Positions 1-64,000 of a stretch of 64,000 bases of DNA are shown here, one piece after another. Source of the stretch: a virus; IMG/VR virus record IMGVR_UViG_3300026484_000308, positions 1 through 64,000 of that record. One strand, written 5' to 3'. Made by a program: the position numbers and the translations under genes. The notes under the pieces are model-generated. The model saw only the letters and a program-made list of their open reading frames with translations, did no database searches and was not told the origin of the DNA. Position 1 is the stretch's first letter, and every line of letters starts with the position of its first letter.

Positions 1-126
1 GCTGCTCCAAGTATGCCAGCTGCTCCAGCACAAGCTGCTCCAAGTATGCCAGCTGCTCCAGCACAAGCTGCTCCAAGTATGCCAGCTGCTCCAGCACAAG
101 CTGCTCCAAGTATGCCAGCTGCTCCA
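1..126 (+). repeat. 33-bp tandem repeat inside a coding region
   Basis: Units start at 1, 34, 67 and 100. The first three are complete and identical; the fourth runs to about 126 before diverging. Each unit is 11 codons, so changes in copy number keep the frame. More copies may lie to the left of the window. Confidence 0.9.
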
Positions 127-183
127 ACTGGTGCTCCAATGGGTCAACCAGCTCCAGCAAACTATCCTGGAATCCCAGGTTAA
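1..183 (+). CDS. C-terminal end of an Ala/Pro/Met-rich protein (partial)
   Basis: Only the last 60 codons are inside the window; the reading frame is open from base 1 to the TAA at 181. The tail consists almost wholly of an 11-residue repeat, AAPSMPAAPAQ, in three full copies and a fourth partial one, and ends in NYPGIPG. Such Ala/Pro tails are usually flexible linkers or disordered tails. The folded part of the protein lies upstream of the window, so I cannot assign a function. A hairpin follows directly, which suggests this gene ends a transcription unit. Confidence 0.8.
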   Translation, partial: AAPSMPAAPAQAAPSMPAAPAQAAPSMPAAPAQAAPSMPAAPTGAPMGQPAPANYPGIPG

Positions 184-186
184 TTT

Positions 187-214
187 AATTAGGAAAGAGA
201 AATCTTTCCTAATT
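187..214 (+). terminator. GAAA-loop hairpin, possible terminator
   Basis: A 12-bp inverted repeat (187-198 with 203-214, core AGGAAAGA/TCTTTCCT) encloses a GAAA tetraloop just after the stop of the first gene. There is no clear T-run after it, so it could be a processing or stability hairpin rather than an intrinsic terminator. Confidence 0.5.
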
Positions 215-240
215 TCATGTCTTTAAATAAAAGAGGAATT

Positions 241-543
241 ATGTCAGAAAAAGAAATTGAAAAAGAAATACAAGAAAAAAATTTAAACGCTCCAAGACTT
301 ACACCAGATTTAATAGATTCCGTAATTATTGATAAATATTATCATATTGTACCAGAAACTACTATGACTATTTGCGTACTTACTTTAAAAAATGGTTTTC
401 AAGTTATTGGACATTCAGCCGCGGCATCTAAAGAAAATTTTGATGAGGGTATTGGACGTAAATTAGCCTTTGAAAAAGCTAGAGAGCAAATTTGGCAATT
501 AGAAGGATATCTTCTAAAACAAAAATTATTTAAGGAAAAATAA
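241..543 (+). CDS. N4 gp49 / Sf6 gp66 family phage protein
   Basis: This 100-residue protein matches the small phage family known from N4 gp49 and Sf6 gene 66. The family hallmarks are visible: a TICVLTLKNGF strand, a GHSAAASKENFD segment, then IGRKLAFEKAREQIWQLEGYLL. No molecular function is established for the family. An ATG 24 bases upstream (217) is in frame, but it sits against the preceding hairpin without a ribosome binding site. The ATG at 241 follows AAGAGGA and is preferred. The stop overlaps the ATG of QueD (TAATG), so the two are probably translationally coupled. Confidence 0.8.
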   Translation: MSEKEIEKEIQEKNLNAPRLTPDLIDSVIIDKYYHIVPETTMTICVLTLKNGFQVIGHSAAASKENFDEGIGRKLAFEKAREQIWQLEGYLLKQKLFKEK

Positions 544-1145
544 TGAAATGGATTATAGATAAAAGTTTTAGCTTCTGTTATGGGCATCGTGTTCATAATC
601 AAAGATTAGATACAAAGTTTACCGAATCGGGAGATGCTTGTTTGGCATGTAGACATTTACATGGTCATGAAGGACTAGTAAAGGTTTTTCTAGAAGAAGG
701 TGAAAATGGTTCGAATGTAGCCGATATTGGGATGGTTACTGATTTTAAACATCTTGGTTGGTTTAAGAATTTTCTTGATGATACATTAGATCATAAATTT
801 ATTATGGATATTAAAGATCCTTTATTTGAAAATGAATTTGGATTTTGTATTAAAAATAAGAATCTTATTCATATTCATAAAATGAAAGAAGGTTTTTTTA
901 TACCAGATTTAACTTTTCTTAAAGAACAACTTGATATTGATGCTACTTTAACACCAGAACAAAGATCTTCGATATTTGAAAAATACGAAGGTGCTGTTTT
1001 CGTAGACTTTGTTCCAACGTCGGAAAATTTAGCAGCTTGGTTATTAGAAGTTGTTCACGAAAAAATGAAAGATCTTCCAAACGTTAGAGTTAAAGCAATT
1101 GAATATTGGGAAACTCCTAAAAGTCATTGTAGAGTCGAAGCCTAA
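543..1145 (+). CDS. queD: 6-carboxytetrahydropterin synthase (QueD)
   Basis: QueD converts dihydroneopterin triphosphate to 6-carboxy-tetrahydropterin, the second step towards preQ0 after FolE. The 200-residue protein carries the family zinc-site histidines in SFCYGHRV near residue 15 and in the CRHLHGHEG segment, whose cysteine lies where the catalytic cysteine is expected. The DHKFIMD and late glutamate region (IEYWETPKS) also fit. It is longer than the usual 120-140 residues because of an insertion around residues 95-140. FolE (3033) and QueC (23532) in the same window support a phage 7-deazaguanine pathway. In phages this pathway commonly serves DNA modification against restriction enzymes; tRNA queuosine supply is an alternative. 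Confidence 0.9.
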   Translation: MKWIIDKSFSFCYGHRVHNQRLDTKFTESGDACLACRHLHGHEGLVKVFLEEGENGSNVADIGMVTDFKHLGWFKNFLDDTLDHKFIMDIKDPLFENEFGFCIKNKNLIHIHKMKEGFFIPDLTFLKEQLDIDATLTPEQRSSIFEKYEGAVFVDFVPTSENLAAWLLEVVHEKMKDLPNVRVKAIEYWETPKSHCRVEA

Positions 1146-1150
1146 TCATT

Positions 1151-2062
1151 ATGACCAAGACTCAATTAAAGAAACTTGAAACTCAGAAAAATAAATTAAA
1201 ACGATCTCAAAAAAAGAAAGTTAATATTTATAGAGAGTTAGATGCTTATTTATATAATAATATTCCACTCTCAGATGGGGCTTTAAGTTCTAAAACGGCT
1301 TTTAGAACGGCGGTTACTTATTTATTTGAATCTTTAATGAAAATGCCTTTGATATCTATGTACTTAGATAAACATCTTAACGGGAAAGTTGAAGGATTAA
1401 TGTCTCATGATCCATATCAAATACTTGAATTTTATAAAAAATTAATTCAAGAAAATGGTATTAAAGCATATCAATTATATAAATTTTTTCCTAATAGAAC
1501 CTTTCAAACTTCTATAAATACTTTAATTTCTAAAAAAGGTTATACTATTAGAGAATCTAAAGAATATTATATAAATAGAAAAGTTATTAATCCTTTAGAA
1601 TTAAATGCATTATTGGAAAATAAGGCTACTAAAAAATCAGAGGATATTGAAATAATTAATAAAGTTATTTCAGAAAGATTAGTATTTGAAAAAAGAAGAT
1701 CAGAAACAGTTGCTGAAATTAAACAAGAATCCAATGATATAATAGAAAATGATTTATTTATCACTCAAATGAACGGAGAAGTTATTAAACGGTTGGGTTT
1801 AACTTTATTTGATATAGCAGTACTTAGAAAATCAAATGAATTTTTATATACTTTTATAGATTCTAAAAATAAAAAAAGATATTATAAAGAACCATTTAAA
1901 GTTGAATTTTTTATAAATCTTAAAACTGGAGTACTTAATAATAATTATATCGAGGATATTTCCAAAAATTTTCAAAAATATATTATTACTGATATTCAAG
2001 ATTTAAGTTCTTTAAAATTTTTATTAAGTAAAATATATAAACAATTTATGAAAGATATATAA
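1151..2062 (+). CDS. Hypothetical protein, 303 aa, basic N-terminus
   Basis: I do not recognise this protein. It begins with a lysine-rich stretch (residues 1-25), is mostly predictably helical, and is rich in Lys, Asn and Ile. No cysteines, signal peptide or membrane segment stand out. It lies five bases after queD with only a weak ribosome binding site, so it may depend on coupling. The gene order (queD, this gene, an HNH-like gene, folE) is compatible with a DNA-related role, but that is only context. Confidence 0.75.
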   Translation: MTKTQLKKLETQKNKLKRSQKKKVNIYRELDAYLYNNIPLSDGALSSKTAFRTAVTYLFESLMKMPLISMYLDKHLNGKVEGLMSHDPYQILEFYKKLIQENGIKAYQLYKFFPNRTFQTSINTLISKKGYTIRESKEYYINRKVINPLELNALLENKATKKSEDIEIINKVISERLVFEKRRSETVAEIKQESNDIIENDLFITQMNGEVIKRLGLTLFDIAVLRKSNEFLYTFIDSKNKKRYYKEPFKVEFFINLKTGVLNNNYIEDISKNFQKYIITDIQDLSSLKFLLSKIYKQFMKDI

Positions 2063-2071
2063 GGTAAAAAT

Positions 2072-2560
2072 ATGGCAAATAATGAAACTTCTGAATGGAT
2101 GGGTTTTGATTTAGCAAATGAAAAAAAATACGCATTATTAATTAAAAAACTTGAATTTTTAATTCGTAAAAGTATTCAATATGATATTTGGCAAAAACGT
2201 TCTAAAATTGGAATACAAGAATGTCCAATATGTATGGAATCGTTGTATTATTTAAAACCGGAATCGCACCATTTCCCAGAAACTTTATTCGATGTAGTTG
2301 ATAATATTTTACAACATCATATCCACGAAAATGATTTAGATTCATTAAATGAATTAGATATAGTTCAAGAAGTACTATCAAAACATAATACGAATAATAT
2401 AAATTATATAGTTTTATGTAAACAGTGTCATGAAAAATATCATGATGATGTTCCAGCTACAGTTAAGGAAATGCCAGAAGCGTTTGCTAAGCAGAAGAAG
2501 GACAGATATGATTATAGACATAAAAATATAAATAAACCGGAAAAGATAAAGGATAATTAA
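2072..2560 (+). CDS. HNH-like zinc-binding protein
   Basis: The 162-residue protein has two CxxC knuckles: CPIC near residue 51 and CKQC near residue 122. The first is followed by ESHHFPETLF and the second by HEKYHDD. A histidine pair after the first knuckle and a CHEKYH segment after the second is the arrangement of HNH-type treble-clef folds, so a nuclease or structural zinc protein is likely. I cannot place it in a named family, and the spacing between the halves is unusually long. The ribosome binding site is AAGG. The stop overlaps the next start. Confidence 0.6.
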   Translation: MANNETSEWMGFDLANEKKYALLIKKLEFLIRKSIQYDIWQKRSKIGIQECPICMESLYYLKPESHHFPETLFDVVDNILQHHIHENDLDSLNELDIVQEVLSKHNTNNINYIVLCKQCHEKYHDDVPATVKEMPEAFAKQKKDRYDYRHKNINKPEKIKDN

Positions 2561-3033
2561 TGGAAGAAAAAGTAAATAACATAGAAGAAACTGAAAAAAT
2601 AAATTTGGCAGACGAATTTATGAATTCTCCGGAATTTAAAAAATTCTTTCCAGATCAAACTATTATTTACAGATCATTTGAATTTCCAAAAGTAGTGGTT
2701 CAAACTATTTTATCAAATGATTTAGATCATTATAATAATAATCCTCATACTACTGAAATAACAGTTATTGAATATAATGTGATTGTTAATTTTGTAAATG
2801 ATCCTGATTATGTTGGACCACTTGAAGACGCCAGTTGTGTTAAAATGATTAATTCTGATGATCCATTTACATTAACTATTCGCACTGACTTAGGTGATTC
2901 AGATAAAAAATTAGATGATGAAATTGAAAAAAAATATCTTGAAAATTTTAAAGAAGTTTTTTTAAAATTAATTCAGATAATTTTAGAAAATTTGGATGAA
3001 GACGATATTAAAAAATTAAATGAGGATGATTAA
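2560..3033 (+). CDS. Hypothetical acidic protein, 157 aa
   Basis: This is a strongly acidic protein with Asp/Glu-rich ends and a central part that alternates hydrophobic and polar residues (residues 50-90), suggesting a small beta sheet. No family recognised. It overlaps both neighbours by a base or so (the HNH-like gene upstream and folE downstream), so it belongs to the same operon. Acidic small phage proteins are sometimes DNA mimics, but nothing in the sequence proves that here. Confidence 0.75.
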   Translation: MEEKVNNIEETEKINLADEFMNSPEFKKFFPDQTIIYRSFEFPKVVVQTILSNDLDHYNNNPHTTEITVIEYNVIVNFVNDPDYVGPLEDASCVKMINSDDPFTLTIRTDLGDSDKKLDDEIEKKYLENFKEVFLKLIQIILENLDEDDIKKLNEDD

Positions 3034-3785
3034 TGCAAACAGAACAAGATAAAGTAAAAGAAATTTTACGTAATTTAGAACCAAACGATAAAATTATGAT
3101 TAATGCAGATCTTAAGGATATTGAATCTTTTCCAGCTCATGAAAATAAAGAACTGGGTGTTCGTTATAGAGCAGTTATGACAGAACAAGTTTCTGAAAAA
3201 TTAAAAGAGGCTTTTGATTTAATGAAACTTGATCATAGAAACGATCCAAATCTTAAAGATACTCCAATGAGAGTAGCCAGTATGTGGATTAATGAATTAA
3301 TGGTTGGTCGATATCAATCTAAACCACGTATGGAAAGTTTTCCTTTACAATTTGGTGGAGATGGAGTAGCTGTAGATAACGAGGAAATTAATACTGATAT
3401 GATGATATCTAAGAAAGTTGATGTCCGTTCTTTATGTTCGCATCATTTAGCTCCATTTCATGATGTATCTGGAGATTCTCAATCTTATGCTGTAATCGCA
3501 TATATACCAACCAATAGATTACTTGGAATTAGTAAATTACAGAGACTTATTAATTGGTATGGTGCTAGACCACATCTTCAAGAACAATTAACTTATCAAA
3601 TCTATAAAGAGATTTGTGACACTATTGGATCTAATAATGTTTATGTAGCATTTAAAAATATCGAACATACCTGTGAAAGTCTTAGAGGTGTAAAATCAAA
3701 TTCTGGTAGAACTAGTACCACTCAATACGGTGGAGTATTTAAGAATCCGGAATTAAGAAAAGAAGCTTTATTGCAAGCACTTTAA
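3033..3785 (+). CDS. folE: GTP cyclohydrolase I (FolE)
   Basis: FolE opens GTP to dihydroneopterin triphosphate, the entry step of both folate and preQ0 synthesis. The 250-residue protein shows the family blocks in order: DTPMRVASMW near residue 85, the zinc and active-site segment CSHHLAPF near residue 135, IPTNRLLGISKLQRL, the GARPHLQEQLT helix, and HTCESLRGV with the second zinc cysteine. The Gln-Glu-Gln-Leu-Thr segment is typical of the type I enzyme. The start follows GAGGAT. With queD and queC it supports phage-directed preQ0 synthesis. A strong hairpin follows the stop. Confidence 0.93.
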   Translation: MQTEQDKVKEILRNLEPNDKIMINADLKDIESFPAHENKELGVRYRAVMTEQVSEKLKEAFDLMKLDHRNDPNLKDTPMRVASMWINELMVGRYQSKPRMESFPLQFGGDGVAVDNEEINTDMMISKKVDVRSLCSHHLAPFHDVSGDSQSYAVIAYIPTNRLLGISKLQRLINWYGARPHLQEQLTYQIYKEICDTIGSNNVYVAFKNIEHTCESLRGVKSNSGRTSTTQYGGVFKNPELRKEALLQAL

Positions 3786-3811
3786 AGTTATCCGGAATTT
3801 CCGGATAACTT
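3785..3811 (+). terminator. 11-bp hairpin after folE
   Basis: AAGTTATCCGG (3785-3795) pairs perfectly with 3801-3811 around an AATTT loop. A T-run is absent, so it may act as a stability or processing element, or as a weak terminator. Confidence 0.5.
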
Positions 3812-3834
3812 AATAAATATAAAAAGGAAATACT

Positions 3835-4008
3835 ATGACAGAGGATATTAAACAGGTCTTAGAATATATTATCGAAACTGAAGATCCGTATGGATTAAAA
3901 TCAGAAACGTTATATAATAATATAAAAAATAGTGTCGGTACTCCAGAATCTTTAGCTAAGGTTTTTGGAGTACCTGTTGATCTTGTCGTTAAAATTAAGG
4001 AAGATTAA
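3835..4008 (+). CDS. Small hypothetical protein, 57 aa
   Basis: The frame from the ATG at 3835 encodes 57 residues (begins MTEDIKQVLEY, ends VVKIKED) and stops directly before the next ATG. It is preceded by AAAAAGGAAA at good spacing. The segment ESLAKVFGVPVDLVVKIKED resembles a small helix-turn-helix: a short helix, a turn at GVP, then a recognition-like helix. It could therefore be a small DNA-binding regulator, but this is weak. Confidence 0.7.
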   Translation: MTEDIKQVLEYIIETEDPYGLKSETLYNNIKNSVGTPESLAKVFGVPVDLVVKIKED

Positions 4009-4401
4009 ATGAAAATAGGAAATGATTTTAAAACCGAAATGCACGATTTTGATATAGATAAAATAATGGACATTGGTGGTTATAAAGCTATTATTAAAAA
4101 AGATGGTGAAGTCGTAATACAAGGTATTGGATTATTTAGTGTTAATAAAGCTCGGATAGGTAATATTAGTATAATACCTTTAGATGAAGAATCCCAGTTA
4201 GAGTTACATGATTTTCCATTTGAAATAGAAAAGCATCAATTAATATTCCAAGTAAGTTTTAATGGATTTGCTTGGTATTTTAAAAATAAAAAGGATGCTT
4301 TTATTTTAATGGATTTAATACTCCAAGTGAAAGAAATTGCTTTACAGCAAAAGAAAAATAAAATAAAATTTGAAGAAGATAAAGAAAAGGAAGAAAAATG
4401 A
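4009..4401 (+). CDS. Hypothetical protein, 130 aa
   Basis: No family recognised. Residues 1-100 look like a compact alpha/beta domain (alternating strands around GGYKAIIKKDGEVVIQGIG). The last 30 residues are a charged, probably helical or disordered Lys/Glu tail. Its end overlaps the start of the zinc-ribbon gene by four bases, indicating coupled translation. Confidence 0.75.
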   Translation: MKIGNDFKTEMHDFDIDKIMDIGGYKAIIKKDGEVVIQGIGLFSVNKARIGNISIIPLDEESQLELHDFPFEIEKHQLIFQVSFNGFAWYFKNKKDAFILMDLILQVKEIALQQKKNKIKFEEDKEKEEK

Positions 4402-4955
4402 TTTTCACATGTGTAAATACAAATTGTAGAGCTAAGTTTATGGAAGAAGAAGCTTATGAAAAAGATGGTGAATTATTCTGCCCGGAATGTGATACACCAG
4501 TAGCTAAAATTAAAGAAGTTGATTTGGGAGTGGAGGAACCAGGGTTAAAATCTGGTATTGATGTTCAACCAGAATATGTCGTTGGTGCAAGAAAGTTAAA
4601 TGTACCAAAAGAAGATAAAAAAGATGAAAGCCTAACAATAGAAGAAACTTCTGATATTATGAAAGAATTAGAAAGTAAAGAATTAAAAGATTGTCATAAA
4701 TTAGATGATGATGAAATTAATAGAATAATTGCTGAGTACAGAGAGGAATTAATTAGTAATCTTTTAATAAGTGACGAAGCTCAATTAGAGATTATTCGAA
4801 AATTGGCGGATGAAAAAGAAGCTGATTTAAGATTTAATCTTACTAAAGCTACTAATACTATTTTACGTGGTCAACAGTGGTTATTAAATCGAGGTCATGA
4901 TACAGATGGTGAAGATGAGTATAGTATACTCGGTATGTTCGACCGATTTTGTTAA
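4398..4955 (+). CDS. N-terminal zinc-ribbon protein, 185 aa
   Basis: The first 35 residues form a zinc ribbon: CVNTNC near residue 5 and CPEC near residue 30. A linker and a long acidic, mainly helical region follow (residues 80-185, Glu/Asp/Leu-rich). Zinc ribbons joined to helices are common in phage transcription or replication accessory proteins, but I cannot name this one. Confidence 0.75.
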   Translation: MIFTCVNTNCRAKFMEEEAYEKDGELFCPECDTPVAKIKEVDLGVEEPGLKSGIDVQPEYVVGARKLNVPKEDKKDESLTIEETSDIMKELESKELKDCHKLDDDEINRIIAEYREELISNLLISDEAQLEIIRKLADEKEADLRFNLTKATNTILRGQQWLLNRGHDTDGEDEYSILGMFDRFC

Positions 4956-4964
4956 GGAGGAAAT

Positions 4965-5177
4965 ATGTCATATGCTAGCACTGGTGATGGAAATTTAGCA
5001 GCTCTTCAAAAATACGAGGAAAAAATAGAAAAAGCAGAAAGAAATTACGCAGCTTTCGAAACAGCAATTGAAGAAGCTGGTATAGAAACAGAATTAGAAG
5101 AGTTAATCTCTAAATATAATTCTATAGCTGAAGATTTTAATATTAATGAAGACTTTAACGAGTACTTCTCAAAATAG
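4965..5177 (+). CDS. Small coiled-coil protein, 70 aa
   Basis: The protein is acidic, with a heptad-like segment from about residue 13 to 52 (LQKYEEKIEKAERNYAAFE and onward). A strong AAGGAGG lies upstream of the ATG. No family recognised. It stands in a run of small, closely spaced genes (4.4-6.9 kb) that look like one operon. Confidence 0.75.
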   Translation: MSYASTGDGNLAALQKYEEKIEKAERNYAAFETAIEEAGIETELEELISKYNSIAEDFNINEDFNEYFSK

Positions 5178-5185
5178 GAGATAAT

Positions 5186-5425
5186 ATGAATGAAGAAAAT
5201 GAAGAAATAGAAAATAATTTTCCAATTACTGGAATTTATTTAAGAGTAAAACGTGGGGGAAAATATGAAAATATTCTTATAGAAGATCTTACAAAAGAAG
5301 AACTTAAAGAATTGTTTTTTACTTTAAACGAGGATGGAAAATATTCCAAAGATAATATGGAAGAATGGATGTTTCCAGTTTTTGAATTACTTCAAAATAT
5401 AAAAGCTGCTTATTTAAATGAATAA
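5186..5425 (+). CDS. Hypothetical protein, 79 aa
   Basis: An acidic small protein of unknown function with a strand pair (TGIYLRVKRGGKYENILIEDL) followed by helices. The ribosome binding site is GGAG. The end overlaps the start of the HAD gene by eight bases. Confidence 0.75.
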   Translation: MNEENEEIENNFPITGIYLRVKRGGKYENILIEDLTKEELKELFFTLNEDGKYSKDNMEEWMFPVFELLQNIKAAYLNE

Positions 5426-5903
5426 AAAAATTGCTATATATCTCGATGTAGATGGAGTATTAAATCAATATGATCATCATGAGAGAATTCGAAGATATAA
5501 GATACATAAGAAAGCCAAGTTTTCTTCAAAGACTGATGTATTTAATCCTTTTCAAAAAAAAGTACTACGTTTATATAAGCTTATTAAAAAATATAATGTA
5601 GATACTTATGTTTTTAGCGCTTGGACTTTGAAAGATTTACAACTACATGTACCTTTTAAACTTTTAGGAGATACTTGTAAATGGGCTAATCAGGTTAATG
5701 AAATATCTAAAAATTATTCTTTTAATCTTTTAATAGATGACGAAGTATCTTCTTTTATAAATAGAGAAGAAAAAGATTATGAAAAGGGTAGATATAAATT
5801 AAATAAAAATATAATTACTTATCAACCACATTATAATTTTGGATTAGTAAAAAAAGATTTTAAAAATTTAGAAAGGATTTTAAATGAATTTAGAATTAAA
5901 TGA
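5418..5903 (+). CDS. HAD-superfamily phosphatase-like protein
   Basis: The N-terminus carries HAD motif I, DVDGV (Asp10 and Asp12, the nucleophile and acid/base). Motif II is likely the serine in FSAWT near residue 73, and motif IV the LLIDDE segment near residue 110. The 161-residue size and the tryptophan after motif II resemble the small HAD proteins grouped as Swiss-army-knife RNA-repair-like domains. An RNA or nucleotide phosphatase is therefore a reasonable guess. The substrate cannot be read from sequence. It overlaps the next gene by 20 bases. Confidence 0.7.
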   Translation: MNKKIAIYLDVDGVLNQYDHHERIRRYKIHKKAKFSSKTDVFNPFQKKVLRLYKLIKKYNVDTYVFSAWTLKDLQLHVPFKLLGDTCKWANQVNEISKNYSFNLLIDDEVSSFINREEKDYEKGRYKLNKNIITYQPHYNFGLVKKDFKNLERILNEFRIK

Positions 5904-6390
5904 ATTTGGTAGTTGTCAATACAGTAGTATTAAAGGTTATATGGAAGAATTTAAAAACAATCTACCATTATGGACAAAAACCGATTTATATAATATCAAA
6001 ATTATCCATGAAAATAAAGGAAGCATTGGGAAAGATGGGAGTATTAAATTATCTTTTTCAAGCAATGTATTGAATAAAGGTATTATTGATGAGATTATAA
6101 ATAATATTAAAAAAGAATTTCTTACTATGTTAGAAGATGATAAGGAATTTTATAAGTTAGAAGACTGTCTAAATAATATAAATAATATAAAATCGATAGA
6201 CGATTGTTATAATTATTGTAAATCATGTTCTTGTGATTTATGGAGCACTAATAATTTTATTATGAATCACTTTTATAAACGAGATGTTGAAGATTTTAGT
6301 AATAATGATATGATTGCGATAAGTATTTTATGGTTGTTAGAAAATAATATTGTTACCGATATTGAGTGTTTTTATAATTTTGATACATAA
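5884..6390 (+). CDS. Hypothetical protein, 168 aa, Asn-rich
   Basis: No family recognised. The middle has a cysteine cluster (CYNYCKSCSCDLW around residue 115) that might bind a metal. The start codon sits inside the end of the HAD gene, behind AAAGGA, so expression is probably coupled. Confidence 0.7.
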   Translation: MNLELNEFGSCQYSSIKGYMEEFKNNLPLWTKTDLYNIKIIHENKGSIGKDGSIKLSFSSNVLNKGIIDEIINNIKKEFLTMLEDDKEFYKLEDCLNNINNIKSIDDCYNYCKSCSCDLWSTNNFIMNHFYKRDVEDFSNNDMIAISILWLLENNIVTDIECFYNFDT

Positions 6391-6398
6391 GGAAAAAT

Positions 6399-6671
6399 AT
6401 GGAATATTTTGGAAAAGACGATTTAATTAAATGTGGTATCGAGCCAAAAATATCTGAAAAACTTTTGGCTTATTGTGCTAGATCCGGATTTATAAAAAGT
6501 AAACATTTTAAGGCTGAAGATAGTTTTAGACAACTTACTAAATATCATTCAGATGATCTTAAAAAAAGTATATTATCTAAATTAGAAGAAGCTAAAACCA
6601 ATAATACGCATTTAAGATATGTTGGTTTATGGAAAGAATATTTAACAATACTATCGGAACTTAAAAAGTAA
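6399..6671 (+). CDS. Hypothetical protein, 90 aa
   Basis: A small, mostly helical, basic protein with no recognisable motif. It has an AAGGA ribosome binding site and is followed 10 bases later by another small gene in the same operon. Confidence 0.72.
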   Translation: MEYFGKDDLIKCGIEPKISEKLLAYCARSGFIKSKHFKAEDSFRQLTKYHSDDLKKSILSKLEEAKTNNTHLRYVGLWKEYLTILSELKK

Positions 6672-6681
6672 AGGATTTATT

Positions 6682-6879
6682 ATGGATAAGTATCAGGAAA
6701 TGTCAGTAGTTGATATAGATAATATATTAAAAGATCTTCCTAAAGATTTAATAAGTATTGAAAATTTGGAAAGATTAATAATTGAATTAGAAAATGATAT
6801 AGGAATGTCCTTAAAAAATAAACGGGACACTATATCAATTCTAAGACAATTTTTAAATATAGTAAAAGGAAAAAAATGA
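6682..6879 (+). CDS. Hypothetical protein, 65 aa
   Basis: A small helical protein, Leu/Ile/Asp-rich, of unknown function. Its stop overlaps the ATG of thyX (ATGA), so it is the translational leader of that gene. Confidence 0.7.
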   Translation: MDKYQEMSVVDIDNILKDLPKDLISIENLERLIIELENDIGMSLKNKRDTISILRQFLNIVKGKK

Positions 6880-7775
6880 AAGAATTTGTAAATGTACTTG
6901 GTATAAATTATTCTAAACCAAAGGTAATTTTATTAAATGAGAATGGTATTGGTTCGGCTGAATTTGCTGGAAGAGTTGCTTATGATAGCTTTGAATATAG
7001 TGAGCACGAAAGTATTCGAGAATTAAATAATCTTACCAAATTAAATGAAACGGATGATATTAACATGTCATTAACAAGAGTAAAAAGAAATGTCAATGGT
7101 ATTGAAAATTCTGAATTACTCGATAGTTTAGCTTGGGTATATCATCACCATAGTGTTATTGAACATTCATCACTTACATTTTTAATAACTGGAACTTCGA
7201 GAGGTTCTTTACAAGAAATAGTTAGACATAGAATAGCTAGTTATACAGTGCGTAGTACAAGATATACAATGTCTTCTGTATTATATGCATTTCTATTGGC
7301 AGTAAAAACTCAAACACCGAGAGAAGTATTTCATGAGTTAATAACTCCATTAGATTTATTTGTAACAGATGATAATTATAATGGTATTGAAATAGATGCT
7401 ATGTTTAATAAATTATTATATCAGAGAGATTTAGATACGGATAATTTTGCTGGAATGTGTTTATCAAAAGAAGCTTTAATTTGGTATAATACAGTTGAAA
7501 ACGTAGAAGAAATTTATAAAGGAAACAGTATTCAAAAAAGTTTCGAAATACTTAGTACTTTTAAAAAGAAACGTAATGTTGGAGATTCCTTTAAACATTT
7601 AGTAACTGATAATTGGAAAACTGATTTAGTAATGACTATTAATCTTAGAAGTCTTAAAAACTTTTTCGAACTTAGAGATTCTGGAGCAGCTTACTTTTTA
7701 ATTAGAGAACTTGCTAAAGAGATGAAAGCAAAAACTCCAAAAAAATATCTCAACCTTATGGTAAAAGAACACTAA
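6876..7775 (+). CDS. thyX: FAD-dependent thymidylate synthase (ThyX)
   Basis: ThyX makes dTMP from dUMP with methylene-tetrahydrofolate, using FAD and NADPH. The signature RHRx7S is exact: Arg-His-Arg at residues 117-119 and Ser127, continuing STRYT. The upstream HHHSVIEHSSLTF block (residues 90-102) is the typical FAD-binding region. At 299 residues it is longer than many ThyX proteins because of extra sequence before the C-terminal GD..K..L block. Together with the thymidylate kinase at 63070 it would secure dTTP for an AT-rich genome. It ends an operon: a gap of about 290 bases follows. Confidence 0.93.
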   Translation: MKEFVNVLGINYSKPKVILLNENGIGSAEFAGRVAYDSFEYSEHESIRELNNLTKLNETDDINMSLTRVKRNVNGIENSELLDSLAWVYHHHSVIEHSSLTFLITGTSRGSLQEIVRHRIASYTVRSTRYTMSSVLYAFLLAVKTQTPREVFHELITPLDLFVTDDNYNGIEIDAMFNKLLYQRDLDTDNFAGMCLSKEALIWYNTVENVEEIYKGNSIQKSFEILSTFKKKRNVGDSFKHLVTDNWKTDLVMTINLRSLKNFFELRDSGAAYFLIRELAKEMKAKTPKKYLNLMVKEH

Positions 7776-8068
7776 ATTTCAATTTATATTTTATCGAGTT
7801 ATACCCAAATTCCTAGACACGAACCATATTATTATAGAATATTCTCGTTCTATAATAATGAATAATAATAATAGTCGCAAAATAACGAAGTTAATATTAA
7901 GATAATCGAATTAATATTAAATGTTTAAAACGTTTAATATTTTTTAAATAGAATTATCAATCAGTTATTTTATATGTGAATTTCAGCCATGTATAATTCG
8001 ATAACGATTCAATGAGAAAAAAAATAGAATCGTTTTAAAATTTAAATTAAAATTAAAAAGGAGTAATA
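7776..8068 (+). other. Intergenic region with three hairpins
   Basis: This 293-base spacer holds no open frame I can support. It contains a 12-bp perfect hairpin (7828-7839 with 7848-7859), a terminator-like hairpin with a T-run (7913-7945), and an AACGATTC/GAATCGTT pair (8003-8010 with 8027-8034). The leader of the next gene, including its AAGGAG site, closes the region. It probably separates two transcription units, so a promoter should lie within it, but I see no copy of the TATAGATATC promoter box found elsewhere. Confidence 0.6.
7913..7945 (+). terminator. Rho-independent terminator downstream of thyX
   Basis: AATATTAAATG (7913-7923) pairs with CGTTTAATATT (7931-7941), allowing one G-T pair, and is followed by a run of T. 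It lies about 140 bases after the thyX stop. Confidence 0.6.
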
Positions 8069-8326
8069 TTGCCATATATTAAAAAAGAAGATCGGTTTGA
8101 AGCAACAGACTTTCCAAAAAATGCAGGGGAATTAAATTACGCCATTACAATCTTAATTCAAAAATATCTTCATAAAAATGGTTTAAATTACCAACATATA
8201 AATGATATTGTTGGAGCTCTCGATGGAGCTAAATCGGAATTTCAACGACGAGTTGTTAATCCATACGAAGATAAAAAAATTAAAGAAAATGGTGATGCGT
8301 ACGCTAAAATTTTTTTAGGAAAATAA
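8069..8326 (+). CDS. DUF6899-like conserved phage protein, 85 aa
   Basis: The sequence has the pattern of a widely spread small phage family that I know as DUF6899: AGELNYAIT near residue 20, a tyrosine-leucine helix, INDIVGALDGAKSEF, and a PYEDKKIKENGD end. The function is unknown. The start is a TTG placed six bases after AAGGAG; no ATG is available nearby. A homing endonuclease gene begins two bases after its stop. Confidence 0.75.
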   Translation: MPYIKKEDRFEATDFPKNAGELNYAITILIQKYLHKNGLNYQHINDIVGALDGAKSEFQRRVVNPYEDKKIKENGDAYAKIFLGK

Positions 8327-8327
8327 T

Positions 8328-9452
8328 ATGGAAATAGAAATTTTTAAAAAAGAATTTATATTTACCTTACGTGGAAAAGAAACTATAAATATACAAAGAG
8401 TTAATAAAAAATTAATTTCAGAATTTCCGAATATTTATAAAAAGATTTTAGAAAGTACTAAAAATTTTAATATCCATCCGGAATTAAATAATATTGGTAA
8501 TCTTTGCAAATTATGGTTTTATGATTTACCAAATCCAGTTTGTCAAGAATGTGGAGAACCTGTTAAAAAATTAGAGAGAACCTTTTGTAGTGTTAAATGC
8601 AGAAATAAAAATAAAAAAATGTTAGAAATATCTAAAAAAAGTTCTATTAAAAAATATGGAGTTCCCCATTATTCCAAAACGATAGAGTTTCGTAAAAAAA
8701 TAAAAGAAACAACGGTATTTAAAGATAAAAATAAAATAAAAGAAGCCATTTTTAAAAAATATGGTGTTTATAACGTTTCTCAAATTCCAGAAATTAAAGA
8801 AAAAAGTACCAAAACATTTATTAAAAATTTTAGAAAAATAAATAATATTTCTAAAGAAAAATTTTTGAAATTTAAACAGGATTCTTTTTTAGATTTGAAT
8901 GGTTTGGCTAATTATTATAATTGGAGTCACGAATCTTTATCCCAACCTAGAAAATGGGCAAAAAGATTTAATATAGATTATACTAACCGTACGAATACTT
9001 CTATAAAAGAAAAGGAAATAATATCCTTTATAAAAGATAATTATTCTGGTAAAATTATTACAAATGATAGAAAAGTTTTAAATGGTTTGGAATTAGATAT
9101 TTATTTACCTGAAATAAATTTGGCATTTGAATATAATGGTTTGTATTGGCATAGTTATGGTTTAAATAATATTTCTGAAAAACAGGGCGATTTGGAATTT
9201 CAAAAAAATAGACATTTGGATAAAATAATCAAAAGTTCTGCTTGTAATATCGAATTAATTCATATTTTCGAAAATCAAAAATACAAGGAATTAATTTTAA
9301 ATAAAATTAATTCCAATAGACAATTTTTAAAATTTGAATTAAAATGTTATAAATATAAAAATAATGATATAACAGAAGCTTTTGAAATATTAATACCAAA
9401 ATATTTATTAGATGGGTATAGAATAATTTGGATACCGGAGGAAATAGTATGA
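8328..9452 (+). CDS. Homing endonuclease, EDxHD/Vsr-like, with zinc finger
   Basis: This is a free-standing homing endonuclease-like protein. An N-terminal zinc finger (CQEC and FCSVKC, residues about 71-97) is followed by two NUMOD-like repeats, KKYGVPHYSKTIEFRKK and KKYGVYNVSQIPEIKEK. The C-terminal nuclease core has GLELDIYLPEINLAFEYNGLYWHS near residue 265, then a downstream histidine-lysine segment. That core matches the EDxHD class related to Vsr repair nucleases. It abuts the polymerase fragment: the stop overlaps the next ATG. Homing nucleases of this kind often sit in or beside phage replication genes, which fits. Confidence 0.8.
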   Translation: MEIEIFKKEFIFTLRGKETINIQRVNKKLISEFPNIYKKILESTKNFNIHPELNNIGNLCKLWFYDLPNPVCQECGEPVKKLERTFCSVKCRNKNKKMLEISKKSSIKKYGVPHYSKTIEFRKKIKETTVFKDKNKIKEAIFKKYGVYNVSQIPEIKEKSTKTFIKNFRKINNISKEKFLKFKQDSFLDLNGLANYYNWSHESLSQPRKWAKRFNIDYTNRTNTSIKEKEIISFIKDNYSGKIITNDRKVLNGLELDIYLPEINLAFEYNGLYWHSYGLNNISEKQGDLEFQKNRHLDKIIKSSACNIELIHIFENQKYKELILNKINSNRQFLKFELKCYKYKNNDITEAFEILIPKYLLDGYRIIWIPEEIV

Positions 9453-10762
9453 ATATAGAAATTCCAAAAAAAATATTAAAAGAAAATAGTTGGCATATTA
9501 AAGTAATGGGAGCTTATGTTCAAAACCCAGTTCCAGGTATTTATGGATTGGAAGAGGATACTTTAATTAATTCAACGGATGCGGCTGCTCTATATCCAAC
9601 GAGTACAGTATACTCTAATATTTCTCCCGAAACGATTTTTGGAAGAATATACGATTCAAGTACGATTCAAAATTTTATAGGATTGATGGACAAGATTTTT
9701 CTTATGAAAAACAAAGGTCAAACTCCAGCTCAAATTAAAGCTTTAGTTATACCAAGTTTTAAATCGGCTATGTTACAATTACTAAAAAATTATAGTACTC
9801 AACATAATGTTAAAAATAAAAAAGAGGCTGAATTAGTAACTACCGAATATTATTGTGAATTACTAAGTAAGTTAATTAATTATAACGGAAATTTAGAGGA
9901 TATTTATACACCAAAGGATGATAAAACCTATTATCTTTTGCGCAGTTGTTTCTTTCCTTTAATTGAAAGTATATCTTGGTTAAGTCCACAGAATAAAGGA
10001 TTTAGCCAAATTACAATTGATTATATTTTTTATCCAGAATTATTTGAGACTAAATACCAGACTCAAAAAAGTTATTTATTTACTGATTATAATTCTGTAA
10101 ATATTAATTTTAAAGTTCTAGATAAAGAAGAATTAAAAACTCAGTATTTTCAAAATTATTTACTAAATTCATATGGTACTTTATTTTATAAACATTCTGA
10201 AAAATTAGCTTTTGAAGTTCAATTAATTATTGATGGTTTGGCAGAAAGAAGAATTGTTAAAAATAAAATGCTAGTACTAGATGCAATAATAGCTAAATTT
10301 AATTCTTGTGGTAGTATTAAAGAAGCATTTAAAAATCCAATAGAATTTTTAAATACAGAAGTCGCTGATAAAATTTTAACGGAAATCGAAGATGATCAAC
10401 CACGTCAGAAAAGAATACAATCATTAATTGGAATAGATTTTGAAGGTAAATCGTTTGAAAATCCTGAAAAATTAAAAGCTTATTTAAATATAAGAAAAGA
10501 TCAATTTAATAGTAATCAAAATGGTATTAAAGTAAGTCTTAATAGTGGTTATGGAATTCTTGGAATGATTTCTTATGAGTTTAGTGATCCATTATCAGCA
10601 AACAGTATTACAAATGCTGGAAAAATATTTGGTATTAAAGTTTTCCAAACAGTAAGTGCTTGGGTAATGGAATTATATGAAGAAAAATTAAAAGAATGTG
10701 ATGAAAATAATAATTGGTTGGATCCAGAATGGGTTGATTTAGATTTATTGGAAGTTACTTAA
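9449..10762 (+). CDS. Family B DNA polymerase, central (palm/fingers) fragment
   Basis: The 437-residue product contains polymerase motif A, DAAALYP at residues 44-50, followed by VYSNISPETIFG. That segment strikingly resembles the T4 gp43 motif A region (ISPETI). Motif B, KVSLNSGYG near residues 361-369, is followed by the GMISYEF and SITNAGK segments. The 3'-5' exonuclease domain is missing, since the protein begins only about 44 residues before motif A. Motif C (YGDTDS), the rest of the palm and the thumb are also missing. Motifs A and B are about 317 residues apart, roughly twice the T4 spacing, so the fingers carry a large insertion. The ATG at 9449 follows GGAGGAAATAGT. The other parts must lie elsewhere in the genome, or the gene is dead. 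Confidence 0.75.
   Translation: MNIEIPKKILKENSWHIKVMGAYVQNPVPGIYGLEEDTLINSTDAAALYPTSTVYSNISPETIFGRIYDSSTIQNFIGLMDKIFLMKNKGQTPAQIKALVIPSFKSAMLQLLKNYSTQHNVKNKKEAELVTTEYYCELLSKLINYNGNLEDIYTPKDDKTYYLLRSCFFPLIESISWLSPQNKGFSQITIDYIFYPELFETKYQTQKSYLFTDYNSVNINFKVLDKEELKTQYFQNYLLNSYGTLFYKHSEKLAFEVQLIIDGLAERRIVKNKMLVLDAIIAKFNSCGSIKEAFKNPIEFLNTEVADKILTEIEDDQPRQKRIQSLIGIDFEGKSFENPEKLKAYLNIRKDQFNSNQNGIKVSLNSGYGILGMISYEFSDPLSANSITNAGKIFGIKVFQTVSAWVMELYEEKLKECDENNNWLDPEWVDLDLLEVT
10752..10762 (+). repeat. Direct repeat AAGTTACTTAA, left copy
   Basis: This 11-bp sequence ends the polymerase fragment, including its TAA. An identical copy at 11642-11652 ends the homing endonuclease that follows, so the endonuclease gene is bracketed by the pair. 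It may mark how the cassette was inserted, or be chance similarity of two Val-Thr-stop ends. Confidence 0.5.
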
Positions 10763-11652
10763 TGAGTAAATATGGTCGAAGAAAAAAAACAAAAACTGAT
10801 TGGTTAGAGGATTTTAAAAAAGTTCATAGTGATAAATACGATTATTCAAAAGTTAATTATATTGATTCCAGAACCAAAATAGAAATTATATGTCCAATAC
10901 ATGGTAGTTTTTGGAAAACTCCAGAATTACATTTAAATAATTATGGTTGCAATATATGTAATAAAAAAAATTATTTAAAAAGTAAAAATATAATAAAAGA
11001 TTTTAAAAAAGTTCATGGGGATAAATACGACTATTCAAAAGTTAATTATATTGATTCCAGAACCAAAATAGAAATTATATGCCCAATACATGGTAGTTTT
11101 TGGAAAACTCCAGAATTACATAAACTTGGTAATTCATGTCCAAAATGTTCTTTACGAATTAAATCTTTTTCAATTCATTTAAAAGATTTTAAAAAAGTTC
11201 ATAATGATAAATATGACTATTCAAAAGTTAATTATATTTCTTCCCATATTAAGATAAAAATAATTTGTCCAGAACATGGGAGTTTTTTTCAAACTCCAGC
11301 TAACCATAAACGTGGACATGGGTGTCCTAAATGTTCCGAATCTAAAGGTGAAAGAAAAATCAGAGAATTTCTAGAAGAGAATAATATTAATTATTCTCAA
11401 GAAATTAAACTCTTTGATAATTATAGATTTGATTTTTATTTAGAAGATTTAAATATTACCATTGAGTACGATGGTAAACAGCATTATGAACCAGTAAATT
11501 ATTTTGGTGGTTTAGAAGGGTTCTTAAAAACTCAAGAACGTGATAAAATTAAAACCGAGTACTGTATTAAAAATGATATAAGAATTATTCGAATAGGATA
11601 TTTCGAAGATATTGAAGAAGTTTTAAACGCTTCTTTAGTAAAAGTTACTTAA
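10762..11652 (+). CDS. Homing endonuclease-like, three DUF723-type repeats plus Vsr-like nuclease
   Basis: Three zinc-binding repeats of about 63 residues occupy residues 15-190. Each has the form DFKKVHxDKYDYSKVNY, then CPIHGSFWKTPELH, then a CxxC pair. The C-terminal domain (from KGERKIREFL) has a Vsr-like core: FDFYLEDLNITIEYDGKQHYE, then QERDKIKTEYC and IIRIGY. Proteins at 16384 and at the right edge share this plan. Its start overlaps the end of the polymerase fragment, at the point where polymerase motif C should begin, which is a classic target for homing elements. Repeats one and two are nearly identical in DNA. Confidence 0.75.
   Translation: MSKYGRRKKTKTDWLEDFKKVHSDKYDYSKVNYIDSRTKIEIICPIHGSFWKTPELHLNNYGCNICNKKNYLKSKNIIKDFKKVHGDKYDYSKVNYIDSRTKIEIICPIHGSFWKTPELHKLGNSCPKCSLRIKSFSIHLKDFKKVHNDKYDYSKVNYISSHIKIKIICPEHGSFFQTPANHKRGHGCPKCSESKGERKIREFLEENNINYSQEIKLFDNYRFDFYLEDLNITIEYDGKQHYEPVNYFGGLEGFLKTQERDKIKTEYCIKNDIRIIRIGYFEDIEEVLNASLVKVT
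10810..11121 (+). repeat. Recent tandem duplication inside the endonuclease gene
   Basis: Bases 10810-10932 and 10999-11121 are nearly identical and lie 189 bases (63 codons) apart. They encode repeats one and two of the DUF723-type array. The third repeat is clearly more diverged, so this copy arose recently. Confidence 0.85.
11642..11652 (+). repeat. Direct repeat AAGTTACTTAA, right copy
   Basis: Second copy of the 11-bp sequence seen at 10752-10762; it includes the stop codon of the homing endonuclease gene. Confidence 0.5.
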
Positions 11653-11677
11653 AAGATTGGAGAAGTTCTCCAATCTT
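11653..11677 (+). terminator. Hairpin after homing endonuclease
   Basis: AAGATTGGAGAA and TTCTCCAATCTT form a long near-perfect inverted repeat right after the stop codon; in practice the loop would be about five to seven bases. The T-run is weak (ATTTAAAT). Confidence 0.55.
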
Positions 11678-11700
11678 ATTTAAATAAAAAAAGGATCGAT

Positions 11701-12063
11701 ATGAAAGCAAACTATATAAAATGGCTTTTGGTAATATTATTGGATATTTTTATAATTTTAACTCCATTCTATATAACTGGAGCCTATCTCAACACAATAC
11801 ATATTATTTTAGTAGCGTTATGGACTATATCTGCTATAACGCTAGTTTTTAATATAACAGATGCAAAAATGGCAAACTATGAAAATAAAGGTTTTAAATT
11901 ATATTTTAATATAATAGCCGATATTGGAATTATTCTATCTTGGGGCTGGTACTATGGGGATTTAGTATATGGAGCATTAATAATTTTAGTTCGTTTAGGT
12001 ATTTTATATAAAGTACTTGAATATAGAGAAAGTGAGGAATATATTGAAGCAGAAAACTCTTAA
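11701..12063 (+). CDS. Four-helix membrane protein, 120 aa
   Basis: Four hydrophobic segments are visible at about residues 7-30, 32-52, 70-86 and 88-105, separated by short loops, with a charged C-terminal tail. It is therefore probably an inner-membrane protein with both ends on the same side. No family recognised. It follows the hairpin after the homing endonuclease, in the place where the rest of the polymerase would be expected if the gene were simply interrupted. An AAGGA site precedes the ATG. Confidence 0.75.
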   Translation: MKANYIKWLLVILLDIFIILTPFYITGAYLNTIHIILVALWTISAITLVFNITDAKMANYENKGFKLYFNIIADIGIILSWGWYYGDLVYGALIILVRLGILYKVLEYRESEEYIEAENS

Positions 12064-12469
12064 ACAAAGAAAACTTGAAAAAGAATTATCTAAACCACCT
12101 TTTGAAACTAAGGGTATGGCATTTGTTGGTTATAAATTATCATTTCAAGGTTATAGTTGCGATAATGATTATGGCGTTAATTTCAATAGCGCGTATTTAG
12201 GAACATATTTTGATATTTATAATTTAGCTTTAAAAATTGTCGAACGCGAGAAACCAGATTCAGACTTTGAAAATAATTTAATATCTTATATAGATGGATG
12301 CGACTCATTATTAGAAATAAGTGATGAATTAAGATTCGATAATTTAGGAAATCTTATTAAAACTCATAACTTAATATTAATTATGGGAATAGTTGGAGCA
12401 GGTTTAAATTGTCAGGTTGTTGGAGTTCCACAATGGACAAAATTTGAAATAAATAAAGGACATTTATGA
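12044..12469 (+). CDS. Hypothetical protein, 141 aa
   Basis: No family recognised. An upstream in-frame TTG at 12017 exists, but the TTG at 12044 follows GTGAGGA and is the better start; either way the gene overlaps the end of the membrane protein gene. The C-terminal part has a hydrophobic strand-turn (LILIMGIVGAGLNCQVVGVP). The stop overlaps the start of the next gene. Confidence 0.65.
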   Translation: MKQKTLKQRKLEKELSKPPFETKGMAFVGYKLSFQGYSCDNDYGVNFNSAYLGTYFDIYNLALKIVEREKPDSDFENNLISYIDGCDSLLEISDELRFDNLGNLIKTHNLILIMGIVGAGLNCQVVGVPQWTKFEINKGHL

Positions 12470-12897
12470 AAAAAATATGTTTAATATCATGCGTTAAAAG
12501 TAAAAATGAAGGTTCTCATAAAGCAGGAGAATTATATTGTGGTCAGTTATACACTGGTCATTTAAAATATGCAAAAAGTCTTGGTTTCGAAGAAAACGAT
12601 ATTTATATTTTAAGCGCTAAACATGGTTTATTATCATTCAATGATATTATAGAACCATATGAAAAAACTCTTAATAATATGAAAAAATCGGAACGAAATA
12701 AATGGGCAAAAAATACATTAAATCAAATCAAAAGTAAATTCAATATCTTAGATACTGAATTTACAATTCTTGCTGGTAAAAATTACTATGAAAATTTAGA
12801 ACCATTTTTACCAAATGTTAATTTGCCAAAAGAACTTAAAGGTTTACCTATTGGTAAACGAGTTCAAATGTTAAATAGTTTAGTAAAACTGAGATAA
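12466..12897 (+). CDS. DUF6884-like protein, 143 aa
   Basis: The sequence follows the DUF6884 pattern: an N-terminal strand with LISCVKSK, then AGELYCGQLYTGHLKYA, then the strongly conserved YILSAKHGLL near residue 50, then EPYEKTLNNM and a late PIGKRVQML segment. The biochemical role is not established to my knowledge. The Ser-Ala-Lys-His-Gly-Leu strand recalls a domain found in some 7-deazaguanine tRNA enzymes, so a link to the FolE/QueD/QueC pathway in this window is conceivable but unproven. Its stop codon lies within the first palindromic repeat array (12891-12928). Confidence 0.7.
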   Translation: MKKICLISCVKSKNEGSHKAGELYCGQLYTGHLKYAKSLGFEENDIYILSAKHGLLSFNDIIEPYEKTLNNMKKSERNKWAKNTLNQIKSKFNILDTEFTILAGKNYYENLEPFLPNVNLPKELKGLPIGKRVQMLNSLVKLR

Positions 12898-12928
12898 CTA
12901 TTGATAGTTAACTATTGATAGTTATCTC
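12891..12928 (+). repeat. Palindrome array with two AACTATTGATAGTT units
   Basis: Two 14-bp units (12896-12909 and 12910-12923) lie in tandem, flanked by GAGAT on the left and ATCTC on the right. The array can fold into a stem of about 19 bp with one two-base mismatch. Related arrays occur at 24278-24382, 32578-32603 and 45229-45330. It overlaps the 3' end of the preceding gene and may act as a terminator or protein-binding site. Confidence 0.7.
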
Positions 12929-12944
12929 TATTGGAGATGAGTTA

Positions 12945-13289
12945 ATGGATTCAAAAAAAAAAGTTAAGTCAGTTATTCAAAAATACGTTTATAATAGGAA
13001 TAGAGTTCATTATTTAAAATGGAAATTGGATAACGCCAATGATTGGAGCGTAAGATTATTTTTTGTATATGATTCAAGACCACAATATATTAAACAATGG
13101 GTTTTAAAATCACATAAAGAAAAACATTATATAATTTTAACTAAATTGGAAGCACTCGAATACATTCAAAAATTTGCTAAACGATTACAACCAGAAGAAA
13201 TATTTTCGGTTAATGAATTTGGATGTGGGTATCGAAAATTAAACATTCATCCAAAAGGTACTAGCACGTACTTAGATAAGTTGATATAG
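12945..13289 (+). CDS. Hypothetical protein, 114 aa
   Basis: A basic protein of unknown function. An upstream in-frame TTG at 12915 would place translation inside the palindrome array, so the ATG at 12945 behind TTGGAG is preferred. The sequence suggests a small alpha/beta fold with aromatic residues (KWKLDNANDWSVRLFFVY). Confidence 0.7.
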   Translation: MDSKKKVKSVIQKYVYNRNRVHYLKWKLDNANDWSVRLFFVYDSRPQYIKQWVLKSHKEKHYIILTKLEALEYIQKFAKRLQPEEIFSVNEFGCGYRKLNIHPKGTSTYLDKLI

Positions 13290-13325
13290 ATATTACCTAT
13301 ATTAATTAAATAATAAGGAAAAAAA

Positions 13326-13556
13326 ATGGAAATCAATATAGATCAAGAATTACAGAAATATAAAACGGAGGTTCAACAATTAGAGGCTAAAAAAGCCGAA
13401 ATTGAAAAACAGATTATTATACAGGATGAAAGAATTCGTTCTTTAAAAGAACAACTTTTGTCTGAGTATGGTACCGACGATGAGGCAAAACTTTTAAAAA
13501 TAAAAGAAAATCTCGAAAATGAAATCCAAGAACTTAAGAAAAAAATCAGTGTATAA
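13326..13556 (+). CDS. Coiled-coil protein, 76 aa
   Basis: Almost the entire protein is a charged heptad-like helix (from about residue 5 to 73), rich in Glu, Lys, Gln and Leu. It has an AAGGA site eight bases upstream. It stands directly before the topoisomerase genes, but no specific role can be read from it. Confidence 0.75.
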   Translation: MEINIDQELQKYKTEVQQLEAKKAEIEKQIIIQDERIRSLKEQLLSEYGTDDEAKLLKIKENLENEIQELKKKISV

Positions 13557-13627
13557 AATAATTAGAAAAAACTTCTCAAATCTTGGCAAAATTTTAAATG
13601 GCAATTTAAACACGTAAAGGAATTTTA

Positions 13628-15604
13628 ATGAAAAAAAATAGAGTAAAAATACTTTCCGAAAAAACACATGCTTTGAAAAGAGCCGGTCGGTATTTAGGTC
13701 AAATTACACCTGCTGAAATTAATAGATATAATATTTTCAATATTGATTCTACCGATTATATTTGGTATGATAAAGTACGTTATGTCCCAGCAGTTCTTAA
13801 AATTTTTAGAGAATTTTTAGATAATAGTATTGATGAAGCCATCCGTACTAACTATAAATTTGCTAATAAGATTGAGGTACAAGTACATGTGGACCATTTA
13901 AGTATTAAAGATAACGGTAGAGGCATTCCTATTGTTCCCGCAGTAGATGAACATGGATCCGAAATAGAAATTATGATGCCGGAGGCTGCTTGGGTAAATT
14001 TGAGAGCTGGTTCAAATTTTGATGATGAATCGGACAATACTAGTATTGGTCAAAACGGAGAAGGTGCTTCTCTTGGAGTTTTCTTTGCTAAAAAATTTAT
14101 TGGTGAAACTAGAGACGGTGAAAATATTTTTACAATTATTACTGAAAATAATGTCGAGACCAAAGAAATCGTAATAAAAAAGAAAAAATTGGCTGATTCT
14201 AAACGAGGTACCGATATAAAATTTTACCCAGATAAGGAAAAATTAAATTTGGGATTAGATGCTAATTTAAATGATGAATATTCCTCTTTAATTAAATATG
14301 AACTATTATTTTTAAGTATGACTTATCCAAAAATTACTTTTAAAATAAATGGGGAAACTTTAAAAATTAAATCTTTTAAAGATATTAAACCTTATTTAAA
14401 TTATCCACCTGAATTACTTAAAGATGGACAATTTGATTTTCAATATTTTGAAACGGAAAATTTAGTTATTGGTATTGGTAATTCATTAAATAATGGATAT
14501 ACAAACATTCATTTTGTAAATGGTATTAATGTTTATAACGGTGGGGATGTTTTAGAATGGGCTGAAAAAAGAGTTATTTTACCTTTAGTTGAAAAGATTC
14601 AAAAGAAGTACAAGAATATAAAAGCGGCAGATATTAAAAATCATTTAACCTTTATGGTACTCGTTAAAAATATTCCTAATCCTAGATTTGGAGATCAGAT
14701 TAAATCAGTGTGTATTAATACGGCTTCTCAATTTCCAGAAATAGCTAAGGAACTTTTAGATAAAGCAATGATTGATAAATTCATAAATAAACTTTATAAA
14801 AATAAAGTTATTATGGAACCGATTATTGATATTTATAGAGCTACTCAAATTATGCTTGAAAATAAAAAAGCTAAAACTGCTCAAAAATCTAAAAAAACTC
14901 CAGCAAAGTATTGGCCAGCTACAAAAAGAAAGAAACGATTATTTTTATCAGAAGGGGATTCTGCAATTAATCCTCTTATTTCTGAACTTGGTAGAGAGGA
15001 AAATGGTTTCTTTCCACTCAAGGGTAAAATGATAAATTGTATGAAAAAAAGTTTAGCTCTTGTTGTAAAAAATGACGAAGTACTTGAACTTGCTGATATC
15101 CTTGGAATTGATCTTACTAAAGATAATAATGGTGATGAAACACATCCATTAAATTATGAAGAGATTATTATTGGATCGGACGCCGACGTCGATGGTTCAC
15201 ATATTGCTCTTTTAGTACTAGCATTCTTTGCTAAGTTTGCTCCAGCGTATTTGGAAAAATTAAAGATTTATAGATTTTTAACTCCTGTTCTAATCGCTCT
15301 TAAAAATGAAAAACCTGTAAAAATGTTTTTTAAATTTGAGGATTATTTAGAATACGATTCTAATAAACCATCTGGTGTATCATACTTCTATGCTAAAGGT
15401 CTTGGTTCGTTATCTGAAGCTCATTGGGAAGAATTGTTTAAAAAACATACTCTCGAAGAGTTATGCCAACCATTAACTTTCGAGAATTCTAGTAACGCCT
15501 CACTAGAAAAATCTGAATTTGATCAATGGTTAGGAGACGATACTGATTTTCGTAAAACGAAAGTACTCGAACTTTTATCAGAATTTGATTTAGATAAAGC
15601 TTAG
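13628..15604 (+). CDS. DNA topoisomerase II large subunit (gp39/gp60-like, fused)
   Basis: This 658-residue subunit carries the ATPase and TOPRIM parts of a type IIA topoisomerase. The GHKL motifs are EFLDNSIDEAI near residue 62, DNGRGIP near 98, and GQNGEGASLG, the ATP lid, near 140. The TOPRIM metal site is LSEGDSA near residue 440 and GSDADVDGSH near 517. In T4 itself the corresponding chain is split between genes 39 and 60; here it is continuous. It acts with the medium subunit at 17277 in relieving supercoils during phage DNA replication. Two small unknown genes and a homing endonuclease separate the two subunits. Confidence 0.93.
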   Translation: MKKNRVKILSEKTHALKRAGRYLGQITPAEINRYNIFNIDSTDYIWYDKVRYVPAVLKIFREFLDNSIDEAIRTNYKFANKIEVQVHVDHLSIKDNGRGIPIVPAVDEHGSEIEIMMPEAAWVNLRAGSNFDDESDNTSIGQNGEGASLGVFFAKKFIGETRDGENIFTIITENNVETKEIVIKKKKLADSKRGTDIKFYPDKEKLNLGLDANLNDEYSSLIKYELLFLSMTYPKITFKINGETLKIKSFKDIKPYLNYPPELLKDGQFDFQYFETENLVIGIGNSLNNGYTNIHFVNGINVYNGGDVLEWAEKRVILPLVEKIQKKYKNIKAADIKNHLTFMVLVKNIPNPRFGDQIKSVCINTASQFPEIAKELLDKAMIDKFINKLYKNKVIMEPIIDIYRATQIMLENKKAKTAQKSKKTPAKYWPATKRKKRLFLSEGDSAINPLISELGREENGFFPLKGKMINCMKKSLALVVKNDEVLELADILGIDLTKDNNGDETHPLNYEEIIIGSDADVDGSHIALLVLAFFAKFAPAYLEKLKIYRFLTPVLIALKNEKPVKMFFKFEDYLEYDSNKPSGVSYFYAKGLGSLSEAHWEELFKKHTLEELCQPLTFENSSNASLEKSEFDQWLGDDTDFRKTKVLELLSEFDLDKA

Positions 15605-15612
15605 GAAAAATT

Positions 15613-16020
15613 ATGATAAGTAATTCTCCTAAGCAAAAAAAAATAAAAATTCCTATCAAAGTAGATCCAAAAAAAGAATATACACTTTTACATATTTTAA
15701 ATAGTGGTCAATTTCCAATGTATTTTGAATTAGATATAGAATACTTGAATTTATTATACAATCAAACTAAAGATCCACACATGGAATCTCTTTTAAGTTG
15801 GGCAGAGGAACATAAATATTTTAAAATAAAATCCCAAGCTGTTTTACATGTAGCTTCTAATATAAAAGAAGTTAATTACAGTGGGGATTTTTTCGAAATA
15901 TATCATGATAATTATTATTGGAATTTATTTAGTATTAAAAATATAATTCCTGGTGATGATAAAAAAGCTATTCATAAATTACTTGGAGTTGAAGAATTAA
16001 GAATTAAATTTGAGGAATAA
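15613..16020 (+). CDS. Hypothetical protein, 135 aa
   Basis: No family recognised. It has a basic N-terminal stretch (KQKKIKIPIKVDPKK) and a mixed alpha/beta body. It sits nine bases after the topoisomerase large subunit gene, so it is co-transcribed. The start has GGAAAAATT upstream. Confidence 0.72.
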   Translation: MISNSPKQKKIKIPIKVDPKKEYTLLHILNSGQFPMYFELDIEYLNLLYNQTKDPHMESLLSWAEEHKYFKIKSQAVLHVASNIKEVNYSGDFFEIYHDNYYWNLFSIKNIIPGDDKKAIHKLLGVEELRIKFEE

Positions 16021-16029
16021 AGGATTATT

Positions 16030-16374
16030 ATGACCAATGCAAAAATTAATCGCATGTTAACGACTAAAGAAAATTTTCCAGTAAGAATTATTTTTGATTT
16101 TCAATATATTGCTAATATTGCCTATCAAGGTGATCAAGAATATCATTATCTTTTAGAAAATTTACCAAGTATTGTAAAATTAGAGTCATATGATGATTTT
16201 TCATTAAATAATAATTATATTAGATTTGAAATTAATGACCAATTTTTAAAGGATTGTGTTAATGAAGATTTATTTAATACTTCAAAATATTTATCCTTTT
16301 CATATGATATAATTAAAGATATTATGCTTGAACGACCAAAAATAAAACAACCCGTAAAAATTAACTTCGAATAA
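16030..16374 (+). CDS. Hypothetical protein, 114 aa
   Basis: No family recognised. Mixed alpha/beta composition with many aromatic residues. An AAAGGA site precedes the ATG. It lies between the topoisomerase large subunit and the inserted homing endonuclease. Confidence 0.72.
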   Translation: MTNAKINRMLTTKENFPVRIIFDFQYIANIAYQGDQEYHYLLENLPSIVKLESYDDFSLNNNYIRFEINDQFLKDCVNEDLFNTSKYLSFSYDIIKDIMLERPKIKQPVKINFE

Positions 16375-16383
16375 AGGAGAAGT

Positions 16384-17289
16384 ATGTATTCATATGAAAA
16401 TATTATATCAAAATTTATCGATAAACATGGAAATAAATACGATTATTCTTATGTAGATTATAATAATATGAAGACAAAAATAAAAATTATTTGTCCAATA
16501 CATGGTGAATTTTTACAAACCCCAACCGAACATATTAAAGGTGGTTGTAAAAGATGTCATTCGACAAGATTAACAACCTCGGAAGTTAAGGCAAGATTTA
16601 TTTCTAAACATGGTGATAAATATAATTATTCTCATGTTATTTATATTAAAAATGATAAAGCTGTAAAAATTTTTTGTAATACGTGTAATCAATTTTTTTT
16701 TCAAAAACCAATTATCCATTGGTCTGGTGGTGGTTGCACTAAATGTTCTTATAAAAAAAAGAGAATTTCTTGGAAAAAAGATATTAAATTTTTTCAAAAA
16801 AAATTTAATAATAAATACTGTTATAAATATAATCCCGAAATTGATAAAAAAATATATATTTTTTGTCCGTCTCATGGTTGGTTTACAAGTTTAATAGGTA
16901 ATCATCGTAAAGGTATTGGATGCCCTAAATGCTCCAATACAAGAACTCTTAGTAAAGGAGCCACTAAAATAAAAAAATTTTTAGAATCTAATCAAATAAG
17001 TTTTGAATTAGAAAAAAGATTTCCAGATTGCCAAAATGATAAAACATCATATTCTTTACCATTCGATTTTTATTTATCTGATAAAAATATTTTAATAGAA
17101 TTTGATGGAGAATTACATTATAAAAATATATCCTTTTTTGGAGGAAAAGAAGAGTTAAAAAAAATCCAAGATCGTGATAAAATAAAAACGGATTATTGCA
17201 AAATAAACCATATTAAACTTATTCGAATTCCTTATTGGAATTTTGATAAAATAGAAAAAATATTAAAAGGAGAAATATGTCAAATTTAA
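16384..17289 (+). CDS. Homing endonuclease-like, DUF723-type repeats plus Vsr-like nuclease
   Basis: It has the same plan as the gene at 10762. Three zinc-binding repeats (first one SKFIDKHGNKYDYSYVDY, CPIHGEFLQTPTEH, CKRC) precede a Vsr-like nuclease core, PFDFYLSDKNILIEFDGELHY, then QDRDKIKTDYC and LIRIPYWNF. The second repeat is more diverged. It lies between the topoisomerase subunit genes, a common target for homing nucleases in T4-like phages. Its end overlaps the start of the medium subunit gene by 13 bases, so it may influence expression of that subunit. Confidence 0.8.
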   Translation: MYSYENIISKFIDKHGNKYDYSYVDYNNMKTKIKIICPIHGEFLQTPTEHIKGGCKRCHSTRLTTSEVKARFISKHGDKYNYSHVIYIKNDKAVKIFCNTCNQFFFQKPIIHWSGGGCTKCSYKKKRISWKKDIKFFQKKFNNKYCYKYNPEIDKKIYIFCPSHGWFTSLIGNHRKGIGCPKCSNTRTLSKGATKIKKFLESNQISFELEKRFPDCQNDKTSYSLPFDFYLSDKNILIEFDGELHYKNISFFGGKEELKKIQDRDKIKTDYCKINHIKLIRIPYWNFDKIEKILKGEICQI

Positions 17290-18674
17290 AAATGAAAGTA
17301 TTTTTAGATGAGGCTGTAGCAACGTATGCAGTGTATAAGGTAGTCCAACAGATTCCAGGATTTATAGATACTTTATCTCAAACACAAAGAAAAATATTGT
17401 ATGTTATGAGTGAGGTCCCAAGTAAAAAAGTAAAAACGGCAGAAACCTTTACTATGATTTACAATAAGACTAAATACCGACATGGTGATGTTTCCGTATA
17501 CACTACTGCCGAAAATTTAGCAGCTGATTATAATAATGGAATTTCCTTATTAAAACCAGAAGGTACTTTTGGTTCACGAACTGTTAAGAAAGCTTCCAGT
17601 CCAAGATATACCAGTGTTGTTTTTGGACAAAGTTCTCAAAGTATCTTTAATAAAAGAGATTATCCATTAATGGAAAAACAATATACCGAAGGTAAGCGAA
17701 TTGAACCATATAATATGTTACCTATTGTACCACTTGGTTTAATTAATGGTGCTGATGGTATTGGTCTTGGTTTTAGCTGTAAAATATTCCAACGTAATCC
17801 AAATCAAATTATCGATATCATTATTGATATTTTATCTGGTAAACGTAAAAATATTCCAGCTAGTATAAAACCAGATTTTCCATTTTTTAATGGAAGTATT
17901 GAAAAGGGAGAAGGTAATTCCCAATTTGTAATGACAGGAGTTTTTAAAAAACTTCCAAGAAATACAATTGAAATTACAGAATTACCTATTTCTATGGATA
18001 GAGAGAAATATATAAAATTTCTTGATACTTTACGGGACGCGAAAAAGATTAAATCTTTTACAGATGAATGTAAAAAGAATACTTTTTACTTTAAAGTAAA
18101 AGTAGATCCAGAAATTTATAATTTAAACGATTCTAAATTAATAGATTTATTTAAATTAAAAGAAACGATATCTGATTCAATTACTTTATTACATAGAGAA
18201 GATTCTAGATATAATATTCTTACTTTTAATTCAGTATCTGAATTTCTAAAAGCTTGGATTATTGAAAGATTTAAATACTATAATCTTAGAAAAGAGCATG
18301 AGTTAAGACATGCTGAAAATAGATTATTATTAGCTAATGAAAAGATTAGATTTATCTATTGTATTTTAGATGGAAAAATTATTGTAAATAGAAGATCTAA
18401 AGCTGATATAGAAAAGCAGATTATAGATAATGGTTTTAAACCTATGTCCAATGATTCACAAAGTTCAGAAGAAGATAAAAGTTTCAAATACTTATTAAAT
18501 ATGCCTATTTATAACTTAAGTCTAGAACAGATAGAAATTCTTAAAAAACAGAAAGATGATATTGAAAAAGAGATTAGTGAATTTAGTTCTTTATCTCCAG
18601 CCAATATTTGGATAGATGAATTAAAGGCTCTTAAAAAAATTATTTCTAAAGAGCAGCGTTCAAAAGAACTTTAA
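17277..18674 (+). CDS. DNA topoisomerase II medium subunit (gp52-like)
   Basis: This is the DNA-cleaving subunit of the phage type IIA topoisomerase, homologous to T4 gp52 and GyrA/ParC. It has the N-terminal TLSQTQRKILYVM helix, KYRHGDVSVY, the GTFGSR stretch, and the catalytic tyrosine at residue 111 in SSPRYTSV. The tower and coiled-coil region runs to residue 465, and the beta-propeller C-terminal domain of gyrase is lacking, as in T4. It starts behind AAAGGAGAAAT within the end of the homing endonuclease gene. It closes the replication block: a promoter-like box and hairpin follow. Confidence 0.92.
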   Translation: MSNLKMKVFLDEAVATYAVYKVVQQIPGFIDTLSQTQRKILYVMSEVPSKKVKTAETFTMIYNKTKYRHGDVSVYTTAENLAADYNNGISLLKPEGTFGSRTVKKASSPRYTSVVFGQSSQSIFNKRDYPLMEKQYTEGKRIEPYNMLPIVPLGLINGADGIGLGFSCKIFQRNPNQIIDIIIDILSGKRKNIPASIKPDFPFFNGSIEKGEGNSQFVMTGVFKKLPRNTIEITELPISMDREKYIKFLDTLRDAKKIKSFTDECKKNTFYFKVKVDPEIYNLNDSKLIDLFKLKETISDSITLLHREDSRYNILTFNSVSEFLKAWIIERFKYYNLRKEHELRHAENRLLLANEKIRFIYCILDGKIIVNRRSKADIEKQIIDNGFKPMSNDSQSSEEDKSFKYLLNMPIYNLSLEQIEILKKQKDDIEKEISEFSSLSPANIWIDELKALKKIISKEQRSKEL

Positions 18675-18707
18675 AATAAGATAAATATACTATAGATATC
18701 TTATAAT
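18668..18707 (+). promoter_or_regulatory. Candidate promoter with TATAGATATC box (site 1)
   Basis: The sequence has ACTTTAAAATAA at 18668, TATAGATATC at 18691-18700 and TATAAT at 18702-18707. Two other intergenic sites (39290 and 42665) show the same order, with the ACTTTAA box starting exactly 23 bases before TATAGATATC. A sigma70-like reading is CTTTAA, 16 bases, TATAGA. The left part overlaps the end of the topoisomerase gene. It would drive the 18783 gene and its neighbours. Confidence 0.55.
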
Positions 18708-18715
18708 CGAGAAGT

Positions 18716-18756
18716 AATATTAAACATCGTTAGATGTTTTAATATTGCTTTTTTTT
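18716..18756 (+). terminator. Hairpin with T-run just after the promoter box
   Basis: AATATTAAACATC (18716-18728) pairs with GATGTTTTAATATT (18733-18746) around GTTA, with one bulged T, followed by GC and a run of nine T. As an intrinsic terminator it would end transcription from the topoisomerase operon. Because it lies only 15-40 bases after the promoter box, it could also act as an attenuator or end a short RNA. Confidence 0.7.
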
Positions 18757-18782
18757 TATTTAAATAAAAAAAGGAGTTGTCG

Positions 18783-19172
18783 ATGCAACAGGAGTCCCCA
18801 AAAGTTGAGCCAAAAACTCAAAAAGAAATTTCTCAAATTTTATCAAATTTGAGAAAAAAAGCCATAAAAATGGTGATTACAGAATTAGAGTATCAACAGA
18901 GAAGAAAGGATAATAAAAAAGGAGAATTTTTTTATTGTCGAAAAGTTACTTCTTCTCCTTTTGGAAAAGGAGCCTTAAAGGATGAAATTGATCCTAAAAG
19001 AGAAATGGTTTACGTATTTGCCAAACAATACGCATTTTACTTATCTAAAGAACATGGCTTGGTAAAAATTTTAAACTTTAAAAATCAATTGCAATATGGT
19101 TTTAAGGTTTATCATAAAAATAGTAAAAAAATAAACTTTGATGAGACTAATTTAGTTCTCATTAAAAATTAA
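18783..19172 (+). CDS. Basic hypothetical protein, 129 aa
   Basis: No family recognised. The protein is lysine-rich, with a helical first half (KEISQILSNLRKKAIKMVITELEYQQ) and a probable beta second half. A TTG at 18777 is in frame but directly touches AAGGAG, so the ATG at 18783 is the more plausible start. Lysine richness suggests nucleic-acid contact, which is only inference. Confidence 0.72.
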   Translation: MQQESPKVEPKTQKEISQILSNLRKKAIKMVITELEYQQRRKDNKKGEFFYCRKVTSSPFGKGALKDEIDPKREMVYVFAKQYAFYLSKEHGLVKILNFKNQLQYGFKVYHKNSKKINFDETNLVLIKN

Positions 19173-19187
19173 ATAAAAAGGTTAATT

Positions 19188-19391
19188 ATGGATGATATGA
19201 AAGTAGATGAAGTAAGAAAATGCTTCGATACCTTAATTTGGTCAGGTGGTTCTGAAGCTTCTCCGGAAGTTATTTGGGCAGCGAATGATTTCATGAAAAT
19301 GTTTCTTAATAAAGAAGATATCTTATTGTTAGAAGAGGATAGCTCGAATTGGGAAGATTTTATTGAACAATTAAATTTATTAAGAGGTTAA
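19188..19391 (+). CDS. Small acidic hypothetical protein, 67 aa
   Basis: Acidic, with several tryptophans (LIWSGG, VIWAAND, NWEDF) and a mainly helical look. No family recognised. It is followed two bases later by the JAMM-motif gene, so the two are probably coupled. Confidence 0.72.
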   Translation: MDDMKVDEVRKCFDTLIWSGGSEASPEVIWAANDFMKMFLNKEDILLLEEDSSNWEDFIEQLNLLRG

Positions 19392-19393
19392 TT

Positions 19394-21505
19394 ATGAGTA
19401 GACGAGGAAGACGTAATAGAGCTCGTAATAAAAATAAAGAGCAGAAAACTGTAACTGGTGAAGAGTTGGGATTTCAAGGTGGTCCTAAAGAGAAGCTTAC
19501 GAAAGCTCAAAAAAAAGCATTAAAAAAACAACGCAAAAAGGAAGAAAAAATGATAAAAAAAATTGGATTTAATACACAAAATAAAAGTTGGTTTGGTGGT
19601 GGTAAATATGCAGCAGGTGGATATAAAGCAATTACAAAACCATCGGATGGAACAGATGATAAAACACTCAATATAGTTTTATTCAAACAATCATTTTTAA
19701 ATGATTTAGCTAATCAATGTGTTCCTGTCGCTGGTGGAGCGGAATTCCAAGTACATTACAGAGCATTACAAATTGTAATAGCTAAGGAAGGTATCGGAAG
19801 AATTGTATATACTATACCAACAGTATTTTTTAATTTTAATCAAACCGTAACTTCTGGATCAGTTGATTACGATTTAGTCGAAGTAGATAAAATTTCTAAA
19901 GAGTTGCAACCAGAATCAATGGAGGTTGCTAATCAAATTGCTGCTTTATTTCCAAAAGCCTTTTTCGAAGGTAATGGTTTTAATGTAAGTTTTAAAGAAG
20001 ATGAAGTTGGAAGTATTCATAGACATCCAGGGGATTTTTCGTTTAGTTCGATTGATTTGGATAACAATCCAAAACATCCTGGTGTTATTTATAGACGTGG
20101 TAATGCTGTGGATTTAGTTCAAACCGATTCGGTAATGTATATTACTGGAACCGCTGGTGCGCAACATGTTAAATTGGTTACTACTCAAACACGTGTTGTA
20201 AATGTAAGTTTATTAAATAATGGGGAAGATGGTATTGAAGGTTCTTATGATAGAGCGAAAACGGTTGCTCTTATTCTTAAAGATACCGATACAGCTGAAA
20301 CTATTCAGCAGAAAATCAGTATTAACTTTAATGCTTTCTTTACTGAAGATGAAGTTAAAGAAATCGAAACACCAGGAATTGATGCAGTTAAGGAAGATTT
20401 TCTCCCAAGATATGACAAAATTAAGGAAGATGAAATTCAAGAAGTTCTTGAAAATACTGCAAAAATTTTTAAACTATTTGCTGTAAAAGTTCCTGCTCCA
20501 ATTACAAAAGTGGATGAAAAACTTATCAAAGCGAGAGGGTATGGTAACTATGTTGGGAGTGGATACGGATATCAAGGATATGGAAATACTCGCACTGTTG
20601 GTACTGGCCGCCATTATGATCATGTCACTTGTACTTGGGTAAATGATGAAGAGGAAGAAGAAAAATATCCAAAGAAATTCAAAGTAACCGAGTTTTTAAA
20701 ATATAAAGGGTTAACTGATAAAGATACTAAAGTAACCGATATTTTAGATGATGCTGTTATTAAAGAAATGTTTTGGATGTGTGCTGGGGAAGATGAAAAA
20801 GTTACTTTTAAATTAAACGATAAATTAGTAGTTATTGAACCAGTATCTAAAGCTTCCCAACTTCTTAAAGTTGTATATTCTGGTACAACGTCATATAAAG
20901 CTAAAAGCATTTTTGAAAATAATGATATCTCGGATGAACTTAAAGCGGCTGGTTATATAGATGAGGAAGAAGATGATACTATAGAAGATGATCTTATAGA
21001 TATGAGTCTTTTGGATTATGCTGGGTTAGACGATGATTTTGATCCGACTGGAGATTTGGCAACCGAACAACCAGATAATAATCCAAAAGAGGAAGCCGCT
21101 GTAAATGGTGGTGTAAATTCCGGCCATAGTGATGTAAAAGAATTAGAAAATTCGCAAGAACTTTTAAAAATTTCTAGATTATTTGAAAATCATTCTTTAC
21201 AAATTCCAGATCGTCTTTTAAAAGATATTGGTAAAGATACTCATTGTGAGCAGATTTTTAAGAAAGCTTACCCAGGTTTTCTATACGATAACAATGGTCT
21301 TCTTAAAGTTTATGGTGGGGACGGATTTAGTGAGATATTAATGATGTTACCAACGGATACCGGTATTCTGTTTTATCCAAAAACCGACACGGATTCATTT
21401 GTATACATTGCTCCAATAGATGAAAGTGATACTCATGGTTTAGTTAATTTCTGTAACAATGCTGTACAATTTTCTAAACAGGTTCCATTATATCAAAAGG
21501 ATTAA
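19394..21505 (+). CDS. JAMM/MPN-motif protein, 703 aa
   Basis: The protein starts with a very basic, probably disordered tail (residues 1-55). Residues 90-330 look like a beta-rich domain carrying EVGSIHRHPGDFSFSSIDLD, with His209, His211, Ser218 and Asp221. That matches the JAMM metalloprotease pattern HxHP...S..D as in AMSH (HTHP...SSVDL), but the gap is one residue shorter than usual, so activity needs checking. A Gly/Tyr-rich linker (about 390-405) and acidic regions (about 530-575) follow. Residues around 430-465 (KFKVTEFLKYKG) resemble a segment of the 22561 protein. JAMM proteins typically cut isopeptide bonds to ubiquitin-like proteins, or act as scaffolds. No E1- or E2-like partner is visible in the window. 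Confidence 0.55.
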   Translation: MSRRGRRNRARNKNKEQKTVTGEELGFQGGPKEKLTKAQKKALKKQRKKEEKMIKKIGFNTQNKSWFGGGKYAAGGYKAITKPSDGTDDKTLNIVLFKQSFLNDLANQCVPVAGGAEFQVHYRALQIVIAKEGIGRIVYTIPTVFFNFNQTVTSGSVDYDLVEVDKISKELQPESMEVANQIAALFPKAFFEGNGFNVSFKEDEVGSIHRHPGDFSFSSIDLDNNPKHPGVIYRRGNAVDLVQTDSVMYITGTAGAQHVKLVTTQTRVVNVSLLNNGEDGIEGSYDRAKTVALILKDTDTAETIQQKISINFNAFFTEDEVKEIETPGIDAVKEDFLPRYDKIKEDEIQEVLENTAKIFKLFAVKVPAPITKVDEKLIKARGYGNYVGSGYGYQGYGNTRTVGTGRHYDHVTCTWVNDEEEEEKYPKKFKVTEFLKYKGLTDKDTKVTDILDDAVIKEMFWMCAGEDEKVTFKLNDKLVVIEPVSKASQLLKVVYSGTTSYKAKSIFENNDISDELKAAGYIDEEEDDTIEDDLIDMSLLDYAGLDDDFDPTGDLATEQPDNNPKEEAAVNGGVNSGHSDVKELENSQELLKISRLFENHSLQIPDRLLKDIGKDTHCEQIFKKAYPGFLYDNNGLLKVYGGDGFSEILMMLPTDTGILFYPKTDTDSFVYIAPIDESDTHGLVNFCNNAVQFSKQVPLYQKD

Positions 21506-21511
21506 AAAAAA

Positions 21512-22549
21512 ATGAATAAAATAGCTTTCATTAAAGATCCACATCTTATGTTTGGGTTTTCTAATAATATTAGAAAACCTTTATCAGGTGGTTCTGGAAA
21601 TAGTTGGGAAAGAAGTATCCGATATAAATTAGAATTTATAGCCAAAACAATGAAAGATAATGGTATAAATATTTTAATTATATCCGGAGACGTTTTTGAT
21701 CGGGCAAAGCGAAGTGATTGGTCATTTAATAAATGGTTAAAACATAAAAATATATTATTGGATATTTTTGTACACGAAGGAATTGAAATTTATTCAGTAC
21801 AAGGTAATCATGATATGTTTGATGGTAAAGCAGAATTAGACGGAACTGTTTTTGGAGAAATGGTCGAAGAAGATATTATTAAACATTTGACTACATATCC
21901 ATTAGAATTTCAAACAATAGTTGGTATTATTAAAATTCATGGAATGGATTATTCATTCACTAAAGATGAACAAAAAAGAAAATTTCACTCCATGAATGAG
22001 GATTCAAAAGATTATATTAGCATATGCGTTTCGCATACTAACATTAGTCCAAATGATGAACATTTAGTCGATTTTACCTATCAAGAATTAACCGAACAAT
22101 TTCCAAATATTGATGTTCATTTATGTGGACACTATCATTTAGGTTATGAAAGTACCCAATTAAATGAAGTTACTTTTATTAATCCTTGGAATATGACTCG
22201 GGTATCCCGAGAGTATCAAGTTCGTATGGATAACCATACCCCAGAAGTTGTATTGATAGATCTGGATAGATATAGTTCAAATAATATTGATTGGATTGAA
22301 CACGTGGAACTTCCACATTTGCCATTCCATAACGCATTTAACGAGGAGGTTATATCGGTACTAAAGGAAAATCAAAAGTTTAAATTTTTTGAGGATTCTT
22401 CTGGGGAAGTTATTAGTCTGGATGGACTTATCGATGAGGATTTAGATGATAATCAATTACTTAGTGTAATTATTAATTCAGTTCTCGGAGATAAAGATCC
22501 TAAAGAAAAACAAGCTTTATTAAATAAAGCTTTAGAATATTTAATTTAA
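21512..22549 (+). CDS. Mre11/SbcD/gp47-like nuclease
   Basis: The 345-residue protein has the metallophosphoesterase motifs of Mre11-type nucleases in order: KDPH (Asp9, His11), SGDVFDRAKRSDW, QGNHDMFDG, CVSHTNISP, and LCGHYHLGYES. It is therefore expected to be the exonuclease/endonuclease partner of a Rad50-like ATPase, as T4 gp47 is of gp46, acting in recombination-dependent replication. The candidate ATPase partner lies 14 kb downstream at 36480 rather than next door, and is itself rearranged. A C-terminal acidic tail (about residues 300-345) may be the ATPase-binding part. Confidence 0.88.
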   Translation: MNKIAFIKDPHLMFGFSNNIRKPLSGGSGNSWERSIRYKLEFIAKTMKDNGINILIISGDVFDRAKRSDWSFNKWLKHKNILLDIFVHEGIEIYSVQGNHDMFDGKAELDGTVFGEMVEEDIIKHLTTYPLEFQTIVGIIKIHGMDYSFTKDEQKRKFHSMNEDSKDYISICVSHTNISPNDEHLVDFTYQELTEQFPNIDVHLCGHYHLGYESTQLNEVTFINPWNMTRVSREYQVRMDNHTPEVVLIDLDRYSSNNIDWIEHVELPHLPFHNAFNEEVISVLKENQKFKFFEDSSGEVISLDGLIDEDLDDNQLLSVIINSVLGDKDPKEKQALLNKALEYLI

Positions 22550-22560
22550 GGAAAAAAATT

Positions 22561-23532
22561 ATGGAAAAAATTAAAAAAATTATGGAATTATTAGAAAACG
22601 ATTATGGTACTGAAGATAATGAAAAACAAGTCATTGCAAAAAAAGAAATTATTGAGAAGTTATTTCTCACTGTTAAAATGGACCCATTTAATAATATGGA
22701 CGATGCAAAAAAAGTTCTTAAAGTAATTAAGCAGTGCCAAAAAATCGCTAAAAAAAATGATTTAATGGATCAACTTGGAGATGTTTTAAAGTTTATGGAA
22801 ACGATCGTTATTGAAAAATTAGAAATTAATTTAAAGGAAAATCCAGAACCAGTATTAGATAAAGAAGAAGCTTTAGAAATCAATAATCTTCTTGATGATG
22901 TAACCAATTTGGTAAACAATTTAATGAAAGAAGTATCAAAAGATAGAGATACTGAAGAAGATAAAGACTATGAATGTGATTTAGCCGAATTACCATCTAA
23001 TGGTAAAACCGATAAACCAAGTGGAGTACGTTTATCAAAATTTATGGAAATTGCTTTTATAAAAAATGATAATGAAACTGTATCATTAACTGCTACAAAT
23101 TTACCAAGCGAAATTTCTAAAAAAGAGTTTAAAAAACTTATCAAATATAATGGACTTTGGTTAGATAAAAAAACAGTTCTTAAAGAGGGTAATCATTATA
23201 TGGGTATAAGATTATTGTATTCTAAGTTTCATACCACTATGCTTTTAGCTGATAAAAATGTAAAAGTAAAAACTGATACAGGGGTAATTAATCAAAAATT
23301 TGTGCTGGTGCAGAAAGAAACAGTTAATGGAAAAAGTAAACTTAAAATTGCTAACTTCCTTAATTATGCTGGTATGAAAGTAAAAGACGTTGTAAAAAGT
23401 AAAGATATGCGAAAATTTTTAAAAGAAGTTACTTTTGAGAATGATGTAAATTTAGTACAAGACCAATACTGTATCGATGATCAAAATAACTTTTACCGTA
23501 TTTGTATCCCATTTCAAAGAGAATCTAAATAA
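22561..23532 (+). CDS. Hypothetical protein sharing a domain with the JAMM protein, 323 aa
   Basis: The N-terminal half (residues 1-140) is helical and charged. The C-terminal half holds LKIANFLNYAGMKVKDVVKS, which resembles FKVTEFLKYKGLTDKDTKVT in the 19394 protein, with similar following context (KFLKEVTFEND compared with KEMFWMCAGED). A shared domain in two near-neighbour genes suggests partners or paralogous binding modules. Function unknown. Its last bases overlap the queC start. Confidence 0.65.
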   Translation: MEKIKKIMELLENDYGTEDNEKQVIAKKEIIEKLFLTVKMDPFNNMDDAKKVLKVIKQCQKIAKKNDLMDQLGDVLKFMETIVIEKLEINLKENPEPVLDKEEALEINNLLDDVTNLVNNLMKEVSKDRDTEEDKDYECDLAELPSNGKTDKPSGVRLSKFMEIAFIKNDNETVSLTATNLPSEISKKEFKKLIKYNGLWLDKKTVLKEGNHYMGIRLLYSKFHTTMLLADKNVKVKTDTGVINQKFVLVQKETVNGKSKLKIANFLNYAGMKVKDVVKSKDMRKFLKEVTFENDVNLVQDQYCIDDQNNFYRICIPFQRESK

Positions 23533-24275
23533 TGAAAAGTATTGCTATTATTTCTAGTAGTGGTGGTTTAGATTCAAGTACCTTAATTTATAAGGTACTG
23601 AATGAAACTAATTGGGACGTTGTTCTAGTTAGTTTTAATTATGGTCAGGTTAATAAAGTGGAGCTTATGGCCCAAGAAAAGTTATATAGTATTTTAAAAG
23701 AAAGTAAATTTTCAAATAGAATACTTATGCGAGCGAAATTAAGTATTCCACTTTTTGATGATATTGGGTTAGTAAATATGCAAGGTATTGATGATGCAGA
23801 TCATGAGTACTATACTCCAAGCAGAAATTTATTATTTGGTACTACGGTAGCTAGTTTTGGTGAAGCTATTGCTACTAAGTACGGTTATGATAATGTATTT
23901 CTTGGTATGGGTTTACATAAACATACCGAAGAAGCTTATGGTGGGAAAGGTGAAGGAGAAGTTTCTCAGTATTGGGATATTACTCCAGAATTTGCCAAAC
24001 GACTTCAAAAAGTTTTTGATCTTAATGATCAAAAACATATCGAAATTTATGCACCTTATATAAATTCTTATAAAAAGAATATTATTGAGGATGTTGTAAA
24101 ATACAAGGTACCGTATAAAAATACTTGGACTTGTTATGAGCCACAAAAGGTATTGGATAATGGAAGAGATATCTATACACCATGTCTAAATTGTGAAGCT
24201 TGTATGGAGCGGGAAATCAATGCAAAAGGAATTATTGAAGATATTAATGATTATAAAATAATTTTAGAATCGTAA
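23532..24275 (+). CDS. queC: 7-cyano-7-deazaguanine synthase (QueC)
   Basis: QueC converts 7-carboxy-7-deazaguanine to preQ0 with ammonia and ATP. The PP-loop SGGLDS is at residues 10-15. Next come SFNYGQVNKVELM, the YTPSRNLLFG block, the GMGLHKHTEEAYG region, and a C-terminal zinc cluster made of WTCYEP plus CLNCEACMER. The length (247) is slightly above the usual 220-230. It requires QueE product, and no QueE is in the window. It is the last gene before a repeat-rich spacer. Confidence 0.92.
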   Translation: MKSIAIISSSGGLDSSTLIYKVLNETNWDVVLVSFNYGQVNKVELMAQEKLYSILKESKFSNRILMRAKLSIPLFDDIGLVNMQGIDDADHEYYTPSRNLLFGTTVASFGEAIATKYGYDNVFLGMGLHKHTEEAYGGKGEGEVSQYWDITPEFAKRLQKVFDLNDQKHIEIYAPYINSYKKNIIEDVVKYKVPYKNTWTCYEPQKVLDNGRDIYTPCLNCEACMEREINAKGIIEDINDYKIILES

Positions 24276-24277
24276 AT

Positions 24278-24382
24278 AACTATCAATAGTTTAAGAACTG
24301 GTGGTGGTAGTTTAGTTATCTATATAGATAACTATTGTACTATTAATACACTCAACTATCAATAGTTAACTATTGATAGTTG
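24278..24382 (+). repeat. Cluster of AACTATYRATAGTT palindromes
   Basis: The spacer after queC holds AACTATCAATAGTT (24278-24291), the 18-bp palindrome GTTATCTATATAGATAAC (24315-24332), and two back-to-back units (24354-24367 and 24368-24381) that together make a perfect 30-bp palindrome (24353-24382). It is placed directly upstream of clpB, so it could be an operator, or the hairpins could end the queC transcript. Confidence 0.7.
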
Positions 24383-24457
24383 TTATTAAAATATGATGTG
24401 GAGGATGAAAACCTCCTAAAAAAATCAATATTAAATAAAAAAAAGAAGGAATCGAAA

Positions 24458-27034
24458 ATGATTTACAAAAACTTAACGACAGAAGTATTAGAATTAGTAA
24501 CTGAGAGTATAACAGAAGCAAAAGCGAATGGTATTATTGATAACCATCCGGGTATTTTATTAAAAGTTATCTTATCGAAAGATACTATTCTTAGGAATAT
24601 TCTTGAGGATTTAGAGATTGATATTAACGGTATTTTTAATACTATTGAAGATCAAATTAAAAATGATCCTATTAAATACGGTGAAGATGCAGATACTTCA
24701 TTTGGTTCATTCACTCCGGAATATCTTAAATTATTCGAGGTCGCTCATGATTTAGCTTTACGAAATCAAGATAAATATTTAGCACTAGATATTTTAATTA
24801 TTGCTGGAATTAGTTCTGGTAATTCATTTTTCACTTATCTTGATCAATTTTTAGATCTAGAACTTTTAGAGATGTATCTTAAATCGCTAAGAGGAGATAG
24901 AAAAATTAACGAAAAAAGTTTTAAAGAGCAAAGTTTCTTAACAACTTTTTGTATCAATTTAAATGAAAAATATTTGGCCGGTGAATGCGATTTGGTTCAT
25001 GGTCGAGTAGATGAAATTGATAGAGTGGCGAATATTCTTAGTAAACGTACTAAGAATAATCCTATTTTAGTTGGTGAACCGGGTGTTGGTAAAACGGCTA
25101 TTGCTGAAGGAATGGCAGGTAAAATCGTTAACCATGAAATTGAAAATCTTACCGACGTTATCATCTGGAACCTTGATCTAACAGCTCTTATGAGTAATGC
25201 TGGTAAAGATGAAGTAGCTGGTCGCATGAATGGATTAATTAAAGAGATTCAAAGAAAAAATAAATTTGAAGATTCTAAAATCGTTCTATTCATTGATGAA
25301 ATTCATTTAATTGTTGATAATGCTGGTGGAATGGATTTAGCAAATATTCTTAAACCTGCTTTAGCTCGTGGAGAACTTAAAACAATTGGTGCAACTACTA
25401 CTAAAGAGTATAATAAATACTTTGAAAAAGATGCTGCTATTCAACGTCGTTTCCAATTAGTAAAAATTGATGAACCAGATGAAGAACAATCGTTAGTTAT
25501 TTTAAGAGGACTTAGAGAAAAAATCGAAGAGTTTCATAAAATCGAAGTAACCGACGAAGCCTTAGTATCAGCGGTAAAATTATCTAAAAGATATATTACT
25601 GATAGATTTTTACCAGATAAAGCTATAGATCTTTTAGATGAAGCAGCATCTGTTGTAAGTAATTCGCGATTTATTGAAAGTACCGAAATCAAAAACTTAA
25701 GATTAAAAATTCAAGAAATTGAATTTAAAATTAAGGGTATTGAAAAAAGTATAGAAGCTTCCGATAAAAAAAGTTTTATATCTAAACAACAAACTTATTT
25801 AGAGGAGCTTAATCAACAGTTAGTTACAACCAAAGAAGAACTTGATAAAATGGTTTCTGAATTTCAATTAGCTAAAGAAAATCGTCAATCAATTATGGTA
25901 CTAAAAAATGAAATTAAAAAAGCTGAACAAGAAGCTTTTGAAGCAAAAGCCGAATTAGATTTAGTTAAAGTAATTGAATTGGAAAAAAATATTATTCCAA
26001 AATTACTAAAGGAAATTAAAGAAATTGAATCGGGTATAGTTTCAATTAGTGTTCAAAAAGGAGATATTTCTTCGGTTGTTGAAAATTGGACAGGTATTCC
26101 AATGGAAAAAATCAAAGAGGAAGATTCGAATGAGAATATTAAAAATATTCTTAACCTTATGAAAGAACGTGTTAAAGGCCAAGATGAAACTCTAGAAGAG
26201 ATTTCAAAAGCTATCCGTAGAAATAGTGCTGGTCTTTCTAAAGAGGGTAAACCAGTTGGTAGTTTTATGTTACTTGGACCAACAGGTACTGGTAAAACAG
26301 AAACTGCTAAAAGTATTGCTGAAATAGTTTTTGGGGATGCTAAAAATATGGTTAGATTCGATATGTCTGAGTTCATGGAACCACACACGGTATCCAAATT
26401 TATTGGTAGTCCTGCTGGTTATGTTGGACATGATGATGGTGGCCAACTTACGAATGCTATTAAACGCAATCCATATTCTTTAATTTTATTCGACGAAATT
26501 GAAAAAGCTCATCCAAAAATCTTTGATGTACTTTTACAAGTACTTGATGATGGTAGATTAAGAGATGGTAAAGGTCAAGTGGTAGACTTTAGCAATACAA
26601 TTATTGTATTTACTAGTAATATTGGTGGAAGTGATTTAGCTAATATTCCAAATAAAGTCGTACGTGATAAAGAGAAAATGCGTTTACTTCAAGAAACATA
26701 TAGACCGGAATTCTTAAATAGATTGGATTGTATTTCAGTTTTTAATAAACTAGATATGGTTAATCTTATTGAAATTCTAAATCGTAATTTAGATACTCTT
26801 GCAGAAAAACTTTGGAAAGATCGTTATATCAATATTATGGTATCGGATGAGTTTAAAGCTCATCTTATCTCAAGTATTGATATAGAAGCGTTTGGTGCAA
26901 GACCTCTTAATAGATTAATTTCATCTGAAATCGAAGATAAAGTAACCGATTTAATTCTCGATGGAATGTTAGAAATTGGTTCTGAAATTATTTTCGAAAT
27001 GGCGGATGATAAAATTATAGTCGAAGTAGTATAA
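24458..27034 (+). CDS. clpB: ClpB-like AAA+ protein disaggregase
   Basis: The 858-residue protein has the full ClpB plan. An N-terminal Clp repeat domain (residues about 1-140) precedes AAA+ domain 1, with Walker A GEPGVGKT near 206 and Walker B VLFIDEIH. A coiled-coil M domain of about 130 residues follows (about 395-525). AAA+ domain 2 has GPTGTGKT near 607, LILFDEIEKAHP and VFTSNIGG, and the chain ends in the GARPLNR sensor region. ClpB threads aggregated proteins in concert with DnaK. The long M domain favours ClpB over ClpA or ClpC. An upstream in-frame TTG at 24380 lies in the palindrome cluster; the ATG at 24458 behind AAGGAA is the proper start. A disaggregase of this size is rarely phage-encoded. 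Confidence 0.92.
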   Translation: MIYKNLTTEVLELVTESITEAKANGIIDNHPGILLKVILSKDTILRNILEDLEIDINGIFNTIEDQIKNDPIKYGEDADTSFGSFTPEYLKLFEVAHDLALRNQDKYLALDILIIAGISSGNSFFTYLDQFLDLELLEMYLKSLRGDRKINEKSFKEQSFLTTFCINLNEKYLAGECDLVHGRVDEIDRVANILSKRTKNNPILVGEPGVGKTAIAEGMAGKIVNHEIENLTDVIIWNLDLTALMSNAGKDEVAGRMNGLIKEIQRKNKFEDSKIVLFIDEIHLIVDNAGGMDLANILKPALARGELKTIGATTTKEYNKYFEKDAAIQRRFQLVKIDEPDEEQSLVILRGLREKIEEFHKIEVTDEALVSAVKLSKRYITDRFLPDKAIDLLDEAASVVSNSRFIESTEIKNLRLKIQEIEFKIKGIEKSIEASDKKSFISKQQTYLEELNQQLVTTKEELDKMVSEFQLAKENRQSIMVLKNEIKKAEQEAFEAKAELDLVKVIELEKNIIPKLLKEIKEIESGIVSISVQKGDISSVVENWTGIPMEKIKEEDSNENIKNILNLMKERVKGQDETLEEISKAIRRNSAGLSKEGKPVGSFMLLGPTGTGKTETAKSIAEIVFGDAKNMVRFDMSEFMEPHTVSKFIGSPAGYVGHDDGGQLTNAIKRNPYSLILFDEIEKAHPKIFDVLLQVLDDGRLRDGKGQVVDFSNTIIVFTSNIGGSDLANIPNKVVRDKEKMRLLQETYRPEFLNRLDCISVFNKLDMVNLIEILNRNLDTLAEKLWKDRYINIMVSDEFKAHLISSIDIEAFGARPLNRLISSEIEDKVTDLILDGMLEIGSEIIFEMADDKIIVEVV

Positions 27035-27058
27035 AATAATATAATTAAAGGGTTATTT

Positions 27059-27295
27059 ATGGTAAGTTTTAAAAAATTTAAACGACTTGGTTTCAGTGAA
27101 ATGAGACCAGTTGTTAAAGATGAAATTAAAGCTGGAACAGAAGCTTTACGTAACCGTAGTATTATGGTTAGTAAAGTTGACGAAAAAGAAGGTTCTCCTA
27201 AAGAGGGGGATATGATAGCTAGAAATCCAGAAGATCATCTCGATCAGTGGTTAGTAGCTAAAAAATATTTCGAAGAAAATTTTGAGGAGCTTTAA
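27059..27295 (+). CDS. Conserved phage hypothetical protein, 78 aa
   Basis: A small basic-then-acidic protein whose end, ARNPEDHLDQWLVAKKYFEENFE, has the look of a small phage family seen in other large phages; function unknown. The start follows AAAGGG. It is followed with no gap by the interrupted frame at 27296. Confidence 0.72.
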   Translation: MVSFKKFKRLGFSEMRPVVKDEIKAGTEALRNRSIMVSKVDEKEGSPKEGDMIARNPEDHLDQWLVAKKYFEENFEEL

Positions 27296-27520
27296 ATGGA
27301 GTATATAAAACCTTTACCAGAAGATCAATTAAAACGTTACTTTTGTTCCGGTCTTAGTTTGACTGGAATAAGATAAAAAGATGGTTCTATAAAATGCCCG
27401 ACCGATTTAAATTATTTTTTAAATGATTGGCCAGACGAAATAAATTGTGGTCCAAATACTTATACTTTGGAGAATATACATAAATTCAATAATGGCTTAG
27501 AACAAGCTAATTATTGCTAA
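27296..27520 (+). pseudogene. Nonsense-interrupted small gene
   Basis: An ATG directly after the preceding stop opens a 26-codon frame (MEYIKPLPEDQ...TGIR) that ends at a TAA at 27374-27376. The same frame continues for a further 47 codons (KDGSIKCPTDLNYF...EQANYC) to a second TAA at 27518. Both halves have protein-like composition and codon use like the neighbours. A single nonsense change in a 74-codon gene is the simplest reading. Other genes use TAA as an ordinary stop, so general recoding is unlikely. Confidence 0.65.
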
Positions 27521-27536
27521 ATTAAAAAAAGGAAAT

Positions 27537-28355
27537 ATGATGAGAGAAGTTATCAAACATAGAGGCGCTAAAGTAAAGTTAAGTACATCTGATATAGATG
27601 AAATAGTAGAATTTCTTACGATTGGTGATGTGACATTTAAAGAATTGGCTAGTACTTATCAAGTACAGATACAATACATTAAAAATATCTTTAATGGTAA
27701 AGGTCGTTTTAGATATCTTTTAGGAACAGAAAAATATTTTAAAATGCATGAGGCACAACGTAAAATAAAGGAAGAAAAATTGAAAAGAGCTCAACAAATG
27801 AATTATTCCAGTAGTAATCCTACGTCAAATAAAAACGGGAAAAAAACTTTACTTAGTATGTCTCAAGAAGAATTAGATATTCTTTATACAAGATTACATA
27901 ACGAAAGAGCAATTGATTTAATAACTGAATATGGTATTGGTCAATCTCAGTTAAGTAAATTTAAACACGATAAATTTAAATCTATTAAGGGTAATCTTTT
28001 AGTTGATGGTATTGATGGTATTGATGGTATTGATAAAGAAGTTTCGGTAATGGAAATTACGGAAACTAATGAAGTTAAAGAGGAACTTCTAGATTTAGCT
28101 AGAAAAACAACAGCTGCTAAAAAAATTAGTATTCTTGAAGTACTTCGCAATCATTTGGATTGTGTTGGTAAATCAAGATTACATGATTTATTAATAAGCG
28201 AAGAGTATATTAAACATGCGGTACATAATCCATTTGTAAATAATATGCAAACTGGTTTATTAATTTATGAAGTACTTCATTTAATTACTAGTTATAGTAC
28301 TTTTGAAATTGGTATGTTTCTCGAAGAGATTAAAGAGGCTAATTATGAAAGTTAA
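27537..28355 (+). CDS. Helix-turn-helix-like protein, 272 aa
   Basis: Two segments look like helix-turn-helix units: TFKELASTYQVQIQYIKNIF near residue 40, and AIDLITEYGIGQSQLSKFKH near residue 130. Between and after them lie a basic linker and a DGIDGIDGID triplet repeat coded by a nine-base tandem repeat. A DNA-binding regulator is plausible but the family is unknown. Two adjacent ATG codons (27537 and 27540) could both start it, behind AAAGGAAAT. Its end overlaps the next gene by 11 bases, making it the first gene of the coupled cluster that runs to 32556. Confidence 0.6.
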   Translation: MMREVIKHRGAKVKLSTSDIDEIVEFLTIGDVTFKELASTYQVQIQYIKNIFNGKGRFRYLLGTEKYFKMHEAQRKIKEEKLKRAQQMNYSSSNPTSNKNGKKTLLSMSQEELDILYTRLHNERAIDLITEYGIGQSQLSKFKHDKFKSIKGNLLVDGIDGIDGIDKEVSVMEITETNEVKEELLDLARKTTAAKKISILEVLRNHLDCVGKSRLHDLLISEEYIKHAVHNPFVNNMQTGLLIYEVLHLITSYSTFEIGMFLEEIKEANYES

Positions 28356-29154
28356 TATTAATTATATATCTGATCTAAATTTAGATCAGATATCGTTTGA
28401 TGGTAATATGGAGGAATATATTGAAAGTATTCTTCCAAATATCAAAGGAGATATTTTAATTATCGCTGGTAATCTAGGTTCGGATTTAAACAAAAATCTT
28501 TTATTTTTAAAAAAAATAAGTCCGTATTATCATAAAATATTTTATGTAACTGGACCAAAAGAAATGTATTTGAATGACGAACATTATTCATTTAATTCAA
28601 ATTCCTTTGAAAAATTAAATACTTTAAAACGTATATTAAATAATTTTCCGGAATTTGAAAATATTGTGCTTTTAGATGGTTTTGATAAACAGCGAATAGT
28701 TTTAGAAGAATATGATAATCTTAGTATTTCTGGACTAAGTATGTTTTGGGATTATTCTGGATTACCTTTAAATTTAACCCACCGGGAAATAAACGATCTT
28801 TATAAAGCTACCGTTAAAGATTATAAATTTATTAATTTTGGTACTGATCATCGTACTGAGAAATTAAATAAATTAAATCCATCTAAATTATTTAAAAATA
28901 ATTTTAAAAGACTTGATAAATTAGAACCGGTCGATATAATGGTTACATATTACTGTCCTCTTAATACGGAAGAATCTTTTCAATGTTTTGATGGAGAATA
29001 CCATATAAAACGTTTACAGCCAAAAACGTGGATTTTTGGTGGAATAATGAAGTTTGAGGATACTTTTTATAATAATACCTTATTGACAAATGCTTTTAAT
29101 CTTAAAAATAAAATTAAAACTTTAACAATAAAAACCTCATCAAAGGATATTTAA
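28345..29154 (+). CDS. Catalytically dead metallophosphoesterase homologue
   Basis: This 269-residue protein aligns along its length with the intact enzyme at 32640, yet nearly all metal ligands are replaced. DLHLD is DLNLD (His to Asn12), AGDQG is AGNLG (Asp to Asn43), PGNHDMYL is TGPKEMYL, SHYGP is TYYCP and HGHTH is FGGIM. The fold is evidently kept, so it probably binds rather than cleaves something, or regulates its paralogue. An upstream in-frame ATG at 28303 lies deep in the preceding gene; the ATG at 28345 after AAAGAGG is preferred. It is coupled to the membrane and GGDEF genes that follow. Confidence 0.8.
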   Translation: MKVNINYISDLNLDQISFDGNMEEYIESILPNIKGDILIIAGNLGSDLNKNLLFLKKISPYYHKIFYVTGPKEMYLNDEHYSFNSNSFEKLNTLKRILNNFPEFENIVLLDGFDKQRIVLEEYDNLSISGLSMFWDYSGLPLNLTHREINDLYKATVKDYKFINFGTDHRTEKLNKLNPSKLFKNNFKRLDKLEPVDIMVTYYCPLNTEESFQCFDGEYHIKRLQPKTWIFGGIMKFEDTFYNNTLLTNAFNLKNKIKTLTIKTSSKDI

Positions 29155-29438
29155 TGAAATTGTTAACAAACCGAGGTGAATGGTTGATAGCGGTGATTAT
29201 GAGTTTAATCATAGTAGTCGCCTTTCAGAGTATTCAATTACAATATTTAAAAAAGTCGTATTTGAAAAATATCCAAATTTTGGCAGATAATCAAAAAACA
29301 ATTATTAAAAAAGAAACCAAAATATTCGAATTGATTTCTAAAATTTTAACTTATCAAACCAAAATTATTTTAAAACATGAAAAAATTTTAGATTCGAAAG
29401 ATAAAATAAAAAAGAAAAGGAGTAAGAATGAAAGATAA
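29154..29438 (+). CDS. Single-pass membrane protein with coiled coil, 94 aa
   Basis: One hydrophobic segment at about residues 9-26 (EWLIAVIMSLIIVVAF) is followed by a charged, probably coiled-coil helix and a very basic end (KKKRSKNER). The basic end suggests the tail is cytoplasmic, although the topology is uncertain. Its start overlaps the dead phosphoesterase and its end overlaps the GGDEF gene, so the three are likely made together. It might anchor one of them to the membrane; that is inference. Confidence 0.7.
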   Translation: MKLLTNRGEWLIAVIMSLIIVVAFQSIQLQYLKKSYLKNIQILADNQKTIIKKETKIFELISKILTYQTKIILKHEKILDSKDKIKKKRSKNER

Positions 29439-30096
29439 TTTAAATTCTTCTGGAGAATCACGTATGGAAATATTACGATTAAAGGAAGATATATTAAAAT
29501 TAAAGAAAAAAATTAATTTTTACAAATATGATCAATTAACTGGATTAAAAACTAGAAATGATTTTGTTTGGGATTTTAATGATTTGATTTTAAAAGATAA
29601 ACCATTTATGGTACATCTATGCGATATTAATAATTTAAAATCTATTAATACCAAATATGGATATGTTAATGGTGGGGATACTTTAATAAAAAAAATGGCC
29701 AAAAAATTAAAAACGATTTTTGATCATAGTTTTATTTATCGTATTGGTGGTGATGAATTTGTGGTATTTGATTTTAATTTAAATGAATATAATGATGATA
29801 ATAATGAATTATCCGTTGTATCTAAAGTAATTGAACCGATTTCACACATGGATATTGGGACAGAATCCGAAATAGATATTAATAATATTCTTATGGAAAT
29901 GGATAAAGATATGTTAAAATTAAAAATTAATTTGGATCGCCGTGGAACCAGACAAATTATAAAAGTGCATCATGGTTTAGATATGTGTTTAAATATTGAT
30001 GGGTATATTGATGTAAACTTAAAATATAAAGCTGGTAAACTTAAATTAGAACATAATGGTGATGAATCAGTTATTTATTTAAAAGAAAAGGATTAG
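29428..30096 (+). CDS. GGDEF-domain protein (putative diguanylate cyclase)
   Basis: Residues 30-125 form a GGDEF domain: DQLTGLKTRNDF at 35-46, the metal aspartate in LCDINNLKSIN (Asp66), GGD at 82-84 and an intact GGDEF at 107-111. Such domains condense two GTP to c-di-GMP, or make related cyclic dinucleotides. The RxxD inhibitory site expected about nine residues before GGDEF is absent, so product inhibition is probably lost. A short N-terminal coil precedes the domain. The last 100 residues are unlike usual GGDEF proteins and may be a small beta domain. It is rare in phage genomes. The Tad2-like gene follows three bases later. Confidence 0.85.
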   Translation: MKDNLNSSGESRMEILRLKEDILKLKKKINFYKYDQLTGLKTRNDFVWDFNDLILKDKPFMVHLCDINNLKSINTKYGYVNGGDTLIKKMAKKLKTIFDHSFIYRIGGDEFVVFDFNLNEYNDDNNELSVVSKVIEPISHMDIGTESEIDINNILMEMDKDMLKLKINLDRRGTRQIIKVHHGLDMCLNIDGYIDVNLKYKAGKLKLEHNGDESVIYLKEKD

Positions 30097-30098
30097 AA

Positions 30099-30386
30099 AT
30101 GACGTTTGGTAAAGTAGTAGAGTTAATGAAAATGGATAGTAGTATTAAAGTACAACGTAGTGGTTGGAATGGAAAAGGAATGTATCTTTTTTACGTTCGC
30201 CCTGAAACCATTATAGTTACTCAAGGTCATCCTTTTAATCGAGTATTTATCGAAGGTACTGAAATTCAAATACAATCATATATTGCTATGAAAACTGCTC
30301 AGGATACTATTGTTCCTTGGTTAGCTTCGCAAACGGATATGTTAGCAGATGATTGGGAATTATTTGGAGGAGCGAAAAGTGAGTAA
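30099..30386 (+). CDS. tad2: DUF2829 / Thoeris anti-defence 2 (Tad2)-like protein
   Basis: The 95-residue protein fits DUF2829 throughout: a MTFGKVVELMK start, RSGWNGKGMYLF near residue 20, EGTEI, IAMKTAQDTIVPWLASQTDML, and DDWEL at the end. DUF2829 proteins include Tad2, phage sponges that bind the TIR-derived signal of Thoeris defence. Some family members are also reported to bind cyclic dinucleotides used by CBASS. Whether this member binds either signal is not visible from sequence. It lies three bases after the GGDEF gene and overlaps the YqeY-like gene, so its job is probably tied to that operon. Confidence 0.88.
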   Translation: MTFGKVVELMKMDSSIKVQRSGWNGKGMYLFYVRPETIIVTQGHPFNRVFIEGTEIQIQSYIAMKTAQDTIVPWLASQTDMLADDWELFGGAKSE

Positions 30387-30798
30387 TTTAAAATATCCGA
30401 TTCTTAGAGAACGTTGGATTAAACTTAGAAAAAATAAAGATAAATCCTCGGAAGATATTATTTTACAAAAGCTTCTTGGATTAATTATCGATAAAACTGC
30501 CAAGTTGGCTAAAGAAGATAAATCAGAGAATTTAACAAAGTATGTTGATAAAGCTATTAAAAGCGAATACAAACAACAGTTAGACTCGTTAAGTAAAGGG
30601 GTTAAATGTGAAACGGAAATTAAACTTTTAGAAGATATGTTACCAAAAACATTATCCGAAGAAGAAACGGTTAATATTATTTTAGATATTTTAGCTAGAA
30701 ATAATAAACCAAATATGGGATTAGTGATGAAGGAATTAAGAACGATTCCAAATTTAGATATGAAACTAACGTCTAACTTAGTTAAAAAATTATTATAA
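30379..30798 (+). CDS. YqeY/GatB-tail-like protein, 139 aa
   Basis: The C-terminal half matches the YqeY/GatB tail pattern: ETEIKLLEDMLPKTLSEEE, then NMGLVMKELRTIPNLDMKLTSNLVKKLL. This domain occurs alone (YqeY) and at the end of the GatB subunit of tRNA amidotransferase, and is thought to contact tRNA. The best start is the GTG at 30379 behind GGAGGAG, overlapping the Tad2-like gene by eight bases. An upstream in-frame ATG at 30349 has no such site. Why a phage should keep it beside Tad2 is not clear. Confidence 0.65.
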   Translation: MSNLKYPILRERWIKLRKNKDKSSEDIILQKLLGLIIDKTAKLAKEDKSENLTKYVDKAIKSEYKQQLDSLSKGVKCETEIKLLEDMLPKTLSEEETVNIILDILARNNKPNMGLVMKELRTIPNLDMKLTSNLVKKLL

Positions 30799-30808
30799 GG
30801 AAAGAATT

Positions 30809-31120
30809 ATGAAAAAAGTTATAAAGATATTTACAGGATTATTAATAATAGGTGCAAGTTTATTTGCGGATAGTTCGTCTGGTAAAAATAAATGGAATAA
30901 TGGTTCAATAGATATTGAAACAAGTTTAAATAATGTTTACATTTACGATAAAAAAAATTATTTATTAAAAAACCAAAACCAGTACGAAATGGAAGCAGGT
31001 TTACGAGATAGTATATATAAAAAACCAAATTTATGTAAATTGGTTAATACTAAACCAGCTATTTTTGTATATATTTATTCAGATGGTGCATTAACAATTA
31101 CAATAGATGGATGTAAATAA
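30809..31120 (+). CDS. Small exported protein with signal peptide, 103 aa
   Basis: An N-terminal signal peptide is clear: MKK, a hydrophobic core IFTGLLIIGASLF, and a likely cleavage after Ala20 (SLFA before DSSSG). The mature part of about 83 residues holds two cysteines near its end (NLCKL and IDGCK) that could form a disulfide in the periplasm. Function unknown. It overlaps the next gene by one base. Confidence 0.75.
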   Translation: MKKVIKIFTGLLIIGASLFADSSSGKNKWNNGSIDIETSLNNVYIYDKKNYLLKNQNQYEMEAGLRDSIYKKPNLCKLVNTKPAIFVYIYSDGALTITIDGCK

Positions 31121-31434
31121 TGGAAATTACGATACAATGGTTTTGGTTAATTGGAGTGGTCGTTATGACAATCGAAGCTTTTTTAGCTTGGAAGTGGTTC
31201 AATACTGGCTTTTCAAAAAAATGGGGATATACTTTACTAGTAACTATTATACTAGTAATTATAACTGGAAGAATGGTTAAAATTGAGCAAATTACTAAAC
31301 GTGATTTTAATATTTTACAAACTCAAAATATAGAATCTCATAAAAAGTTACCACCTAAAGTAACGGACGATTCTTTTATCGAGAATGATAAAAATACCAA
31401 AAGTATTGATATCAATTTTGTTAATGCTCATTAG
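31120..31434 (+). CDS. Two-helix membrane protein, 104 aa
   Basis: Two hydrophobic segments at about residues 6-25 and 36-53 are followed by a soluble, charged tail of 50 residues. No family recognised. It lies between the exported protein and another small membrane protein in the same cluster. Confidence 0.72.
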   Translation: MEITIQWFWLIGVVVMTIEAFLAWKWFNTGFSKKWGYTLLVTIILVIITGRMVKIEQITKRDFNILQTQNIESHKKLPPKVTDDSFIENDKNTKSIDINFVNAH

Positions 31435-31443
31435 GGATATTTA

Positions 31444-31671
31444 ATGAAGTATCTATACAAAACTTTTATAATTGGATTAATATTTATTGGATATGTATTT
31501 AACATATATTTTCTAACAGTTGATCCAAAAATAAGAGATTACCAATGGGTTAATAAAGTTGGGATAGTGATTATTCCACTTGGATCAGTTATGGGTTTAG
31601 TTTATGCACTTGATAATATCAAATGTGTTTCATATTGTAAGAGTAAAAATATAAAAACAGAGGAAAAATAA
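31444..31671 (+). CDS. Two-helix membrane protein, 75 aa
   Basis: Hydrophobic segments at about residues 5-25 and 41-58 flank a loop with charged residues. The short C-terminal tail holds two cysteines (CVSYCK). The start codon for the SPFH lipoprotein follows directly after the stop, so the two are translated together. Confidence 0.72.
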   Translation: MKYLYKTFIIGLIFIGYVFNIYFLTVDPKIRDYQWVNKVGIVIIPLGSVMGLVYALDNIKCVSYCKSKNIKTEEK

Positions 31672-32556
31672 ATGAGAAAAGTTTTAAAAAAATTAATGTT
31701 CGTAGTGAGTTTAGGTTTAGCTATGATAGTAATGACTGGTTGTAATGAACAAGTACCAGCTGGTTATGGTGGAAAGATTCTAGGTAAAAATGGGTGGCAA
31801 CCAGAGATTTACCCACCTTCTAAAGTTTGGGTAGATACTACTTTTACTTTTACTCCAGAAAAATTATTTCTTTATCAAACAACTACACAAAAATTTGTAC
31901 AACCAATCAAAATTCTTTTAAAAGATAAGTTGACACTTAATGCCGAAATAGTATTCCGTGGTAGAATAACTACAAATAAAAAAATCATCAATGGTTTATT
32001 TAATGATATGCCAATGAATGACAATATCGTTCAAACCTCAGAAGTATATAATACTTATGGTAAAATGATTGTACTTAATACGGCTCGAGAAGTAATTTCT
32101 AAATATAATGTCGACGAAGTTAATAAAAATTATGCTCGTATTACTATTGAATTATATGAAGCTATTAAGCCCAAGTTAGAAGGTTTACCTATTCAAATTT
32201 CAGATGTGACATTGGGAAATATTCAATATCCTAAAATAGTAACGGAAGCTATTGAAAAAGCTAAACAACGTAGAATGGCTATCGAACAGGAAAAAGCTCA
32301 AGTACAAATCGAATTGGAAAAAGCTAAAGGTAGAGAACAGGTTGCTAAAGCGGAATATCGTATTAAAATGTTAGAAGCAAAACGAATACGCGATTATAAT
32401 AAAATGATTGAGCAAGGGGTTACACCAAATCTTCTTAAACTTCGTAAGTTAGAAGTACAAGAAAAAATGGTGGAAGCTATTAAAGAAAATAAAAACGTGG
32501 TTTATATGCCTATGGATATGATGAATGGTAGCACAAACATGAGAATTATTAAATAG
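31672..32556 (+). CDS. SPFH/Band 7-like lipoprotein, 294 aa
   Basis: A lipoprotein signal with lipobox MTGC (Cys24) is followed by PAGYGGKILGKNGW and a beta-rich domain, then helix ITIELYEAIKPKLEGLPIQISDVTLGNI. A long charged helix (residues about 185-245, EKAKQRRMAIEQEKAQ and onward) completes the plan of SPFH/Band 7 proteins such as HflK/HflC, prohibitin or stomatin. Such proteins assemble into large membrane rings and control proteases or exclude other membrane proteins. Here the lipid anchor would place it outside the inner membrane. A role in lysis control or superinfection exclusion is inference. A strong terminator follows. Confidence 0.75.
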   Translation: MRKVLKKLMFVVSLGLAMIVMTGCNEQVPAGYGGKILGKNGWQPEIYPPSKVWVDTTFTFTPEKLFLYQTTTQKFVQPIKILLKDKLTLNAEIVFRGRITTNKKIINGLFNDMPMNDNIVQTSEVYNTYGKMIVLNTAREVISKYNVDEVNKNYARITIELYEAIKPKLEGLPIQISDVTLGNIQYPKIVTEAIEKAKQRRMAIEQEKAQVQIELEKAKGREQVAKAEYRIKMLEAKRIRDYNKMIEQGVTPNLLKLRKLEVQEKMVEAIKENKNVVYMPMDMMNGSTNMRIIK

Positions 32557-32577
32557 CTGGTTGTCGTGAACTAGTTT

Positions 32578-32611
32578 AGAGATAACTATTAATAGTTATC
32601 TCTTTTTTATT
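32578..32611 (+). terminator. Rho-independent terminator of the 27.5-32.6 kb cluster
   Basis: A perfect inverted repeat 32578-32603 (arms AGAGATAACTA and TAGTTATCTCT, loop TTAA) is followed by a run of T. It belongs to the AACTATYRATAGTT palindrome family found elsewhere in the window. Confidence 0.88.
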
Positions 32612-32639
32612 TATATATTAAATATAAAAAAGGATAAAT

Positions 32640-33518
32640 ATGAAAGAATTAAGAATAGATTATATAAGTGATTTGCATTTAGATTTTTGGATGAAAGAAG
32701 TTAATCCTCAATCACCAAAGTTTCAAAAACAATTACAAGAATTTATAAATATGATTCAACCAAAACCAGGTAAAGTTTTAATTCTTGCTGGAGACCAAGG
32801 GCATTATTTCTCTCAGGATTCAGCATTACTTCTGGAACTTAAGAAATACTATGAAAATATTTTAATAGTTCCAGGTAATCATGATATGTATTTAATTAGT
32901 AACAAACAGGAAAAAAAATATAACTGGAATTCTAAAAATAGACTTTTAGAAATGAAAAGATTTTGTAATGAACATGATGGTTTATATTTTATGGATGGTG
33001 ATGTAATATCTATAGATGGTTTTAAAATTGGTGGTATTGGTATGTGGCATGATTGGTCTTATGGAAAAGAACTTGGTTATTCGGATACCGAAATGGAAGA
33101 GATTTGGAAACGGGTTATGAATGATGCTAATTTAATATTTCAAGATTCGAAAAAGAATTATAATATTTCTTTCGGTTATGGGGGAAAAGAAAAAATAGTT
33201 CATTTCAAACCTATGGAATTATATAAAGAGTACCGAGAAAAATTAGATAAGATGGAACCATGCCATTTAATGTTTAGTCATTATGGACCAATTATTCCAG
33301 ATAATATTGAGGAAGATTATAAAGAAGATGAAGTAACTTCATTTTATTATTTTGATGGAGCTTCGGATATTTTTAGATTAAAACCACAGTACTGGATACA
33401 TGGTCATACACATTCAGTATATGAAAGTAACCGTTCTGGTACTAAAGTTATTACCAACCCACTTGGATATCCAAGTGAAAATAGTTATGTAACTATTAAA
33501 AGTATTTATTTAAAATAA
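32640..33518 (+). CDS. Calcineurin-like metallophosphoesterase
   Basis: All metal-ligand motifs are in place: DLHLD (Asp11, His13), AGDQG (Asp52), PGNHDMYL (Asn80, His81), FSHYGP, and HGHTH near residue 251. At 292 residues it fits single-domain phosphoesterases acting on nucleotides or phosphoproteins. The substrate cannot be told from sequence. It is paralogous to the dead protein at 28345. It starts a new unit after the terminator, behind AAGGATAAAT, together with the NADAR and MBL-fold genes. Confidence 0.85.
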   Translation: MKELRIDYISDLHLDFWMKEVNPQSPKFQKQLQEFINMIQPKPGKVLILAGDQGHYFSQDSALLLELKKYYENILIVPGNHDMYLISNKQEKKYNWNSKNRLLEMKRFCNEHDGLYFMDGDVISIDGFKIGGIGMWHDWSYGKELGYSDTEMEEIWKRVMNDANLIFQDSKKNYNISFGYGGKEKIVHFKPMELYKEYREKLDKMEPCHLMFSHYGPIIPDNIEEDYKEDEVTSFYYFDGASDIFRLKPQYWIHGHTHSVYESNRSGTKVITNPLGYPSENSYVTIKSIYLK

Positions 33519-33528
33519 AGGATTAAAA

Positions 33529-33726
33529 TTGAAAAAAGAATATTTTTATTTTTACTGCGTAGCAATATTTGAAGATGAAAAACAATTAATACTGGATGGT
33601 ACGATTACCACCAATAGTCCTATAAAATCATCAGAAGATTTTAAAGAGTTATCTATCCGATTAAAAAATAATTATAAAACCAAAAATTTAGTAATTATGA
33701 ATTTAAATTTATTATTTGAGGATTAA
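33529..33726 (+). CDS. Small hypothetical protein, 65 aa
   Basis: The start is a TTG behind AAAGGA. The protein begins with an aromatic strand (KKEYFYFYCVAIFED) and ends in another strand (LVIMNLNLLFED), suggesting a small alpha/beta fold. Function unknown. Confidence 0.65.
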   Translation: MKKEYFYFYCVAIFEDEKQLILDGTITTNSPIKSSEDFKELSIRLKNNYKTKNLVIMNLNLLFED

Positions 33727-33730
33727 AAAA

Positions 33731-34279
33731 ATGAAGAATAAAATAAGAGAAGTTATTTACGAAGAGATAATTAAAGGACAACATCACGTTTTAACAAAAT
33801 TGATTTTAAATAATAAATTATCCCATTATGAATATTATGTGGGTATTCCTAAAGAACATCCATATTATAGAAAGAGTGATAATATGAAATCTAGATGGTT
33901 TAAAGAACCGGATAAAAGTCAAGAATATTTATACAAAATAAGTAAATCAATCTCTTTTAATAATACACAAAATCTTAGAAAAGTAGTTAGGAGCTTGAAG
34001 GAACCTTTTAGAATTAAAAATATAAATGATTTTAATTTTGATAGTGTTGTTGCTTTGGAACATGCTTGGTTATCTTTTAGTGGAAACTTCTACGAGTTTC
34101 TAAAAGAGGATTATTGTTATTATGGTGGTGGCATGTATGTACCAAGTTTTGGAGATGATTCTTGTAAAAAATCTTCAGAAATAGCTTTAAAATTACTTGG
34201 GAATCATTTTTTAAAGGTACATGATATTAGCCCGAAATATTCCGATTTTAAAATAAACTTTGAAGGAAGGGAAGGATAG
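33731..34279 (+). CDS. Hypothetical protein, 182 aa
   Basis: No family recognised. An upstream in-frame TTG at 33716 lies in the end of the preceding gene; the ATG at 33731 after GAGGAT is preferred. The middle has an aromatic, Gly-rich stretch (YYGGGMYVPSFG) that could be a binding loop. It shares an operon with the phosphoesterase and the NADAR gene. Confidence 0.68.
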   Translation: MKNKIREVIYEEIIKGQHHVLTKLILNNKLSHYEYYVGIPKEHPYYRKSDNMKSRWFKEPDKSQEYLYKISKSISFNNTQNLRKVVRSLKEPFRIKNINDFNFDSVVALEHAWLSFSGNFYEFLKEDYCYYGGGMYVPSFGDDSCKKSSEIALKLLGNHFLKVHDISPKYSDFKINFEGREG

Positions 34280-34282
34280 TAA

Positions 34283-34690
34283 TTGAAATTATACGAATTA
34301 AAAATACATAAACGTGATGATTATTTTTATAACCATGATACATTTAGTGTTAAACTTATTAACGTTATTGAAACTATTAAATGTGAATACACTTATAAAG
34401 AAAATAAAAAAATAATTAGAAATAATACTTTTTTAAAATATAAAATAAAAAATGGTAACGATATAGAAACTATTGATGTTACGGATGGAACTTATTTTAA
34501 AACGTTAGACGAACTTCTAGAATATTTTAAAAAAAAATATTTTAAAGTTCATTCGGATAAATATTATGATTATTATATGAATATTGATAATAAAGATTCT
34601 ATCACGTGTGTATCAAATTTATCGGCTAAGGGATTAGGATTAACCGAAGGTTATATAGATTTACAAAAAAAATTAAAGGAGAATAAATGA
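34283..34690 (+). CDS. Hypothetical protein, 135 aa
   Basis: It starts at a TTG behind GAAGGA. The protein is rich in Lys, Tyr and Asn, probably with a beta-strand N-terminal half. No family recognised. Its stop overlaps the ATG of the NADAR gene, indicating coupling. Confidence 0.68.
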   Translation: MKLYELKIHKRDDYFYNHDTFSVKLINVIETIKCEYTYKENKKIIRNNTFLKYKIKNGNDIETIDVTDGTYFKTLDELLEYFKKKYFKVHSDKYYDYYMNIDNKDSITCVSNLSAKGLGLTEGYIDLQKKLKENK

Positions 34691-35655
34691 AAAAAGTAAA
34701 AAGTTTAAATGAACTTATAAATGGAGAATATTATTGGATGCATAGTAAAATGATTTTTGATAATGGTTTTAGAAGTTCACAAATGTTAATACACCGTTAT
34801 CGAAATCTTGAAGATAGTAGAGCTTATTTTGGGGACCGTATTTGGGCATTTGATGGTAATAACCAAGCTATGGAAAAATATGATATTTATGGACCAGTTC
34901 CAAAACCATTTAGAGGTGATTTAAGCAATCCAAATAATTCACAATCTTCGGAATTTGAAAAAGTATTTGGAAATAATGAAGAATTGGATTTAATGATTGC
35001 TCAAATTAGAGATAGTTTTACAGAAGAAATTACAAAATATATTCCGGAGAGTAGCGCTTATAGTTCACCTGAATGTGTTTTATTTGCTCTTTATAAAAGT
35101 ATTGAAGATAAGTTATCAACTTCAAAAGAGATAACTAAAGGTACTGATAGTTTACTATCAATAGTTGACGTCTCAAAAGAAAATAAATTTGAATTTTTTT
35201 GGGGAGGAATATTTTCACAATGGGCTAAATATAATTTTACCGATGAATATGGAGTAATCTATAATTGTGCTGAACAGTACATGATGGCTCAAAAAGCAAA
35301 AGTTTTTCAAGATAAGGAAACGTATGATAAAATTATGGCTAGTACTAATCCAAAAGAACAGAAAGCTCTTGGTAGAAAAATAAAAAATTTTAATGATGAA
35401 ACTTGGGATAAATATAAAATAGATGTTGTTCGAACTGGAACGTATTTAAAATTTTTGCAACATCCAGAATTAAAAGAATATCTTTTAAGTACTGGTAATA
35501 AGGTAATAGTAGAAGCTTCTCCGTATGATAAAGTTTGGGGAATTGGTCTCAGTGAAACAGATCCATTAAGATTAGATCCAAAAAATTGGAAAGGGCAAAA
35601 TCTGCTTGGTTTTATTATAATGCAGGTAAGGGAACAATTAAAGGAGATTAAATGA
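34687..35655 (+). CDS. NADAR-domain protein (ADP-ribose glycohydrolase-like)
   Basis: The C-terminal half (about residues 168-318) is a NADAR/YbiA-like domain: FFWGGIFSQWAKYNF, then YNCAEQYMMAQKAKVF, AL...KNFNDETWDKYKID, and WGIGLSETDP ending in NLLGFIIMQVR. NADAR enzymes have been shown to remove ADP-ribose from guanine in DNA, reversing DarT-type toxins, and related domains act on ADP-ribose-like metabolites. The N-terminal 130 residues are unrelated, with WAFDGNN and many aromatics, and might recognise the target. A phage copy could protect its DNA from DarTG-type defence. Confidence 0.85.
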   Translation: MKKVKSLNELINGEYYWMHSKMIFDNGFRSSQMLIHRYRNLEDSRAYFGDRIWAFDGNNQAMEKYDIYGPVPKPFRGDLSNPNNSQSSEFEKVFGNNEELDLMIAQIRDSFTEEITKYIPESSAYSSPECVLFALYKSIEDKLSTSKEITKGTDSLLSIVDVSKENKFEFFWGGIFSQWAKYNFTDEYGVIYNCAEQYMMAQKAKVFQDKETYDKIMASTNPKEQKALGRKIKNFNDETWDKYKIDVVRTGTYLKFLQHPELKEYLLSTGNKVIVEASPYDKVWGIGLSETDPLRLDPKNWKGQNLLGFIIMQVREQLKEIK

Positions 35656-36428
35656 GATTTATGCAATTAGGAAACGGTGGTGGATTAGATCCAACAGCTA
35701 CGAATAGTAGTTTTTTAGTCCAGGTAAAAGATAATGAATATCTATTGTTTGATTGTGGTTTTAATATTATGCAAAGACTTATAGAAATTGAAAATAATCC
35801 TTCAAATGAATTTAATATTGGAATGATTAAATATGTATATGTTTCACATATACATGATGACCATGTCGGGAATTTAGAAACATTAATGTTTTGGAATTAT
35901 TTTAAAAATAATTCCAGTATTACTTTTCTTTATGCAAATGATGAAACGGAAGAATACTTTAAAAATAAATTATTTCCAAAATTATACAATGGTGGTAAAA
36001 TTGATACAAATTCTGTTATTAACTCAACAATGATAAAATTATATCATGGTTCTACACAAGGTTATAATATAAAAAAAGATATCAAACATATACAAAGTAC
36101 TAATGTTTCTATATTGGCATTATATAAAACATTTCATGGTGATTGTCAATCAAATGGTTTGGTTATTATTAATAATATAACTAATACTGCTTTGGTTATA
36201 AGTGGAGATACAAAGGCATCACTGCACTTAGAAGAAGAGATATTATATAAATTAAAAGATTGTAAATCTTCTATAATTTATCATGATTATAGCGATTGGG
36301 ATTGTCCTAGTAAAAATGTTCATGCTTGCAAAACAGATTTTGAATGTGAGTATTCTGAAGATTTCCAAAATCAAATTATAAAATATCATGATAATGGCGA
36401 TTTTATAACCGATTGGCAAAATTGGTAA
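35652..36428 (+). CDS. MBL-fold metallohydrolase (possible cyclic nucleotide phosphodiesterase)
   Basis: The metal-binding signature HIHDDH is at residues 66-71. It is preceded by LLFDCG near 33 and followed by FHGD (His162), SGDT (Asp186) and a late YHDYSDW/KNVHAC histidine region (His211, His224). The N-terminal GNGGGLDPTATNSS segment resembles the start of RNase Z and related phosphodiesterases. At 258 residues it is close in size to the MBL-fold Apyc1 enzymes by which phages destroy cyclic mononucleotide signals of Pycsar defence. That specific assignment is inference; RNase Z-like or other hydrolases remain possible. A terminator overlaps its stop. Confidence 0.75.
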   Translation: MRFMQLGNGGGLDPTATNSSFLVQVKDNEYLLFDCGFNIMQRLIEIENNPSNEFNIGMIKYVYVSHIHDDHVGNLETLMFWNYFKNNSSITFLYANDETEEYFKNKLFPKLYNGGKIDTNSVINSTMIKLYHGSTQGYNIKKDIKHIQSTNVSILALYKTFHGDCQSNGLVIINNITNTALVISGDTKASLHLEEEILYKLKDCKSSIIYHDYSDWDCPSKNVHACKTDFECEYSEDFQNQIIKYHDNGDFITDWQNW

Positions 36429-36452
36429 AAGGATCTTCGGATCCTTTTTTTT
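36428..36452 (+). terminator. UUCG-loop rho-independent terminator
   Basis: AAAGGATC (36428-36435), loop TTCG, GATCCTTT (36440-36447), then further T. It starts at the stop codon of the MBL-fold gene. Confidence 0.9.
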
Positions 36453-36479
36453 ATAATTAAAAATAAATAAAGGAAATTT

Positions 36480-38537
36480 ATGTCAGAAATATTACCAAAA
36501 TTAGATAATATACCAGATTTTGAAAATAAATTAATTCAATTAAATAATCAATTTCATATCAGTTCAAAGATTAAAGAAAATTTAGAAAATGAAACTGGAA
36601 CATTTTTAGAAAAAAATACTCTTATTGAAGATGAATTAAAATTATTAAATGATACTAAAATGCTTTTAGAGACTTTAAAAATTCATAAACTTAAAGAGAA
36701 AAAAGATTTTATTCTTAATATAGTAAATACTGCTTTAGTGGATATCTTCCAAGATAATATTAAAATAGCGATCGAACCTCAAGAAGGTAAAGGTAAAGTT
36801 AATACAAGTGGAACTCAAAAATTTGATATAATTTTTTATCAAAATGATATTGAATTAGCTAGAAATGAAGAATTGCTTATTTCTAATGGTGGTGGTATAA
36901 TGCAAGTTGTATCGATGCTTTTTAAATTATTAATAGGTTTTATTTATTCTAAAAATACTTTTTATATGTTTGATGAAAGTTTTAGTCAGTTAAGTGCAGA
37001 TAACAGAATTCGTCTTAGTAAATTTTTACAAATGTTTTGTGAACAATATAACTTTACTATAGTTGTTGTTTCTCAAGTTCTTGATTTAGATGAGTACGCT
37101 GATATCATTTATAGCGTGAATGCTAAATATAATAGTAATGGGGTTCGAGAATTAGTACTAGAGGATACTACTGTTAAAGAAGGTATTCTTGAAAGAAATA
37201 TTGGTGAAGGACAAGAAGGATTATGGGGATTAAAAATAAAAAATTTCCAAAGTATTAAAGAAATTGATTTAATTTTTAAAGGTTATACAATTATACGTGG
37301 TCCAAATAATTCTGGTAAAAGTGCTATACTTAGAGCAGTTTCATCTATTTTGTATAATTCATTTAATGTAAAAAAATATCCTCGTAAAGCTGGTGGTTTA
37401 GATACTAAAGGTAATCCAAGTAAGAAAGTTTTAAATACTGAAATAATTTTAGAAAAAACTTATTTTAAAGATCCAACAATAGAAGATGAAAAAAATGAAA
37501 TAATTCAAAAACGAGTAGGATTGCGTTATAAAAGTTCTAAAGTATCCTTTGTTATAGAAGGAGAAGAATATTACGGAAAGAATTTAGCCGCTGAAAAACT
37601 TATGGAAAAAATTGAAGAACTTGGATTCAAGTACATTAATTTAAAAGAATTTTATAAGAACTTTAAAGGTAATTTAAAAGATCAAACAGAAAGAATTGCT
37701 AGTACTACTCAGTACGACGGATTATTTTTAGTAGGTTCAAAAGGTAATGAAACAGAAAAAATTTTTAACTTTTTATTCAATACTGAAAATATTACTAAAG
37801 CTATTTTAAAAGTAAAAGAAGATATGATGCTTTTATCAAAGAATCATGAAACTAATCAAGAACGTATTCTTGAAAATACTTCTAAAATAGAAGAAGTCAA
37901 TAATGAAATTAGATATTATTTAAAATTATATTATTTAACAATTATTGAAAATTTATCTTTATTCGATACAAAAGAATTAAAAAATTATATAACCAATCTT
38001 GATTTTGAAATCAATACTAGAAATCAGATTATAAATTTAATTTCTAAAAATCTTAATTTATTTAATGATTCTTTTTTACAAGTTAAGCAAACGGTTCAAT
38101 ATACAAATAATTTAAAAGATAATTTTAATGAATTAAGTACTAGAACGGATTACTTAAATAAGCAAATTTTGAAATTAGAAGAATTAAAGATATTAATAGA
38201 TGAAACTTCTGGAAAATTAGAAATGGTTAATCAAGGACTTCTTTTAAAGAAAAATATAGAAACCTTAAAATTCAATTCAAATATGAAAGTAAGCGAGATC
38301 GAAGTAATTGATTTTAGTTTACGAATTAGATATCAAATTGTAGAACGATTGGAAAAGATTTTTAAATTAAATAATTATCTTGATCAATATTCAAAGGATT
38401 ATTCTAAAAAGAATAATCTTGACTTATATTTGGAACCAGTGATTAATCAATTACAAGTTCTAAAATTAAAACACCAATCTTTATTTACGGAATGTAATAA
38501 ATGTTCAGGTAAAGGTTTTATATTAAAAGGAAAATAA
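36480..38537 (+). CDS. Circularly permuted Rad50/SbcC/gp46-like ATPase
   Basis: All parts of a Rad50-type ATPase are present but in rotated order. Residues 20-90 form a coiled coil. Then come the C-terminal lobe elements: signature-like ISNGGGIMQVVSMLFKLLIG (135-153), Walker B FYMFDES (161-167), and the switch strand IVVVSQ (194-199). Only after these comes the N-terminal lobe with Walker A GPNNSGKS (274-281), then a long coiled coil (about 430-660), and at the very end the zinc-hook-like CNKC (Cys672, Cys675). A normal Rad50 runs N-lobe, coil, hook, coil, C-lobe. This chain is thus opened at the hook and joined between the lobes. It presumably partners the Mre11-like nuclease at 21512. Confidence 0.8.
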   Translation: MSEILPKLDNIPDFENKLIQLNNQFHISSKIKENLENETGTFLEKNTLIEDELKLLNDTKMLLETLKIHKLKEKKDFILNIVNTALVDIFQDNIKIAIEPQEGKGKVNTSGTQKFDIIFYQNDIELARNEELLISNGGGIMQVVSMLFKLLIGFIYSKNTFYMFDESFSQLSADNRIRLSKFLQMFCEQYNFTIVVVSQVLDLDEYADIIYSVNAKYNSNGVRELVLEDTTVKEGILERNIGEGQEGLWGLKIKNFQSIKEIDLIFKGYTIIRGPNNSGKSAILRAVSSILYNSFNVKKYPRKAGGLDTKGNPSKKVLNTEIILEKTYFKDPTIEDEKNEIIQKRVGLRYKSSKVSFVIEGEEYYGKNLAAEKLMEKIEELGFKYINLKEFYKNFKGNLKDQTERIASTTQYDGLFLVGSKGNETEKIFNFLFNTENITKAILKVKEDMMLLSKNHETNQERILENTSKIEEVNNEIRYYLKLYYLTIIENLSLFDTKELKNYITNLDFEINTRNQIINLISKNLNLFNDSFLQVKQTVQYTNNLKDNFNELSTRTDYLNKQILKLEELKILIDETSGKLEMVNQGLLLKKNIETLKFNSNMKVSEIEVIDFSLRIRYQIVERLEKIFKLNNYLDQYSKDYSKKNNLDLYLEPVINQLQVLKLKHQSLFTECNKCSGKGFILKGK

Positions 38538-39290
38538 ATGGATTATTTAAATTATTTAAAAACTACTCCAATAGATAATCAACAAGTTATATCCAGTACA
38601 CGTGGATTACCAAAATCAGTTTCTAAACAACCAGAAAATAAAATACCGAATCAAACACATTCCAAAGATTCTATAAATCAAATTAATAAAAGTATTTCTA
38701 GTATAGGTAATAATATTATGGGTGTTCAATTGCCTAGTGATTTAGGGGGAGATATTTTAAAAAATTCCACCCTTAATGATATATTGGATTATTCTGATTA
38801 TCAAGAATTACTAATGGATATAAAAAAATTTATTACTAAACAATATGGTGATATTTGGTATGCTAAAGAATTAGAGTCTTTAAATTTATATAGTTATTTA
38901 TTAAGTGAAGTAACTGGTATCATAAATAACATATTTCCTAGTAATAAAACTTTTGACATTTCTAACTACAGAGAGGATATTATTTTTGAAAAATTGGCTA
39001 ATTTATATTTTGGAATATTTCTTATCTTTTTACATGAAAGTGATGAGATGAGTATTTACAGTCTTTTAAATAGTTATATTAAACTTAGCGAAGATCCAAA
39101 TTTTCAAAGAGATAAAGGTATTATTTTTAATAATGCTTGGGATACATTGGTTCTTCCAATTAGCATTAAACAACATCATTTAGTACTTATAAAATTACTT
39201 GACTTTTGGTTTGGGATAGGCGGGACATGGGAAATTCTTAAAAAAAGAATTAAAATTAAGTTGTTAAAGGAAAGTGAAACTTTAAAATAA
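38538..39290 (+). CDS. Hypothetical protein, 250 aa, with disordered N-terminus
   Basis: The first 65 residues are polar and low in hydrophobics, so probably disordered; the rest (about 90-250) is helical with many Leu, Ile and Phe. No family recognised. It begins directly after the stop of the permuted ATPase and is surely co-translated with it, so an accessory role is possible. The region around its stop carries the ACTTTAA part of promoter site 2. Confidence 0.7.
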   Translation: MDYLNYLKTTPIDNQQVISSTRGLPKSVSKQPENKIPNQTHSKDSINQINKSISSIGNNIMGVQLPSDLGGDILKNSTLNDILDYSDYQELLMDIKKFITKQYGDIWYAKELESLNLYSYLLSEVTGIINNIFPSNKTFDISNYREDIIFEKLANLYFGIFLIFLHESDEMSIYSLLNSYIKLSEDPNFQRDKGIIFNNAWDTLVLPISIKQHHLVLIKLLDFWFGIGGTWEILKKRIKIKLLKESETLK

Positions 39291-39331
39291 CTTTAATAAC
39301 TTAACAACGAAATATAGATATCATTTATAAT
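39290..39331 (+). promoter_or_regulatory. Candidate promoter with TATAGATATC box (site 2)
   Basis: ACTTTAATAA starts at 39290, TATAGATATC is at 39313-39322 and TATAAT at 39326-39331. The distance of 23 bases between the first two boxes equals that at sites 1 and 3. It lies in the spacer before the 39373 gene. Unlike sites 1 and 3, no hairpin follows. Confidence 0.5.
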
Positions 39332-39372
39332 AAAAAATTAAATTAAAATAAAATAAACATTAAGGAATTAAT

Positions 39373-39873
39373 ATGGTAAAAGAATTAATAAAAGAAAATC
39401 AAAAAGAATTAGTATCGTTAGAAATTTTAACTTTCAGTGAGGATGTAACTGGATATTCAGAAAAACAATTAAAAGAAAAATATCATAGTTTTAAAGAAAC
39501 TTTTACTTTAATAGATGATCTTTCTCAACCTTATGTTATTAGAACGGTCGTTGGAGAACATAAAGACATTAGATCATTAGAACCAGAAATGATTCCAGAA
39601 TGTGATAGATTCGAAGTATCGGAAAGTGTTCAAAGTATTTTAAAAGATAATGAACTTCCAGTATATAAAAGTGATTTTGACCAAAATAATATCGCTAATA
39701 TTGCTAATCTTAAAGAACAACAGCTAAATGCAGCTATTAAACAAGAAATGTTTAATGGTCTTAAGGCTATGGAAGATGGAAAAATTAATCCGGATATAAT
39801 TAAAGAAGCTAAAGGATTATCTGATAAAGTTATTATCGATGTTCAACCTGAAGACGAGAAAACGGAAAAATAA
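39373..39873 (+). CDS. Hypothetical acidic protein, 166 aa
   Basis: An acidic, largely helical protein with no recognised motif. It is the first gene after promoter site 2 and has an AAGGAATT site. Confidence 0.72.
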   Translation: MVKELIKENQKELVSLEILTFSEDVTGYSEKQLKEKYHSFKETFTLIDDLSQPYVIRTVVGEHKDIRSLEPEMIPECDRFEVSESVQSILKDNELPVYKSDFDQNNIANIANLKEQQLNAAIKQEMFNGLKAMEDGKINPDIIKEAKGLSDKVIIDVQPEDEKTEK

Positions 39874-39881
39874 GGATTCTC

Positions 39882-41405
39882 ATGAAAATGGTTAGAAGTA
39901 AGCTCGATGATAAACGAGAAAAAAAGATAAAAATTGATTATAATGTAGTCGAGCAAAAAATAGAAGAATTTTTAATTAAATATAATATTGATGGGGAAAT
40001 GGAAATATTTATCCAAAATAAAATCAATAATGAATTAAATATTGATAAAGCTTATTTAAATATTATTAATAAAAAGGGTACTAGTCAACCACAAGTACAA
40101 GTAGAATTTTTTACAGATATAAAACGATACTTGACTAGCCTTATTAATGAAAAAATTCTTTTAGAAATCGAATATGTTAAAGCTAATGAGTCCGAAGAAA
40201 TGGCAGATCAAATAAAAGAAATATTAAATAATACATTAGAGGAAATTCCTTTAACTATGTTTGATAAAGGAATTAGTAGACCTACTTTAACAGCGTATCA
40301 TTATTTTTTAAAAGTACTTCATAAAAATACAGAAGCTTATATGGAAAAGAATGGTATTAAAAAAATTCGTAATGTTAAAAATCCAAATGAAATATTCTCA
40401 AATGAAATTTATAATATAGTTGGTAAAGATAATGAGTTAATGAGATTTACCTTAACTCTTAAAAACCTTATTGAGAACTGGTTAATTAAGTACAGTACTA
40501 AATCTCAAATTGGAGAATTTTATTATAATATTTTAATGATTACTCCAGAAACTATTATAGAAAAAATTTTAAAATATTTGGTAATGGTTGCAATTCGTAA
40601 TAAGAATCCTATGACTCTTAGAGCCATTTTTAGCTCGTATATAACACTTATACATAAGAACCTATTCTCTTATTACAGTACGAATCTTAGTAACGTTAAG
40701 GTTGGTTATTTTAAACAACTTGAAGAATTATTTACGGAAAACTTTGATTTAATTTTCGATGATAATGAAAAAAGAGATTCTAAAAAAACTATAACTGATA
40801 TTATGGTTAAAACATATCTTATGAAAAATAAAAGATATTTAAAAGATGATTTTGAATTCTTAAATAATGAGTACTTTCAAAGTTTCTTTGAAACCAACTA
40901 CTACGATGCTATTACCTCATATAATTATAAAACCGAATTCTCATTGTTGGATCACATGTATTTTTATGAAACTGCTTATAAATATACTAAGAACTTTGGA
41001 GATGATGGTAATGCTTTTGGTATTAATGAAAATAAACTTCCAGTGAGTTTAGAAAATACATCTGTGATTAATAGTTCATTTTTAAAGAAAAATACAAAAA
41101 AGAAAAATATTTTGTATATTAAAGAAAAACTAACTAAAAAATTATTTAGATATTTCTATAATATATTTGGGGATAAAGAATCAGTTTTAGAAATTCTTAC
41201 CAAAATGGCGGAGGATATATTAACCAAGTTAAATTTTAATCTTTATTTAGATGAAAATTTAAATAAGTTGGATTTAACCTTTAATGAGTACTTAGATAAT
41301 ATTGATTTCTTTATTGATAAAATAGAAAAAATTATACTAAGTGATGGTATAGAATCTCCAAATTCCGAAACCATATCCGATTTAATACCACAAAAGGTTA
41401 TATAA
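39882..41405 (+). CDS. Hypothetical protein, 507 aa, helical
   Basis: A large helical protein rich in Asn, Lys, Ile and Tyr, with a basic start (KMVRSKLDDKREKKIKI). I see no nucleotide-binding loop, zinc site, signal peptide or membrane segment. The length and lack of low-complexity sequence suggest a folded, conserved protein, possibly replication- or morphogenesis-related, but that is context only. It lies nine bases after its neighbour in the same operon as the 2H gene. Confidence 0.75.
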   Translation: MKMVRSKLDDKREKKIKIDYNVVEQKIEEFLIKYNIDGEMEIFIQNKINNELNIDKAYLNIINKKGTSQPQVQVEFFTDIKRYLTSLINEKILLEIEYVKANESEEMADQIKEILNNTLEEIPLTMFDKGISRPTLTAYHYFLKVLHKNTEAYMEKNGIKKIRNVKNPNEIFSNEIYNIVGKDNELMRFTLTLKNLIENWLIKYSTKSQIGEFYYNILMITPETIIEKILKYLVMVAIRNKNPMTLRAIFSSYITLIHKNLFSYYSTNLSNVKVGYFKQLEELFTENFDLIFDDNEKRDSKKTITDIMVKTYLMKNKRYLKDDFEFLNNEYFQSFFETNYYDAITSYNYKTEFSLLDHMYFYETAYKYTKNFGDDGNAFGINENKLPVSLENTSVINSSFLKKNTKKKNILYIKEKLTKKLFRYFYNIFGDKESVLEILTKMAEDILTKLNFNLYLDENLNKLDLTFNEYLDNIDFFIDKIEKIILSDGIESPNSETISDLIPQKVI

Positions 41406-41414
41406 AGGAAAAAT

Positions 41415-41969
41415 ATGAAACCAGAAACAAAACAAAAATTCTTAAATGAAAAAATAGGTTATGTTGATGTGTTATTCGATTCAGAGTCTAATAGATTAAT
41501 GAATCAAATAATTAAAGATCTTGGATTAAAGAAAGATTTTAATGATGATTTTCATTGTACTATTTCATATTCTAAAAAAGATTTTAATTTTATATTACCT
41601 GGTGAAAAGTTAGATAATATAAAAATTAAAGATAATAAAGTACATGTTGATATAAACGAAAATTGTACTATTAAAGGTTTTGGTAATTTTAAAACAAATG
41701 AAGGTTTAAATTTACATATTGAATTAGATTGTCCTTTTTGTAAATCTGAATTTAAAAGATGTGTTAAAGCCGGAGCAGTATATGATTATCCAGAATATAT
41801 ACCACATATTACTCTAATGTATAATTGTTCTTTACCAGGAGAAGACAAAGGTATACCGAAAGAGTATTTTAAAAATACTCTTAATAAGTACATTGGGAAA
41901 AAAATAAAGATAATTAAAGAACGTAAACAAAAACTTAATAAAAATTGGGTTAAAGAATCCAAAAAATAA
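41415..41969 (+). CDS. 2H phosphoesterase, Acb1-like (possible anti-CBASS)
   Basis: Two HxT motifs define the 2H fold: FHCTISYSKKD (His47, Thr49) and YIPHITLMYN (His131, Thr133). The stretch before the second motif, GAVYDYPEY, and the total length (184) resemble phage Acb1 proteins, of which T4 gp57B is an example. Acb1 enzymes cleave cyclic di- and trinucleotides and so blunt CBASS defence. 2H proteins can instead act on RNA 2',3'-cyclic phosphates or ligate RNA, so substrate is inferred. A cysteine trio (CPFCKSEFKRC) in the middle is unusual and may bind zinc. Confidence 0.7.
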   Translation: MKPETKQKFLNEKIGYVDVLFDSESNRLMNQIIKDLGLKKDFNDDFHCTISYSKKDFNFILPGEKLDNIKIKDNKVHVDINENCTIKGFGNFKTNEGLNLHIELDCPFCKSEFKRCVKAGAVYDYPEYIPHITLMYNCSLPGEDKGIPKEYFKNTLNKYIGKKIKIIKERKQKLNKNWVKESKK

Positions 41970-41978
41970 GGAATTGTT

Positions 41979-42239
41979 ATGACGTTAAAAATTAATAAAA
42001 AAGCTATTTTAGAGGAATTTGAATTAAATCCTTTTAAAGCTTATGCGAAATATAAAATTAAGAAAGAAATGGGCGATATGGATAATGGTACATATAAACC
42101 AGAAACTCTTCTAAAAGATACACGTGAACTTGCTCAGGATGATACCAGTGATATCACTGGTACTTGGGGAAATACTATAAATAATATACATAAACATAAC
42201 GCTGCTTTGGATGACGCTATGAAAATGTTAGATCATTAA
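41979..42239 (+). CDS. Hypothetical protein, 86 aa
   Basis: A small charged protein with helical ends and a Gly/Thr/Asp-rich middle. No family recognised. An AAGGAATT site precedes the ATG; it sits in the same operon as the 2H gene. Confidence 0.7.
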   Translation: MTLKINKKAILEEFELNPFKAYAKYKIKKEMGDMDNGTYKPETLLKDTRELAQDDTSDITGTWGNTINNIHKHNAALDDAMKMLDH

Positions 42240-42247
42240 GGAAAAAT

Positions 42248-42610
42248 ATGTTTTTAAAATTTCAAAATACTATTATTAATATTAATAATATTGGTTTTAT
42301 AAAAAAGAAAGATGATAAATACTTTTGTCAATATCGAAAAAAAGCTAGTATAAAAGAGATACAAATACATATGGCATTTGGCGATTTAAACGATAGTCAG
42401 TATTTTATGAAACATGATTTTTATAAATTAGATAATTATTTCATTAATCCTAATGCTATTAATTTTGTAAATGCAGAACCAGTAAAAGATTCAAAAGATG
42501 TAAATGTTCATTTTTCTTTTATGAACGGTTTAGAATTAGAATTTAAAATCGATCAGGGGCGATTTAATGTATGGGTTGATAATAGACTCAGAAATTCACG
42601 AAGTAGATAA
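42248..42610 (+). CDS. Hypothetical protein, 120 aa
   Basis: Probable beta-rich small protein (alternating strands such as IININNIGFIKKKDDKYFCQYRK). No family recognised. It ends the operon: a UUCG hairpin starts two bases after its stop. Confidence 0.7.
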   Translation: MFLKFQNTIININNIGFIKKKDDKYFCQYRKKASIKEIQIHMAFGDLNDSQYFMKHDFYKLDNYFINPNAINFVNAEPVKDSKDVNVHFSFMNGLELEFKIDQGRFNVWVDNRLRNSRSR

Positions 42611-42611
42611 A

Positions 42612-42635
42612 TGATAGTATCTTCGGATACTATCA
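42612..42635 (+). terminator. UUCG-loop hairpin after operon
   Basis: TGATAGTATC (42612-42621), TTCG, GATACTATCA (42626-42635) form a perfect 10-bp stem. The T-run is missing, so it may serve transcript stability as well as termination. Confidence 0.6.
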
Positions 42636-42664
42636 CTTCCTGTCGTTAAATTTTGGATATAAAT

Positions 42665-42704
42665 ACTTTAAAATAACGTATTCTAAGTATAGATATCTTA
42701 TAAA
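42665..42704 (+). promoter_or_regulatory. Candidate promoter with TATAGATATC box (site 3)
   Basis: ACTTTAAAATAA starts at 42665, TATAGATATC is at 42688-42697 and TATAAA at 42699-42704. Order and spacing match site 1 exactly. It would drive the 42871-45153 genes. Confidence 0.58.
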
Positions 42705-42709
42705 CAGAG

Positions 42710-42745
42710 AGATATAATTAACATGCAATTGTTAAATATCTTTTA
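42710..42745 (+). terminator. Leader hairpin with T-run after promoter site 3
   Basis: AGATAT (42710-42715) and TTAACA (42718-42723) pair with TGTTAA (42730-42735) and ATATCT (42736-42741), with two bulged A, followed by TTTT. Together with site 1 this gives two cases in which a hairpin and T-run lie some 20 bases after the promoter box. Confidence 0.5.
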
Positions 42746-42870
42746 TTAAATTTATAGTTTTCTATGGATTTGGTAAGGGATATCTATATTATTTCTAAGG
42801 TGCTCTTCGGAGTATTTATATGGCCTCAAAGGCAAAGGTTTTCATAGCCTAAATTCGAGAAGGAGAAATT
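42746..42870 (+). other. Non-coding leader with small stem-loops
   Basis: This stretch before the 42871 gene contains TGCTC-TTCG-GAGTA, then GCCT-CAA-AGGC, then AGG...CCT, with G+C above that of the surroundings. It may be a structured 5' leader. A frame of 27 codons from the ATG at 42764 exists, but it has no ribosome binding site. Confidence 0.4.
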
Positions 42871-43089
42871 ATGGAAGAGTTAAATAAATTTGAGAAAGCT
42901 TTAATAATGTTTTCAATATTTGAATTGTATACTATGTTAACATTAGATATGAGCATAACTGAGTTAAATATATTAACCATTGTTACAATATTGCCTATAC
43001 TAGGCCTATTAATATATAATATAATTGATTATATTATATTTGAGTATAATATTTATACTAAAAAAAGAGGAGCGCGTTATGGTATATAA
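42871..43089 (+). CDS. Two-helix membrane protein, 72 aa
   Basis: Hydrophobic segments at about residues 9-25 and 33-58 with a basic C-terminal tail (YTKKRGARYGI). Strong GAGAAGGAG site. Function unknown. It overlaps the next gene by 11 bases. Confidence 0.75.
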   Translation: MEELNKFEKALIMFSIFELYTMLTLDMSITELNILTIVTILPILGLLIYNIIDYIIFEYNIYTKKRGARYGI

Positions 43090-43237
43090 TACAAATACAA
43101 GAAGACTTTTCGAAATCTTCTTAAAGTTAAATCCGCGTGGATCGGTAAGTGAGTTTGCTCGTTGTCGAGCAGCTTTACAAGCAGAGTTAGATTTCCAGAT
43201 CACTTCTGGAAATCAACAATCATTGAATGCTCTTTAA
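43079..43237 (+). CDS. Small basic protein, 52 aa
   Basis: The frame is open upstream to 43025, but the ATG at 43079 sits behind AGAGGAG and gives a 52-residue soluble protein (MVYNTNTRRLFEIFLKLNPRG...). The alternative would add a spurious hydrophobic leader from the overlapping gene. Function unknown. A terminator follows. Confidence 0.68.
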   Translation: MVYNTNTRRLFEIFLKLNPRGSVSEFARCRAALQAELDFQITSGNQQSLNAL

Positions 43238-43252
43238 GAGCATCTTTATTTT
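43227..43252 (+). terminator. Rho-independent terminator
   Basis: ATGCTC (43227-43232), loop TTTAA, GAGCAT (43238-43243), then CTTTATTTT. It overlaps the stop of the 52-residue gene. Confidence 0.75.
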
Positions 43253-43277
43253 GTAATTAAATTTAAAAAGGATATAT

Positions 43278-43700
43278 ATGTTAGAGAGACAAATTCTAAT
43301 GGGAATAATATTATATAGTTTTCTATATACTATTCCCAAACAATTTCCTATTGGTAAAATGGGAAGAAAAAACATTATGAAAGCTTTAAAAAAGCAACTT
43401 AAGATTTACGATGTAAAGAAAGGTCATGATAAATATCTAAAGCTTATTAAACAGGCTGAGATAGTTATGAATAATACGAAAGTTGTTTTTTCTGGGGAAG
43501 AATTGGAAATGCTCAATCCGGGAGCGTTATTTGCAATTCTTGAAAAGAATTATCCTGAGTACTTAGAATTCTTTGATTTTAATCAATCTTGGATTGATAA
43601 TATAAAAGGGAACTATTTGAGTACTGGTAATAATACGTTTGTAAGTATTAAGTACACTAATAAATTAGTCCAGGAGATAGAAGATGCTAATCTCTTATAG
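43278..43700 (+). CDS. Hypothetical protein, 140 aa
   Basis: A helical protein with a mildly hydrophobic start (residues 5-20) and a charged body. No family recognised. It has a clear AAAAGGATATAT site and overlaps the following small gene by 17 bases. Confidence 0.72.
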   Translation: MLERQILMGIILYSFLYTIPKQFPIGKMGRKNIMKALKKQLKIYDVKKGHDKYLKLIKQAEIVMNNTKVVFSGEELEMLNPGALFAILEKNYPEYLEFFDFNQSWIDNIKGNYLSTGNNTFVSIKYTNKLVQEIEDANLL

Positions 43701-43899
43701 AAAAAACCCAGAATGGAATACATGCAATTTAATTCTTTCTGGAGATGAAAAACAGAATATAAAATATCATATATATAAGAAATTGGAAATCTTATATATT
43801 AATTATGATATTGATATAATAGATGTTTCTATTAATGGTATTGTAGGTGGAGATGTAGAACTAACTATATTCTTTCAATTAATAGCTCAAAGCAATTAA
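43684..43899 (+). CDS. Hypothetical protein, 71 aa
   Basis: A small probable alpha/beta protein (strands around TCNLILSG and VSINGIVGG, helix between). Function unknown. Its ribosome binding site (CAGGAG) lies within the end of the preceding gene. Confidence 0.7.
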   Translation: MLISYRKNPEWNTCNLILSGDEKQNIKYHIYKKLEILYINYDIDIIDVSINGIVGGDVELTIFFQLIAQSN

Positions 43900-43922
43900 A
43901 TAAATTAGCCAAAGGAGAAATT

Positions 43923-44336
43923 ATGGCAACGTTAGATAAAGAGAAACTAGAGTTTCTTAAATTAGCAAAAGGTTATAAAGCTGGAGAACCAGCGTTAGTG
44001 TCCTTTGATACATTAGTAGGGTTGATTGAAACTAAGGATAATGCCTTAGATAAGATTCAAGAACTAGAAGAAGAAAATCGTTTATTAAAAGTACGGTTAA
44101 AAGAAGCGCATGCCTCTAAATTAGCAGAACGAAAAGCTAATGCAGATAAAAAAGAAGATTATTTAAAAGAGCTAAAAAAATTGGAAAATCAAGTTGATAA
44201 AGCGAACCTAAGAGCGAGTACTTTTTTAGTTGCGGATGCTCACCGCAAAATAAAAGCTAAAAAAGAAAGAGAAAAACTAGAGAAAAGAAAAATCTTTTCA
44301 AAAACGGATCTTATGTTAGGAGCATATTATGAGTAA
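43923..44336 (+). CDS. Coiled-coil protein, 137 aa
   Basis: A long coiled coil spans about residues 40-125 (ALDKIQELEEENRLLKVRL and onward), rich in Lys, Glu, Ala and Leu. No family recognised. It is coupled to the next gene by an eight-base overlap. Confidence 0.75.
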   Translation: MATLDKEKLEFLKLAKGYKAGEPALVSFDTLVGLIETKDNALDKIQELEEENRLLKVRLKEAHASKLAERKANADKKEDYLKELKKLENQVDKANLRASTFLVADAHRKIKAKKEREKLEKRKIFSKTDLMLGAYYE

Positions 44337-44721
44337 AATTGAAAGAACATTAAAAGAAAAATCAGATAAGAGTGTTGTAATTGTTTGGCCTGCGTTAATT
44401 CTTCAAGAAGAAGAAATTCCAAAAGCCTTAAAATTGCTTCAAGAAATTGGAGCTAAAAAAATTAATTATTTGGGTATGGTAATTACTAACCCAGATATTG
44501 ATGATGATGGTAACGATATCCCAGAAACTGGAGGACGAACTGATCATTTTTTTGAAGTTCTAGACGCCGAAAGTGGATTTTGGGTCAATCGTTTAAGACT
44601 AGGCCTTAGATTGTTATCCGATGTTTTATGGTCGGTTAATGATTATGATAAAAATCCAATCTATCCTAATTGGATTAAGGAATACGTCCCAGATGAAGAT
44701 AATTGGGATATACAAAAATAA
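44329..44721 (+). CDS. Hypothetical protein, 130 aa
   Basis: A folded-looking alpha/beta protein (VVIVWPALILQEEEI, then KALKLLQEIGAKKINYLGMV) with several tryptophans near the end. No family recognised. Ribosome binding site TTAGGAG. Confidence 0.72.
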   Translation: MSKIERTLKEKSDKSVVIVWPALILQEEEIPKALKLLQEIGAKKINYLGMVITNPDIDDDGNDIPETGGRTDHFFEVLDAESGFWVNRLRLGLRLLSDVLWSVNDYDKNPIYPNWIKEYVPDEDNWDIQK

Positions 44722-44748
44722 AAATAAAAATAAAAAAAAGGATTCGTA

Positions 44749-45153
44749 ATGAATTTAGTTAAAAAAATATTAATGGCTTTAATTTTAGTAGTTGGTTTAA
44801 ATTCCGTATTATCCGCTAGACAAGAACTTGGTTTAAGATGTGAAGGAATTAATAATCCAAATGTAAAATATTATACTATTTTACTTGGGTGGATTGGGGA
44901 TAATTCTATAATTATTTCGGAAATTACTAGAGGGAATCATAGACATAACATATATTCCGATGATAATTATTTTCCACCATTATCAATTACAGCGATAGAT
45001 GTTGCAGCCGATATTGGTTATATTTTTCAAATTATGAATAATAATATAATCTTATATACAGTTTCTTCTTCGCCGGAAGATATCCAACGATACGAATGTA
45101 ATACTGTTCCTTTGATGACAATATCCAACGAATTAAATACAGACTTTAAATGA
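44749..45153 (+). CDS. Exported protein with signal peptide, 134 aa
   Basis: The N-terminus is a Sec signal: MNLVKK, hydrophobic core ILMALILVVGLNSV, and likely cleavage after SVLSA at residue 23. The mature protein has two cysteines (LRCEG and YECNT) that could pair in the periplasm, and looks beta-rich. Function unknown. It is the last rightward gene and is followed by a long hairpin with T-run. Confidence 0.75.
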   Translation: MNLVKKILMALILVVGLNSVLSARQELGLRCEGINNPNVKYYTILLGWIGDNSIIISEITRGNHRHNIYSDDNYFPPLSITAIDVAADIGYIFQIMNNNIILYTVSSSPEDIQRYECNTVPLMTISNELNTDFK

Positions 45154-45162
45154 CAAAAAAAT

Positions 45163-45212
45163 GAAATAATAGTATAGATAATACTATTATTTCTTCCGCA
45201 AAATTTTTTTTA
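45163..45212 (+). terminator. Terminator ending the rightward genes
   Basis: A perfect 13-bp stem (45163-45175 with 45181-45193, core GAAATAATAGTAT) with an AGATA loop is followed within a few bases by a run of T. It ends rightward transcription before the convergent leftward genes. Confidence 0.8.
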
Positions 45213-45228
45213 TTTTTTATTTAAAACA

Positions 45229-45330
45229 GGATAACTATTGATAGTTAACTATTGATACCACGTGGTATCAATAGTAAGTATAGTTATCTATATACGTTTG
45301 TCTCTTTAGTTAACTATTAATAGTTAACTA
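45229..45330. repeat. Palindrome cluster in the convergent spacer
   Basis: It contains an AACTATTGATAGTT unit near 45233, then a perfect 28-bp palindrome (45248-45275, centre CCACGTGG), and a perfect 24-bp palindrome (45307-45330) built on GTTAAC and ATTAAT. The 254-base spacer 45154-45407 has no gene that I can support. Confidence 0.7.
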
Positions 45331-45374
45331 AGTGTCGTATGTTAGTTATTTATAATTATTTTAACGACAGGAGA

Positions 45375-45398
45375 AGAATTCCGGAATTCCGGAATTCT
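45375..45398 (-). terminator. 24-bp GAATTCCGG palindrome after the leftward genes
   Basis: A perfect palindrome of 24 bases made from repeated GAATTCCG units lies ten bases downstream of the leftward GIY-YIG gene stop. It is a likely hairpin terminator for minus-strand transcription. Confidence 0.55.
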
Positions 45399-45407
45399 AA
45401 AAATTAT

Positions 45408-45920
45408 TTAATTTTCAATTTTATTAACTAATGGGCCCTTTCTACGGTACTTTGTTCCTATGGATTGGATAAGACCAACCTCATAATCTAAAAGTTCTTT
45501 AGCGTCATTAAAGACCTGATGGATAACGATCCAGTTCAATTGATATTCTTTCCAATCATGTGGAACTCCTATATCATTGTTCTTTTTCGCTCTTTCCATA
45601 TTTTTTTCTATTTCTTTAAATTTTTCAACTTTTAAAACATTATGTTCTTTATTTTTTAAGTAAGATTGTATATGTTGATTATGTCTATAACCAGCACCTC
45701 TAGAGGCTTTACCAACGTAAATAGGTTCATATGCACTACAATATGGTTTACCATCTGGAGCCTTAATATCAAAAGCTTTATTCAATTTTTTAAAAGGATC
45801 TAAATAAATATAAATATAAAATTGATATCTGTTATAATTGAAATTATCTATTTTTGGATAAATTTTATAAAGTTTTAATAAGTTCATATTATTACAAGTG
45901 CTTTTGATATTTTGGTTCAT
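45408..45920 (-). CDS. GIY-YIG nuclease-domain protein, 170 aa
   Basis: The GIY-YIG core is visible as YIYIYLD near residue 37 and YEPIYVGKASRGAGYRHNQH near residue 65. A glutamate helix (DYEVGLIQSIGTKYRR) and the terminal GPLVNK that often closes such domains follow. It may be a mobile homing-type nuclease or a phage DNA-processing enzyme. There is no separate DNA-binding domain, so free mobility is not certain. It is the last gene of the leftward unit, ending in the convergent spacer. Confidence 0.75.
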   Translation of the reverse strand: MNQNIKSTCNNMNLLKLYKIYPKIDNFNYNRYQFYIYIYLDPFKKLNKAFDIKAPDGKPYCSAYEPIYVGKASRGAGYRHNQHIQSYLKNKEHNVLKVEKFKEIEKNMERAKKNNDIGVPHDWKEYQLNWIVIHQVFNDAKELLDYEVGLIQSIGTKYRRKGPLVNKIEN

Positions 45921-45921
45921 C

Positions 45922-46290
45922 CTATACTCCTAATTTTTCAATTGTTTTTTCAGCTACAGTATCTATAAAAGAAATATCTTGAATTAAAGAATTTTGAATT
46001 TCTTTTTCAATTATTTTTTTATCTTCTGTCAATGAAGTTTTTAAAAGTTCTAATTCTAATTTTAATTTGCTATTTTCTTTATTTAAATTATCTATCAGTT
46101 CTTTTTCGTCTTTTATAAATTTTTTTAAATTATCTATTTCGTTTTGAATTTTTTTATCCAAAGTTTTTTGAAAATAATCAGAACTTTTTTCGTAGCTTTC
46201 AAAACGAGTATTTAATTCCTTTTTAAATGTTTTTATATTATTAGAAAAATAATTTTTTAATTCTTTAAATACTTCGCTATAATTTTCCAT
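45922..46290 (-). CDS. Coiled-coil protein, 122 aa
   Basis: Nearly all of the protein is a charged coiled coil (residues about 5-105), rich in Lys, Glu, Leu and Asn. It lies between the giant fibre-like protein genes and the GIY-YIG gene on the minus strand, so a virion or chaperone role is possible but unproven. AAGGA precedes its ATG. Confidence 0.72.
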   Translation of the reverse strand: MENYSEVFKELKNYFSNNIKTFKKELNTRFESYEKSSDYFQKTLDKKIQNEIDNLKKFIKDEKELIDNLNKENSKLKLELELLKTSLTEDKKIIEKEIQNSLIQDISFIDTVAEKTIEKLGV

Positions 46291-46300
46291 ATTTAAATCC

Positions 46301-46495
46301 TTACTCAGTTTTAGAAGCTTCTTGCTCCATCAATAATCTTAATTCTTCTTTAGTTTTTAGAAATTCTTTTTCAAGATCTATTCCACCAAAATCAATTACT
46401 TTGCCATCCGCTTCTACTACTTTAGTATCTGTATCGTACTTGATTACTTCCGCTTCCGGAAGTAATCTTTTAAATGTGTGCATTTTTATTCTCAT
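46301..46495 (-). CDS. Small hypothetical protein, 64 aa
   Basis: A small acidic protein of unknown function, with strands around EVIKYDTDTKVVEADGKVIDFGG and a helical end. It follows the 1428-residue fibre-like gene by nine bases, so it could be a fibre assembly partner. Ribosome binding site AAGGG. Confidence 0.68.
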   Translation of the reverse strand: MRIKMHTFKRLLPEAEVIKYDTDTKVVEADGKVIDFGGIDLEKEFLKTKEELRLLMEQEASKTE

Positions 46496-46504
46496 AATAT
46501 ACCC

Positions 46505-49500
46505 TTATTTTAATTTATAAAGTTGAGTTTTAATTAAGAATGTTATTTTATCTCGGATCAAACTTCTTAACATAATCCTAACTTCTTGTCTTTCTTTTAG
46601 AACTATTTGCCCAGATGTATTATTATAATCATCTTGAGTACAATCCATAAGATTAAACATATTTGTATCTTTTGATTTATAAATCTCATCATTATAAGTA
46701 CTTTTGGTTAAACTACCATAAGAATCAAAATCCCCTTGTGGAAGTACAAGTGCTTGACCAATGAATTCATCGACATCCGTATAATCAGTTCTCCAATTAT
46801 TAACATAATTTTCAGTACTAATATTAAAATTATATACACCTGCATCTAAAACAATACTTCTCATATTTTGCCAATCAGTATTCTTAACAGTAATGTACTG
46901 AGAACTTCTTAATGTATTCTTTTCCGTTCTTAATTCTGGTAAATTTGTACTAGAATTACTAGAAGTTTCCTGAATTGGTAATTCTACAGTTTCTATAAAA
47001 CCATTGCTATTAGTAAGACTTAATATATTACCGGAAATATCTAAAGCTTTACCATCTTCAGCTAATCCAACATAATCAGTTTTAAGAACTAAATCTGTAA
47101 TTGGTTTACCATTTAAAGTACTTGCGTTGGAAGCTTTTGAAACTATTTTTCTACCAGTTAATATATCGTTAAAATTATTTTCTAATTCTAATTCTTTATC
47201 AGTACTTCTTTTAATCTCGTCTTCTATTTTATTATCTAGTATTTTTTCAGCCGCTATAGCACGTTTTTCTTCTTTTTCTATTTTTTCTTTAATATCTGAA
47301 TCATCGTATTCAACAACATTTCCAGAAATTCCAGAATTAATTAAATTAGATAATTTAACATCTAATTCATTTAAATCAGAAGTTAATGTAACTATATTGT
47401 CAGTAAGAACATCAGTTCTTGAAATACTGTCTATTTTTAAAGCCGATGTACTAGCAGCATTTTCAGCAATTGCTTGTTCTAAATTAATATTTTTAGATTG
47501 AACATCTTCTAAAGTATCTTTAATAGTATTTAAATCGGAAAGTACTTGTGTTAAAGCTTCCGTTTTAGTTTCTAATGAACTTAAACGTTCTCTATTAGCA
47601 GTAATTAAATCACTAATATCTTTATTCTCGATATCTATAGAATTAATATAATCAATTACTTCGGCAAATGAATTAAGATCCATTGTACTACCATCAATAA
47701 TACTAGTTATCTGATCTTTTACTTTTATAACTTCTTCTTCTAATTCTAATTCTTTAGTAATAGCTCTTTCTTCTTCTTTAGTAATTAAAGAACGAACTTC
47801 TGAATCATTATAAGCTTCGGGAATTTCTAAATTAGATAATTGAGCAATTTGGGCACTTAAAGAATCTAATGAATTGTTTATAGCTTCAATATCTTCTACA
47901 ACTTGTTTTAATTTTTCTTTATTATTATTAGATAAAGTATTAATTACCGCAATTTCTTCATTATTATTTGTAGTTTCTTCAATGGTATCTGTTTTTAACC
48001 AGTTATCGAAATATTTTACTCTTCTATGAACATATGTAAAATCATTATTTAAATTATTTAAATAATCTTTTAATCCTTTTATTGAATCAGTTTTCTTAAC
48101 TTTTTCGTCAATATCTATATTTTCTAATTCAAATATTTTTTCATTAAGGCCTGTTATTTTTTCTTCAGCTTCTTTTAATTTTAGTAATACTGATTCAGTA
48201 TTTGTATCTAGAATTGTTTCAGTCGTACTTAACTTAGTTTCCGTTTGATTTAAACGTTCTTCTAAGGTTAAATGTTTTTTACCAAAATCATCAAATTTGA
48301 AATCATAATCTGCTTTTAGTTTCGCTTCAATTTCATTAATATTTTTAGTTTTTTCATTTAATAAATTGCTAAATTTAACATCCTTTAAATCCAAGGCACT
48401 TTTTAATTCTTCAATATTTTCAATAGTTTCACTATCCAATGATTTGTATTTTCTTTCAAATTTAACATCTAAGTCTTTAATATCATTTTTAGTTTTTTCT
48501 AATTTAACTCCATGATCAGTTAAAAGGTTTTCGAGTATTTGCTCAACGTTTTTTGATCTAGTAGTTTCATTTTCAACTTTAGTATCAATTCCAGAAATAC
48601 TTTCAATAATTTCTAAAATCTTTTCTATTAATTCTGCTTTAATTGATCCTTCTTCTCGAGAAGCTCTTGCAATTTCTAGAATTACTTTATTATCAACATC
48701 TTTAATAATAGCTTTTATTTCAGAAATAAGTGCTGGTAAGTGAGTATCTGAATCTAAGTTAATACTATTTACAAAATTTACTATTTCTGTAAAAGTTGTT
48801 TTATCTGCGGTACTTGCAGTAAGTATTGAATCGATACGTGATTTTTCAATTGTTAAATCAGTATTAATTTTATCAGTTTCTAAAATACATAATCTATGTT
48901 TTTCATTGATTTCTGTTTGAAGGCGTTGTTCCTCTAAAATAGCTCTAGTTGTTTCAGTTTCAATTTTTTTATTTAATTGAATTTCTTCTTCTTTCGCTCT
49001 TTTATTTTCATTGATAATATCTTCTCTAAGAGAATTTTCATTAGTTCTTGAAGTTAATAATTCTTGATCTAATTTAACACTTAGTATATCATTTTTAGTG
49101 ATACAATCTTCTTCTAAAACATCTATTTGATCCTGAAGATCATTTTCCACACCTTTAGCTCTAGAAATTTCTTGATCTACTCTAGAATTAATATAATTTT
49201 CTTCTTTTGTAGCTCTAATATTTTCTTGTGAAATTAAACTTCCAAGATATTCTTCTTTTACTTTTGCTCTATCGATTTCATTATCTAAATTATCCGAAAT
49301 TTTATTTTCTTCCGTCTTAGCTCTTTGAATTTCATTTTCTAAATCAATAGTAATTTCTTTTTCTCTTTTAGAAGCTCTAGCCGTTTCAATATTTACAGAA
49401 TTTTGAATAGTACTTTCAGAATCAGTAGCTCTAATTATTTCGTTTTCGATTCTATCATCTAATTTTAAATAATTTGCTTTATGTTTTGAATTACAATCAT

Positions 49501-50791
49501 CAATCTGTTCCTGGAGATATCTTTCTTCTTCTACCGCTCTATCATTTTCATCAGAAATTTTAGTATCTAAAACTTTTTCAGAATCGCTAGCTCGAACTAT
49601 TTCATCTTCTAATTCTAGCGCAATTTCTTTTTCTCTTTTAGAAGCTCTAGCCGTTTCAATATTAAGTTGATTTTGGATAACATCTTCCGAAGTCTTAGCC
49701 CTAATAATTTCCGATTCTAATCTATCATCTAAATCCTGAACAGCTTTATTATTACTAACTACATAACCAGCAAATGCAGTATCATTTTCTAAATCAACCG
49801 CCTCGATAAAATCAACAATCTCTTTAAAAGAATCTTTATCAGTTGTACTTAAAGCCAACATACTATCAATTCTTTCAGTTTGTGTACTTAATTCATTTTT
49901 TAAAGCAATATCGGAAGCGATTCTAGATTGTTCTTCTTGGGATAGATTAAAAGTTAAAGTATTATTATTTTCAGTAATCTGATCCTGTAAATCTGCCTCG
50001 ACCGCTTTTGCTCTAGAAATTTCATCATTCAAATCGGTGTGAATTTTAGTATCGTTTTCATCTATTTGATCTTGGAGATCTTGTTCCTTTGCTTTCGCTC
50101 TAGAAATTTCCGAATTAAGATTATTTGTAATATTTAATTCTGCGTCTGTAGCTCTAATAATTTCGTTTTTAATACTTGTATTTAAAATACTTTCTTGATT
50201 TTTCGCTCTAGAAATTTCAGTATTTAAATTATCTGTTATTTCTTCTTCGCTTTCTGTAGCACGATTAACTTCTCTAGAAATTAAATCCTTAATATTAGCT
50301 AATTCTGCCTGAACTGTATCTTTATCAGCTTTAGTAAGTTTTAAATTATCAATTTGATCTTGTAAAGAAATTCTTAAAGTGTTGATAGTATCTGTTAAAG
50401 CGGCATTTAAATCATCAATGAGTTTTTGAGCTAAAATTTTATCAATTTTTCTATCATCTAATTCATCTGTAATATTAATAAGTTCATGACGAACTTTTTC
50501 TAAGTTTTCTGCTGATTCAATTTTATCAATTTTCTTTTCATCCAATGTTTCATAATTAGAATCAATCTTGTCGTTAAGATCCGCTAAATCTTTTGCATAC
50601 TCTGATTGAGTAACGAAATCTTTAACAGCCTTTTCAAATTTTTCATCAACATACTCTAAAGTTTCCGTTTGAGTATCAGCAATTTTTTGCTCGAGATCCT
50701 GAACTTCTTTTTCAATAGTTACAAGAACATCTTGTATTTTACCATTTACATATATTGAGTTCTCGACTGCTAATTCTTGTAATAATGACAT
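46505..50791 (-). CDS. Giant repetitive coiled-coil fibre-like protein, 1428 aa
   Basis: Most of the protein consists of short repeats of the form EISRAKxxExxLQDQI. A longer motif of the form DSFKEIVDFIxxxDLEND recurs at least three times, about residues 310, 670 and 1040. Such sequence forms long trimeric or dimeric rods in phage fibres. The last 170 residues (from about LNGKPITDLVLK) are different, beta-like and may be the globular tip. I call it a probable tail fibre or long virion fibre; the exact organelle is unknown. It shares its recurring motif with the 2433-residue protein upstream on the same strand. Confidence 0.7.
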   Translation of the reverse strand: MSLLQELAVENSIYVNGKIQDVLVTIEKEVQDLEQKIADTQTETLEYVDEKFEKAVKDFVTQSEYAKDLADLNDKIDSNYETLDEKKIDKIESAENLEKVRHELINITDELDDRKIDKILAQKLIDDLNAALTDTINTLRISLQDQIDNLKLTKADKDTVQAELANIKDLISREVNRATESEEEITDNLNTEISRAKNQESILNTSIKNEIIRATDAELNITNNLNSEISRAKAKEQDLQDQIDENDTKIHTDLNDEISRAKAVEADLQDQITENNNTLTFNLSQEEQSRIASDIALKNELSTQTERIDSMLALSTTDKDSFKEIVDFIEAVDLENDTAFAGYVVSNNKAVQDLDDRLESEIIRAKTSEDVIQNQLNIETARASKREKEIALELEDEIVRASDSEKVLDTKISDENDRAVEEERYLQEQIDDCNSKHKANYLKLDDRIENEIIRATDSESTIQNSVNIETARASKREKEITIDLENEIQRAKTEENKISDNLDNEIDRAKVKEEYLGSLISQENIRATKEENYINSRVDQEISRAKGVENDLQDQIDVLEEDCITKNDILSVKLDQELLTSRTNENSLREDIINENKRAKEEEIQLNKKIETETTRAILEEQRLQTEINEKHRLCILETDKINTDLTIEKSRIDSILTASTADKTTFTEIVNFVNSINLDSDTHLPALISEIKAIIKDVDNKVILEIARASREEGSIKAELIEKILEIIESISGIDTKVENETTRSKNVEQILENLLTDHGVKLEKTKNDIKDLDVKFERKYKSLDSETIENIEELKSALDLKDVKFSNLLNEKTKNINEIEAKLKADYDFKFDDFGKKHLTLEERLNQTETKLSTTETILDTNTESVLLKLKEAEEKITGLNEKIFELENIDIDEKVKKTDSIKGLKDYLNNLNNDFTYVHRRVKYFDNWLKTDTIEETTNNNEEIAVINTLSNNNKEKLKQVVEDIEAINNSLDSLSAQIAQLSNLEIPEAYNDSEVRSLITKEEERAITKELELEEEVIKVKDQITSIIDGSTMDLNSFAEVIDYINSIDIENKDISDLITANRERLSSLETKTEALTQVLSDLNTIKDTLEDVQSKNINLEQAIAENAASTSALKIDSISRTDVLTDNIVTLTSDLNELDVKLSNLINSGISGNVVEYDDSDIKEKIEKEEKRAIAAEKILDNKIEDEIKRSTDKELELENNFNDILTGRKIVSKASNASTLNGKPITDLVLKTDYVGLAEDGKALDISGNILSLTNSNGFIETVELPIQETSSNSSTNLPELRTEKNTLRSSQYITVKNTDWQNMRSIVLDAGVYNFNISTENYVNNWRTDYTDVDEFIGQALVLPQGDFDSYGSLTKSTYNDEIYKSKDTNMFNLMDCTQDDYNNTSGQIVLKERQEVRIMLRSLIRDKITFLIKTQLYKLK

Positions 50792-50801
50792 ATATTTTCC
50801 T

Positions 50802-51170
50802 TTATTTTAAATTATTTTTAAAATCTTCTATAGTACCAATATAATTTTTAAAATTGGTAATATCAGCCTTTATATTTAGTTTATCTAAATCATTAGCGTC
50901 TTTATATTCTGTATCTCGAACTAAAAAATTTTGAAAATCGACATGAAAGCTATAAACATCCATTTTGATAATATTTAATTTCATCATTAAGTCTTTATAT
51001 ACTTTTCCAACTTTTGAACCTATAAAAGGTAATAATTTATCTTTAGGTACATCATCTGTATATAAAACATCCTCCTCAGAAGTATTAGTAATAATACTTC
51101 TGAGTACATTTTCGTCTTCTTTTACCATTAAATCAATTTGATCTACTGGATCATTAACTGTATCTGCCAT
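50802..51170 (-). CDS. Hypothetical protein between fibre genes, 122 aa
   Basis: An acidic protein of unknown function with a helical C-terminal half. It lies between the two giant fibre-like genes with spacers of 10 and 12 bases, so it might be a connector or chaperone of the fibre. The ribosome binding site is AAGGATAAT. Confidence 0.7.
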   Translation of the reverse strand: MADTVNDPVDQIDLMVKEDENVLRSIITNTSEEDVLYTDDVPKDKLLPFIGSKVGKVYKDLMMKLNIIKMDVYSFHVDFQNFLVRDTEYKDANDLDKLNIKADITNFKNYIGTIEDFKNNLK

Positions 51171-51182
51171 AATTTATTATCC

Positions 51183-54100
51183 TTATAAGTTTTGTAAGAT
51201 GAATGCGTCATCAAATTCGTCAGCACTTCCAAATTTTGGATGAGTCGCTTTATATAAAGTTTCATTAATCGCTTGAACTAAATCATCTTTGTTTTCTGTA
51301 TCAAGATCATCCAAATCTCCAATCTGAGTTTGTAAATCTCTAGTGTTATCTGATAAAGTAGTGTCTAAAGTAATAAGACTATTTTTAACAGACATATTAT
51401 CAATATAATTACTTCCTGTAATAATTAAGTCATTATTATCCTCAAGTCCAATACTAACCCGCATTTGGTTATCATTAAGAATTCTGTCTTGAATTTCATC
51501 ATTAACAACTTCTGTTAAATCTTTAATATCTTTAGTATTTGTATCTATATCTGATCTATTTTGACTAATTTGATCTTGAAGTAATTTTTGAACCGTATCT
51601 ATTTTAAGATTTAATGCTTTAACATCATCAATTCTTTTTTGAATTTCGATATTTAAATCATTAGTTAATTTTTCAATATCTCTTATACGATCCTCGTTAT
51701 TTGCATATACAACTTCATCTAATCTATCTAAACAGCTATAAACTGTATTATTAGTACTTAGATAATGAGCGTTTAACATAGTTACGAATTCACCAAGATT
51801 ATTTAATCCTGTTCCAGCAATAATATTATTTTGAATTTTTAATAAATCACTGTCTGCTTGATTAATATAAGCTACAACTTCTTCAACTGAATTTAAATCA
51901 ACTGAGCTATCTTTTAGAATATCTTCTACTATTAATCTTAAATCTTGAACTTGAGTTTGAAGATTCTCTTCATCATTATTAAGAGATAATAACATATTTT
52001 GAAAATCTTGAACTTTAGTATCTATAATTACAGATTTGTCAGTTAAGTCTTGGCTCAAATTAGCAAATTCTTGTTCTAAGGTACTTGTTTTATCATTAAC
52101 TATTTCCGTAGTACTTGCTAAAATATCAGCAGTTTGATTATTACTAGTAATAATTAATTCATTTAATTTAGAAGTAGTATTGTCAATATCATTTGCATTC
52201 ATTGTTACACTAGATTCAAGTTTAGCAAATTCTACTGTACGTACTTCAACTTCTTTAGATAATTGATAATTAGTATCTTTTAATTTAAGATCCAATGTAT
52301 CTACTATATTTTTGAAGTCTCCTATTTTAGTATTAACCATATCGATAATATCATTGGTAATATCTTTTACTAATTTAGTATTTTCTTCTAATCCCAAATC
52401 ATTATCAGAACGCAATTGAATAATTTTAGCTTCTAAATCAAGTTCTTTAGTTTGAGCTCTATTAGATTCCTGAAGTACCACAGTACTAATTCTTGAATCA
52501 ATAGTATTTAATAAACTTTGAGTATCGAATGCATCAAGATTTATTCCATTTCCATCTGTAGAACCATTATAGGAAATTCCAGTAATGTTGCCATTTTCAA
52601 TATCATTTTTAATTTCATTATAAACATCTTGTTGGATATCTAATAATCTATTTAATGATGCTTGGACTGCAGCACTTAAATTATCATAATCTGTTACACC
52701 ATCCCCTAGAATTTCTTGAAATGTGGTCACACGATTATTAATATTTTTAGTAAATGTGTTAATTTCATCGGTATTTGTATTAATAAATGTATTAATAGTA
52801 TTTAACATTGAATCAGTTACAAATGTTCTATTAGTAATTTCTTTATTTAAAGCATTGTTTAAAGTAAGTAATTTATCTAATACCACACTGGCATTTAAAT
52901 CAATATTATTTTGAAGTTCTTTTCTTAAATCAAGAATATCATTTTGACGAGCTTCAGTTTCTCTAATTAATTTAAGATTTAAATTATTATCTTCCGTAAC
53001 TCTAAATGTTTTCTCACTTTGCAATGAAGAATCTATATAATTTTTAATACTGTCATAAAAACCTTGTCTAGCAGTTAATTCATTCTCTAACTTAGAAGTT
53101 AAAGTATCTATTTCTAAATTCGTATTAAATTCGGAATTTTGAATACTTGCTAATAAAGTATTTTTAAGATCATTAAATTTATTAGTATAATCTTCGGTCA
53201 TTGAAGTAATTAAACCAAGGGCTTCTTGTTTAATATTTAAAATTTCTTCTTCTATATAATCTTTATTAAGATCCATATCGGCATTAACTTGAGATATTTT
53301 AAAATTAATATCATCTTTAATATTTCTAATAATATCTGTATTTGGATCAATACTATTTAGAACATCTACGATTTTTTGGAATTCTTCTGTATCTACTAAT
53401 GAACCATCTAAAATACTTTCAACTCTAGAATTTAAATTATCTATTCTAGTGTTTGTAGCATCATCGTTATTATCAACTTTAGTTTCTAATAAATTTATTT
53501 CATTTTGAAGATTTTCATCTTGAACTTGTCTATCTATAACTTCTTGATTAATTAGACCTTTTACTTCATTAATATTATTATTAATTTTTGTACTAGTATC
53601 ATTAATTTTTAAATTAATCGTATCTATTTTAGCATTTTGATCTACAATTGCATCTTGGATAATTACTTCAGAATCATTATTCATATTTTCTATTTTATAA
53701 ACGGCTTCTTGAATATTTTTATTACAAATTGCATATTTTTCTTCAACTGAAACCATAATAGCATCAAAATCAGTTCTAAGGTTATTAATATAATATTTTC
53801 TATCTTTTACTTCTGTAAGTAAATCAGTATTAACTGCTTCTATTAAAGTTCTAATATTGGCAAAGTCGTCATTAAGTGATTTAATAATTAAACCAGTTTG
53901 GGTATTATTATCATTAATTGTATCAATAACTACTTCTTTAAAATTAGAATTTTCTTGAGCAACTTGAACTTTATTAGTTTCAAAATCTTGTACTAACCCT
54001 TTAAAGTCTGCTATTCTTTCACGAATTTCATTATTTAATTGGATGCGAATAAGATTATCTTCACCAGCTCTTGCATTCATTTCATTACTAATTAAAGTAT

Positions 54101-57100
54101 GTAATTCATCAATATTATCATATACGGTTTTACTAAAATTAAGTAAATTTGTATCATTGCTAAAATCTGTACTATTAATTAAATCAACTATTTCTCTAAA
54201 AGAATTTAAATCGTCAGTGCTACCATCAAAAATAGTATTAACTGTTTGAGTTAAAGAATCTACTTGTACTTGAAGTTTAGCGTCTTCTGACGTTCTTTCG
54301 GTTCTTTCAGTATCCAAATTTTTAGTAAAGTTTACAGTCATATTATAATTAGTAGTAATTCTTTCGCTTAAATCGCTATCTGCTTGTAGTCTTTCGTTAG
54401 TTTCTAAATTTAATGCATTTCTTAAATCTTGGTCAGCTGTTGCTCTAGTACTTGTTTCTTGGCTTAATGCTGTTCTTACCTCTTTAATATCATTAATACG
54501 AGTTTGAATTTCAGTATTAATAGTATTTGTAGTATTAGTATTCCAAGTATTTTGCTTAATTTCATTATCCGAAACTACTTTAGATAAATCATTTACCGAA
54601 TTTGTACGATCTTGAATTTCTTGATTAAGAATAATTTTAATACCATCAGTATCTTCAATTCTATCCGAGATTTCTTTATCAATTCTTGCATTTATATTAG
54701 CATCCGATTCTTTAAAAGTTGCTTCAACTGTATTAATTCTATTAGTAAATTTAGCATCTGTTTGAATCATTGCATCACGGACTTCTTTAAATGAATCTAA
54801 ACTTGCATCCGAATCCGCCATAATTTTAGAAATATCGTTAGCATTTTTATTAGCAAGTGCTTCTAATTCGATATCCTTAGTAACTGATCTATTAATTTCA
54901 TCATTAATAATAGTTTCTAAAATACTATCTTGAGCTTTTCTATCTGTAGTTTCATTAGTAATAAGAGTTAAATTACTTCTGTATTCATCTTCTTGTTTTG
55001 TACTAAGATCTGAAATCGTTTTGGTAAATTTTTCTTTTTGTAATTCTGTACTAGCTTCTAAATCATTTAATTCATTTTGTAGATTATTAACTTGAGTAGT
55101 TCTCGTATTAATTTCATTACTTAATTTATTATTTAAAAGAGCATCACCATTTTCTCTATCAACTATTTCTGAATCAATTCTAGCATTTACATCGGAATCT
55201 AATTGTTGGATAGTATTAACATTTTCTACGATTTTACCATCAAGTATTTTATCTTGAGAAATTCTATTTTGAACTTCAGTTTCTAAATTACTAACATCAT
55301 TTGCTATTCTTTGACTTAATTCATCGGTAGTTACTTTAATAGCGCTTGCTAATGTATTATTATCATTTTCGGCTTTAATAATACTATCTGTAATTTTTTG
55401 ACTTAATTCATTGTCACCATCTTGAATTTTAGAATAAATAACATCTAAAGTATTACTATCTTTTGGATAGTTACCAAAGAATTGATCTATAATATTATTG
55501 ATACTAGAAATATCCTGAATCATAGAATCGTGTTCCGAAGCATTTGTAGCTTCAAAAGCTTTTACATAATCCATAGTGTTATCAATATTAATTTGAAGTT
55601 CCGCTTTAGATTCGGCAATAAGATTTAACAACTCTGTTACTTTATTATCAATTTTTAAATTAGTATTATCAATTAATTCGATTACTGTATCAAGGTTTGT
55701 CTGAACAGTTTCAGTTAATGTTTCTAATCTATTTTCTTGAATTTTTAAAAGATCGTTAAAAATAATCTTTTGGTTTTCAATATTTGTATTAATTTCTTGA
55801 ATAGCATTTAATCTATCTTTAACTTCTTGTGTAATTAAGGCCGTTACCTTTTCGATGCTTTCAATGCGTAATTGAGCTTCTGTTTGAATACTTTCGGTAA
55901 GGATATCGTCGGCTTCTAATCTAAATTCGGATTCTTTATTAACTGCATCTAAAATAGTTATTTTAAAATCTTTAATATCTTGGATAAGATCAGTAAACAT
56001 ATTTTCTTTTTCACCAGAAAGTTGGTTCACATAATCAAGTATTTCTTTAAGAGAATCGAATGCTTCTGTACTTCCATCAAGAACTGCTGAAAGTTTATCA
56101 GCTTGAATAGTTATTTGATTTTGAAGATCTTTGGCTTGAGCAATTCTAGTATCAATTTCCTGAACTAGTTTATCATCTAAATTTTTAATAGCTAATGAAC
56201 GAGCCTGAACTTCTTCATTAATATTAGCATTTAATTCAGTTTGAACAGAATCAAAAGTATCTTTAATAGTATTAATTAAAGCAGTATTAGCATTAATATC
56301 TTGAGTAAGGGTATTAGTGGCAGTTTCTAAATTAATTTGTAATTCGTTATCTTTATTTCTTAATTCTTCGGTCAGAACTTTTAATTCAGTACTAGCTTTA
56401 AGAGCGTTATCAATAATTAAACCATAATTGGTATCTACTTTATTTTCAATAAGATTTATTTTAGATGTTTTAATTTCATCCATTTCTAAGAAATCTTTAT
56501 TAAGGTTATTAATAAGAGTTCTTAAATTAGTATCATTTAATGAAATAGTATTTTTAACTTCTGTTAAACCACCTTCCAAAAGGGTTACTCTAAGATCCAA
56601 AGCGTTACATCCAATTTTTAACTGAGTATCTAGATCAGTTAGACCAGAATTTAAAGAATTAAAATTATTAGTAATAATAGTATTAAGATTTTCTAAATTA
56701 GTAACTTCAGTATTGGCACCAGCAGTAATTGCTAAAATTTCATTTTCTAATCGTTGAACATAAGATTCTAAATTAGAAATATTAATTTGGCTAAGATTTA
56801 AAGCACTTTCAGCCGTAGTTACAGCATCTTGTACTTGATTTGAAATTACTAAATTTTTATCATTGATATCTTTAAGAATATTAGCCTTAGTATCCAACAT
56901 TAAAGAATTTAAAGTATTAATAGTATTTATATTATTAGTAATTGATGTTTGTAAAACTGTTATTTGATCTTGAATACTTTCCGATGTAATCGTAGTACTA
57001 TCTGTTTCAGTACTAGCTTCAAGATTAATAATTCTAGTTTCTATTTGGGATATCGATTTATTAATTCCGAATAATTTTTTATTCATGTCTCCAGTTCTTT

Positions 57101-58484
57101 CGTCAAAACTTTGAACAAGATTTTCATAATTACTAGTATTTGCATCTACTGCCGTATCAATTCTAGAAAGTAAATCATTTTTAAGCGAATCCATTTTAGA
57201 AGAATTAGTATTAATTTGTCCATAAATATCAACAAATTTATTAACATTTTCTAAATTCTTAGTTTCCATTTCTAGAATAGCATCTTCTATTCTTGTATCA
57301 AGAGCTTCAAAATTACTAGAGTAATCAATAGCTTCCAAATCCTTAGTAAATTGATTAACAAAATTATTAATTTTAATTTCTAATACATTATTACTATCAA
57401 CTCTATTTTTAGATTCAATTTCAACCATATTAAAAGTTTTAATATAATTATCATTTACTAATTTAATTACATCCGCGAATTTACTTTTAATTTCCTGCTC
57501 TTTAATATTAAAGATACTAATAAAATCATCTAAGTCTGTTCTAAGACCTTGAAGAGTTTCAGAAACCCGAAATTCAATTTTAGAAAGATCATTATTAAGA
57601 TTTTTAACATCTAACTTACGTTCAGTTAATTCATCAATAATTTTTTCTTCATTTGCTTTAATTAATGCTTGGATAGCTTCCAATTGAATATCAATATTTA
57701 TATTTAATTTAGCAAAGTAATTACTAAGAGTAGTTACACTATCAGCAGTTTTCTTATTTTCAATACTTAAAGAATTGATAATATTTAAATTTTCATCCGT
57801 TCCAAGATTAGTAATTTCAGATATAATATTTAATTTAGTATCCAGTTCGGCTCTATTAAGTACCAAATAAGATAATTTAGTTTCTTGTAATAAAAGATCT
57901 GATTTAATATCAGTAATAATATTAAGCAATTGTGTAAAAGTGCTATTAATTTTAATTTCGGAAGCAGTTTTTAAATTACTAATATTAGTCTCTACTGCAC
58001 TAGTACTTGCTTTAGTATTTACTCGAGTTTGTAAATCAGAATTTACATTTTCTATTTTGGAATCGAGTAATTGGATATTACTATCAGCTAACTTTCTATC
58101 ATTTTCAATAGTTACTCTAAGATCGTTTTGATCATTTTCAATAAGAGCTTTATTAATTATATTAATACTATTTTGAATATTTGCTAAAGTAGTGTCAAAT
58201 TTTGTACTAGTTTCCTGTAAAAGAAAACTTTGATTTTGAGTTTCATTTTCTAAAAACGAAATTTTAGTTTGAGCATTATTTACAGAAGTAATACAATCGT
58301 CACCGCATGGGTTACACTCATGGGTATTTTTTATTTGATATTCCTCTCGTTCTGGTACCCATTCTGGTACCCATTCTGGTACCCGTTCTGGTGCTCGTTC
58401 TACGGTTTGAACTCCAGATTTACCAAAAGTTTGAATATTACTTGTTTTATATGTTTTTATTTCCGACATAGCAAAATTATGCAT
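51183..58484 (-). CDS. Giant coiled-coil fibre-like protein, 2433 aa
   Basis: This is the largest gene of the window. Residues 1-75 are special: a Val-Pro-Glu-Trp tandem repeat (ERVPEWVPEWVPERE) and a cysteine cluster (CNPCGDDC), possibly the virion attachment end. Nearly everything after is coiled coil with Asp, Asn, Ile, Leu and Thr. A motif of the form ILDGSTxDLxSFxEIVDxINS recurs at intervals (four clear copies), as in the 1428-residue protein. The C-terminal segment ends KFGSADEFDDAFILQNL. No tape-measure-like hydrophobic region was noticed, so fibre is preferred over tape measure. The ATG follows AAGGACCTAAT. Confidence 0.7.
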   Translation of the reverse strand: MHNFAMSEIKTYKTSNIQTFGKSGVQTVERAPERVPEWVPEWVPEREEYQIKNTHECNPCGDDCITSVNNAQTKISFLENETQNQSFLLQETSTKFDTTLANIQNSINIINKALIENDQNDLRVTIENDRKLADSNIQLLDSKIENVNSDLQTRVNTKASTSAVETNISNLKTASEIKINSTFTQLLNIITDIKSDLLLQETKLSYLVLNRAELDTKLNIISEITNLGTDENLNIINSLSIENKKTADSVTTLSNYFAKLNINIDIQLEAIQALIKANEEKIIDELTERKLDVKNLNNDLSKIEFRVSETLQGLRTDLDDFISIFNIKEQEIKSKFADVIKLVNDNYIKTFNMVEIESKNRVDSNNVLEIKINNFVNQFTKDLEAIDYSSNFEALDTRIEDAILEMETKNLENVNKFVDIYGQINTNSSKMDSLKNDLLSRIDTAVDANTSNYENLVQSFDERTGDMNKKLFGINKSISQIETRIINLEASTETDSTTITSESIQDQITVLQTSITNNINTINTLNSLMLDTKANILKDINDKNLVISNQVQDAVTTAESALNLSQINISNLESYVQRLENEILAITAGANTEVTNLENLNTIITNNFNSLNSGLTDLDTQLKIGCNALDLRVTLLEGGLTEVKNTISLNDTNLRTLINNLNKDFLEMDEIKTSKINLIENKVDTNYGLIIDNALKASTELKVLTEELRNKDNELQINLETATNTLTQDINANTALINTIKDTFDSVQTELNANINEEVQARSLAIKNLDDKLVQEIDTRIAQAKDLQNQITIQADKLSAVLDGSTEAFDSLKEILDYVNQLSGEKENMFTDLIQDIKDFKITILDAVNKESEFRLEADDILTESIQTEAQLRIESIEKVTALITQEVKDRLNAIQEINTNIENQKIIFNDLLKIQENRLETLTETVQTNLDTVIELIDNTNLKIDNKVTELLNLIAESKAELQINIDNTMDYVKAFEATNASEHDSMIQDISSINNIIDQFFGNYPKDSNTLDVIYSKIQDGDNELSQKITDSIIKAENDNNTLASAIKVTTDELSQRIANDVSNLETEVQNRISQDKILDGKIVENVNTIQQLDSDVNARIDSEIVDRENGDALLNNKLSNEINTRTTQVNNLQNELNDLEASTELQKEKFTKTISDLSTKQEDEYRSNLTLITNETTDRKAQDSILETIINDEINRSVTKDIELEALANKNANDISKIMADSDASLDSFKEVRDAMIQTDAKFTNRINTVEATFKESDANINARIDKEISDRIEDTDGIKIILNQEIQDRTNSVNDLSKVVSDNEIKQNTWNTNTTNTINTEIQTRINDIKEVRTALSQETSTRATADQDLRNALNLETNERLQADSDLSERITTNYNMTVNFTKNLDTERTERTSEDAKLQVQVDSLTQTVNTIFDGSTDDLNSFREIVDLINSTDFSNDTNLLNFSKTVYDNIDELHTLISNEMNARAGEDNLIRIQLNNEIRERIADFKGLVQDFETNKVQVAQENSNFKEVVIDTINDNNTQTGLIIKSLNDDFANIRTLIEAVNTDLLTEVKDRKYYINNLRTDFDAIMVSVEEKYAICNKNIQEAVYKIENMNNDSEVIIQDAIVDQNAKIDTINLKINDTSTKINNNINEVKGLINQEVIDRQVQDENLQNEINLLETKVDNNDDATNTRIDNLNSRVESILDGSLVDTEEFQKIVDVLNSIDPNTDIIRNIKDDINFKISQVNADMDLNKDYIEEEILNIKQEALGLITSMTEDYTNKFNDLKNTLLASIQNSEFNTNLEIDTLTSKLENELTARQGFYDSIKNYIDSSLQSEKTFRVTEDNNLNLKLIRETEARQNDILDLRKELQNNIDLNASVVLDKLLTLNNALNKEITNRTFVTDSMLNTINTFINTNTDEINTFTKNINNRVTTFQEILGDGVTDYDNLSAAVQASLNRLLDIQQDVYNEIKNDIENGNITGISYNGSTDGNGINLDAFDTQSLLNTIDSRISTVVLQESNRAQTKELDLEAKIIQLRSDNDLGLEENTKLVKDITNDIIDMVNTKIGDFKNIVDTLDLKLKDTNYQLSKEVEVRTVEFAKLESSVTMNANDIDNTTSKLNELIITSNNQTADILASTTEIVNDKTSTLEQEFANLSQDLTDKSVIIDTKVQDFQNMLLSLNNDEENLQTQVQDLRLIVEDILKDSSVDLNSVEEVVAYINQADSDLLKIQNNIIAGTGLNNLGEFVTMLNAHYLSTNNTVYSCLDRLDEVVYANNEDRIRDIEKLTNDLNIEIQKRIDDVKALNLKIDTVQKLLQDQISQNRSDIDTNTKDIKDLTEVVNDEIQDRILNDNQMRVSIGLEDNNDLIITGSNYIDNMSVKNSLITLDTTLSDNTRDLQTQIGDLDDLDTENKDDLVQAINETLYKATHPKFGSADEFDDAFILQNL

Positions 58485-58524
58485 ATTAGGTCCTTATTTT
58501 TAATTATTTATTTGTTGAATCATT

Positions 58525-60984
58525 TTAAAACGTTAGATTAATGTTTATATTCTCTAGGTCAAATTGAAAGAAAGGTGGACAAAAATCCAATAAATCCTCA
58601 AAAGTCATCTGTTCCTTAATATTGTAGTATATAGTATCAGAATCATTTATAATAAATACAGATGGTTCAAGTACTTCAACATTTTTAATATAAGCATAAT
58701 CGGAATCTAAATTATATTTAGAATATATGATATTCTCTAATTCCGATTCAAAGTATCTCATTTGAAATCCTCTTTTTTCTTTAAAGAAATTAATAATATC
58801 TATTTCAAGACTTAGATTTAATTCCGATAAAGTTTTAAAAGTAGTACTTATATCGAAATAGTTTTTATCTACATAAATATTTAAAGTAATTTTTTTATTA
58901 AGACTTAAGTCAATATTATTATTCTTTTTATATACTGGAATATTATATTTTGGATCCAAAAATAATGTATTATAAAAACATTGAAAAATTCTAGTATTAA
59001 AATTTACCAAATCTTTTGTATCCTGTACTTTAAAGAAATCGTTTAAAATATTATATTGTGTTTGAAATTCTAAATCATTAAACGCAGTTTCTATAAATGG
59101 AAGTTTTAATAAGATACTTGTTTCTTCATTTGAATATGGGTGTAATATTTCATTTGCTTTTACTAATATATTTCTTAATTCATTATCTAAATAACCTAAA
59201 GAAATATCGGATAAATCTACAATTTCTGGAATATAATTTTCCGAATTATGTTGATAATATTTAAAAGCAATTTGTTTAGAAATTAATTGATAAACTTCTT
59301 CTGTACAATAAAATTTATCAAGTACGGTATTATTACTATCCTGTACTTCTAATTTTATTTCTTGAATAGGTTCTTTAATAATACAAAAATCATCCGTAAA
59401 AAGAGTATTAACTTCCCAAGTAAAATTATTAGCATAATCCAAAGTAAATGTAAAATTATCTGTTTGGAAATGATAACTTTTATCACTTACAGCACCTTGA
59501 TCCAAAATAAAATAACTTTTATTTGTATTAAAATCGTAATTTAATGAAAACACAATTTCGCTATTAATAGTATTAGCTAAATCTGGAACTAAGTTAATAT
59601 ATATTTTAGGATTAACTATATACATTTCCGTTTCGTTCGAACTTAGGTACTTATAATAAAATGGACTAATCATCTCTTTACCATTTATATTTATACGGGG
59701 ATAAAATGGATTTGTACTGATTATACTTTCTTCGATATTTTGAGAATAGGTATCTAGTACTACACTATTATTTTGTATTTTAGTTTCTAAAGTATTATAA
59801 ATATATACAAAGTTCTGACCATTTAAAAATTTATTATCTATAAATGGACGTATACCATTCTCTTTAAAAAATATTTCAAAATCGTTCACAGAAGTTAAAC
59901 TTTTTCTATATGATATTTTATTAAATATATCTTGTTTGATTTCATCTATATTTTGAATATTTTTTCCATCTGATCCACCATCGATACTAACACCATTTAA
60001 AGAATATTTTGTTAATTCGAATAACCCATTCTTATTTTCTATTTTAGTCTCAACATCTGTTAAAATAAAAGAAAGATTATTAAAATTTCCTTCAATTCCT
60101 AAGGTTTCATCTATACATAAAATTATTTCATCATTTGTATTTAAATATTTACCTACTCTACCATCCCCGGTTTCAAAGGAAACACTATTTTCAAATATAG
60201 TTAGAAATAAATCTAAACTTAATCTATTACTTTTAAATTTAAAAAATTTATTTGTGAATTCGTCTATTCCGAAAGCCGTAGATACCTCATTAGGTTCATA
60301 TTTTTCTAATAAATCCATTGGAATTTTTTCTTTGGTTGCATGATTATACCAAGAACGTATTTCTTTAATATTTTTGTAATTATCTACATTCATATTGAAT
60401 TTAAAAGTTTCACCGATGTTATAACTTGGAACGATTATTTTTTTATATGTTCTTTTCATTTGTAATACATTATCATAATGTATTAAGTAAATATTTTTTC
60501 CTGGTTTAGTAGGATCTGGCGCTAATGTAACTAACAATTGAATTTTAGAAGTATCTGTATATTTAAAAGCGGTTACTTGATTAGTACTTTGTATAATTTC
60601 TATTTTATCCATAATCATAAAATTTATATTATTTTCATCTACAAATTCAAAATTCTTTGGAATATTATATATCATATTTTTAACGTTTGTTATAACTATT
60701 TCTGGAACAATAATACTTATATTAAATTTTGCTGGTTTGGCAAAATTTAATTGAGTATCGTATATACTACTGTGAAATAGCATACTATTAAAATCTCTAG
60801 CTAAACTAGGATTCATTTCTCTAAATAAAGTACTATAATAATTAGCCATATCGTATTTAATATTTGCTAAATAATTTGTAATTACTCCAAGTACTCCCGA
60901 TTTTAATAAAACTGGATTAGTAATATTTAATTCATCTTGAACCATATTGCGGAATTCAGTCTGTGTAATCTCTATTGATTGCAT
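58525..60984 (-). CDS. Baseplate wedge-like protein (gp6/J-like), 819 aa
   Basis: The sequence contains FETGDGRVGKYLNTNDEI near residue 275, like the FGDG..G segment of baseplate J and T4 gp6 proteins. The start of a later domain, SLTSVNDFEIFFKENGIRPF, also fits that family. The N-terminal part (residues 1-70) is helical with MANYYSTLFREMNPSLARDF. I therefore suggest a baseplate wedge component; the rest of the length is beta-rich and unassigned. Neighbouring virion-type genes on the same strand agree. Confidence in the exact gp6 identity is moderate at best. Confidence 0.55.
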   Translation of the reverse strand: MQSIEITQTEFRNMVQDELNITNPVLLKSGVLGVITNYLANIKYDMANYYSTLFREMNPSLARDFNSMLFHSSIYDTQLNFAKPAKFNISIIVPEIVITNVKNMIYNIPKNFEFVDENNINFMIMDKIEIIQSTNQVTAFKYTDTSKIQLLVTLAPDPTKPGKNIYLIHYDNVLQMKRTYKKIIVPSYNIGETFKFNMNVDNYKNIKEIRSWYNHATKEKIPMDLLEKYEPNEVSTAFGIDEFTNKFFKFKSNRLSLDLFLTIFENSVSFETGDGRVGKYLNTNDEIILCIDETLGIEGNFNNLSFILTDVETKIENKNGLFELTKYSLNGVSIDGGSDGKNIQNIDEIKQDIFNKISYRKSLTSVNDFEIFFKENGIRPFIDNKFLNGQNFVYIYNTLETKIQNNSVVLDTYSQNIEESIISTNPFYPRININGKEMISPFYYKYLSSNETEMYIVNPKIYINLVPDLANTINSEIVFSLNYDFNTNKSYFILDQGAVSDKSYHFQTDNFTFTLDYANNFTWEVNTLFTDDFCIIKEPIQEIKLEVQDSNNTVLDKFYCTEEVYQLISKQIAFKYYQHNSENYIPEIVDLSDISLGYLDNELRNILVKANEILHPYSNEETSILLKLPFIETAFNDLEFQTQYNILNDFFKVQDTKDLVNFNTRIFQCFYNTLFLDPKYNIPVYKKNNNIDLSLNKKITLNIYVDKNYFDISTTFKTLSELNLSLEIDIINFFKEKRGFQMRYFESELENIIYSKYNLDSDYAYIKNVEVLEPSVFIINDSDTIYYNIKEQMTFEDLLDFCPPFFQFDLENININLTF

Positions 60985-60997
60985 TTATATCCTTTAA

Positions 60998-61966
60998 TTA
61001 TATTTTGTGAATGTTTTTATTTTCTGCTCCAGAATAAGATAAAAAATTAAAGAATTTTTTACTTAATGTTGTATTTGTATCTTTATCATCAGTATTATTC
61101 TTTTGTAATTTATCCCAACCATCTATAAACGTATATTGCATATCCATAAATTTAAAATTTAAATTATATGTTACTGCTTTTGGGGAACCTCTATCGCCAA
61201 TAAGATTTTTAAATGGCATATTCATTGGCATTACTCCAAACAGTGCTATAATCCCTCTAAGATCAACTCCTTTAGAATCCAATAATGCTATCCAAATAGT
61301 ATTATTATATAAATTATCTATTAAATAATCTTCGGTTTCTAATTTTCCTAAAAATTTTTGTACCGTTGAGGAAGAACTATCTAAAAATAACCCTTCTCTT
61401 ATTAAATCTATACTTTTATTCCAGGCTTCCATATATTTAAAAACCCCTAGTTCCTTATTATCTATAAAAGACATACTAAAATCAGAACCAACATAATCTC
61501 GTGTATTTACAAATGAATTTTTTTGTCTTGTACTAATTGCCATATATTCTTTATTTGGTTCTGGTAATTGTATATCCGTAATAGTTTGGCTAAATTTTAA
61601 AAAGTTCTGAAATTTAGTTCCATACATATCATAATTTTTTAAATTTATATCGGATTTATTATTATTCATTATACTAATATAATCTTTTATCGTTTTTAGA
61701 GCGCTTGCTTCTGTATCAGATATGTTATCAATTTTACTCATATAATCTTTTAATATTTGCCACCAAGTCCCATGCTGTATAAATACTGCGTAATTTCCAT
61801 TGATGAATGGACTAAATTCTGAATAGTCTAAACCAAATGTTTTAGTAAGATTAGTTAAAAATGTTATAAGTTCTTCATCTTGTAATCCATAGCCACCGAT
61901 ATCTTTATCCGCTCGTAATTGACTTTCTACGTGTTGTTCCATAATATTTTTAAATGAAAAAGCCAT
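60998..61966 (-). CDS. Putative virion structural protein, 322 aa
   Basis: The segment GVMPMNMPFKNLIGDRGSPKAVTYNLNFKFMDMQY near residue 235 (written here by its key blocks MPMNMPFK, GDRGSPK and YNLNFKF) resembles tail-tube or tube-cap proteins in T4-like phages. In those, a final beta hairpin ends in a phrase about strand pairing. Together with the adjacent baseplate-like gene it is probably a tail tube, tube initiator or baseplate hub protein. It starts a leftward unit after the nucleotide-sugar dehydrogenase hairpin. Confidence 0.45.
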   Translation of the reverse strand: MAFSFKNIMEQHVESQLRADKDIGGYGLQDEELITFLTNLTKTFGLDYSEFSPFINGNYAVFIQHGTWWQILKDYMSKIDNISDTEASALKTIKDYISIMNNNKSDINLKNYDMYGTKFQNFLKFSQTITDIQLPEPNKEYMAISTRQKNSFVNTRDYVGSDFSMSFIDNKELGVFKYMEAWNKSIDLIREGLFLDSSSSTVQKFLGKLETEDYLIDNLYNNTIWIALLDSKGVDLRGIIALFGVMPMNMPFKNLIGDRGSPKAVTYNLNFKFMDMQYTFIDGWDKLQKNNTDDKDTNTTLSKKFFNFLSYSGAENKNIHKI

Positions 61967-62055
61967 ATTATTTCCTTATTGATCTTACAGACCTTTTTAA
62001 TTTGTATATTATCTTTGTTAATTCATTTTTATTAGTCCTTATTTTTAAAGACAGG

Positions 62056-62085
62056 AAAACGAAGAGGTTAAACCCTCTTCGTTTT
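62056..62085 (-). terminator. Hairpin overlapping the end of the dehydrogenase gene
   Basis: AAAACGAAGAGG and CCTCTTCGTTTT form a 12-bp stem (62056-62067 with 62074-62085). On the minus strand the first arm codes the last residues (Lys-Thr-Lys-Arg) of the dehydrogenase, and its TAA stop lies in the loop. It probably terminates or protects that transcript. Confidence 0.65.
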
Positions 62086-63060
62086 ATTATAACTAGATAT
62101 ATTTTCTAAATGATTTAAAGAATTTAAATCATTATTTTTTGGTAAATATTTTTTACCTTTTAAATTATATTGGGCTTGAATAAAATTATCCAAATCTTTT
62201 GGAAGACACTCTCCACCTACCCCAAGTTTTCCATCTTGAGCTATACTAAAAGTATTAAAACTATAAGCATGTTTTTTCTGATATTGATCAAATCTTCTAA
62301 TATCTGTTTCAAATAAATCCGGAATAGTATTTAAAAATAAAAAGTGATTCATAAGTAACATGTTTCTAAAATATTTATATTCCATAACTTCGGTAAAAGT
62401 ACCAGTACTGTAATATTGAATATCATATTTTAAAAATTTATTTAATACTTGGACAACTTTTTCAATGATAATTGGATCTCCACCAAATAATGGAATCTCA
62501 GTACTAAAATCTTTTTCTGCGGTTCTAGCGTTTAAAAATTCAGGCCAAAAGATTAGATTAAAATTCTCTAATTTTAGTCCATATTTTTTAAGAAGTCTTT
62601 TTTCTAAAAGTTTTGGAAGTACCGTACTTTTAATTACTAGTATTCCTTTATAATTAAAATCATGATAAGCTTTAAGTAATTCGACCAAACCTTTTAAAGA
62701 TTTCTTACTTCCGAATTTTTTAAAATTATTTTCTTTAGTTACTATATTTTCTTTATCTAATTTATCTGGAAAATAATCAGTGTTAATAGTAATGATATTT
62801 AAATCCGTTTCTAATGTTTCCAAAAAATTATTAAGGTATTGCTTTTCCAATGAATAAATTTTTACATAATCTTTTAAAGTATTTTTTACATTTTTATAAA
62901 TAGCTTGATTAACTATTCCAAAACCAACTAAACCAATTTTGGTTAATTTTGGATTTGATAAGTTTTCTGTTTCTTCAATAACTTTTACTAATTTATCCAA
63001 AGGTAATTCCATTTCGTAATCTAAATTATTAATTTCTTCTTCCATTTTTTGATAACTCAT
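62068..63060 (-). CDS. UDP-glucose/GDP-mannose dehydrogenase-like protein
   Basis: The protein resembles nucleotide-sugar 6-dehydrogenases. A Rossmann strand KIGLVGFGIVNQA is near residue 40 (the third glycine is Asn), followed by VIKSTVLP near 142, WPEFLNARTAEKDF near 172 and FGGD. The catalytic-cysteine segment GGECLPKDLDNF is near 283. It is short (330 residues): the C-terminal UDP-binding domain of full enzymes is lacking and about 35 extra residues precede the NAD domain. It may oxidise a sugar nucleotide for modifying phage DNA or host surface, or be a derived enzyme. The last codons lie in a hairpin. Confidence 0.75.
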   Translation of the reverse strand: MSYQKMEEEINNLDYEMELPLDKLVKVIEETENLSNPKLTKIGLVGFGIVNQAIYKNVKNTLKDYVKIYSLEKQYLNNFLETLETDLNIITINTDYFPDKLDKENIVTKENNFKKFGSKKSLKGLVELLKAYHDFNYKGILVIKSTVLPKLLEKRLLKKYGLKLENFNLIFWPEFLNARTAEKDFSTEIPLFGGDPIIIEKVVQVLNKFLKYDIQYYSTGTFTEVMEYKYFRNMLLMNHFLFLNTIPDLFETDIRRFDQYQKKHAYSFNTFSIAQDGKLGVGGECLPKDLDNFIQAQYNLKGKKYLPKNNDLNSLNHLENISSYNKTKRV

Positions 63061-63069
63061 TTTGGTACC

Positions 63070-63684
63070 TTACAAAATAATATTTACATAATTCATAATT
63101 AAATTATGAATTTCATTTATTTCTAACGTAGCGTCGATTACTAGAATATTGTGTCCGGATTCTTTTAGTTTTTCTATTTCTTGTAAATACTTTTCTCGAA
63201 CTTCAGTTAACTTTTCTAAATTTTCATATCTTTCTATATTTGTAAGATCATTTTTATTACGTTTATGAATTCTTTTTAAACTATGAATAGGTCCCATATC
63301 TAAAAAAATAGTAAGATTTGGTTTTATTAATTCCTCGGTATTCATCTGTTTAGAATTATAAACTTTGGAACTTAAAGAATATCTAACACTTATATAATGT
63401 TTTTTATCTTCATTAATAATTTTATAAATACCATTGGTATTATTCCAAGTTTGATAGATTCTATCAGTATGCATTAAATATGATAAAAATAATTCTTCAT
63501 TTTGTTGATACATACTTGGATTAATTAATTCTTCTCTAATTACTTCTTGTAACTTACCTTTTCTTGTTGGTGCATAACCAAGATAAGAATTTGGTAAAGC
63601 TGCTTGTAAAAGCGCGGCTTGCGTATCTTTCCCACTCGCATCCAGGCCTTCCAGTACTATAAATTTTCCATTTTTTTCTAACAT
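63070..63684 (-). CDS. tmk: Thymidylate kinase (dTMP kinase)
   Basis: The protein phosphorylates dTMP to dTDP. Its P-loop, GLDASGKDT at about residues 13-21, follows FIVLE as in Tmk proteins. LSYLMHTDRI fits the substrate region, and FLDMGPIHSLKRI the strand before the LID. In the usual DRY motif the aspartate is replaced: SVRYSLSSKVY, with Val before Arg. That is odd and could alter the metal or phosphate site. With ThyX at 6876 it would feed dTTP synthesis. Its ATG overlaps the end of the upstream homing endonuclease. Confidence 0.85.
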   Translation of the reverse strand: MLEKNGKFIVLEGLDASGKDTQAALLQAALPNSYLGYAPTRKGKLQEVIREELINPSMYQQNEELFLSYLMHTDRIYQTWNNTNGIYKIINEDKKHYISVRYSLSSKVYNSKQMNTEELIKPNLTIFLDMGPIHSLKRIHKRNKNDLTNIERYENLEKLTEVREKYLQEIEKLKESGHNILVIDATLEINEIHNLIMNYVNIIL

Positions 63685-64000
63685 AATTTTTCCTTTAAAA
63701 TTGTTTTAATATTATTTATTTCTTTATATGAAAGTCGAATAAGATTTATATTATTATTTTCGCAGTACTTATTTTTTATAAAATCTCTTTTCTTAGTTTT
63801 TTCAAAGGCCTCTTTACCACCAAAATAACGATAAGCTTTAAAATGTTGTTCTCCGTCATATTCAATGATAGTATTTAAATCTGGTAAATAAAAATCAAAG
63901 GGTAATGGTAAAATATTTTTACAATCATTAAATTTATATTCTTGTGTAAAATTAATATTATTTTCTTCTAAAAATTTTCTAATAGCTTTTTCACCTTTTG
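63678..64000 (-). CDS. Homing endonuclease-like, Vsr-like nuclease end (partial)
   Basis: The minus strand is open from the window edge to a TAG at 63678-63680. The 106 visible residues begin KGEKAIRKFLEENNINFTQEY. They contain FDFYLPDLNTIIEYDGEQHF, then KKRDFIKNKYC and LIRLSYKEI. This is the same Vsr-like nuclease domain as in the genes at 10762 and 16384, so zinc repeats of the DUF723 type are expected beyond the window. It overlaps the thymidylate kinase start by seven bases. Confidence 0.8.
   Translation of the reverse strand, partial: KGEKAIRKFLEENNINFTQEYKFNDCKNILPLPFDFYLPDLNTIIEYDGEQHFKAYRYFGGKEAFEKTKKRDFIKNKYCENNNINLIRLSYKEINNIKTILKEKLC

Follow-up and report, generated by a model that had tools for sequence, protein, structure and literature searches.

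A phage Rad50-like ATPase with lobes in reversed order and a terminal CxxC, and a phage family with Rad50 in two genes

Introduction

What kind of protein carries the motifs of both Rad50 lobes in the reverse of their usual order and ends in the cysteine pair that normally lies at the middle of the chain? The question is raised by a 685-residue ORF in the window, by which we mean the whole stretch of 64,000 nucleotides analysed here (positions 1 to 64,000 of IMG/VR virus record IMGVR_UViG_3300026484_000308). A preliminary description, made from the sequence alone, had seen in it a Rad50 chain cut at the zinc hook and rejoined through its lobes, with an Mre11 partner encoded elsewhere. Our analysis favours the view, to which we assign a probability of roughly 0.85, that the protein is a circularly permuted Rad50 (SbcC/gp46-type) subunit of a phage Mre11-Rad50 nuclease complex. 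Judged by its sequence, it is best read as a C-half/N-half fusion that came out of a larger phage family in which Rad50 is split into two genes.

Layout and homology of the 685-residue protein

The ORF has an ATG start preceded by a plausible ribosome-binding site, contains no internal stops and is single-copy in its 114,404-bp virus record (Table 1). Its chain runs coil, C-lobe, N-lobe, arm and CxxC, not the N-lobe, coil, hook, coil and C-lobe of a canonical protein. The C-lobe motifs (SNGGG, FYMFDES and VSQ) indeed precede the Walker A motif GPNNSGKS, and both lobes lie in a single ORF joined by a short linker, which bears out the earlier proposal of a head made from one continuous polypeptide. 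The N-terminus had been taken for the descending coil, in agreement with a helix in the AF2 model that aligns with the N-terminus of the separate C-half proteins described below. The CNKC motif likewise stands at the C-terminal end, with 10 residues between C675 and the stop.

An ORF at 38538-39290, which gave no family match, lies directly 3' of the gene and holds the same place in contigs L002 and L003, and possibly in L127 (such handles denote viral contigs and loci throughout). Elsewhere in the window, HNH/homing endonuclease genes at 8328-10762 and 13628-18674 sit beside a piece of a DNA polymerase gene and between two topoisomerase II subunit genes.

Table 1. Features of the permuted gene, its surroundings and an associated coiled-coil protein (coordinates are those of the window unless a contig is named)
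Feature	Position	Strand	Basis or remark
Mre11-like metallophosphoesterase, 345 aa, presumed partner	21512..22549	+	Pfam Metallophos E=9e-11
Intrinsic-terminator-like hairpin with T run, between MBL gene and Rad50 gene	36427..36448	+	one found in region, 1.8 expected in shuffles
Permuted Rad50-like ATPase, whole gene, 685 aa	36480..38537	+	architecture kept in L002, L003, L022, L023, L127, L132
N-terminal helix, residues 7-90, equivalent of descending coil ahead of C-lobe	36498..36749	+	AF2; aligns with N-terminus of separate C-half proteins
Rad50 C-lobe, residues 94-232	36759..37175	+	profile to P. furiosus Rad50 E=9e-17; phrog_15167
Signature motif SNGGG, residues 135-139	36882..36896	+	Gly at canonical Ser position
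Walker B FYMFDES, residues 161-167	36960..36980	+	D165, E166 invariant
Switch/H-loop VSQ, residues 197-199	37068..37076	+	Gln for His in 6/7 permuted proteins
Linker from C-lobe to N-lobe (fusion joint), residues 233-248	37176..37223	+	AF2; variable among relatives
Rad50 N-lobe, residues 249-432	37224..37775	+	profile to archaeal Rad50 E=3e-13; Pfam AAA_23 E=6e-7
Walker A GPNNSGKS, residues 274-281	37299..37322	+	motif alignment
Q-loop Gln411	37710..37712	+	motif alignment
Helical arm, residues 436-667; helices 436-492, 497-595, 605-667; fast evolving	37785..38480	+	AF2; dN
Terminal CxxC hairpin CNKCSGKGFI; C672, C675 at 38493-38504; strands 669-671, 678-680	38484..38522	+	Cys conservation; AF2
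Small coiled-coil protein phrog_18563	L008:3774-4010; L011:5456-5749; L158:5589-5873; L042:9894-10154		accompanies split Rad50

Each lobe, taken by itself, points to Rad50. The best profile matches of the C-lobe and the N-lobe, to the P. furiosus and the archaeal Rad50 listed in Table 1, ranked above SMC proteins and transporters. Among the PHROGs, residues 16-218 matched phrog_15167 ('ATPase', 211 aa) and residues from 251 on matched N-lobe families, and the Pfam families AAA_23/SMC_N were matched from residue 251 onward only. When the single protein was compared with the PDB by phmmer, residues 251-301 aligned significantly with residues 6-55 of T. maritima Rad50 and residues 138-205 with residues 282-349, a match that is weak alone; the order of the two segments is swapped. 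The AF2 model calculated from 26 sequences (pLDDT 78.8, pTM 0.61) contains the strands and helices of both ABC lobes, mostly at good confidence, in keeping with the ABC-type head for which structure prediction had been proposed as a test; an earlier model from 5 sequences was poor (pLDDT 59). Foldseek searches with the better model returned weak single-lobe or partial matches to SMC/Rad50 heads (best E=1.7e-3), as expected for swapped lobes because Foldseek is order-dependent. The sequence thus supports reading the protein as a circular permutation of a Rad50-type ATPase with its new ends at the CxxC motif.

The same order in other viral contigs

Six other IMG/VR contigs encode proteins of the same architecture, 604-683 aa long and ∼36-79% identical, the identity to the window protein being 78% for L002 and L003, ∼42% for L022 and L023 and ∼37% for L127 and L132. 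All of them carry the terminal CxxC, 8-18 residues ahead of the stop, and the C672/C675 pair is invariant in the seven permuted proteins (7/7) even though the arm that precedes it is poorly conserved. The seven group as a single clade (100/100) when both lobes are used to build a tree. Comparison of the window protein with L002 and L003 indicates purifying selection on both lobes (dN 0.03-0.10, dS 0.32-0.68), with a dN of about 0.27-0.36 for the arm. The arm of the L127 protein (5899-7854) has repeated KRSFEDQL-like units, a pattern that suggests lengthening through duplications within the arm. When 84,980 prokaryote genomes were scanned with two short patterns, the permuted gene was not found; the one match, in the Walker A region, came from a Methanobrevibacter MAG and was weak.

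A wider family with Rad50 in two genes

A profile scan of viral contigs yielded 80 loci, and at 46 distinct viral loci Rad50 is encoded as two genes, an N-half and a C-half of ∼205 aa (among them L008, L024, L042, L066, L098, L158 and about 40 more; PHROG families 16465 and 15167). The two halves, phrog_16465 ('exonuclease') and phrog_15167 ('ATPase'), correspond to those of the window protein and match its two parts end to end in a clean alignment. This result comes from a smaller mix of sequences (A11), as many N- and C-halves placed in one alignment (A6) were misaligned and the initial C-half alignment was too divergent to scan the collection. A CxxC lies within 25 residues of the C-terminus in 72 of 83 distinct N-lobe ORFs in which no C-lobe was detected, compared with a chance of 0.24% in shuffled sequences. 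Most of the remaining 11 are comparators, canonical or unrelated; the rest are L147, which has no CxxC, and L096/L121, which are one and the same record and contain one Mre11-Rad50N fusion. The N-half alignment, of 27 rows, shows the cysteine pair to be invariant, and the ending is nearly always CPxC (CPLC, CGKC and CSQC are examples of terminal motifs). Most N-halves end in CPxCG, whereas in 6/7 permuted proteins the CxxC is followed by G-x-G (CxxCxGxG). A C-half is present in 19 of 24 whole records, two of the 24 being permuted-gene records; the five without one are all fragments of at most 37 kb.

Among named phages, those in which close relatives turned up carry Rad50 as two separate genes; the annotation of these records does not identify the pair as one divided Rad50. 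The gp32 of Bacillus phage vB_BboS-125 (471 aa) comprises the N-lobe and arm and ends in ...GGICPLCEQTHKGGGC, and its gp35 (211 aa) consists of a short helix followed by the C-lobe. The N-half of Tunturiibacter phage Tunturi_5 (gp181) ends in ...TLCGKCGDPISKSAA, its C-half (gp14) lying ∼108 kb away, and in Microcystis phage Mvi-JY20 the N-half, an Mre11-like protein, a small coil protein and the C-half are four consecutive overlapping ORFs, all annotated 'hypothetical'. A search of annotated phages with the whole 685-aa protein gave one C-half match and nothing else.

Split and permuted proteins share their arm lengths and, for the most part, a GGG signature (xGG[GAS] overall), and both occur with Mre11 nearby or in the genome. 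They differ in that the split proteins are two polypeptides, retain the H-loop His and, in many loci, are accompanied by a small coiled-coil protein (phrog_18563, about 80-95 aa) encoded upstream of the C-half, which is possibly a replacement piece of the arm. No such protein was found in the seven permuted-gene records searched, some of them fragments, and a candidate in the window genome was rejected, having weak coil matches only. Two loci depart from the common pattern. At L096 (5050-8035) Mre11, the Rad50 N-lobe and the arm occupy one 771-aa ORF with its CxxC at 630, overlapped by a separate C-half ORF, which may reflect either another split point or a frameshift. Microbacterium phage Magritte gp155 (L157:2489-3541) is an N-half that lacks the terminal CxxC, and the corresponding C-half is gp2, about 93 kb off.

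A presumed Mre11-type partner and altered catalytic motifs

The Mre11 partner that the preliminary description had placed at 21512, away from the permuted gene, stands up to scrutiny: the protein has the phosphoesterase motifs DPH, GDVF, GNHD and GHYH and is 38%/35% identical to Mre11-like proteins of L022/L023, where the Mre11-like gene lies just upstream of the permuted Rad50 with one small ORF between. An Mre11 orthologue is present in six of the seven permuted-Rad50 records, the seventh being a 35-kb fragment, and no permuted record has a strong match to AAA_23, the Rad50-like N-lobe family, other than the permuted ORF. At the 46 two-half loci an Mre11-like gene was found in 43, between the halves in 34. 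The 14 kb that separate the two genes in the window count against a complex, but the Mre11 orthologues, the sole AAA_23 match and the neighbourhoods of the split family make an Mre11-Rad50 type complex the best-supported reading. Two more metallophosphoesterase-like ORFs lie upstream in the L002 record (1816-2640 and 4057-4998).

Among the permuted proteins the Walker A Lys, the Q-loop Gln and the Walker B Asp/Glu are strictly conserved. The signature-like ISNGGG of the preliminary description is present, but where a canonical signature has its Ser, the 33 split and permuted proteins compared all have Gly, a call that assumes an ungapped alignment of GGG with SGG. The switch strand is likewise there as VSQ, except that the H-loop His has become Gln in 6/7 permuted proteins. 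With Gly at the signature and Gln at the H-loop, ATP hydrolysis or engagement may be altered.

Discussion

Three other accounts of the gene and its partner have to be set against a permuted Rad50 working with Mre11. An assembly error joining unrelated genes, or a chance read-through of two such genes, was an obvious concern, and the unusual lobe order is all that speaks for it; the recurrence of the architecture in six independent contigs refutes it, purifying selection acts on both lobes, both of which are Rad50-like by profile, and we regard this origin as practically excluded. The nuclease partner could instead be the MBL-fold hydrolase encoded directly upstream (35652-36428), paralleling a possible case in temperate phages of Firmicutes with genes for an SbcC-like ATPase, RecT and an MBL protein. 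The MBL gene adjoins the permuted gene in the window, L002 and L003, and ATPase-RecT-MBL neighbourhoods occur in L014, L017, L018 and L019, but a weakly supported terminator-like hairpin (one found where shuffles give 1.8) lies between the two genes, L022, L023 and L127 have no MBL gene at that place, and the distribution of Mre11 among permuted records and split loci makes this partner very improbable. The same hydrolase has weak similarity to the anti-Pycsar protein Apyc1 and adjoins a gene for a NADAR-domain protein (34687-35655), the pair being kept in L002 and L003 and possibly serving in anti-defence. It is also conceivable that the Rad50 fold has been retained while activity as a DNA-end ATPase was lost, leaving a tether, structural or regulatory, that turns over ATP weakly. 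The Gly and Gln substitutions and the fast-evolving arm fit this idea, which we nevertheless consider unlikely given the strict conservation of the remaining catalytic residues in the permuted proteins and the fact that the signature change recurs in the split family, whose genes accompany that for Mre11.

The geometry of the arm is a closer matter. In the preliminary description the chain was cut at the hook; the new ends do fall at the CxxC, but not at the apex of a symmetric coil, since the ascending arm has ∼231 residues and the descending one ∼84 (∼232 and 80 in the split proteins), lengths that a plain hairpin opened at its tip would not readily give. The distal part of the ascending segment possibly turns back on itself: were the chain to turn near 596-604 and return, the arm lengths would balance, with 160 residues up (436-595) and 147 down (605-667 plus 7-90, 63 + 84), and the CxxC would come to lie midway along the arm, next to the free N-terminus. 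The cysteines would then form a mid-arm zinc knuckle that clips the broken strand in place, not an apical hook between molecules. The helix break and lowest confidence of the AF2 model at 579-608 agree with such a turn, as do the recurrence of the roughly 3:1 asymmetry in 32 proteins and the enrichment of helix-breaking Pro/Gly at fairly regular spacing in a 26-member group of N-halves. On the other hand, the CPxCG at N-half ends resembles an ordinary Rad50 hook motif, and the CxxC lies mid-coil in canonical phage relatives (LP65 and phage G). We rate the knuckle somewhat below even odds. Zinc binding by the free CxxC ends, and dimerisation of subunits through them, are the most tentative of our proposals.

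With respect to known systems, the permuted Rad50 shares with Rad50, SbcC and T4 gp46 both lobes, Walker A, Q-loop, Walker B, a helical arm, a CxxC and a genome-encoded Mre11-type partner, and differs from them in its reversed lobe order, a CxxC at the C-terminus and not in mid-chain, arms of unequal length, a GGG signature where they have SGG and, in most permuted proteins, the H-loop Gln. Rearranged viral Mre11/Rad50 genes are known from the Mre11-Rad50 fusions of the Mimivirus R555 type (PMC3175470), and our analysis met one in gene 240 of Rhizobium phage RHph_TM40; the latter has the canonical N-to-C order of Rad50 joined to Mre11, unlike the window protein. The CxC-type ABC ATPases related to DndD (PMC10853773) are similar in being coiled-coil ABC ATPases with an unusual zinc hook. 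We found no description of a split or permuted Rad50 in the open-access papers searched, an earlier mention elsewhere being possible, and the wider family with Rad50 cut into two genes at this place is apparently undescribed.

The permuted gene probably came about in two steps, a fission that gave two genes and a later fusion of these in reverse order, and not through one cut-and-rejoin of a whole chain. The split and permuted proteins together stand apart from three canonical phage Rad50s in the tree (100/98). Within this group the two kinds are sister clades, so that the split-first order rests on parsimony; long branches are present, and the exact order of events is to that extent our reconstruction. 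An ancestral phage Rad50 would have been divided between two genes, one for an N-half with the CxxC at its end and one for a C-half, and the permuted lineage, which in the simplest history arose once, would later have joined the two with the C-half first. The resulting chain would start with the descending helix, pass through the C-lobe, a short linker and the N-lobe, climb the arm and stop just after the CxxC hairpin. The order of parts, the homology of the lobes, the terminal CxxC and its conservation, the split relatives and the co-occurrence of Mre11 are read directly from sequence; the course of fission and fusion, the gating of Mre11 and the role in the phage are what we infer from them.

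T4 gp46/47 processes DNA ends for recombination-dependent replication and degrades host DNA. By analogy, ATP binding by the permuted protein would clamp two heads together, as in gp46/SbcC, and in this way gate the action of the Mre11-like nuclease encoded at 21512 on DNA ends, which would serve resection, recombination-dependent replication or the degradation of host DNA; we infer a phage role like that of gp46/47. The free CxxC ends would bind zinc, holding together either a pair of subunits or the strands within a single arm, with no peptide passing the hook. Whether the whole picture holds, that of an Mre11-Rad50 machine whose hook is made of free ends, produced by fission just after the CxxC in many phages and reverse-order fusion in one clade, is in our estimate an even wager.

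If it does hold, the two strands of the arm could separate, and since the head would be covalently closed and the arm covalently open, the compartment for DNA could open at the hook with no peptide broken. This would bear on two open questions about Rad50 and SMC proteins. One is whether ATP-driven changes can reach the hook only through an arm made of a single unbroken chain, the other whether hook or head is the site at which the compartment opens. Nature would offer ready-made test constructs for both, in the present protein with its fused head and open arm and in relatives whose head is open too. The analysis also suggests a function for phage families whose sole annotation is 'exonuclease', 'ATPase', 'chromosome segregation protein' or 'hypothetical protein'.
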